64,000 bases of DNA from Nymphaea colorata (Eukaryota; Streptophyta; Magnoliopsida; Nymphaeales; Nymphaeaceae): NCBI RefSeq assembly GCF_008831285.2, contig NC_045139.1, positions 16,722,354-16,786,353 of the forward strand, written 5' to 3'. The position numbers were made by a program, and so were the translations under genes. The stretch's first letter is position 1. Every line of letters begins with the position of its first letter. The notes below the pieces were generated by a model. It was not told where the DNA came from. It made no database searches and saw nothing but the letters and a program-made list of their open reading frames with translations. This document shows positions 1 through 64,000 of this stretch, in pieces.

Positions 1-897
1 GGACAATTGTAAGTATCTAGTAAATATGCCTCAAGAATTGCGGCATATATTCATGGAGAGCTAGAACCCAGTGCCCAGTGCTTCATGACTTTAATTTTTT
101 GAACAGATTAATTCATCACTCACAAACTGTTTCTTTATCCAAACACTCCCCTAAAGCCACAGATTTGTAGTCCCATGTGCCCCTTGGACTACATACCCAT
201 GGTTTTTATAATGTAATGCTAATCACAAATATTTTTGGCTCTGCTACACTGAATGACCATGAGGAAAGTTTGTATCCTTTTCTTAACATTAGATTTTCTA
301 CGTCAGTTTATAGCTTATTTTCATTTCTTTGTCTCCATAAATATCATTTAGATATGAGTATTTCTAAATGAGCACTCTTCCAGCCATTTTTTCAGCTCTG
401 CCACACTGAATTTCCTCATGGTTATGAGGAAAGTTGTATCTTTTCCTTGAAATTAGATTTTCTACGCTTTTCATTTCTTTGTTCCTATCAATATCATTTA
501 TTTAGTCTACTTTTTTACTTCATATGTGGTCGATTTTATTGTTTGCATTTAGGAGGCGTTTGATTACTTCATATTGAAGATCTATAGATCTGTTTGGATA
601 TTTTGAAATTCATAATTCATGAAACTCAAGATCTTCAGTCAGACCTAATGTCGACGCTTAAACCATGTAATTATTTATGCTTCAAGAAATAGCTCTACGT
701 GAGCCAATGCATCTCGATTGAAACGCTACGGTGCACATGCCAGCACCCACAGAAAGCCACGCCCACCGGGTCCAAGTGGGTGCGCCTCTCTCGTCCGATT
801 CCAAAACGACTCGGGTTGCAGCGACACGGTTCTATCCAAAGGAGCAAAATGCATCTCCCACAGAGAGCGAGCGACCTCCTTCCGGATTCCCCTCCAA
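1..897. other. Upstream flank of the STR8-like gene, with a diverged tandem repeat
   Basis: No credible coding exon is seen before 898. Two diverged direct copies of about 115 bp lie at 232-350 and 387-500; both contain a 'ctg ctacactgaat' type start, a 'atgaggaaagtt' block and end in 'atatcattta'. Positions from about 690 to 897 are more GC-rich and are likely the 5' leader of the downstream gene. The open frame that reaches back to 718 starts on TTG, not ATG. Confidence 0.5.
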
Positions 898-3800
898 ATG
901 GAGGTCGCAACTGCGGTTTTCAACCTCCCCAATCGATTCCAAATCGTGGCGTCTTCACTGACGCCCTCCCTCTGCAGAAATACAACAAAAACTCTCCTCT
1001 TCTTTGCACCAGAGTCCTTCAAGTCCTCTCTCGGGTGGGCCATTGTCAACAAGAAACCGATTTCTGCAAATTTTTATGTGAAGAGAAGGAGAACTCTTTG
1101 TGGGTATGGAGTGAATTGCAGCAAAACTGACATAGAGAACGGAAAATGTGGAAAGGAAGAGTTTATAGTGGTGAACTTCTACCGGTTTGTGCACATAGAA
1201 CAACCTCAAGAAGAGGTTGCCAAGCACCACTCGTTCCTAGAGGTTTTTCTTCTGAACTAGTGTTATTTTCTGTTGTTAATCTCGTCAAACGGAAGGCCTG
1301 AACACTCATTTTAGTGTTAATCTTGGTGGTGTTGCAGGGTCGTGACATTCGTGGTAGGATATACGTCAACGAGCAGGGCATCAACGCCCAGGTGACTTTG
1401 TTGGTTTTTCCTTCCATTCCTTTCAAGTTAAAAGATGAACGGAAAGCTACTTTGGACAATATTTTAATAGGTTATCCGACATACGCATGCAAATGGCGCA
1501 TTGTTTTGATGGTTTGTATTGGAGAGGAAAATCAGCAAACTGATTTTAAGGAATCAAGAAAATCTTTATTATACATCAAAGAGGAAAATCATAAAGTGAA
1601 ATTTTAGGAAAGAAGTTATAATCTTTCCTTCTATTGTTGTAAATCACAAGATTGTGATCTTCCAATTCCAATCCCAAAACTTGTGGGATCTGCACATACT
1701 GTAAACTTGTATAAATACCCCATCAAACATGAAATGAAGTATCTCTTTTTGGCTCCTTCATCTTCCTCGTTCATCTTCTTTCCTCACGCTTTTCTTTACA
1801 TGGTATCAGAGCAGTGAAAGAAGAGAAGAGAAAAGAGTGTCGCTTACCCTGTCTGTCTTCTCCATTTCTTGATAAGCAGTGCGAGAAAGACAGAAAGAGC
1901 TGTTGAGATCGGGAGGTCGCCCATTCGTTCATTTGCTCTCCGATCTTCCATAACCGGTCTATTTCTGTCGTCGACCGCCAAATTCATCACCAAAACTTGG
2001 TGGGGATTGGCCATTTTCCATTTCCCTCAGTTTTCGTTCCCATTTCCCTTCTTCCAGAGCAGAGGAAGAAGGGAAATCACCATGGAGGGCCAGAAATCGC
2101 CCAATCTTTGGTTGGGGTTTAGAAGAGTAAGAAAGGAAAATCGCTCTCTCTCTCTTTCCCTCCCCGTTTCGCCTCTCTCTGCATACTCTCTCTTAGCCCC
2201 ATTCAGAGAGAGAGGGAAGTCCTAGTACCCAAGGAGAAACGGAGGCTGCCCGATTCTTCTCCTTCGACGCATCTTCCGCTTCCTGGAGGGCAGCTTCGAT
2301 GTCGATCTCCATGTCGGCATAAAGACGGGCGAAGGTGTTGTCATCGGAGATCAGGAGGAGGTCGCCCATCTCCTCTGCCTCCTTCACGTCTTCAGGAGGA
2401 GGTCGTCCATCTTCCTCAACGTATCACTATCGAGTTACCAATCTCGCTCTCTCCTTCTCTCTCTTCTCAGAGATCAGAAGGGAAGCGGGTGGAGGCAATC
2501 CCAGAAGTGTGTGGATTCTCAGACCTACCACATTTTGGCGTCCCTCCTCCTTCTTTTTGGTGGCCGCATCATGCCTACAGGAGGTTCCGACGAACACTGG
2601 TTTGAGGAAGAGGTCGTTTGGCAAGGCAGACTCATCGTGTGTGCTGGTCATCTTCATCGTCTCGCTCAAACCTCTGTTTCTGAGCTTTTCCTGAAGTGCC
2701 GCTCGATTCTGCAAAAGGTGCTCTTCGTAAGGTCGTGTAGGGTTCTTGCGTCCGCAAGCCCCCGTCTCCTTGCTCCTCCCTCCGGCCGCCCTCTTTGATG
2801 CGTTCCTGGATCGCTCTCTCAAGCGCTCCCTTTTTGCTTCTAGAAGCTTCTCCGAAAGGCAATCTAAGGGACGAAGATTGCTAGGCAAAGAACCATTGGA
2901 TTGGGTGAGGGATTCTCGCCGAAAGGGGTTCTCTTCTAATTGGATTTGGATCTGAAACTTGCATTCAATATTTTTCACTATGGCCACAACCCCTGTGGTT
3001 GATCGGACTACTGGTGAACAAAATGAATCGCCTTTCATCATGCACCACTCTGATAATCCTGGTGCTATTCTAGTGACAAATCCTCTTGTTGGCGACAACT
3101 ATTCCACATGGCGACGGACAATGAAGATGGCCCTTAGTGCCAAGAACAAGTTCGAATTTGTTGATGGTTCTATTCCAAAACCAACAACCACTAGTTCAGA
3201 CTATATGACATGGGTTCGTTGTAATGATTTGGTTCTATCATGGATTCTCAATTCATTATCCAAGGAGATAGCGAATAGCGTCATCTATGCCAGTGAAGCT
3301 CACGAAGTTTGGATTGATCTTCAAGAACGTTTCTCTCAAGGTAACGCTACTCGTATTTATCAATTGAAGAAGATGATATCTGATTTACGTCAAGAACAAA
3401 ATTCGTTGGCTGTCTACTTCACTACACTCAAAACTTTTTGGGATGAACTTGGATCTTATTCAACTGTGTCTACATGTACTTGTGGTGCGTTCAAAGAGTT
3501 TCATTCATGTCAAGATCATGAGAAAGTTTATCAGTTCTTAATGAGGTTGAATGAAAGTTTTAGCAATCTTTGTAGTCAGATTCTTGCTATCGATCCTCTA
3601 CCCAACATTAATAGGGTCTATACTATGCTGCTTCAAGAAGAGACTCAACATCCTGCATGTACTTGTGGTGCATTCAAAGAGTTTCATTCATGTCAAGATC
3701 ATGAGAAAGTTTATCAGTTCTTAATGAGGTTGAATGAAAGTTTTAGCAATCTTCGTAGTCAGATTCTTGCTATCGATCCTCTACCCAACATTAATAGGGT

Positions 3801-6800
3801 CTATGCTATGCTGCTTCAAGAAGAGACTCAACATCTTCTCACACCAAAAATGTCTGGATCCAATAACATAGCTCTTGCAGCCAGGTCTTCTCCTACATCA
3901 TATACCAAAAAGAATCTGGTAAGGACACTTAATGCTACTCGCAATCGTCCTTGACCACAATGTAATCATTGTGGAATGCTCGAGCATATAAAATCTCGAT
4001 GTTATGTGCTTCATGGTTATCCTCCAAATCATCCTAAGACTGCAAGTTCAACTATTGATTCTTCTAAAATTGACAAGGCGCAACAGGGAAGAACATTGGC
4101 TAATAATGTAAAAGTCAATGCTGTTTTGTCACAACTTACCGAAGAACAGGTCAGTCAATTGGCATCTTGGTTAAATGTTGATACTTCACCGGCTGTTGCT
4201 AATCTAGCAGGTAAACAATCATTCCCAACTCATTTTCCTTGGGTTATTGACACCGGAGCCTCAGACAACATGACACCTCATTTACATTTGCTCTCTAATA
4301 TCAAAACTCTATCAAAACATCGTGTGATCAACCTATCAAATGGACATCAAACACTAGTCTCTATTACTGGAACCGTTTATCTTTTAGCCACTATTCAGCT
4401 TACTGATGTCCTATATATTCATGATTTTAAATACAATTTATTATCAGTTCCAAAGTTTACCAAGACCATTAATTGTATTGCTGTTTTTCTTTCAACCTGT
4501 TGTGCTTTCCAGGACCCTTTGTCGAGGAAGCTGATTGGAGTGGGTAACTTGAACGGTGGACTTTACCATCTTCTTCTTCCAACTGCTTCACATGCTTTGT
4601 TTGCTTCTCCTAGTCATAAGACAACTCATATATGACATATGAGACTTGGATATCCTTCATTTGATAAGACTTTTTCATTGAATGAAAACATTTCTATTTC
4701 CAAGCATGATTCTCCTTGTGATGCATGTCTTAAAGCTAAGTTCACTCATTTGCCTTTTCCAACTAGTACTAGTAGAGCAAGTGATCCGTTCGGCTTGATT
4801 TATTGTGATATTTGGGGAGGATATGCTACGCCGTCACACACGGGAGCACATTACTTTCTCACCATAGTAGATGATTTTACATGATCGACTTGGGTCTTCT
4901 TGATGAGGTTCAAATTTGAAACATTTGCCTGCTTAACTCGTTTTTATGCCACAGTATTTACTCAATTCAATACTCATGTGAAATGTGTTCAGAGTGATAA
5001 TGGTGCTGAATTTACAGCTAATAATATGCAAGCCTATTTTCATGAGCATGGCATCGAACATCAAACTTCATGTGTTGGAACTCCTCAACAAAATGAGCGT
5101 GTTGAGAGGGAACATCGTCATCTATTAGAGGTGGCACGAGCACTTAGGTTTCAAGCAAATCTACCTATTACTTTTTGGGGTGAACGTATTTTGACTACAA
5201 CTTTTTTAATAAATAGAATGCCGTCAACTCTTTTGAATGACAAGTTTATTTTCATGAGCATGGCATCGAACATCAAACTTCATGTGTTGGAACTCCTCAA
5301 CAAAATGAGCGTGTTGAGAGGAAGCATCGTCATCTATTAGAGGTGGCACGAGCACTTAGGTTTCAAGCAAATCTACCTATTACTTTTTGGGGTGAATGTA
5401 TTTTGACTGCAACTTTTTTAATAAATAGAATGCCGTCAACTCTTTTGAATGACAAGTCTTCATTTGAACTTCTTTATAATAAAAAACCCAATTATGCTGA
5501 CTTGCGTGTTTTTAGATGCTTGTGCTATGCCAAAAATTTAAATCCACTGCACAAGTTCTCATCACGTGCATACAAATGTGTTTTTGTAGGTTATCCTCAC
5601 AATCAAAAAGGGTTTCGTGTTTATGATTTAGATACCAAACAAATTTTTACAAACAGAGATATAACCTTTTTTGAGGATCATTTTCCATTTCTAACAAAAA
5701 ACTATCATACTAATGATTTGAACAATGTCGTTTTGCCTCAACCCCAAGACGATTGTCTTGATGAGAAGTATATGACACCGTGTAAGAATGACATTCCAAA
5801 AAATTCTTCCCCACTATCACCCATTCAATCTCACGATTCCATCAACAATGCCAAAATCAGCCAGTCTCTCATGTTTCATATCAACAACCTATGTCAGACA
5901 TTTCACTTTCTTCAAACTCACTTGCTTTACACCGATCTAGTCGTACCCGTCATTCCCCTTCCTACCTTCAAGACTATGTGTGTTCCAATGTGATGGTTAC
6001 AAGTTCACCGCCTAAGGTATCTACTTCAACTAAGCAATCCTCAGGTACACGTTATCCCATACATAATTATCTACTTGTTCACAAATTCTCTAAATATCAT
6101 TATGCCTTTTTAACCTCTATCATGAGTGATGTTGAACCTAGCTCGTATGCGGAAGCCGTTAAGTATCAACATTGGCAAAGTGCTATGGCTGATGAGATTC
6201 AGGCTATTGAACAAAACAGAACATGGTCTATTACTACTTTGCCTCCAAACAAACATCCAATTGGATGTCGTTGGGTTTATAAGATAAAACGACGATCAGA
6301 TGGAAGTATTGAACGCTACAAAGCCAGCCTTGTCGCCAAAAGGTACACTCAACTAGAGGAACTTGATTATTATGAGACATTTGCTCCAGTTGCAAAATTA
6401 ACAACCATGCGCACGCTCCTTGCTCTTGCCTCTATTCAAGGATGGTACCTATATCAAATGGATGTGAGTAATGCATTTATACATGGAGAATTACATGAGG
6501 AAATATACATGAGCATTCCACCAGGCCTCTTGCGTGAGGGGGAGTATACTAGTAATAAAGTGTGTCGCTTTCATAAGTCTCTGTATGGACTCAAGGAAGT
6601 GCCACGTAACTGGTTTCACAAGCTGTTATCAACACTCAAAGGCGCTGGTTTCATTCAATCATCAGCTGACAGCACTCTCTTTACTCGGAAACATGAAAAA
6701 CCATTTATTGTTATTCTTGTCTATGTTGATGATCTTATCATTGCAGGAAATGATGAACCATGAATTGCTTCAGTTAAGCAATATTTACATTCGAAATTTC

Positions 6801-9800
6801 ATATTAAGGACTTAGGAATACTTAAGTATTTTCTTGGCATAGAAGTTGCAAGAGCGCCATCGGAAATATTTCTAAGTCAAAGAAAATATATTCTGGATAT
6901 TTTGAATGATGCAGGTTTGATGGGAGCTAAGCCTATGGACTTTCCAATGGAGCAAAAATTGCGATTAACTCCCAATGATGGTATTCCACTGAAAGATCCA
7001 GCTAAATACAGGAGGTTAGTTGGACGTTTGATTTATTTAACCATTACTCGTCCAAACATAATGTATTTAGTCCAAGTTCTCAGTCAATTCATGCAATCGC
7101 CACAAACTATACATTATCAAGCAGCACTTAGAGTATTGAAGTATTTGAAGGCTTCACCAGCAAAATGAATATTTTTATCCTCATCAAGTGCAACACAATT
7201 GAAGGCTTATTGTGACTCAGATTGGGCTAGCTATCCTAACACTCGTAAATCAGTTAGTGGATATATTGTGTTCTTGGGGAATAGCCCTATCTCTTGGAAA
7301 TCAAAGAAGCAGTCTATTATTACTAGATCGTCTGCTGAAGCAGAATACAGGGCAATGGCTTTGACAACTTGTGAAGTTGTTTGGTTAAAAGCCTTATTGA
7401 ATGACTTGGGGTGGAGTCATGATAAACCAGTCAATTTATATTGCGACAATCAAGCAGCTTTGCATATTTCAGCAAATCCAGTTTTTCATGAAAGAACAAA
7501 ACAAATAGAGCTAGATTGTCACTTTGTAAGAGAAAAAAAATCAGCAAGGAATCATTCGGGCTCATCATGTATCATCATGTTTGCGACTAGCTGATATTTT
7601 CACTAAACCATTGGGGAAAGACAGTTTTCAAACTTTAAGAATCAAGTTGGGTGTTTCAGATTTGCATACACCAACTTGAGGGGGAGTATTGGAGAGGAAA
7701 ATCAGCAAACTGATTTTCAGGAATCAATAAAATCTTTCCTATACATCAAAGAGGAAAATCAGAAAGTGAAATTTCAGGAAAGAAGTTATAATCTTTCATT
7801 CTATTGTTGTAAATCACAAGATTGTGATCTTCCAATCCCCAAATTTGTGGGATCTGCACATACTGTAAACTTGTATAAATACCCCATCATACATGAAATG
7901 AAGTATCTCTTTTTGGCTCCTTCATCTTCCTCGTTCCTCTTCTTTCCTCACGCTTTTCTTCACAGTTTGAATGCTGGTCTTCTGCTCAGTCATGATATGG
8001 CGGTCTTCATTTATCGAAAAAGAAGCTTGTTGTTGAATTGTCTTCATGCTTGTCTCATGCTACTGTCCCACAATGTGGTTAGTTCTATAGTAAGCTGTCT
8101 ACATGAAGATTTTTCTCTTTTTTATATCATCCATGCAATCTCTGTGCATGACACTTCAGAAATAATTTCACGTGTATAAGTGTACTTCTAACTGTAAATG
8201 TGGTTGCTACTTCAGGATCTAATAAGTAACACTCATAGGACATAAACAAATAAGCTGGTTTGCGTTTGTATTTTTACTACTATCGCTCTTCAAGTGGCCT
8301 TGCTTGTGAATATGGAACTGCAGGTTTGAATTTGAAACTGCCGGATCATTTTATGGGAAGAAAATGCATGCAAATTTCCTTTTTAACCCTTCTGTTTTGT
8401 GTTGGTCAAGTAAAATTTCCCGTCAAGTTGCCTCTAAGGACTAATGTGCATCTTTGCTGCAGTATAGCGGCCCATCCCAGGATGCATTGGCATACGTCGA
8501 ATGGTTGAAGGAAGATGACCGATTTTCTGATATTTTGGTTCAGATTACACCAGCATCAAGTGGGCATGCATTTCCTTGCCTTAAACTGCGGTATAAACCT
8601 TCATTAGTCCAGGCAAGGCCATATATACGAACTTGGTGCTGGCATTTTTTTGAGAAAACGAAAGATTCGGCACTTTCAATGTTTCATTTGAATTATTGTT
8701 CTATGTGGTTGTTGAGTTTGATTGACATGAGTGCCTCATTTTATTGTTTCAGATGGAAGGAGGCATCTCACACCTTCCTATACTGGATCCAGAAATGAGG
8801 GCCGTACCATTGGATCCATCTGAGTGGAAGGAACGACTGCAAATGGCAAGACATTCATCATCTTCAGTTGAAATTAGCAGTTCAGCCCAGGAAAGGCAGA
8901 TTCTGCTTTTGGATGTCAGAAATGGTAGTTTTAACTTCTCCCCCTTAGAATGTCTTATTTTTGATGAATTTGGTATTCAATTTGTTTCTTTTTTGTCAAT
9001 TTCTTTTTACGAGTATTCTATTATATGTTATCTACTTAGACCATGAATATACGCTATCATATTCCTCAATCTGTCTAGCTGCTTTTGGAACTCTCGAAGG
9101 CTTAAACTCTTCACTTCGTTTTATTCTTGGCATTCGCTTCTTGCCAGGGTTTTCATTTGCATACTGTGTGTATCTATGTGGTCCGTGGAGCTAATGGTGT
9201 GTAATATGGATTGCTGGGGTCAACAATTTTAGATTTCTTCAATTTAGTTAACACCCTGATAATTTGGCATGTACAGGTTATGAATGGGATATTGGTCATT
9301 TTTGTGGAGCTCAGCGTCCACCTGTTGATTGCTTTAGGAACACCTCATTCGGGCTTTCTGATTCAGAGGTAAGAGTTCAAGCTGATGCATTGAAAGGGCA
9401 AATGACAACGAGAGGTCTGCCCTTCAGTTTTCCCAGTTTATGCGATTGCTTCAGTAGTTTTAATCATTTAACTTACTTTACAAGGAGGTAGGAAAACGAA
9501 TATGAGTACATTCTCCCACTTGCTGATCTGTGAAATAGTAAAACGTTGAAAAGCAAACCAGATTATAAGGTGATGGGTCTCAGGTAGCTACAAATTTGAA
9601 CTGAGTCAAATCATTTTAAAGGAAATCTGCATTTCAGGATTTGACTGATGAGATAATGTGATTTCTTAGGTCTTCATAGTTAAGGTTCTCTTACTTGAAG
9701 GATTAATCCATTACATGTGTTTGTTGTGTCTCTTCTGAGAGTACTTGAGCTCTTTTAACCATGTTTTATGTAGTTAAAATTGGTTAGTCAAATGGCATAA

Positions 9801-12800
9801 AGGGGGTAATTTTTTATTTAATTTTTTACAGTGAGATCCTTTTATTTATGATTGTGGAAGTTACATGTGGTACCCCTGGAATTTGAGGAAGTTAAATGTG
9901 ATATTGCTGGATTAGAGGCTCTAAAATTTCTGAATCATGTCGGCCACATTTTCCTTTGATTCTCTAAAGATTGATCGCGTGATGTACACTCATGAATTTT
10001 TCTCGAAACAATAATGGTATTTTGGTCCTTTCAAAAGGTTATTGACCAAATTACCCCTGATGGCGGCTGGAAATGGGCAGATTTCTTTTGGTAAGAGCAA
10101 GGGCATATGGGCCTTTTGCTGCATGAGGCAAAAGTCAAGTATAGCTAGGAAATCCAACTTGGGGATTTAGGTTCCAGCAATTTCATGCCCCAAACAAGAA
10201 GAGAAAGTGCTTGGGCACCTTGATGTAAGCAGATCTCAAATTGGAGCATTTTTTGTTGTCTGGAATCCATGAAGGGCAATTTAGACTTTTTTTTTGCAGC
10301 AGAGGTCAGAAGCCAAAGTAAAGGGGTTTTTTCATTTTATATTGTATTGTTCTTGAATTGGATTAGAATCTCAGTGTTTTTAGTTCCAAATTCAACCTGT
10401 TTGCATCCATAATCAATCAAAGAGGTTACATTTTCATTTCAACATTCCAAATCTCTGTGTGCCACGAGACTCTTTAAATAGGAAAAAGTGAATTTATGGA
10501 TCTAAATCCAACCATAAGAATATGGATTAACCTAAATCTGCCAGTCATTGTAACCTTAATCCTTCTGTGTGAATCCTTTTTAAGATGAACATGAAAAAAT
10601 CCCACTGCCCGAGTGTGAAATGAAGGTGTCCCCCTCCTACCTTGCTTCAAAGAGTCCAGAGCTGCGTTGGAGCCCCGGTTGGAGCCCATGCTGCACATTA
10701 ACTAGTGCATCCCTTTTCCTCCATCGGCACTTGGTTGAAGGGATATAGGCATCCATGCCAATTGAACTAACAACCAGCCACCTACCAGCTACAGGGCCCA
10801 AGTCGGTGCGCCAACACCCACTGGGGCTCTACATGAATGTGTACGTTTTGGATTCAATTTTAGAGTCTAAAACTAGACGAAAATAACAAAAGATAAACAA
10901 CAATATAAGTGCAAAAAATCTTTGATTTAGCTGCTCTGAGTCTGATTCTAGATGAGCTTATGCCTGCTCAAAATCTGCTTCACTAGAAAGATGTTGATCC
11001 GACCACAAAAAAGCCCAGTGAAGATTCGCCCTAGAATATCATTGATGACCTCTAAAATGTGATACATCACAATCTCCTAAACAGCATTTGATTGATTCAT
11101 TGGTCACCAAAGCCTCTACCAAAATGACCCTCTATAAAGAGAGAGAGAGAGAGAGAGAGATTAAACAGTCTGAGTGTCTGTCATCTTTGAATCCCGATAA
11201 ACGTGCCATTTTTCATATCTTTGGTGCCCAGGTAAAACTGGTCTGAGCCTGGGAGCTGATGTGCATTCCGGGGAGCAACATCCTCTAAACTCCTCGACAC
11301 AGTTGTTACAACATCTGCAAATGCAGCAAAGAGTATGCAGTAAAAATTTCAAACACTCATACATGCACGCAATCACACACACTAAACTGCAATACGAATT
11401 GTATGATGATACGATCTACAAAGAAAGAAAGATGTGTACATAGAGCAGAACCAATGTGCAAATTTTATGTCAGAATTTTATGCAACATACTTTACAAAGT
11501 AATACCTTCAGCTTAATATAACATTTGGCGACTGGAACAACTTTACTACAAAACCCACAACAAAGATCATCCAGACTCAGCTTCCTTTTGCCTTCAGGTT
11601 TCCGTGTCTATTGACTTCATAGATGACATGTGTCAATAGATACAGAAAATAAACACATAACCAGTAGCACCAACTCATCAATACTTATTTTCTGAAATGA
11701 TGTTCTTGCAATTTATTTTGTGACATTCAAATGAGTTCATTAACTTCATGTTTTCACTAATGATCGATCCAACCTTAATGATCTCATGAATTTGGAAAAT
11801 GAAGTGTAAACGACGCTCATTTCCTTCAAATTTTATGGTTACAAGAACCATGCTGTCTCCTTGCCAAATTTTGTGGTTATATAAGCGATGCTGATTCAGT
11901 TCAAATTTTATGGTCACAGATTTTATGCGAGTCAAAGCATAGTAACTGATAAGCCAAATGTTTGTTGAGAATTAGCAGTAAGGCTTTCATAAACAATGAA
12001 AAGTATGAAAATTAAGAAGATCTAACCTATAGCTCCTTCTTCCACCTCTACCTTTATTTTTTATTTGGTGTGCAAAATTCATATTTTCTTTTATGGTGCC
12101 TATTACATGTTATCTGTTTAGATAAACTTCTGCAACACAGTTTTATCTCTACAATCATAATCCTCAAACACTATCCAAGTCAGTGGCAGAGATACATGGG
12201 GCCTGGTGCAGGCCACGGCCCACACCAGCCTATCAAAAGTTTCATTTTAAAAATTCAAAGCTACATTGTGATGCATTAAAAGTTACATGGAATGCCCACA
12301 TTAGCCTTGGGCTGGTGACACGAGTGCCACTCAGCCAAAAAATCCTGGCTTCTCCACTGTCCCAAGTACATAGGCATGTATTCAACTTCCCACTTCCTTC
12401 CTATTTTAACCAACTTTCAGTTACCTCACAATCTCTCATTATCACCTTTCACACATTGCTTCAAAGTCTGTAAGTGTTCTTGAGTTAACAATGTAACTAA
12501 ATTACAAGCATATAATTCATGCCAAATTGCCAAGACTGATTAATATCATTTGATTGTTCACCAAGTCTGCACCCGATTGAAGTTCTCATGATTGTCTCCA
12601 TTCCCTTGTATGTGTTTGTATGTGTATATTCAAGGGAAACTATTATAAGGACAGAGTCATCTTTTGAGTTATGAGTAAAGGGGAAATGATTTCCATCCAC
12701 TGTATAAAGTCCGTTTTTCCAACTTATTCTTCTTCCTTTTTCCAATAATAGTTCTCCAGAAGATGGACTGATGAGAGCACAAGGTTCTTTTTCCCTGAGT

Positions 12801-15800
12801 TGTAGTCAATATGCCAAACCAACATGGTATTGTTTGGACAGTAAAACTCATGCACCACAAGAGGAAAAATGAGTACCAGTAGCTGTAGCAAAAACTTACA
12901 GGAAAAGGAAGTTGCAATCAAGGTTTGCACAGTTTATGAATGGGATATTGGTCATTTTTGTGGAGCTCAGCGTCCATCTGTTGATTGCTTTAGGAACACC
13001 TCATTTGGGCTTTCTGATTCAGAGGTAAGAGTTCAAACTAATGCATTGAAAGGGCAATGACAACGAGAGGTCTGCCCTTCAGTTTCCCAGTTTATGCAAT
13101 TGCTTCAGTAGTTTTAGTTTTAATCAATTAACTTACTTTACAAGGAGGTAGGAAAACGAATATGAGTACGTTCTGCCACTTGCATTTTATAAGGTGATGG
13201 GTCTCAGGTAGATACAAATTTGAACTTAGTCGAATCATTGTAAAGGAAATCTGCATTTCAGGATTTGACTGATGAGATAATGTGATTTCTTAGGTCTTCG
13301 TAGTTAAAGTTCTCTTATTTGAAGGATTAATCCATTTACATGTGTTTATTGTGTCTTTTCTGAGAATACTTGAGCTCTTTTAAGTTTTAACCATGTTTTA
13401 TGTAGTTAAAATCCTTTTATTTATGATTGTGGAAGTTACATGTGGTACTCCTGGAATTTGAGGAAGTTAAATGCGATATTGCTGAATTAGAGGCTCTAAA
13501 ATTTCTGAATCATGTCGGCCACATTTTCCTTTGATTCTCTAAAGATTGATACAGCAGAGATGGATCATGGAACATTCCTAGTTTATTACTTACTTATGGA
13601 AGATGTGCTTTTGGTATACATTCAGTGTGATTGTTCAGATCCTCTGTCCAATGTCAACAAAGAAACTACAGATATTATGATGTACTGCACCGGGGGCATC
13701 AGATGTGATGTGTATTCCACTCTACTTAGGTGGGTGCCGCTCGCGATAATTTTTTTCTTCTTGCAAAGTTGTTAAGAGTCGTGGATGTTGTTTATTAACT
13801 ATTTTTGTTAAATTATGGGCAGACAAAGAGGCTTCCAGAATCTGTACACTTTGAAGGGAGGCATCTCACATTTTCTTGAGCAAGAGGGTCCAGGAGAAGA
13901 TTGGGAAGGGAATTTGTTTGTCTTTGACTCACGTTTGGCTCTTCAACCGTCCACCTTTAAGCCTGATGCAAACACACATGAAAAGCAGAAAGGGAATGGC
14001 TTAATCCACAAACTAACATCAGCCAGATGCTATTTATGTGGATCTTCAGTGCTTGAACTCAGACATCGGAACTGTGCAAATCTTGACTGCAACTTCCTTT
14101 TCCTGTAAGTTTTTGCTACAGCTACTGGTACTCATTTTTCCTCTTGTAGTGCATGAGTTTTACTGTCCAAGCAGTACCGTGTTGGCTTGGCATATTGACT
14201 ACAACTCAGGGAAAAGGAAACCTTGTGCTCTCATCAGTCCATCTTCTGGAGAATTATTATTGGAAAAAAGAAGAAGAATAAGTTGGAAAAACTGACTTTA
14301 TACAGTGGATGGAAATCATTTTCCCTTTACTCAAAACTCAAAAGATGACTCTGTCTTTATAATAGTTTCCCCTTGAATATACACATACAAACACATACAA
14401 ACACATACAAGGGAATGGAGACAATCATGAGAACTTCAATCGGGTGCAGACTTGGTGAACAATCAAATGATATTAATCAGTCTTGGCAATTTGGTATGAA
14501 TTATATGTTTGTAATTTAGTTACATTATTAACTCAAGAACACTTACAGACTTTGAAGCAATGTGTGAAAGGTGATAATGAGAGATTGTGAGGTAACTGAA
14601 AGTTGGTTAAAATAGGAAGGAAGTGGGAAGTTGAATACATGCCTATGTACTTGGGGAGCCAGGATTTTTTGGCTGAGTGGCACTCGAGTCACCAGCCCAA
14701 GGCTAATTTGGGCATTCCATGTAATTTTTAATGCATCACAATGTAGTTTTGAATTTTTAAATGAAACCTTTGATAGGCTGGTGTGGGCAGTGGCCTGCAC
14801 CAGGCCCCGTGTATCTCTGCCACTTACTTGGATAGTGTTTGAAGATTATAATTGTAGAGATAAAACTGTGTTGCAGAAGTTTATCTAAAGTTCTAAACAG
14901 ATAGCATGTAATAGGCACCATAGAAGAAAATATGAATCTTGCACACCAAATAAAATGTAAAGGTAGAGGTGGAAGAAGGAGCTATAGGTTAGATCTTCTT
15001 AATTTTCATACTATTCGTTGTTTATAGAAACCCTTATTGCTAATTCTTGACAAACATTTGGCTTATCAGTTGTTATGTTTTGACTCGCATAAAATCTTGG
15101 ACCATAAAATTTGAACTGAATCAGCATGGCTTATATAACCACAAAATTTTACAAGGAGAGCATGGTTCTTGTAACCATAAAATTTGAAGGGAATGAACGT
15201 CGGTTGCACTTCATTTTCCAAATTCATGAGATCATTAAGCTTGGATCGATCATTAGTGAAAATGTGAAGTTAATGAACTCATTTGAATATCACAAAATAA
15301 ATCACCAAGAACATCATTTCAGAAAACAAGTAATGGTGAGTTGGTACTACTGGTTATGAGTTTATTTTCTGTATCGATTGACATATGTCATCTATGAAGT
15401 CAATAGACACGGAAACCTGAAGGCAAAAGGAAGCTGAGTCTGGATGATCTTTGTTGTGGGTTTTGTAGTAAAGTTGTTCCAGTCGCCAAATGTTACATTA
15501 AGCTGAAAGTATTACTTTATAAAGTATGTTGCATAAGATTCTGACATGCAAAAATTGCACATTGGTTCTGCTCTATTTACACATCTTTCTTTCTTTGTAG
15601 ATCGTATCATCATAGAATTCGTATTTCGTATTGCAGTTAGTGTGTGTGATTGCGTGCATGTATGCATGTTTGAAATTTTTACTGAATACTCTTTGCTGCC
15701 TTTGCAGATGTTGTAACAACTGTGTCGAGGAGTTTAGAGGATGTTGCTCCCCGGAATGCACATCAGCTCCCAGGCTCAGACCAGTTTTACCTGGGCACCA

Positions 15801-15861
15801 AAGATATGAAAAATGGCACGTTTATCGGGACTCAAAGATGACAGACACTCAGACTGTTTAA
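898..15861 (+). CDS. STR8: Rhodanese-like domain protein 8 type (STR8/TrhO family), eight exons
   Basis: Exons read as 898-1242, 1338-1391, 8463-8612, 8753-8924, 9277-9368, 13626-13729, 13823-14104 and 15708-15861. They join in frame to 1353 nt (450 aa), close to the length I recall for Arabidopsis STR8. The start at 898 is the first in-frame ATG and gives an N-terminus rich in Ser/Thr/Asn and basic residues, like a plastid transit peptide. Residues about 90-180 form the acylphosphatase-like N-domain of this family ([18 protein letters not shown]). A rhodanese domain follows, with active-site loop CTGGIRC and the predicted catalytic Cys at residue 292. The tail is cysteine-rich ([24 protein letters not shown]) and may bind metal. 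Bacterial TrhO relatives hydroxylate U34 of tRNA; the plant role is inferred only. Oddities: a retrotransposon in intron 2, a GC donor for intron 3, and a duplicated exon 5 plus inverted 3' end in intron 5. Confidence 0.88.
1512..1516 (+). repeat. 5' target-site duplication of the copia element (GTTTG)
   Basis: GTTTG directly precedes the 5' LTR and is repeated at 7965-7969 directly after the 3' LTR. This fixes the insertion point in intron 2 of the STR8-like gene. Confidence 0.85.
1517..1800 (+). repeat. 5' LTR of the copia element
   Basis: 284 bp, beginning TATTGGAGAGG and ending ACA. It matches 7687-7964 with scattered substitutions and one short indel near 1660. A TATA-like 'tataaatac' lies at about 1711-1719, as expected for an LTR promoter. 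Confidence 0.93.
1801..1812 (+). other. Primer-binding site of the copia element
   Basis: The sequence tggtatcagagc immediately follows the 5' LTR. It is the standard plant copia primer-binding site, complementary to the 3' end of initiator-Met tRNA. Confidence 0.9.
1813..2979 (+). other. Long untranslated leader of the copia element
   Basis: About 1.17 kb between the primer-binding site and gag. It is rich in CT tracts (around 2137-2215 and 2440-2470). Open frames occur on both strands, including one of 223 codons on the - strand, but none resembles a known protein. I regard it as non-coding leader. Confidence 0.6.
2980..3954 (+). pseudogene. Copia gag (UBN2-type), with an internal in-frame duplication
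   Basis: Starts at the ATG of '[12 protein letters not shown]'. The N-terminal part has the copia gag signature [16 protein letters not shown] and 'MALSAKNK'. Residues with 'CTCGAFKEF' through 'MLLQEETQH' occur twice in tandem with a 183-bp period (3475-3657 and 3658-3838 or so), which keeps the frame. TGA at 3952-3954 ends the frame before the zinc-knuckle region, which continues after it ('CNHCG' read near 3960). Confidence 0.85.
3976..7643 (+). pseudogene. Copia pol remnant: protease, integrase, reverse transcriptase, RNase H
   Basis: Order and motifs are typical. The protease motif DTGAS is at about 4249. Integrase pieces include '[12 protein letters not shown]' and 'QSDNGAEF'. Reverse transcriptase shows '[14 protein letters not shown]', '[13 protein letters not shown]' and the catalytic YVDDL near 6722. 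RNase H shows 'YCDSDWA' and '[10 protein letters not shown]'. The frame is cut by stops at about 4633, 4882, 5338, 6761, 7166 and 7591. A 212-bp tandem duplication of integrase sequence (first copy near 5032-5243, second near 5244-5455) also shifts the frame. It is a dead copy; no intact polyprotein remains. Confidence 0.9.
7679..7686 (+). other. Polypurine tract of the copia element
   Basis: agggggag lies directly before the 3' LTR, the usual plus-strand primer position. Confidence 0.8.
7687..7964 (+). repeat. 3' LTR of the copia element
   Basis: 278 bp, homologous to 1517-1800 over its whole length and ending in CACA before the GTTTG target duplication at 7965-7969. Confidence 0.93.
8613..8614 (+). 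other. GC splice donor of STR8 intron 3
   Basis: The conserved peptide ends KPSLVQ at 8612. The next bases are gcaagg, a GC donor with an otherwise good consensus. The following exon starts after 'ttgtttcag' at 8753 with MEGGISHLP. The nearest GT donor (8591) would remove conserved residues, so a GC-AG intron is the best reading. Confidence 0.7.
9279..9975 (+). repeat. Block A, copy 1 (native exon 5 and part of intron 5)
   Basis: This about 697-bp block is repeated directly at about 12934-13550 with several percent divergence. It contains all but the first bases of exon 5 ([12 protein letters not shown]...) and its GT donor, and ends at 'gattgat', where it joins the inverted block. Copy 1 is longer because copy 2 lacks two stretches, near 9525-9580 and 9778-9835. 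Confidence 0.9.
11161..11314 (-). pseudogene. Antisense copy of STR8 exon 8
   Basis: The - strand reads the C-terminal peptide of the STR8-like protein ([13 protein letters not shown] ... MTDTQTV) with its stop and 3' splice site. It differs slightly from the true exon at 15708-15861. It lies antisense inside intron 5, has no upstream exons on its own strand, and so is a duplicated gene fragment. Confidence 0.9.
12183..12362. repeat. MITE-like element inside the inverted arm
   Basis: One end reads 'agtggcagagatacat' and the other ends 'cctggcttctccactg', which are imperfect inverted termini of the 'cagtggcggagccagg' kind common in plant repeats. The counterpart in the other arm is at about 14650-14825. 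It predates the duplication because both arms carry it. Confidence 0.45.
12933..13024 (+). pseudogene. Duplicated STR8 exon 5 (copy 2) with a borrowed splice acceptor
   Basis: A second 92-nt copy of exon 5 ([19 protein letters not shown]...) with an intact GT donor. Its native acceptor was lost at the rearrangement junction. The AG before it (gcacag) comes from the inverted exon 7 fragment. If used in place of copy 1 the frame holds (first residue Val for Gly, and Ser for one Pro). If both copies are used, 92 extra nt break the frame. I treat it as a probably skipped duplicate. Confidence 0.75.
12934..13550 (+). repeat. Block A, copy 2
   Basis: Direct repeat of 9279-9975, about 617 bp because of two internal deletions relative to copy 1. 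It continues into the unique STR8 sequence with exon 6, so this is the copy that keeps the original downstream junction. Confidence 0.9.
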
Positions 15862-17046
15862 TCTCTCTCTCTATCTCTCTTTCTTTATAGAGGGTCATTT
15901 TGGTAGAGGCTTTGGTGACCAATGAATCAATCAAATGCTATTTACGAGATTGTGATGTATCACATTTTAGAGGTCATTCAATGATATTCTTGGGCGAATC
16001 TTCACTGGGCTTCTTTGTGGTCGGATCAACATCTTTCTAGTGAAGCAGATTTTGGGCAGACATAAGCTCATCTAGAATCAGACTCAGAGCAGCTAAATCA
16101 AAGACTTTTTGCACTTATAATGTTGTTTATCTTTGGTTATTTTCATCTAATTTTAGACTCTAAATTGAATCCAAAACATGCACATTCATGTAGAGCCCCA
16201 GTGGGTGTTGGCGCACCGACTTGAGCCCTGTAGCTGGTAGGTGGCTGGTTGTTAGTTCAATTGGCATGGATGCCTATATCCCTTCAACCAAGTGCCGATG
16301 GAGGAAAAGGGATGCACTAGTTAATGTGCAGCATGGGCTCCAACCGGGGCTCCAACGCAGCTCTGGACTCTTTGAAGCAAGGTAGGAGGGGGACACCTTC
16401 ATTTCACACTCGGGCAGTGGGATTTTTTCATGTTCATCTTAAAAAGGATTCACACAGAAGGATTAAGGTTACAATGACTGGCAGATTTAGGTTAATCCAT
16501 ATTCTTATGGTTGGATTTAGATCCATAAATTCACTTTTTCCTATTTAAAGAGTCTCGTGGCACACAGAGATTTGGAATGTTGAAATGAAAATGTAACCTC
16601 TTTGATTGATTATGGATGCAAACAGGTTGAATTTGGAACTAAAAACACTGAGATTCTAATCCAATTCAAGAACAATACAATATAAAATGAAAAAACCCCT
16701 TTACTTTGGCTTCTGACCTCTGCTGCAAAAAAAAAGTCTAAATTGCCCTTCATGGATTCCAGACAACAAAAAATGCTCCAATTTGAGATCTGCTTACATC
16801 AAGGTGCCCAAGCACTTTCTCTTCTTGTTTGGGGCATGAAATTGCTGGAACCTAAATCCCCAAGTTGGATTTCCTAGCTATACTTGACTTTTGCCTCATG
16901 CAGCAAAAGGCCCATATGCCCTTGCTCTTACCAAAAGAAATCTGCCCATTTCCAGCCGCCATCAGGGGTAATTTGGTCAATAACCTTTTGAAAGGACCAA
17001 AATACCATTATTGTTTCGAGAAAAATTCATGAGTGTACATCACGCG
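14070..17046 (+). repeat. Block B, original orientation (STR8 3' end and 3' flank)
   Basis: This 2977-bp block holds the last 35 bp of exon 7, intron 7, exon 8, the 3' untranslated region and the intergenic space. It ends 38 bp short of the stop codon of the convergent response-regulator gene. It is the partner of the inverted copy at 9976-12934; the spacer between the arms is about 1.1 kb and holds exon 5 copy 2, exon 6 and most of exon 7. Confidence 0.93.
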
Positions 17047-17084
17047 AGCAACTGCTGAGTTGCCGTTGTGTTTATTGGCAAACA
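15862..17084. other. Convergent intergenic region between STR8 and the response regulator
   Basis: Contains the 3' untranslated regions of both genes, a CT-rich tract after the STR8 stop (15862-15892) and no supported gene. A 74-codon open frame at 16324-16548 is repeated exactly at 10474-10698 because both lie in the inverted arms; it resembles nothing I know. Confidence 0.6.
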
Positions 17085-20016
17085 CTAATCCTTTTCTTCT
17101 CTAACTAGAGTTTCAGAGAGAGAACCTAGAATCGGTTTCTGCTCGGCGTCACGGTACCTGTCTGAATGCCGGTTCGATCTCTTCATGTGGATCCCGAGAC
17201 GCTTCACGTCCGATAGTTTGAGGGGTTTGAGAAGGAACTCTTTGGCTCCCTCCGCGAGGCATCTGAAGAGAAACCAAAAAAAAAAAAAAATCATTTCGTG
17301 TTCTAAAGAATTCACCGATTCACCCAAACATATTGGGAGCAACTTCATCTGACACAAAATTACCTTTATAGTTTCAGTTGAAGACTAAAAGATAAAACAA
17401 ATAAAAAAATAACAATAAAAAATGTGAGAAATGGCGCCCTTGAATCGGAGATGAATCGATTCATACATACCAACACGATTTGAATCGGCCGATTCAGGCA
17501 GTTCAGCCTATTTTGTCCTTGTTTTGATATCATTAAATATGATAAAAAAAACATGCAAATCAACATTATAACAAGACAGATCTCTTGTTTTATTCCTGTT
17601 CCTGATCTTAAACGTCAATTGTGTGAAGCCCACGCCCCACTAGAAACGAGGCCGTCTATGTGACGTTTTATTATCGATAATTACAAAACGAGGATTTAAG
17701 TACGCATATTTAACAATTGGCGGCAAATAGTTTCTTCAATTAAAGAAATGGGGGCTCACCTGTCGATCCTCGTCGGAACATTTTCTGACGATACGATCAC
17801 CACCGGGATCTCCCTCAGATCTGACGACTCCTGATTCACTCAAATTCAATATATTTAAATTTTCTGTCTGAAATTAAAAAATATATATATTAACTATTTA
17901 TTAATTTGTTTTTTTAATACCTTGAGTCTTTTGAGCAGATCATACCCTGTCATCTCCGGCATGCAGTAATCAGTAATTATCATATTCACGCTTACGTCCT
18001 GAAACCATTGCAACAATTGCAGTTAGACCCCTCCACACTTTTCCATAAATTAATTTCTCATCGCTTGACGCGAACAACTAACAGATACGCCGAATCTTGG
18101 CGTCGGGATGTGAGCGTGAAATGAATCGAGACGCCAACCAAGGAAAGGACATGACGGTGCTTGCTCTAGAAAATATTTACAGAAAGCAGGCTATGTCAAT
18201 GTTGTCACGATGGACGTCACTTTGGTTAATGATCATGTTCGGATCAGGAGTTGTTTGGATGACATTTCAAAGCTAGGTTTTGTAAAAAAAAAAAAAAATG
18301 GTTTTTGCCTCAAATATCAGGATTTTTTATTGTTTAGATGTCATCAAAAGTAGGTTCACGTAAAATTCAATTTTATAAAACCTGGTTTTGCAAGAAAAAG
18401 TGGAAAACCTGACTCTCTCGGGTTATTCACAAGACCAGGTTTTAGAGCTCACATAAACAAACAAACCAAGTTTTAAAAGACCATAAAAAAAACTTGGTTT
18501 TCATAAAACTATGTTTTTAAGAAACTGAAATATATTTGGGTCATTTTAAAAATAGAATTAGATATTTTGGTCATTTTCTCTAAAAATAAAATTTCTACTT
18601 TTACCTTTATAAATGACAATAATCATCGGCAACTCTAAGCCCTTTAACACAAGAACATGCAGAACTAAGAGTTTGTTGACAAACAATAAGGTTGCATTGA
18701 TTGATGCTCTCTCTTTCTCTCTTTGCCAATCATCTTCAATTTTCTTTTAAACTACAATGGACTACAACTGGTTAGGAGCTAAATTAATTTTCATTATTTG
18801 AAGTGCATTTTTCTAGTATAAACATGCGCGCACAAAAAGAGAGAAAGCTCCACTCAAAGTCATCCTAAGAGTGATGGCTATGGGAATCGAATAGGAGACG
18901 TACTCGATATATGCTTCTCCCCGACCAGCTATCTTTATAGTGTGTGAGAGACAGTCCACTTCCCAAGTCATTTTAGTCAGAGAATAAACATAGTTGCACA
19001 TAATTTTCTGCATCAATGAGAATATATATATATATATCTATCTTACCAGTCCTTGTTTGTGGTATAGCTAGAGAATGAAATTGCTTGATTTTAATGATCA
19101 ACTTAAACTCCTACTCAAAGTACCAAAAACAAAATATGTGAACACATATACATAACATTAAAAAAAATTAAAGTGTCTTTGGTATAAGGCTATTCCCAAG
19201 TTCTTCCTCACATACTTGAGATAGAATATATAAATGTTTGTACATTTTCACAAATTATCTAAATTAGTGACCAGAGGATGGAAAAGATTTCAGTGTTTTC
19301 GACCATGCTGAACACATGATTCAATTATTTAATCAATGAATATAAACAACATCTAATAACAACAACAACAACAATAATAATAATAATCAAGAAGCATGGA
19401 TTAAGCAACTAGAAACCTTTTTATTTGATACCTATTGAATTGAGTGCATATATTACTGCTGCTGAGGGGTGCCGGCACACTGGTGAGTTTAAAGCCCGTT
19501 AAAATCCATTTTGTATGTGCAGTTCGTTATATTGGATCTAAAAGCGTCGACTACTAAACAAGAAAACAGTTTCTGTCATTTCTTTATATAAAAGAAACGC
19601 GTTAATTATGTCGCTGTTTCACTTACATTTTGCGATGACTCGTCCCCCAACCCCAAGATCTCCAACGCTTGCTTCGCGCTGTCGACGGCCGTCACTGCAC
19701 CCAAGATCAAAGCATTTATCGTCAGACAAAGAAAATTTCCGGCCACCCATCTGCCATAATCCGTTCTTCCGGCGACAAGAAGCACAAGAAGTTAAAGCTG
19801 TAAAACCGGGAGACGGTTTTCTTCCGGCCACCAACCTTTGTAGGAAGAGAACCGGAGCAGCCTCTCCATCACCTTGCGGTCGAGGAGACTATCATCTACG
19901 GCTAACACGTGGAGCTGCGGCGTGTCTCCTGCTGCCGGTACCCGTCGGGGGCACGACGGCCCCACTGAGATATCCTCCGACTCCGACCTCTTCTGTTCTT
20001 CAGCCGGTGGGTCCAT
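17085..20016 (-). CDS. Type-A two-component response regulator (cytokinin ARR-like), five exons
   Basis: Exons on the - strand: 20016-19836, 19694-19627, 17998-17921, 17830-17760 and 17262-17085, all with GT-AG introns. They join to 576 nt, 191 aa. The receiver domain fills most of it: LHVLAVDDS with the acidic pair at residues 41-42, phospho-acceptor Asp 93 in MIITDYCMP, and Lys 145 in EFLLKPLK. The DNA-binding Myb-like domain of type-B regulators is absent and the C-terminal tail is short, which marks type A. Such proteins damp cytokinin signalling after phosphotransfer from histidine phosphotransfer proteins. The start is the first in-frame ATG; the frame stays open upstream to 20055, but without ATG. 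Intron 2 is long (about 1.6 kb). The gene converges on STR8. Confidence 0.92.
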
Positions 20017-20170
20017 CCCAGTTGTTGTCCCTCTTCTCCTCGTCAATGAGCTCACGGGGCTTTGCTTACAAGTCGCGTGCCCCGGAAAACCTGCCGGAAA
20101 ACGTCCTCGCCGGTTTTTGTTTCTTGGGGGTTGCTGAGGGCTGGTTGGCCATTAATCGACCACCTTTCGT

Positions 20171-20178
20171 TATATATA
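20171..20178 (-). promoter_or_regulatory. Probable TATA box of the response regulator
   Basis: The - strand reads TATATA-type sequence about 155 bp upstream of the ATG. Transcription would start near 20140-20147, giving a leader of about 125-130 nt. Confidence 0.5.
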
Positions 20179-20219
20179 CGTTGAGAGAAACAAAACAAAC
20201 CCATTGACGCAAGAACGGG

Positions 20220-23200
20220 GATAATGGAACTTGACAGTCTTACCCTTGTCTGTTAGATTAAAACGTCTTCTTTAATTAAAAAAAAAAAAATTGAATGGTT
20301 CTTGGATGCCCCCACCAAATCTTTTAATTTATTTTAGAAAAACTTACATTTGGAAGGCCATCCTTCCGCCTTGGTTTCAAATATGAGCATTATATTTCAG
20401 ATTTTCCCCTTAGAGGCCCCATTTATACAGACAATTGCGGTATAAAAACCTACATTTAGCATTAAATTTAGAATATGAAAAAAAAAAACAGACTTTTCTT
20501 TCGTTTGTAAAAGTGAGCAACATTTTCGAAACATATTAACATAACTTGGGAAGTTAATTTTTTAGGTGCTTCAACATTATATATAGGGGTGGAGTTAAAT
20601 TTTTATGAAGGGGGCGATTTAAAGTTTTTTAATTTTGATACACACTAAAATATTATTTTTCAAAAAATTTATATAGAACAAGCAAATTTTTTTAAAATTT
20701 ACCCTTCTACGCCCCTGATCACATATAACTCCAGGACCCCTTGTAGTTGTAGTTTTTAGCAAAACGAGCACTACAAAAAATAAAAAAAAAATCACTTGAA
20801 TATGCACTAATAAAACTATTGTTTCATGTTCAAGTTTTTATGAATGTTACTCTTTTAATTAGATTGCTTGCGACATGCATAACACTCGAATCAAATGATG
20901 TACCGTAAAACCACCAGATTCTGAATGCAACTCTAAAGATAATGGGCGCTGGAGGTTTCTCAATAAGAGCGAGATCCCTGCTTGGGAGAACTAGAAAATC
21001 AAAGCCCGAATTTGAGATTAAAAATAAAAAAAGTGGTCTGGAAACGAATACTTCTTTTTATTTAATTTTAATTTTTTGTTTTGCTGGCAAGCCGCCCAGC
21101 CCAAGGTCGGTGTGATTGGAGAAAAGACTCCGGCCGTTTATGATTGCACGACCTAACCTTCCAGCTATCACATCTCATTTCTCTTACTACGTTAAAATTA
21201 TTTTGCCGCGAATAGCAAAGGTGAAAATCATGTTATTTTCATTTGTCCTTGTAATAAAAGTCGTTTTAAGCAAATTCTTAACACGACGATATTTTGGCGA
21301 CTACTAATTGATAGAGCGAGATGTGCTTATAAATTTAAATGCAGCTCAAGTTGATCCTGTAAGAAATCTTATTTTCTTTTATTACCAAAGTATCAGTCCA
21401 ATAAGAGTCATTGTTTTTTACGGTTAAAAAAGGAAAATTGAACATAAAGAATTATTAACTTAATATATATTCTTTACCAAATCACTCTTTAATCATATTT
21501 CAGAACGTATGGTTGCACCAAAAAAGTGCCTTCTCAGCATGCACTTGATTTAAGTAGCTCAATTTTGGTCCTATATATATATATATAAAAGTTGATGATG
21601 ATTTCGGCTATTGAGAGTCACCAATGCTTATTTGTGAATATCTGATCCATTAAAATGAATGATTGAGAGAAAAACAATGAAAAAAAAAGTACTAAGTACC
21701 ACATGTCAATTAAGAAGGAGCCATTCTAAGAATATATTAATCATAAAAAAGCTGAAACCAGAAGCGACCAAGAGTACCTTATTAAATATGTTAGTTGGTC
21801 ATTTGTTAATATGTAAGTATAATGGTAGTTTATTCGCACGTCATTTTCTTTAATAAATATATAATATATATGCGAGTGAGGACCAAAATGTTGGAATAAA
21901 ATTTACCCCCCGAAAGGTTAGTGAAAGAAATGGGAAGACAACACTCACAAAGTCTGCCAGAGATCGATCAGTTGACGCAGGACAATTCGTTTTGGATATT
22001 AGCTGATGGATCCAACACAGCTCCTTCCAGTTCAAGCAAACAGGATAAATTAATTTCTAGATATTTGACGTAGGAACGGGAATATTATGCAGCATCTTTT
22101 AGTGCCAAATTATGTTCGTGACTCCAATTATGTGATACAATAACTTATTACAGTTCTCTCTCTCCCTCTTGGTTTTTTTTTTTTTTTTTTGAGTTATTTT
22201 GCTATATGAATTTTATTATAGAAGTGAGAATTTAGTAGTTTCCTTCTCATCCATTAAAAATATGCACTGAGCATGTCCTTAAAAGAATCTTAGACAAATA
22301 AACAATTTAACAGTTTTCATTAAAACATTAGAAAAATGAACTTATATGATTTTTTCACCAAGATCCACTTGATGGTACTTCCAATTGAGCAGGAACCCGG
22401 CTTTTTTTTTTCCTTAAATAATCAATGGATTAAATAATTTTCTCTAACAATTAAACTTTTAAATAACATAAACAGTATATCTTAATTAATGAAACATATC
22501 TAAAGATTGTGCTCAATAAAATCCTAATAACATAAATGGTTTTTTTTTAATCTAATGCCCAAAACCGTTGCAAAGTTAGATTAAGATTTTTCAAGGCATT
22601 TAGCAGCGGTTTTTCGGATTTTCAGCGACAATTTTTTTTTTTTTAAATCCATTTCAATTTTTCGATTTACTAAGTTGTTGATAAGATAATATCAGGTAGA
22701 CAAAAAAAAATTGGTACCTTTCAATTTCTTTTTTCCTGTTTTTTGAAGCTTTGGCAACTATGAATTCAATGCCCAAGATTCTATTGTCTTTGTTTATTAT
22801 TCCACTTGCTATAGGGTTTAGGGCTGAGGGTTTTAGGCTCGAAGTTTTATGCCGCAAACAGGGACTAAGAAAGTTTTTCATAAATAGGATTTCCTCCAAA
22901 AAAGTGAAGTCAAGTTGGGCACTGCAATCTAAGCACAACATGTTGTCTAAAAGTCTCATGTTAATCCAACTCTAGTTGGATGCAATTTTTTTCATTTTAG
23001 AATTCTCCGGCCCATCCGTCCCCGCAGCTAAAACGTAAGTTGTGGTGAAGCTAGAAATTTTTGGTTGATTAAAACTATAATAACTAAAATTTAGATCCTC
23101 GAGAAAAAAAAAGTATAATTGAAAAGCACCAACAAGCAATAAACTAAATTACGTGAAAGCTCCTATATGTAAATAAACTAAATTGTGTGGGTCTGCATGG

Positions 23201-23618
23201 GCAATTGCCCTTTGTAATTCAAATGAAAGCTTGTGACACGCCATAGTCTCCTCAAAATTTTGAAAAATCTAATACCTATTAAAAATTTTTTAGAAATTTT
23301 ATTTTGACCCATGTAAAAGTTTTGGAAAATAGTCTTTTGTAATGGTCATTCCTTGGACCATTCAATCTGGTCTCCTTTCAAGGGATTTGGCTCCGCCCCA
23401 ACTTACAAGTTCTTCTTTTTTACAAAAGACTGGATGAAAGTGATGTTCATGCTTAAAAAACCGGAGACTGGTCAGAAAAAAAAAATCACTATTTTCCGAT
23501 GTGAAGTTTAGGTTCTTGAAGGATTTAAAAATTGTATTCTGCACCTTTCCGGTTATAGAATCTTATCGATACATTAAAGAATGCTTTTTAGATCATCTTT
23601 TGGGCTTTAAAGCATTGA

Positions 23619-23661
<43 letters not shown>

Positions 23662-25940
23662 AAGAGAACTTGTCTCGGATCGGTAACATGGTATATATAA
23701 AATGGTCTGAAAAATTAGGTAATGGCAGGTCAAAATTGATCGGTTATATGTATAATGTATTTATTTATTTGGCACTAAAGAAAAGGGGCATAATAGTCCA
23801 AAATAAGACAGTTCTGCAGGTTTAAGTAAGCAATTAATCTATTTATTTATTTATTTGCGACATAATAGTCCAAAATGGGACGGTTCTGCAGGTTTAAATA
23901 AGCAATTAAAATGCCAAATGTCACAGTTTTATCTCATGTAGCAACTAATCTACATTGGATTCTCATACATTCTGAGATTGTCTCCTCTAATTAATCCACA
24001 GCCGGTGATGTTCGTACATTGGCTGGTAGCTCCTAATTCAAATCATTTTTACATCAAACAGGTGGATAACAAAAAATACTAAAGTGGTTTTGTTTTTTAA
24101 TTTTTTTTTTCTAAGTGCATCCCCTAAGGGACCAAGAACAGCAAATATATGCGCATGGGGGTGATATTAATGTTGAATTAGTGTTTTTTTCTTTCTTTTT
24201 TTATTTGTTTATTATTTTTTAATAAATCACACGTGTCGCGACACTTAATGGCTTGCACAAAATTACAAAGTTCTATATTTGGTCATGTTTATCCGGTAAG
24301 CAAGAAGAATATCCCACCGCCCAAATGAGAGCTCAGCCCCTCCAACCCCATGGTCCAAGGCGGTGCTGGCGTCATGTGGGGCTCGTAATACATGTTAGTT
24401 CTGCTTTCAGTGCATTGAGGTAGATCCTTCAACATGCATATAATACCTACTTTTGCGGCACATAAAGTTGATGCATTAAAAGCTAAAAACAGATACTAAC
24501 CGCCTCTCAACGTCTGCTTCATCCATTGTACTAACCTGACTGGAATCCACAAAAAAAAAAAAAAAAAAAGTTAACCATGTCACTTATGTTGATCAGGTTT
24601 CTTTTCAACGTTAAATATATAGAAAGAAGCATTGCGAATAGAAATTGCATATAAGGGGTTGAAAGTAACTTGGATCCTGGCTTCGGTAGACATGACAAAT
24701 TGACAATCAAAGCTACTCTTTTATCCCTCCGTCTGCATAGAATACTTAAAAAAAATCAGTGAACAGGACAGAACGAGCAGTTAATTTATTATCTTTATGG
24801 AAGATTTAGTTATTCAAGTTGTTAATATTAAAAAGAAAAAAATCTGCCCGTGTGATTTGAAAAACACAATGTCGCTTATCACGTGGAAAATTTCCTGTTT
24901 TTCTATGACTTATACACTGACAGTTCACATATTTTTCTTGTGAAAATTTCAGAGAAAGTTTGTCGCTTGTCATTAGAGAGTGTACTTTTTCATGTCCAAC
25001 TTATTTCCTCCCACCATTGGCTCACTTGCATATCCGTTTCACTGTAGAAATTCTCTCTCTTACCTCTCTCTGAAATTACAGGGCACGGCCTATGGTGTTT
25101 GCCCAAGTGAAATACTCGGTCTTTATATTAAAGTTTCAATATTACAACGAAGGCAACAATAACAAAACAGAATTATAATGCATGCCTTTCACATCTTGAA
25201 ATGCTAAAAACAAAGCAATTTAATAATTCTTTTCGATGTCATGTCCCACCCTCCAAAAAATCTTTAAATAGGCACTAGGATTGTTGTTTGGAATTTTTCA
25301 TGCAGCAAAAGTAACATTAATCTCTAAAATCCAAACGACACCCTTCTTGTTAAACTCTAGAACTGTACTGGGGATCAAATTTGCACTCATCTATCTAAAC
25401 CATTGTCTTCTTCTGCACATTTTGTCCTTTGTCAACGTCTAAAACTGATTGTCAACGTCGAAAACTGATTAAGGTCGCCTTGCAAATTCAAAGTAAACTG
25501 TACAGTATGCTGACATAGTTTGCAGGGGTCTGCACAACCCAAAAAACAAATAAATCAAATCCAGGACAGTCATTGTGAGGACAGGATGTTAGTCACATTC
25601 ATTCCTCCAATTCTAATCTAGAAACAGTCATTGTGAGGACATGATGTTAGTTTAACTTTACCTGGTGCAAAAGTGGAGTTACATGATGAGCGTTCTATTA
25701 ACCAGCCTTTTCACACCGACTTTCTGCTCGTGCAGACAATATGAGGACGATTTTGAGGTTACATATATGCAACACTAAAAGTGGAGTTTGCGTTAATTGG
25801 GTGTCAAGTCTCCAATTAGTGAAACCTGCCAGAGCTAAAGTTTGTAACACCAGAATTACAGGTCTCAATCTAGAGCTAAAATTAAGTAAATCAGCATGAC
25901 TTAACACATTTGGAGGAAATGAGAAGGTACTTAAATCCAT
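20220..25940. other. AT-rich intergenic DNA with repeats and no supported gene
   Basis: All open frames here are short, low-complexity and without recognisable motifs. What can be seen: a MITE-like fragment at about 20580-20715 ('ggggtggag' to 'cgcccctg'); an (AT)18 tract at 23622-23657; two diverged direct copies of about 70 bp near 23785-23845 and 23855-23910, sharing 'cataatagtccaaaat' and 'ttctgcaggttta'; and a short direct repeat 'cagtcattgtgaggaca' near 25565 and 25625. Confidence 0.55.
23622..23657. repeat. (AT)18 microsatellite
   Basis: Perfect AT dinucleotide run in the gene-poor 20-28 kb stretch. Confidence 0.95.
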
Positions 25941-28773
25941 CAATCAAATGAGATGCCTTAGGCGCGCTGTCCTTTGGCATAAAGCAAAAGAAGTTAAAGA
26001 GATCATCAAGGAGAGTGAAAAGCGGGGCACTCAAGTTCTACATCATGGAACAATTCAAGCAGGATATGATAAACATGCACCTCCAATGCCATCACACAAC
26101 AATAAAAAGGAAAAATTGGTGGTTTTCCTCCGACATCATAGGGGTTTTCTGTTATCAGAAAACACATGTTTGAGAAAGCCCTTGAGCAACAAACCGTTAC
26201 ACAGGGTTGAAGGCTTGAAGCAGCTAGTGAAATCTTTTACTACTGGACTGCCGCCTCCTCTAAGCAAATAGAAAGTGTTTTCCATGCTTTTTTGCGTGCA
26301 AGCCAGTGTGAGTTTCAGACTTTTGGGAGCAAAAACATGAACCCACCGGCTATTTCCTGAAGCAATATTGGTTTCAACCACATGGGCAAGAAACTTTACA
26401 CACTCAAATTTGAAAGGAAGTTCAGCAAGGCAAATTTATGATCCTTTTACGATAATTATGTTCACTGTTTCTCATGCATATGTAACATGGCAAAATCATC
26501 AAAGGACATCGTGTCTGTGTGCATGTGCGTGTGCAAGAGAGATCGAGCGAGAGAGCGAGAGATAGAAAGAGAACCAGTTACAGTTGCTCTGATGACTAGT
26601 TTAATTGTGGAATGACTATGGAGAGCTTCTCACCTGCTCCCACAAGCTGACAGAAAGCAGCACATGGGTCAGATATTTCCTTTCCTTTTGGGGTGCGTGT
26701 GCATGTGGGTAAAAAGAAGCAAGTTAATTGTTCTGGCTGCTCATAAGAGAGCTCTCCTCGCAGTTTGTCCCGAAATATGATCAGATATTTGTACATTCTA
26801 CTCCAGTATTCATCATAGAGATCATCATTGCAATAACATTTCATCAAAAAGTACAATAAAAAATACACAGGAGAATATTTAGAAGCAAGTTTTACACTTT
26901 TTATCATCCATCTTATGCACGTTCATGCACAAAATTCTGTGATTTAAATTTTAAAGAAATGTAAACATATGAAAGCAAACATACCGTCTTCGCAAGATAT
27001 ATTAAGCCATAGCAGATTCTATACAGCTTTAAGTTGATTATGAGCTTCACAATTCTTGACAGAAGCCATGTTTTGCCACTCTAATACTTTGCCATAGTAT
27101 TAAACTACTAGCTTCGTAAGACTTATTAAACCTCAGTAGACTCTATACATCTGGATGATGATTAGGAGTTTCATGTTTCTTTCAAACAGAAGCTGTTTTT
27201 GCCACTCTATTAGCTTGCCATATTATTAGACAACTGAGTCAACCTTGCACTGGTTAATGAATAAGCAAAAGAAATAACTAGCAACAAAGCACATGACCAC
27301 TTATCAGTCTCATAAAACACCAAAGCAGTGTTAAAGCCAAAAGCAATATCAGTGCCAAAAGATCAACCCAAGCATCAAAACAAGATAGATGAATGAAGAG
27401 TGCATGACCATGGGGATCCCATCCTATGTTCAGTAGGCCTAAAACAATCACCAGCAAAAAAATAACATCCAATGCACCTCTATAAGCACCAGCATGTAGC
27501 CAGGGGGCTTCCAGCCTTTGTTTGAGACAGGTAGGTGCATGCCATGTTTCAAACATGGGATGGTCCTGACTCCTTTTAACCAAGGAAAATTAGGTGACTG
27601 CCTAGCGACATGTGCACCTCTTGACAAGCTTTTGGAACTAGTCTTGGTAAATGCATAAACATGATGTTATAGAACAACTTTGTCACCCTCAAAATATTAC
27701 AACAGAACCAGAAATCACTTCCAGCACAAAGCAAACTTGATGTGAAATCAAAATACTTGAGCATCAGATGGATGTTTACCAATGCAACCACTAATCAACA
27801 TCCAGTTATGCCACACATTAAAGGACCTTGACTTATAGCAACACTCACTATAAGGAGTAACGAGCGGATTAAAATTCAAACGAACCACCCAAAAGTATCT
27901 ACACGAACCAAACAACTACAGGATAAAACACTTCAATTATAAAATCATGAACGTTAAGAGGACCGGCAGCTAATAAACAATCACCACAATCCTGCTTAAT
28001 TTACAGAAGTAAAATTGAAGTTCCAAACCAAAATCGACCATGTATAGAGTTGAACAAGGATTCTGGATTTTAGTTCCACTAATTTTTCTTATAGAAACGA
28101 CAATGTTCAGGAATAAGCAGCCATGGGACAAACAAGAAAGTCGTACGATCCGAATTGTCCCCAAAATAAAACTCTGTACGCGGGTACAACAAATAGACCA
28201 TCACGAGAACTTCTAGACCATAACACAACAGGTAAATAGCAATTACACTATCAATTCAACTACAACCACGCAGTTTTTTTTAGCCAAAAATAACCAAAAC
28301 TACGAACCAAGTAACGAGCTCGAAGACAAACATCAACAGAAACACCCAAATGAACGAACAGGTGAAATTCCATACATCATAAAAAGGGGATGAAATGAAC
28401 CAAGAACTTCAGAACTAAAGCGATGGATGACAGAGGAGTCGGTGCAAAAATCAACAAAACCTAGTAAGAAGAAAGATTCTTCAACAAATCACTAACCAAT
28501 GAAACACCCCACAGAAGCAATAATATAAATGAAATTCAACCCAGACCGACGGTTCCAAACAGATAACAAGAAATCATACAGAAACCCACAAGTCACATAT
28601 AACTGCAATCCATTGGACAGGACGCAGACGATACAGGGTTAAAGCGGAGAACTTAGTCCGTTCCACAATTGATAGACAAAGCGTCATATATAGATTATAA
28701 GGGGACATGATGAGCGGTACCCCACAAGATAAGATGCCCCATAGTCCAACGTACAACTCGTGGAACCCTAACC
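25941..28773. other. Intergenic region downstream of the membrane-protein gene
   Basis: An open frame of 107 codons (25948-26271, +) and others of about 100 codons on the - strand (26596-26907, 27278-27583) have no recognisable domain or splice context. Two diverged tandem units of about 125 bp lie at 26986-27110 and 27111-27235, sharing 'agaagc', 'tttgccactct' and 'ttgccata'. The part nearest 28773 is probably the 3' untranslated region of the - strand gene. Confidence 0.5.
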
Positions 28774-29376
28774 CTAATTTCCCTCGTACCCTTCCTTCGG
28801 CTTCACTGGCTCCGGAATCGACGGGATCTTGATGTACTCCTCGTGCCCGGAAAATTCGTCGTCCTGGGAGTGGAAATCGCACCCATTGTTGAAGAGGGAC
28901 CAGACAAGGTACATGGTAGACGCGGTGAGGGCGCCACAGGCGACGCCAAAGAGCAAAGAAACCACCACAGTGAGGATATCCCTGGCGCGGGCATGCAGCG
29001 AGCTCCTCATGTCGACGGGATCGGCCGCCACAGAAATGGCGGGCTTGGAGGGGACAACAAATTCCCGCTCGGTGGTTGTCACCAAGGGGAAGAAATCGGC
29101 GGGACGGGTGAGGCCAAGGCGGGAGAAATCGGACCGAATTAGGGAGAATTCAGATGATCCGTCGTCGAATCGGATGGTGGGCAAGAGAAGTTCAGACGGG
29201 TTGAACGTGTCGAGGGTTTTCAAGGAGTCCTTGGGGGAGGAGAACGAGTAGGAATAGGAAATGAGGAAGGTCCTGCAAGGGTGGAAGTGAGCGCCAGGCC
29301 TCGCCTGAACTCCCATGAGGGAGCTCATCAACGAGACGAGCAGGATAACTTGAAGAAGGAGATTGCCGGCAGCCAT
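28774..29376 (-). CDS. Plant membrane protein of unknown function, single exon
   Basis: The ATG at 29376 opens a 200-aa protein. Residues 1 to about 25 are a clear signal peptide ending before RPGAHFHPC. The central part (30-130) is Ser/Asp/Phe-rich and likely lumenal or extracellular. A transmembrane helix covers about 134-162 (LLFGVACGALTASTMYL), preceded by basic residues, and a short acidic tail ends KPKEGYEGN. It is therefore probably a type I membrane protein of the secretory pathway. I recognise the architecture as a conserved plant protein but know no function. The open frame continues upstream of this ATG, but that sequence looks like leader with a CT tract, and the signal peptide supports the chosen start. 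Confidence 0.82.
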   Translation of the reverse strand: MAAGNLLLQVILLVSLMSSLMGVQARPGAHFHPCRTFLISYSYSFSSPKDSLKTLDTFNPSELLLPTIRFDDGSSEFSLIRSDFSRLGLTRPADFFPLVTTTEREFVVPSKPAISVAADPVDMRSSLHARARDILTVVVSLLFGVACGALTASTMYLVWSLFNNGCDFHSQDDEFSGHEEYIKIPSIPEPVKPKEGYEGN

Positions 29377-30955
29377 GGACGTTGCAGTCAGGGAGAGAGA
29401 GAGAGAGAGAGCGAGAGAGTTGAAAAACGGAAGACGGGGCTGATGGTTTACTTTATTTAACCAAGGCTCTGGGAAATGGAAACTTTCAATTAGGCCCCTA
29501 ATATTTATCTTAAAATAAAATTGGCGCCATACCAATTTCTTTACCTTATAAGCACATTTGACGTTAAGCAAACACTTGCATGATTTTAATACGAGTCTTT
29601 CAAATTCAGAAGGATTTGCTTGCATGCAAAAAGAAGGCTTGATTCTTGGTTCAAAGTCTTCAAAATGAAAGTAAGTTTAGAGATCAAACATACTCACATT
29701 TTCATCAAGCCTCAAGCCAATAGATTTTTTTTCTTTTGACAATTTTTTTAAGATCCAAAAATAAAAATGAAAAAAAAACAAGTGAAAGGGGAGAGAAAAT
29801 ATGAAAAAGGCAGTTGGTATAAGAAAAGATGAACAAGCATATGATTAATAAAATTGTGATTGGCCTCTCCAAAAACATGAGATTTGCTATTACATTTCTC
29901 TAGATGGCAAACATGTGAATGTGATTGAGAAAACAGGTGCACGTCCAGTAGCATAAAGATGAAAAATAAATGAAAGAAGTAGGAATATGAATAGGGGATA
30001 TCAATGAATACCAATTTGATTTTGAATTTTATTTCAGTCAAATTAAAAAAAAAAAAATCACTATGCAGGTTCATAACTGATTAGGTTCGGAGTCCAATGT
30101 CTGACTGAGAGTTGAGATAGTTCATGCTTGATTATGTACTAAGACTGGATATTTTGGTGGTGCATTTGAATCAATTTTCAAATTCAAATCAGAATTCGAA
30201 TCTAATTATGTAAGATCTAATTTAGTCCAATTGGGTATGAATTATATCCAATTTGAACCCAAACTCATAGCATCCATAGGTAAATTATATCCAAGTTTTT
30301 TTTTTTTTAAGAATCGGAGATGTAGGCTGAATCCCTCATCCAAGTTTAAATGCATAATTTTTTACATATAATGTGGATTTAAGATCCATTTTACTAAAAT
30401 GAAACTGAGGATCACCTTTTGACGTAACCTAGAATTTAACATATGAAGCTATCAAAGACAACTTTAATATCCGCTTGTATTGATTTTTATACAATTCAAA
30501 ATAATGTAAACTATTTTAAATTGATTAAAGAAATTGAAGAAGTGGAAGCCTAAGAGCGTCGCATGAACAGCTGGCGGTAAGACTGGCTTTTAATATTAGA
30601 ATATTAGAGGCAGAAAAAAAAATTGACCATGGGTTTGACAAAAATTAGGGCGATTTTTAGAATTAGAGCAAAAATACTGGACCAATTCGGAAAAAGGTTG
30701 CCGCAATCTCCGCTTAGTAGAAGCTCCTTCCGCACCATCGCCTAAATTAGAGGCTCGTGAATTTCGTATTATATGGGAAATTCTGCAATTATTTTTACTT
30801 GAATCAACTTCCCCATCGAGAAGCCAACAGATGTCCCTGATGTTCGTCATTTGGCTGACTCTCTGACTTGGAGCTTCAAAGCCCTTCCTGTGGCGTCCAA
30901 GGATGAGTTTCGATATCTGAATATCGTATATTTGGTATTTCAATTAGTCTTGGAT
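29377..30955. other. Upstream region of the membrane-protein gene; dispersed repeat
   Basis: A GA/CT tract lies just upstream of the start (29394-29415). No gene is supported. The segment about 29756-29945 resembles 35752-35935 in the same orientation ('acaagtgaaa', 'aaaggcagtt', 'atttgctattaca', 'attgagaaaac' type blocks), so it is one copy of a dispersed, diverged repeat. Confidence 0.5.
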
Positions 30956-31190
30956 CTAACCCCAAAGGGGTTGTAGCGCACTGGCACAGGGAAGTGTTCT
31001 GTCCATTAAAAGCTAGGGATGGAGTCCTTAAAAGCTAGGGATCGAGTCCTTAGGCGTCATTTGATCGCTCCAAAGCTGCTTAGTTATTGGCTCGTAAAAG
31101 GGCCTGAAACAAGCTTGGTAATCCAGGAAGGAAGGCACCCCGGAGCCTGTGGCCTCTGTCTCACCCTAAAAAAAAAAGAAAAAAAAAATA
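30956..31190 (+). mobile_element. SINE-like element with tRNA-type internal promoter
   Basis: A box A-like motif (tagcgcactggc, about 30974) and a box B-like motif (ggatcgagtcc, about 31039) stand in tRNA order. The element ends in an A-rich tail at 31168-31189. A 22-bp unit (ttaaaagctagggat plus gagtcc) is tandemly doubled at 31006-31049, so a box B-like sequence occurs twice. No clear target-site duplication was found, so the call is tentative. Confidence 0.45.
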
Positions 31191-32061
31191 TAAGACTCAT
31201 GATTTGAGAATGATACAGCAACAAAATTTAATCAAGTAGTATGTTTGAAGTTTAAGCTTTGCAATATGTTTCCCCTAAACAAACATTAAAAAAATTCATT
31301 TTCAAAGGCATCAGGGTTTTCCAACGCATTATTTGGCTTCTCTCAAAGACTTCGAATCATCCAGTCTCTGCACATGGGTAGAACAAATGTTGAAAAACAA
31401 TGCTGACTGATAACTACTAGGAATTTTTAGTGATTTTAAATGTTTTAAAGGAGTGTTTGGTAGAGAATATAAAAAATTCCAACGCGTGAGAAATACATTT
31501 TATTTAGTTGATCTAAATACAATACATTTACATTTCAAGACCAACAAGTTGACCCTTTTGAACATATCTATAATTTCAGATTTGGGAAAGAAAATAAACT
31601 GAACCCGATGAAGAGAGAAAAAAAAAAAAAGACATAAACCGGTGGCATTAAGAAAAATTCCATCCAATTAGAAACAGACGCGTTTTAGGCTATCATCTAG
31701 GCGTCTAATTATTCAACCCGATTGATTACTTAAAACTATAGAAACAGACCCAATTTCTTTAATCGAATATCCAACCAACAATTAAGGACCCAAGTAATTC
31801 TCAACAAATATGGTAGCTACATATATATATAATTCTACCCTTCAATAAGAATTAGCTCCACCACTACTAATTTCATTTTCTATCATTAAATTTCATAGTT
31901 TTATCCAATAACCTGCGCTATGAATGTGATTTTTGCATCTAAGCCATTATAAATATATAAAAAGAGATAATTCTATACAAACGTAGAGGGAATTTATAAA
32001 GGCGCAAGATCGGCAAACTCAATTTATTGTCTCCCGCCACTCATATATTTTTAAGCACGAA
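31191..32061. other. AT-rich intergenic DNA
   Basis: No open frame or motif of note. Contains poly-A runs and a short AT tract near 31820. Confidence 0.5.
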
Positions 32062-32090
32062 GACCATAGCCGTGGAATATTTTTTCAATA

Positions 32091-32355
32091 GAAACCCTGT
32101 AAAGCAACAGCAAAAAATACATTCACATGGTTCAAAAGAATGTCAATCAAACTACATATGATTAAACTTTCAATGCCCCAGGCTCTAAGACAAAATTCAT
32201 TAACTGAAGATACAGCAAAAAATACATTCAGAAACCCTGTAAAGCAACAGCAAAAAATACATTCACATGGTTCAAAAGAATGTCAATCAAACTACATATG
32301 ATTAAACTTTCAATGCCCCAGGCTCTAAGACAAAATTCATTAACTGAAGATACAG
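32091..32355. repeat. Local tandem repeat, 140-bp period
   Basis: Two almost identical units start with 'gaaaccctgtaaagcaa' at 32091 and 32231. They lie just downstream (on the - strand) of RPL23A copy 1. The paralogous flank of copy 2 has a related single version (about 36256-36605), interrupted by other sequence. Confidence 0.9.
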
Positions 32356-32474
32356 GTCCTAGTTAGACTGACTACAGCTCCCGGCATAGATTTTTCGTCC
32401 ATCCGAAACTCCATAATCACAATTTTTTTTTCTGGAAAAAAAGCAAGAAAACAGAGGCAGGCAACTGATCCAAT

Positions 32475-33208
<734 letters not shown>

Positions 33209-34105
33209 TCTATCGCAAATTAGCTACCTCAAAAGTGCTACCTGCAAAAAGGGAAACAGGTTAAGATTTCAACAAATTATAAATATAAAATCAGACACAC
33301 CAAAAGATGCTTGAGCATTCAGAATAAAGCAGCAAAAGAATCCAAGAAAAAGGAGAAAATTGTTCATGCCCAGCACATGCTTCGGTTTAATCTGTCCTAG
33401 TGATGACATTCAAACTCTACGAAGAAGGGTCAACAAGGCTATAGATAGCAGATACATGCAATATGCACACTATCACAATCAAGACCTCCATGATAATTCT
33501 TCTATATAACCACAAATATGGACAACTAATTCCATCCAAAATTGCAGCAATTAAACAAAGTCAATTCAAAATTACTACAGCTACCTAAATATAAAGTAAA
33601 TTACTAACAAAGCAAAATAGAAGGCAGTTTGCTACAGACGCAATGACAAAAATAATGCCCAGAACTTGACAAAGGCAAGTAATCATCAACCTGTATCTAT
33701 AGTCTACCATATTAGCGGACTCAAGAGCACAAGAGATCTAAAGATTGTTCAACTAGAGATTACAAACTTGAACTGCAATACCAACAATACAAAATAATAA
33801 CAATTCGATTCACTCGAGCACATCAAGGCAATTTAATAACTAATGAACTTGGGAATGTAAAACTGCTTCTAAAATGCAACGATACATATACTCAGAACTG
33901 ATCTAATATGCACAGATTAAACGAATGGATTGAGCAAGGAACCCAAGACACAAAACTACTTAATTTGATATAAAGTGTGGATTCTATGTAGTCAAAATAC
34001 AGAATAAGTCTAGAAAACTATGTAACATTTAGCAGGAAAGCAGCCTAAGAACTGTAAGATCTAACATGTTGTTATCATGCAATGAGGCAAAGCAAGGCGT
34101 TGAGC

Positions 34106-34390
34106 CTATCGCAAAGCAAGGGGTAACGTGAGAGAGAGAGAGAGCCCCGATTCCTGATCGGCAGCCCTTGTTTGCAGCATGAGAGTAATAGAGACTGAGA
34201 GACAAATCGAAGGCAGAAGAAGGGAGGGAGGAAGAGAGAGAGAGAGAGAAAGAGAGAGAAAGAGCCCTCGCCTGAGCGGTGCCGGCGTTGAAGCGAGAGA
34301 GATAGAGAGAGACGCTCACAAACAGAGAACGGTTGGCAGCTTCCTCGGGGATGAAAGAAGAGAGAAGAGGGATTTTATTTTTAGGGTTAC
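34106..34390 (-). promoter_or_regulatory. Leader and telo-box region of RPL23A copy 1
   Basis: On the - strand this reads a telo-box-like AACCCTAA (34388-34381) followed by a pyrimidine-rich CT stretch. This combination is typical of plant ribosomal-protein gene starts. A long 5'-untranslated intron would link it to the leader exon near 33240. The second unit has a related block at 38700-38835. Confidence 0.45.
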
Positions 34391-34959
34391 GTAGCGAAAG
34401 GAACCGTGTTTGCATTTTTTTTTTCACCAAAAAAAAAAAAACAGCGTGGACAGCGATCACACACTGGGATTTGGCAGTTGGCATACTATAATACAGAAAT
34501 GCAGCCTGCGAGAAAACCTCCTTCACTGAAGTTTCTCACAATAATATCAACAAATTTAAAATACCATAGAGATCAACACTAAACTCCACGGTACATATGC
34601 ATTTCAAAGTGGGGTTGGAACATGAAGAGGTGCTAAACTCGAATCTTCATGTATTTCACTTTAGAAGACATTTCGCCACAAGCACGAACCGCAATTCCTG
34701 ATCAAATTTCTCTTGATTTCCCGTAGCTAATGCTTCTCACCTCATAGATTCAGAGACCTAATGAACATTTATCGTTCTAAAAAACGTTCATTCGAACAAC
34801 TTTTTTCACCAAAATTACACCATCGAAGATAGATTCTGTCACGTAATTGCACTTGAAACTTCGACAAAGATCCGCTTGTTGAAGCAGTAGAAACAGCAAC
34901 GATATCATACCCATCGAATAAACCAGGGAATGGAGTTCATCTAGGAAACAAAGAAACAA

Positions 34960-35060
34960 AGAATAGAATGACCTTCCCCGTGAATTTCCCCGCCACCGGC
35001 TCCACCAGAAAACCCTAGAGGCGAAAGGTTTGGGGCAAGGCTCGATACTCTTTTATATAC
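34960..35060 (-). promoter_or_regulatory. TATA box and possible first non-coding exon, unit 1
   Basis: The - strand has TATATAAAA at 35059-35051, followed by a GC-richer stretch (about 35025-34970) conserved with 39745-39690 in unit 2. It ends in a possible GT donor near 34968. It may be the main or an alternative promoter of RPL23A; the link is inferred from conservation only. Confidence 0.4.
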
Positions 35061-35345
35061 AGCTAACACTTTCCAGAATCAACCTTCCTACTCTTGGAGT
35101 ATTACGGTTTATCCTTCCCTTTCATGAACGGGTGGGACCTCTCCAGATCCATTTTAGATATTTGGACATTGGGGACGGACTAGAATCCGAGTTCGAGGCG
35201 ATGAAGTGGATTCCGACTCTGAGATGTTTATTTTTATTTCCAAGGGTACAAACTCGCCGTACTTGATTTGGATCTGGATATAGATCCCATTAGCGATGTC
35301 CATGGCTCGAATTAGAGGGTTGTGTATAGGCTTAATCTCAATTAA

Positions 35346-36229
35346 AGCTGCCAGCCTACCAGCTGTTGATTTCAATACAAGTGTTCAAAATTCAACAAGC
35401 TTATAGGTTAATATTCGACTTGTCACCAGGCCATAAGCCAATAGAAAGTTCTTTCTTTCTTTTCATTTTATTTGGAGGAATCACCACACATTGAAACTCT
35501 CTTAGGCCATTCTCCCGCTTCCAGGATCCTAAACTTCTATCGTACATCGGTTTGATAAGGAGCGAGCGCCACTCTGATGTATAAAGAAAGAGATTGATGA
35601 TTTGAAATGGATAGAAGTGCATAAAGTTCAAAGAGACCATAAGAGTATTGGTTAGCACAACACTCTCACCCTGTTTCTAGTACAATGACATAGCGTCAAC
35701 ATAATTACATGCACTGCAAGGAGTATGGCTCATAAGGCAGACGTCTTCAAGATTCAAAAAACAAGTGAAAAGGGATGAGAATATACGAAAAGGCAGTTTG
35801 AACTAGGCAGTTCGAACAAGAAAACATGAACAAGTACATTATTAACTAAATATTGTCATTGGCACCTCCCAAACATGTCATTTGCTATTACAATTCTTTA
35901 GATAGCAAATATTTGATTAAGAAAACAGATAATATTGTCATTGGCCATTTCCCCTTATGTCGGGCTGCACTGTAGACAAGTTGGGCTCGAGCTTAGTCAG
36001 CTCAAACTTGACTCAACTCATATCTTGGGCCAAGCTGTACAAGGTTACTTCAAGCTGGAGTTGACAAACCAAGTGGTAGCTCGAGCACAATTTTCCCAAT
36101 TCTCCATTTGACCTTCTCTTTCCTTCATTTTATGTTTGGTAATTGCAAAAAGAAAAGAACAACCTAGATTAAACCAACTTACTCAAGTTTAATCAAGTCG
36201 AGTTCATGTTACATGAACCGGATTCGTTT
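35346..36229. other. Spacer between the two duplication units
   Basis: No gene is supported. About 35752-35935 is a diverged copy of the repeat at 29756-29945. The stretch 35950-36085 is rich in 'gctcgagc' and 'gggct' motifs resembling fragments of a common plant GC-rich repeat. Confidence 0.5.
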
Positions 36230-36793
36230 GACCATAGCCACGAAATACTTTTCCATAGGAACCCTGTAAAGCAAGTCGGCAAATGAACATATCCTAGCAC
36301 AGTAATATTTAGACCGAATAACAAACAGAAGGTCCAGCTCATTTTAGCCAATTAAACGGGGAAATGGCCGAACCTGTCTGTTAATGTTATTGAGACCAGA
36401 CATTGAGATTCACTTGGTTAATTCAGCCTTGGGCTGTTTGCAGCCGTAAATCGGGCCAGCAAGACCCCGTCCGATAGCCAACCCCGCTCCCTGGCCGCAT
36501 CCCAGCATGCCATGCCAGCGATTCACACGGTTCAAAAGAATTGTCCATCAAAGATACAACCTGATTAGACTTTCAATGCGTCGTGCTCATTGACTGAAGA
36601 TACAGGTACTAGTTAGACTGGATAACGCTCCCGGATTACGAACTTCAAAATACTGATAAAAAGGATAACAAATCCTAACGGGTAGAATGAATACAAGATG
36701 CATAAATTTTCCCATCCATCTAAAACTCCATAATCGCAAAACATTCCTGGAAAGGAAGCAAGAAAACAGAAGCAGGCCACTGATCGAGCCAAT

Positions 36794-37528
<735 letters not shown>

Positions 37529-38561
37529 TCTATTGCAAATTAGCTACGTCAAAAATGCTACCTGCCAAGGGCAACAGGTTAAGATTTCAGCAAGTTATAA
37601 ATATAAGATCCGACACACAAAAAAGTACTTGAGCATTCAGAATATAGCAGCAACAAGGAATTGAAGAAAAAGGAGAAAATTGTTCATGCCCATTGCCAGC
37701 ACATGCTTCGGTTTAATCTGTCCTAGTGATGTGACGTTCAAACCCTAATAGAAGGGTCTACAAAGCTCTAGATAGCAGATACGTGCTATATGCATGCTAT
37801 CACAATCAAGACCTCCATTATAGCTCTTCTGTATAACCACAAAACCAGACAACTAGTCCCACCCAAATTGGCAGCAATCAAACAAGTCAATTCAAAATTA
37901 GTAGAGCAAGCTAAATAAAACGTAAATAGCAAAGCAAAATATAAAGCAGTTTGCTATCTTCAGAAACAATGACAAAAATAACGCCCAGAACTTGACAAAG
38001 GCAACTAATCATCAACCCGTATCTACAGTCTACTACATTGGCAGACTAGGGAGCACAAGAGAAATAAAGATTGTTTATCTAGAGATAACAAGCTTGAACT
38101 GGAATAGCAACAGGACAAAATAATAACAATTTGATTCACTCGATCACACCAAGGCAATTTAATAACTAATGAACTTAGGAATGCAAAACTGCTCCTAAGA
38201 ATTAAGATACAGAAATACATATACTCAGAACTGATCTAATATGCATACAGTAAACGGATGGATTGATCAAGGAACCCAAGAAACAAAACTACATAATTTG
38301 ATATAAATTGTGGATTCTATGCAGTCAAAACACAGAACAGGTATAGAGAACTATGTAAGATTCAGCAGGAAAGCAACCAAAGAACTGCACGAACTAACAA
38401 TGTTGTTAAAATGCAACGAGGCAAAGCAAGGCATTGAGCCTATTGCAAGCAAGGCGCAGGCCTCGAGGCCTTTAAGGTAAGCTTCAGCATCAAAATTGTG
38501 AACCATATAATATCCATAAAGGCATAAACATATTTAAAACAATTAAAATAACAAGTACAAA

Positions 38562-38593
<32 letters not shown>

Positions 38594-38699
38594 ACACGTT
38601 TAACTAATGTTAAACATCTTTCATAAATATATATACATGCAAAGTACAATCAGATTACATTTACAATGCCAGATAAAACAACTTAAAACCACAATTATG

Positions 38700-38836
38700 C
38701 GACCTCAATCATCGATAGAGAGAGGCCTCATCTAAGCGGTGCCGGCATTGAAACGAGATAGATAGAGAGAGAGGCTCCGAGGCAGAGAACGGCAATGCGG
38801 AGATAAATAAGAAAAGAGGGAAGATAGGGTTATGTA
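38700..38836 (-). promoter_or_regulatory. Leader and telo-box-like region of RPL23A copy 2
   Basis: On the - strand AACCCTA (38831-38825) precedes a CT-rich stretch homologous to 34390-34260 of unit 1. The long GA run of unit 1 is mostly missing here. Confidence 0.4.
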
Positions 38837-39689
38837 GAGGAAGAAACGGGCTTTTGGTATTTACTGTTCCATTATAACAAAGGACCGTGCGCATGAGACA
38901 GGATGCGCAAGCCCGAGGAAACTCCACTCCTGTCATGGACACACAAATAGTAAAAACTGACAAGGATCACACACTATGAATTTGCATACTTTAACATATA
39001 ATGGCCTAATTTTATTCACATCCCATATCAAATCAACCAAGCACTAATAAATCCAAGCTACAATAATATAAGGAAACTAATTATTCGGTACAGATGCATT
39101 TCAAAGGGGGTCGGAATGTCAAGAGGTGCTAATACAAATTCTTGCGGTCAAATGCAACACTTCCCACGTTTGCTCTAGGGTTATGTAACTATAACTCATC
39201 GGTTTGCAACTCTTCTAAATCCGTTATTACCCTCTCCAATCCGTTCGCGCCATTGCATGTGGCTGTTTCGACTCGTGATAACAAACACTCTTCCACAACC
39301 GATCGTGCAAATCGAAATGTAATATAACTCACTCATTCGATTCCATGGTACACCTTGAGTCTTCATGTATTTCCCCTCTAAAAGCCATTTCGCCACAAGC
39401 ACGAACTGCAATTCCCAATTAAATTTCTCTCGTTTTTCCCTATCTAAAACCCACTCCGCCCCTTCTCAAATTTCAGAAACCTAGCAAACATTTATTGATC
39501 TAAAAACATTCATTCAATCATTTTCTTCACCAAAAATGCACGCTGGAGACGATTCTCTCGGACAATTGCACATGAAACTTCGATAAAAAAAAAAAAAAAA
39601 CCGCCCGCCTAAGCAATAGAATCAACAATCATAATCATCGAGGCAATGGACCTCATCTATGAAACGAATTAAACAAAGAACAGAATAAC

Positions 39690-39771
39690 CTTTACCGTGA
39701 ATTCCCGTCGCCGGCTCCACCAAAAACCCTTGAGGCGATAGGTTAAGGACGAGGGTTTGTACCCATTTATA
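39690..39771 (-). promoter_or_regulatory. TATA box and possible first non-coding exon, unit 2
   Basis: TATAAAT on the - strand at 39771-39765, followed by a stretch homologous to 35025-34970 ('gtggagccgg' core). It is the unit 2 counterpart of the candidate promoter at 34960-35060. Confidence 0.4.
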
Positions 39772-40083
39772 TGCATCTAACGCTATCCATAATTAGCCTT
39801 CCTTCTCTTGAGTATTGCGGTCTATCCTTCCCTTCCATGAACGGATGGGATCGCTCCAGATCCATTTCGGGTACTTGGATACTGAGAGCTCGAATCCGAT
39901 TTCGATGTCGTAACAAAATAGACCCGAACTCCGAGATATCCATTTTTATTTCCAAGATCAATAGGTAGCAAGCTTGTCCGCTTCTTATAAAAGATACCAA
40001 TTCGTCATACTTGATATGGATCTGATTAGGGATGTAAATGGCTCGGATTCAAGGAGTTGTATTTGGGCTTAGTCTCAATTAAT

Positions 40084-41148
40084 CCTTTTTAGAACAAAAT
40101 TATAATATATTTGCTTATAGCTGTGGCCAAGCTAGAAAATAATTTTGGAGGGTCACAAGTATGTTATGACAAGGATGGAGTTTTGGAGTATTTTTATGGA
40201 ACGGTCATGTTATATAGGGTCGAGTGGGACATCAAATTACTTCGGTTTAAATACCAATCTTGTGTTTTCCACTTACTTTAATTTGCAAATTCATGGTTAT
40301 AAGATCCAGCCATGTTGTTTGGCAGGAGGGACAGTATGAGTTTCTCATGAGTCCGTTCAAAGTTTAGGACAGATTCATAGAATATTAATTTCAATGTCTT
40401 ACAAATCTACTTAAATCGGCTCAAAGATTAAAGCAGATTCTTCAAACATTAATTTTAGTGTTTTATGAATCTGCCCAATCTTTGAACAGATTTATAAAAC
40501 ACTAATAGAATATCTTTGCTGTCAAACAATCCCTTGAAGTTCAGTATCCAAAACCATGTTCGTAGTCGACAATTAAATTGTGGGGTGACAAGCATGCTAG
40601 ACAAATCGATTGGTTTGTTAAATTGGCAATGAAGCAAAGTAATAAATTGTTCCAAGATTTTTTTTTCAAAAATTATGACAGATTTATGAAGGGCAAATTA
40701 ATGGAAAAGAATTATACTGTTCCAGTTCCCAAATGCCCTCTAAAGGTACCGCAACATGTTTCATTGAGGAAATTGTTTGATATTCAGTTACATTGAGCAA
40801 AATAATGTTACATTACATAGTTATAATAACCAACTATGCCCTTCTTGTTATATTTCTCAAACAAAGAGTGAAAGCAAAGGAGAAATATAGAATGCAACAT
40901 ATATATATATATATATATGAGCTTAATAGAATTGAGAAACGGCACGGCTTGTTTTGCCACATCAATGACGGTTTAGTTTTCTAAACATGTAATGTAAATC
41001 CTACAGAATTTAGATGTACTGTATGTATACTGTTCTTACAATTTTTATCGTAATGCCAATAAAAACAATAAAGAAAAATCGCCTGCACCAGGAGAACCAA
41101 CGTTACCACGGAGTATTGGCTGCCTTCCCTGTTCGGATCTTCTCGTCT
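40084..41148. other. Intergenic DNA between the duplication and the DUF4220 gene
   Basis: No gene is supported. Repeated phrases 'cttacaaatctacttaaatc' and 'ttttatgaatctgccc' near 40395-40495 suggest a short degenerate tandem repeat. An AT microsatellite lies at about 40900-40918. The part next to 41148 is likely the 3' untranslated region of the - strand gene. Confidence 0.5.
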
Positions 41149-43407
41149 TCAGTATTCGCTTAAACAATTTGAGCTGTCGTTGGATATGCCGGAGTGGTAA
41201 AGCAAGGCCCACAGGTGCGTTATGAATTCCCCTCCACTTGTCAAGTACTTAACATGAGCCCAAGATTGGCCGGACGGCGCAACGAGCAAGATCAACTCCG
41301 TCCAAAAATCCGCCAATATCTTCCACTTCCTTCCCTCTTCCATCATCTCCAGTTGATTCGCCAAAATGGAACCCAAGCAGATGACGGATCCAGAAGCCGC
41401 CGCCTCTTCCTCCCTGCATTCTCCGGCGAGCGCTCTCGCTCTCTCGTGCCTCTGCCGCAGCGTCCTGAACTTCCCCAAACGAACGCCTGCATCCTTGACC
41501 GCATCGTCGAAGATTGTTCCGGTGAGATACGGATTCCCCGGCAATAGTTCCGGCGCGAAGGCGACGAGGTAGGCGCAGTATTTGGACAACTGCGTGGCGA
41601 CGAGTTGGTGGGTACCATAGAAGGCTCCTTCGGCGTAGGCCTTCCGCTTCAGCAGTCGCTGCTCGCCCGGACACACGGCCCTCCACCAGGGCCGCACCGG
41701 CGGCGGAGGCTCGCACAAAGTGGTGGCGACGTGCCAGACTAGGATCGTGTGGATGCAGGTCTCCAGATTAACGCATGCCCACGAAAGCTCGTGGCGGTCG
41801 CTGTTCTGCAGCAGCGAAAACTCGCCCCTCCTCAGGTGCGGCCAGCTGCCCCTCAGGCGGCCGACCACCGCCCGCTTAATCTCTGGACACAGCGGCACGA
41901 ACTTCGCTGGCTCCAGGCCCTGCCTAGGCTTGTCTATCAGGCCGCGCAGCAGTAAACCAAGAAGACGGCCCCCTATGCTCCTGTGACGACCATATCTGTG
42001 GGACTCGAGCAGGGAGTACTGGCGAAGAGTCCTCGTCCATGGTCGCCAGAGAGAGAGAACCCTAAACGAGTGATTCACCGCCTCGACGATCTTGATCAAT
42101 CTCAAGCACATCATCTGTATGAACATCCTGATCCTCACAGCAATGTGGCTGTCGCTGCTGCTTTGTAGAATCGAGTCTTGTTTCACATAGATTGAAACCA
42201 GCAACATCTTGAACCAGTTGGTGGTCGCCAAATTGATGAGTTGAATCACCTCCAAGAAGGCAAGCACCCCGAGGATCACCCTCGTCTCCACTACGTCTAC
42301 ATTGATGCCGTTCTCCCCGTACGGATAGGATGCACAGTGGTCGGCTGTTGGCTCGTGGTTTCCCAGCCAGTTGATGCACAGCAGACACGAAACTATGACG
42401 GAGAGGGAGACCGGAATCCTTATGCAGATGAACTCCCTGGAGTGAAGGAGCGAGTATTTGGTGTAGAAGTATTCGAACAAGAACTCGAGCTCGACCTCCA
42501 CGACGCGGAAGGCTCTCTCGCCGTCTTCCTTGGAAAGGAGGCCGTCGCGAACCAGCCTCCAGGTCTTGGACTCGTCCTTCTCGGCCATGTCGAACCCGGC
42601 GAGACTTCTCTTGATCATCTTGAACAGGGCGAAGGACAAGCAGGTGTCACGGATCCGGTCGCCGATGCCGTGCAGAGCCTGCCAAACTTGATCGATGGTG
42701 ATCAAGTAGAGGGGAGGAGGCTGACCTATTCGGGCGCCGGCGGCGTGTTTCTCGCCGTAGAAGATGTACTTGTACCCTGTCATGGAGGTAGGCTCGGCCT
42801 CTGCGTCTGCGCTCAAATGGGGCTCGATGTTCCTCATGTAATCGGCCACCAACTTCGATTGCTTGCCCAACCCGAACGATCTACTGACGTTGAGATGGGC
42901 AGCCCCCAGTTCTCTTATTCTGGTGAATGCAAGAACACAAAGAACCCAGGGACCCATTTGGAGCTTGCCGGAAAGAGGATAGTTGACGATTATCTGAGCT
43001 GCAAGGAGAGATTTAGCACAGAAGTACAGGAAATTGGCCTTCCTTTTCTCGATGTCATCAAGTTCAAAGGCGGAGACAGTGTCGGCGCCGCCGATCAAGA
43101 CCAGCAAGTAAGCTGCCCAGAAACCGAGAAGGTCGTGGTAGCTTCTGCTTGTGTTCATGAGTCCGAGAGTGAAGGCGACGACGCCGTAGGACATGGTGGA
43201 AGAAAGCCAGAGGAGTCGGTGCACCAGGCTTTCGGAGGCGTACCGGCGTCTGTAAGTGCCGAAGAGAACCTGGTAAAAGAGCAGCATGGTGCAGAAGGCG
43301 GTGAGGACCTCCATCTTCCGGAGAGTTTCAGACACTGTGACATCGCAGGGTTCAATGTAGCTATTGCTGCCGCCAGTGTTGGGGATGCTGCCGTTGACGA
43401 CATTCAT
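41149..43407 (-). CDS. DUF4220/DUF594 membrane protein, single exon
   Basis: The first in-frame ATG at 43407 gives 752 aa (MNVVNGSIPNTGG). The N-terminal half has several hydrophobic helices and the DUF4220 signature (GFWAAYLLVLIGGADTVSAF). A middle charged region follows, then ILVWHVATTLCE, LSKYCAYLVAFAPELLP and the DUF594 C-terminus (WAHVKYLTSGGEFITHLWAL). The family is plant-specific with no known biochemical role. The frame is open for 64 further codons upstream (to 43599), encoding a hydrophobic, signal-like stretch (FLLLICLLVF) but with no ATG. So either translation starts at 43407 or an upstream exon supplies the start. The coding region is notably GC-richer than its surroundings. Confidence 0.88.
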   Translation of the reverse strand: MNVVNGSIPNTGGSNSYIEPCDVTVSETLRKMEVLTAFCTMLLFYQVLFGTYRRRYASESLVHRLLWLSSTMSYGVVAFTLGLMNTSRSYHDLLGFWAAYLLVLIGGADTVSAFELDDIEKRKANFLYFCAKSLLAAQIIVNYPLSGKLQMGPWVLCVLAFTRIRELGAAHLNVSRSFGLGKQSKLVADYMRNIEPHLSADAEAEPTSMTGYKYIFYGEKHAAGARIGQPPPLYLITIDQVWQALHGIGDRIRDTCLSFALFKMIKRSLAGFDMAEKDESKTWRLVRDGLLSKEDGERAFRVVEVELEFLFEYFYTKYSLLHSREFICIRIPVSLSVIVSCLLCINWLGNHEPTADHCASYPYGENGINVDVVETRVILGVLAFLEVIQLINLATTNWFKMLLVSIYVKQDSILQSSSDSHIAVRIRMFIQMMCLRLIKIVEAVNHSFRVLSLWRPWTRTLRQYSLLESHRYGRHRSIGGRLLGLLLRGLIDKPRQGLEPAKFVPLCPEIKRAVVGRLRGSWPHLRRGEFSLLQNSDRHELSWACVNLETCIHTILVWHVATTLCEPPPPVRPWWRAVCPGEQRLLKRKAYAEGAFYGTHQLVATQLSKYCAYLVAFAPELLPGNPYLTGTIFDDAVKDAGVRLGKFRTLRQRHERARALAGECREEEAAASGSVICLGSILANQLEMMEEGRKWKILADFWTELILLVAPSGQSWAHVKYLTSGGEFITHLWALLYHSGISNDSSNCLSEY

Positions 43408-43599
43408 CTCTGATATTACCGATCTCAAAATGTCATCGACAATGAAAGTGCTCCTGGTCGTCAATGGCTTCGCTGCCTTTCCGCCATCAACACAAAAGGT
43501 ATCGAAGACGAGTAAACAAATCAAAAGAAGAAAAGTAGATGGATCGAGGAGGAGAAAAGATTGAAGAGAGAACCTGGTTCGGCTTGCAATTACGGGCAA

Positions 43600-46032
43600 A
43601 ATATCTATTTCTTTGTGAAGTGATCTAATAATTGAATATGCATCTATACATGCATTAGGACCTTACAATTGGAAAATGCATCTACAGAAGATTGGAGTCA
43701 ATCTTAAGGATGTGCACGAAAATGTTATTTGTCAAAAATGTTTTAATAGAATATCTAGTATTGATTTGTTTTCCATTTGTTGCATCTTCTAATTAGTGTC
43801 CTCCTCGAATTGAAGCACAAACAAAAGGAGTATGCATCATAAATAAGGAAGGTTGATAGAAGTTGGACATCACGAATCACAACATTATGCAGGGAGTTGA
43901 TGTTCACAATTTTTTAATGTGTGCTAAAGATGTTAGAAACTTAATGGAAGAGTAGTAAGGAAATTGGAACATGATTTGATGAACAACTACTGACTTGAAA
44001 ATTTTGTGTCTTATACCATGTGAAAGTTAGTAACTAAAAAAAAAAGAAGATGAGTGAGCAGAGATAAAACGATACAAGAAATCCACATAGTTTCACTATA
44101 AGGGATTGTAAATACGGGAAAAAATTATTCGATCCTTGACTCATATCTATACTTGTGCAAGACTTTCATGTTAAAAAATACATTTAAAATAAATTGACAT
44201 ATATGTTAAAGATGAGAAAATAATCTCTCTAATTAGAAGACCTTAATCAGAGTACATTTTTTTTCATTTGTTATAAGATCTTAACAATGAATATTCAACT
44301 ACCAACGAGTTAGTTTCCTCCTTGACCAGATTCTAGAGTATTCGCGCTCCTATTCATATTAACTTACTAGGATGTTCCAACGCTGTATGTTTTCAAAAGG
44401 CAAATGTTTTAAAATGTGATGAGAAAAACGGGTTTTCTAAGATCACCAAAATCAGATTTTCTAAGATCACCAGAATCATCAGCATTAATTAGGTTGATCT
44501 TTTTGACAATTATAAGCGTCTACACATGTCCTCTTGGGTAATAGTTGGGCTTGACTTTTATGCCAATCAAGGTCAAAAATTGGATAACCAAGGCGCTTGT
44601 CTGGTTAGCATGATCCACAGTTTATCAGGTAAACTTTCCAAAGCAACTGGTGAAAATCTTTCAATAATAGAATTTGCAGTGGATGCATGCATAATTATTT
44701 ATTATTAATTTCTCACTCAATTGAAACAAGTGTGGATTTTCGTACTCCTCAAAAAGTGGCTCTTCAGTGACGCAAAAAAAAGAAAAAGTTACTACTTAGA
44801 GGCAAGCTGTCAGTAAAGCTTTTGTTGGAACAACTAATGGTGCCACTGAAAGTAGCGTTACTGAAAGGTTGTTGATGAAACATGCACGTGCCAGTGAAGA
44901 CCAACTATTACAAGGGCGGAACCAAAAATATTTGGTTAGAGGAACTGAAGTATAGTTTCAAAATTCTAATAATAACGGCTGATTTTTTTTTTTTTCAAAA
45001 GTTTTATATAAGCTAAATGAAAATTTTAAACTTACATGTAATTTTTTAAAAAACAAATTGAGAGGGCGCCAAGGCCCCTGTTGCCCCCCTCACTCTGCGC
45101 CTGACTAATTGCAGGCGTATGCAAAGAGACATCGACTATTGACAATGCAGCTGAATATAGTGTCAGCGAAAATATGTTTCACTTATTTCCACAGCAGCTG
45201 AATGTAGTGTCATTGAAAATATCACTTACCTCCACATGAGGGAAAATAGGACCTTGGAGTGACGCATAGTTCTTTTCGTCACTAAAGGTTGCGGCTGAAA
45301 ACCTTCGCCACCATGCATAAGTGATTAGGGCCGTTTAATACTTTGGTGTAAGTATCCTTTCCAAACAATGCATCAGTTATACTCGTTATTGTCCTGGTAG
45401 GTCACAATTAAAACACACACGCACCCACCAGGGCCACCACACACACATCTAAATATTCTTCTAAAGTTAATTAAAAAATTCACAAACATGTTCCGTTTAC
45501 TTAACATATAAACGTTGTTAGATAATTTAAAACATGCAATGGAAAAATATAACCAACGTTATAAAGCACCTAAGCTAACTTGGATGACTTGCTAGTCAAC
45601 AAGATTCATCATTGAATTTCAATATACTTAAACAGTATAGCAAGACAAACTATACCAATATATATATATATATAACTCTAAAATTACCAAAATGCCCCTA
45701 TACTTGGGGAATGGAATATTGGAATAGTAAATAGAATACTTTTGAAACATTGAATTCGTGTTTGGTGATTTGGAATTTTGTTTCAATAATGAAAATTCAA
45801 GAACCATAATTTCTCCTCAAATTAAAATGAAATCAAAATTGCAGGTTTCAGTTTTCTAATTACGAAAACAAAATAGCTCTTTCTTTAATAATTCTAATTT
45901 TTTAAAAATTGAACATTTTGATTCCAAATTTTCATAATTCTAAATATATCAAAGCTCCTCAAACAACATGTGTAGTACTATACTTCCATAAATTTGCTTT
46001 TACATCAACATTTTCCCATCCTTTTCCATCAA
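43600..46032. other. Intergenic DNA with MITE-like fragments
   Basis: No gene is supported. About 44910-45112 runs from 'agggcggaaccaaaaat' to 'gcccccctcactctgcgcctga', a degenerate repeat of the common plant type with GC-rich ends and an AT-rich core. About 45140-45330 has repeated 'cagctgaat(a/g)tagtgtca' phrases and 'cgtcactaaaggttgcggctg', resembling CACTA-derived or other MITEs. Confidence 0.4.
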
Positions 46033-46335
46033 ATAAGCCTGGGCATCGGTTCGACCCGAGCCGGTCCAATAAGGAGTTGGGCTCGGACAGGCCCGACACC
46101 TGAAATCCAGGCTCGGGCTTAGCTCGACACCTAAAATTCTAGCTCGGCCCGATTAAATTAAAAAACATAATTTTTTTATATAAAATAATGTATAAATATA
46201 ATTAATCATATAGATAAAAATGAATAAAATATATATTAAAAAATTTTATCTAGTCCACCGAACCAGCCCGATAACTGATGGGGTCATTTTGGTTCTTTTT
46301 TTTTTCCCGGAATGAACCAGGGCCCGAGTGTACTT
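46033..46335. mobile_element. GC-armed MITE-like element, copy 1
   Basis: A GC-rich arm (46033-46155, with 'ctgggcatcggttcgaccc' and many 'gcccga' words) and a shorter GC-rich arm (46255-46335) flank an AT-only core. The same build and words recur at 51107-51410 in the kinase intron. It resembles non-autonomous hAT-like elements of plants, but termini and target duplications are not resolved. Confidence 0.4.
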
Positions 46336-48836
46336 GACCCGCCCTGTAAGGTGGCTTTTTGATAATGATGTTCTTAGTTCCAGCCCAATCCATGGGCTGA
46401 TCTGTCATTACTCAAAGGTCAAGCAGTTTTTTATAATTCATACAAGAAGACTTCACTCCCCTCATTCAAACTACCTTTCACTTTGTTTCGGCTTTTGCTT
46501 TCCTGCTCCCATCATCTCTTTGTCCTCACTCAAGCAAGCAAATTATTGCAACAAACACTATTTTTCCTGTTCCAATCGCACCTGCTTTTTTTTTTTTAAT
46601 AAAGTGAAGTTTTTGTCTTTATTAGCAAAATATGACTTTACGGAAATGTCCTTCCACATGTCTGACTGGCAGCTAGCTTTACTTGGAAAACGGTCTCGCA
46701 GGCCCATAATCTTCTTTTCCTTTCACGTTGCAGTTGAAGGATGAGCAAGTGGTGTGTATATTCGAGACAAAGACCTCAGCTCGTACGATGAATTGTTCGC
46801 ACTCTCATTCCTGTTGGCGCGTAGTTTTAATTTTCGGTTGGGAATTCTCCTCCTCCTTCATCATCTTCCCACGCCTCTCTTCCTTCCTACTCGCTAGGCG
46901 GCGTCTTTCTTCCTGTAGGGTAAGCTCTTCCCGTGCTCGTGCTGAGCTCGCTTTCGTTAGCAAGCTATCTTGAGGTTCTGATCTCTCAAGACTCTCGCGC
47001 GAAGTCGATTTGTGGATTTATGCCTTAGTGCTGACTTTAGCTCATGACGCAATCGCGCTGAAACGGAATGAAACTAAAATTTGTCGCTTTTGTTTTCAGG
47101 TTTTCGCGGCAACTCAGATGCATTGCTGCTTCTTCCCGACTCTCCTTTTTTCAATTGTTTTTTACGTTCTTTCATGTGATCTCGGCGGGTTTCTACGGTA
47201 TGTTACGTTTCTTCCTCTTATGTGTTTAAGCTCATCAAATTCTTACAAGTTCAAGATTTCCCGCGATTGTGTTCCTGTAGGCCTTTAGGTATCGGACGTG
47301 GAAGTTATCTGAAAATTTATCCGAGGTTTTCTCTGAGAGAATTCTTTTGTTATTTATCGGAGTTCCAATCGAAAATCGCGAGTTTAATTTGCCCGGGGAT
47401 TGGAGTGGAAGTGGTTTGACTGCAAAGTAAAAGATTATTATCAGAAAAATGTGCACGATATTTAAAAGAGATAGAATGATCGAAAATATAAAAGAGATAT
47501 ATGCTAATTTAGCTTTGAGCAAGAAAAAAATTGATCAATTGAATTTATCCGCCTTCCTGGCTATTGGAGGCGTCGATAAAAATAGAGCGTTATTTTCGAG
47601 TGTCCAGGGACATCTGCATGGAGATCTCGCTTCGACTATAATTCCAAGGATTTAGGTCGCATATCCGATCTTTGATGTACTTTCATTTTGGTGAAAATTT
47701 CCTGCTCCTGATAGTGCTGCTTTCTGATAGACAGCATATGTTGAGATTCTCAATTATCAGGAAGTGTTTTGCAGTTTTCCTAGTTTCTCTCTTTTTTGGT
47801 TATTTCGCCATCTTCTCTCCTTCCTTCTCTCTCTGAAACATGCAAGCGCTGTTAATATGTTAGTGTGCTGGCCTCACGTGCTTTCGTGGAGCCAGGATTT
47901 ACTTGGCATGACACACATAAAACACAGAGACACAAAGGCGTGCCTTGGATTTTGGTGCGATTCCGTGAAGAATTATGTGTGACAGTGTCATTAGGTCTAA
48001 CTGATGGACCCACGGCGTTCACGCACCGAAAAATGTTTATGTCGACAAATCTAACGGATGGAGTCCTGGCATTTGATATTTCCTTACTGAGAACATATAT
48101 GTCTTCGTATTGTACATTTCGTTCTTTGTTCAGTTGAAAGCGAAGGCGCCGTTTAACCTATATTTTTGACGTTGCGATGCTGCTTGTCTCATGATGAAAA
48201 GGAGTCGTGATCAATGTGTTCCATCATCCCTAACATTATTTTTATTTCCTTGACAAGCATCCACGATTTTGTTTTCCACTTTTCAGTGTTCACATTAAAC
48301 ACACAGAAATCCATTATTCAGTTCGCGATCAATGATTTGCTTTCTTTTCAAATTTTTTTCCTATGGTGTTTGATCCAGATATTCGTATGTACTCTGCAGG
48401 ATACCGTCCGAGTTTCTTCCACAGGCAGTATTTTAGCTTCTGCTTGAAAGCCCTTATGCAGAACATTTTGTTTCATACTTTCAGGATTTTCAGTAGATTG
48501 AGTCTTCTTCAATATATAATTATGATTTAGGTTGAACTGTGAATATGAATTGGTTCTACTGTTTATCCTGCAACTACTACTTCAAGGTTCAGAATCTGCA
48601 CATGATTTTGTGCCTTAGTGTTACACATTGTCGAGGTCACAAGGAATTGTATTAGACCTTTTATGCAGGGCTTTTAGATCAGATGCTGATTGCTTCCGTA
48701 GGTGACCAATAGAATCGAGCTGATGTATACATAAAAGTGATCCAGCTTAGTCCACCCTCTGCTCCCTTCCCCTGCTTTGCTTTTTGATCTCTCCTCTTCT
48801 CTGATCTTGTTGTATTTTTAAGCAGTTTAAACTCTG
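46336..48836 (+). other. Upstream region and probable 5' leader of the receptor kinase
   Basis: A pyrimidine-rich stretch ending in a strong donor (46919, then gtaagc) looks like a 5'-untranslated exon. A good acceptor (actctgcag) lies nine bases upstream of the kinase ATG. Between them, 47099-47198 looks like another exon (acceptor 'ttttgttttcag', donor gtatgt) with an ATG and a hydrophobic peptide. No independent gene is recognised. Confidence 0.4.
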
Positions 48837-48844
48837 CAGAGTAA

Positions 48845-64000
<15,156 letters not shown>

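Follow-up and report, generated by a model that had tools for sequence, protein, structure and literature searches.

A TrhO/STR8-like gene of Nymphaea colorata carries a composite repeat in the order A - inverted B - A - M - B, which we read from its sequence as an old rearrangement of a known class that the gene tolerates and that was probably followed by a later conversion step. Complex rearrangements combining duplication and inversion have been described chiefly in human disease, in which they are recent and deleterious. Here, such an event has apparently persisted in a plant gene with an open frame and a retroelement nearby as a local clock. If real and fixed, this locus would show how a gene handles a 3-kb self-complementary pre-mRNA together with two competing exons, and it would allow asking at what rate conversion between inverted arms proceeds. 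Compared to a preliminary description of the window (the whole stretch of 64,000 nucleotides that was analysed), the new observations are the identity of the two inverted arms over their outer 822 bases, the position of join 2 on a splice acceptor with a substitute AG, and the clock provided by the long terminal repeats (LTRs) of a Copia-type element.

Layout of the block and its host gene

Self-comparison of the window and pairwise alignments show that A is present twice, M once, and B twice, with the inverted copy of B (arm I) seated between A1 and A2 (Table 1). The self-comparison contains one inverted pair (9971-12934 versus 14070-17051, 95.4% over 2,996 columns) and three direct pairs within A (9270-9523/12926-13183, 9563-9780/13187-13412, and 9836-9975/13411-13550); the final few bases of these pairs are chance extension, and the block ends were set at base level. 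Kilobase-long matches at 95% exclude a chance origin of the pairs, and the structure is confirmed as real in the sequence as given. The block order of the preliminary description thus holds with base-level ends, and the alignment of both A copies and both B arms that it had proposed confirmed the repeats and gave their divergence. B was rightly said to comprise the last exon (exon 8) and the 3' flank, and it additionally includes intron 7 and the end of exon 7 (13823-14104), within which it starts. Removal of 9976-13550 (3,575 bp, arm I plus A2) leaves a single A, M, and B in the usual order; the earlier statement that undoing the insertion restores a normal gene is valid for the coding exons as modelled only.

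Table 1. Positions of the gene, the repeat blocks, their joins, and the intron 2 retroelement in the window.
Feature	Position	Strand	Remarks
TrhO/STR8-like gene, ATG to stop	898..15861	+	hand exon model, 450 aa open frame
Exons 1-4	898-1242, 1338-1391, 8463-8612, 8753-8924	+	
Copia-type LTR element, intron 2	1517..7964	+	target-site repeat GTTTG at 1512-1516 and 7965-7969
Exons 5-8	9277-9368 (or 12933-13024), 13626-13729, 13823-14104, 15708-15861	+	
A1: first copy of exon 5 and intron 5 start, native splice acceptor	9278..9975	+	alignment with A2
Join 1: distal A1 end to distal B end	9975..9976		1 bp exact homology
Arm I: inverted B with exon 7 end, intron 7, exon 8, and 3' flank, antisense to the gene	9976..12934	-	
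Arm I, outer part	9976..10797	-	identical to 16225-17046, 0 differences in 822 aligned bases
Join 2: proximal B end to proximal A start, exon-5 acceptor	12926..12934		1 bp exact homology
A2: second copy of exon 5 and intron 5 start, splice acceptor from arm I end	12934..13550	+	
M: single-copy, exon 6 and most of exon 7	13551..14069	+	between A2 and B, in no repeat pair
B: normal orientation, from within exon 7 to ~38 bp before the response-regulator stop (downstream of it on the - strand)	14070..17046/7	+	
B, outer part	16225..17046	+	same as arm I; putative conversion tract or later re-copied piece

The host gene was modelled by hand with eight coding exons and splice sites that are canonical except for the GC donor after exon 3 (a GC-AG intron with the donor GCAAGG at 8613-8618). 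Its 450-aa product matches the Pfam families UPF0176_N (PF17773, 1.7e-17), Rhodanese (PF00581, 1.2e-7), and Rhodanese_C (PF12368, 1.1e-15), and this succession of an N-terminal UPF0176 domain, a rhodanese domain, and a rhodanese C-terminal domain is the one of the TrhO/UPF0176 rhodanese family. Residues 82-424 match residues 29-324 of PDB entry 9j5o, a tRNA uridine(34) hydroxylase (E 7.3e-36). Judged by these matches, the product is a TrhO-type protein homologous to the tRNA U34 hydroxylase TrhO, and the gene probably encodes a tRNA-modifying enzyme; that it is the orthologue of Arabidopsis STR8 and deserves this name is our assumption.

Exon 5 has a length of 92 bp, and in the exon model either of its copies used singly keeps the frame open throughout (450 aa), while inclusion of both shifts the frame and leaves 319 residues before a stop and inclusion of neither leaves 241. 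The A2 exon encodes two residue changes relative to A1, Gly to Val and Pro to Ser, the former being a product of the join itself. Join 2 falls on the exon-5 splice acceptor and turns TGTACAG into TGCACAG, with the AG retained. Overall, the coding parts of the gene look intact at the level of the exon model.

Joins and rearrangement class

Each join has 1 bp of exact homology, less than the at least 2 bp of microhomology used as a hallmark of MMBIR/FoSTeS. By the looser measure of microhomeology (at least 5 bp with at least 70% identity), join 2 has 7 of 9 bases in common (TG-ACAG-T; best 10-bp window with 7 matches, P 0.028) and join 1 has 4 of 5 (TTG-T), with a best 10-bp window of 5 matches that is at chance level (P 0.29); these P values come from 50,000 sequence pairs drawn at random within the same 10 kb and are uncorrected for the testing of two joins. 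Microhomology at the joins is therefore weak and above chance at one of the two. The preliminary description had correctly reported little homology, including 0-1 bp at 9975/9976 (1 common base, 9975), though its 2 bp TT at 12933-12934 is strictly 1 bp (12934) within the 7-of-9 match. Its preference for template switching over recombination between repeats agrees with these exact homologies of 1 bp and with parental sequences that are unlike beyond a few bases.

Where the two parents of a join disagree, the rearranged sequence has the bases of the left-hand one, at join 1 as well as at join 2. As described for human rearrangements in PMC6902434, the sequence of a join follows the priming parent across an imperfect match, so that left-parent sequence at both joins would mean synthesis from left to right, from A to inverted B to A. 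The joins are consistent with such a direction, if weakly, since the similarity at join 1 is no better than chance.

The account of the human PLP1 locus in PMC6902434 defines the class DUP-NML-INV/DUP, in which two direct copies of a proximal segment enclose an inverted copy of a distal one, with a copy-neutral piece between the segments, two template switches, and microhomology or imperfect "microhomeology" at the joins. In our sequence, two duplicated segments flank the single-copy M, one of them is inverted between direct copies of the other, and the joins connect distal A to distal B (join 1) and proximal B to proximal A (join 2). By this order, which matches the published definition, the rearrangement belongs to the DUP-NML-INV/DUP class; the earlier assignment to template-switch duplication-inversions stands in general terms, but the precise class is this one and not plain DUP-INV. 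In patients, three structures are compatible with the same two joins according to PMC6902434, and the contiguous sequence here directly shows the first of those outlined there. Unlike the PLP1 cases of that report, which are human, de novo, and disease-linked with pieces up to megabases apart, the rearrangement described here is found in a plant, spans ~7 kb in total, is old (3.8-4.8% divergence), lies inside one open-frame gene, and would have been partly homogenised later. Discontinuous duplications, inverted pieces, and template switching are likewise part of the MMBIR model of human copy-number change as presented in PMC2621351, compared to which the mechanism proposed here is inferred from one sequence. 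Judged by titles and abstracts, at least three of the four papers listed for DUP-NML-INV/DUP concern human rearrangements and the other describes a structural-variant caller. The plant titles listed on MMBIR, template switching, or inverted duplication cover reviews, T-DNA, maize Ac, and genome elimination, from which we claim no absence of plant cases.

Divergence of the copies and order of events

A1 and A2 differ at 23 of 603 aligned bases (3.81%, with 7 gaps) and the inner part of B (14070-16224) differs from arm I at 101 of 2,124 (4.76%, with 12 gaps). The Copia-type element in intron 2, recognised by matches to Pfam RVT_2 and copia gag, served only as a local clock, and its two LTRs differ at 12 of 277 aligned bases (4.33%, with 1 gap). 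These divergences are not significantly different (A versus inner B, Fisher P 0.38; LTRs versus inner B, P 0.88), and the corresponding K2P distances of 0.039 for A, 0.049 for inner B, and 0.045 for the LTRs translate into ages of ~1.5-1.9 My (at 1.3e-8/site/year) or 8-10 My (at 2.5e-9), for which the rates are assumed and only the relative agreement is meaningful. The ratio of transitions to transversions is alike in inner B and A (68/33 versus 16/7, P 1.0) and differs between inner B and the LTRs (4/8, P 0.028). The open reading frames of the Copia-type element are fragmented, and it contains internal direct duplications (3470-3652/3653-3835 and 5026-5251/5237-5465).

The matching divergence of A and inner B fits one event and thus the earlier claim of a single contiguous insertion, yet B itself is not uniform, with a diverged inner part of ~2.1 kb and an outer part in which none of the 822 aligned bases from 16225 to the end of B differ between the arms (Fisher P 3.9e-15 against inner B). 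In 200-bp steps, divergence ranges from 1.5 to 7.5% up to ~16270 and is 0 from there on, with an abrupt drop at 16224 and an identical tract that stops exactly at join 1. The longest identical run has 823 bases in coordinates (822 plus the base common to join 1, the alignment "gap" being the overhanging end base), whereas 20,000 random reshufflings of the 114 variant events never gave a run longer than 344; the second-longest run (15701-15831) lies over exon 8. A lone old event is insufficient to produce these identical bases, so that the single rearrangement of the preliminary description covers A and inner B but calls for a second step. The simplest cause seems to be gene conversion between the arms, of which an identical tract in otherwise diverged arms is the expected trace. 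In the W chromosome palindrome of Salix purpurea, a limited identical stretch in diverged arms is likewise attributed to conversion (PMC7023750). That palindrome includes a type-A response regulator in arms of tens of kilobases on a sex chromosome (PMC7023750). B, in contrast, ends with ~38 bp left to the stop codon of a neighbouring response regulator and includes none of its coding sequence.

We also considered a transposable element as source of the identical tract and rejected it, as repeats in 16100-17100 are short and imperfect and the self-comparison (matches over 100 bp) revealed no long match elsewhere in the window; scans for Rfam families and tRNAs across the window gave 0 hits each. 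Low divergence in the region of exon 8 (1 of 155 bases versus 100 of 1,969 in the rest of inner B, P 0.0057, for a stretch picked post hoc) possibly marks a second small conversion tract. The inner B arms bear no signature of methylation decay, with 32 versus 36 transitions in the two C/T-G/A directions (P 0.72) and no CG bias (6 of 68 transitions at CG, which accounts for 60 of 847 C/G positions), and the 12 versus 4 transitions between A1 and A2 are not significantly skewed either (P 0.077). In these base changes there is thus no sign of the arms as methylation targets.

Taken together, the rearrangement most likely goes back to a copying error in DNA replication or repair. A fork moving right through A would have lost its template at 9975 and re-primed on the opposite strand, close to the distal B end, from which ~2.96 kb of B would have been copied backwards until a second switch to the A start at the exon-5 acceptor and normal copying thereafter gave A - inverted B - A - M - B with undamaged coding exons. 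Much later, gene conversion would have made the outer 822 bases of both arms identical. This explanation as a whole, two template switches with later conversion and a predicted exon choice and hairpin, is the one that we regard as rather probable.

Its main rival is a re-copying of the arm end, as a tract that runs exactly to this end would also fit a later copying step that makes join 1 younger than join 2. An old template switch would then have created A - inverted inner B - A, and a later break at the junction of A1 and the arm would have been repaired by copying B out to 17047 and end-joining it to A1, with the outer 822 bases added or replaced. The precise end of the tract at join 1, the abrupt shift from about 4-5% to 0%, and the contrast of a blunt-like join 1 with the imperfect microhomology of join 2 all speak for these two rearrangements. 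However, they require an extra join, and ordinary gene conversion likewise halts where shared sequence ends, which leaves them a serious but clearly less probable course. An assembly error that wrongly joined diverged haplotype pieces or a paralogue would suit the identical stretch, and divergence of 0-5% between haplotypes is possible in some plants. We consider it unlikely given that the window contains 0 N, that the copies differ by many substitutions and indels (23 mismatches and 7 gaps in A, 101 mismatches and 12 gaps in inner B), and that two joins without overlap-length homology, both back in register, are hard to obtain via overlap assembly. Non-homologous end joining of a broken-off fragment of inverted B and A into a break without replication, for which the 1 bp of exact homology at the joins could be quoted, seems very improbable because both source copies remain and extra donor copies would be needed, and because the inserted 3,575 bp end in an A copy that passes into M without losing register or showing a join on its right (no scar or third join is seen at 13550/13551 in the A alignment).

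Predicted RNA consequences and neighbouring features

Under the favoured explanation of template switching and later conversion, the two copies of exon 5 are predicted to be alternatives with one per mRNA, and the pre-mRNA could form a hairpin of 3 kb. Direct splicing of A1, with its native acceptor, to exon 6 is the most likely reason why the gene tolerates the insertion. Pairing of arm I with B is predicted over ~3 kb of the pre-mRNA, with a computed -306.8 kcal/mol for exon 8 against its antisense copy; both splice sites of intron 7 fall within the predicted stem, and the loop would contain exon 5', exon 6, and most of exon 7. It is conceivable, though we would not expect it, that a template switch gave a functioning housekeeping gene not just these mutually exclusive exon-5 copies but a second copy that is used via the acceptor made by the join, and that the hairpin over the last exon and the intron 7 sites makes the gene both target and source of double-stranded RNA and perhaps sets its dosage, while conversion between the arms keeps the hairpin young. 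Endogenous inverted repeats of plants and the ARR17 repeats of poplar are reportedly hairpin small-RNA loci. The arms described here resemble such loci as a long inverted repeat that could in principle be transcribed into double-stranded RNA, but the gene around them still looks functional and their transcript is a prediction.

Through the inverted B, the 3' flank of the neighbouring response regulator comes to lie in intron 5 in sense orientation, and premature polyadenylation through this flank was considered and is not supported: the sole AATAAA within ~1.2 kb past the regulator stop is located at 17076 and thus outside B. Within arm I, AATAAA occurs once (11648) and ATTAAA twice (11160 and 12275). 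The regulator gene itself, which we take to be of type A, lies downstream on the minus strand in convergent orientation (Pfam Response_reg, E 1.7e-20) with its stop at 17087-17085.

Further along the window, a direct duplication (32384-34121/36700-38454, 89.6%) includes two open reading frames of 146 aa each for L23-type ribosomal proteins on the minus strand (32680-33120 and 36999-37439) and is adjoined by a perfect direct repeat of 126 bp (32090-32215/32230-32355). An uninterrupted reading frame of 837 aa with DUF4220 and DUF594 is found at 41149-43662 on the minus strand. At 48845-49618, a Stress-antifung (DUF26-type) reading frame with two matched stretches is followed 6 kb on by a kinase exon (55412-55867), both presumably parts of one or more cysteine-rich receptor-like kinase genes.
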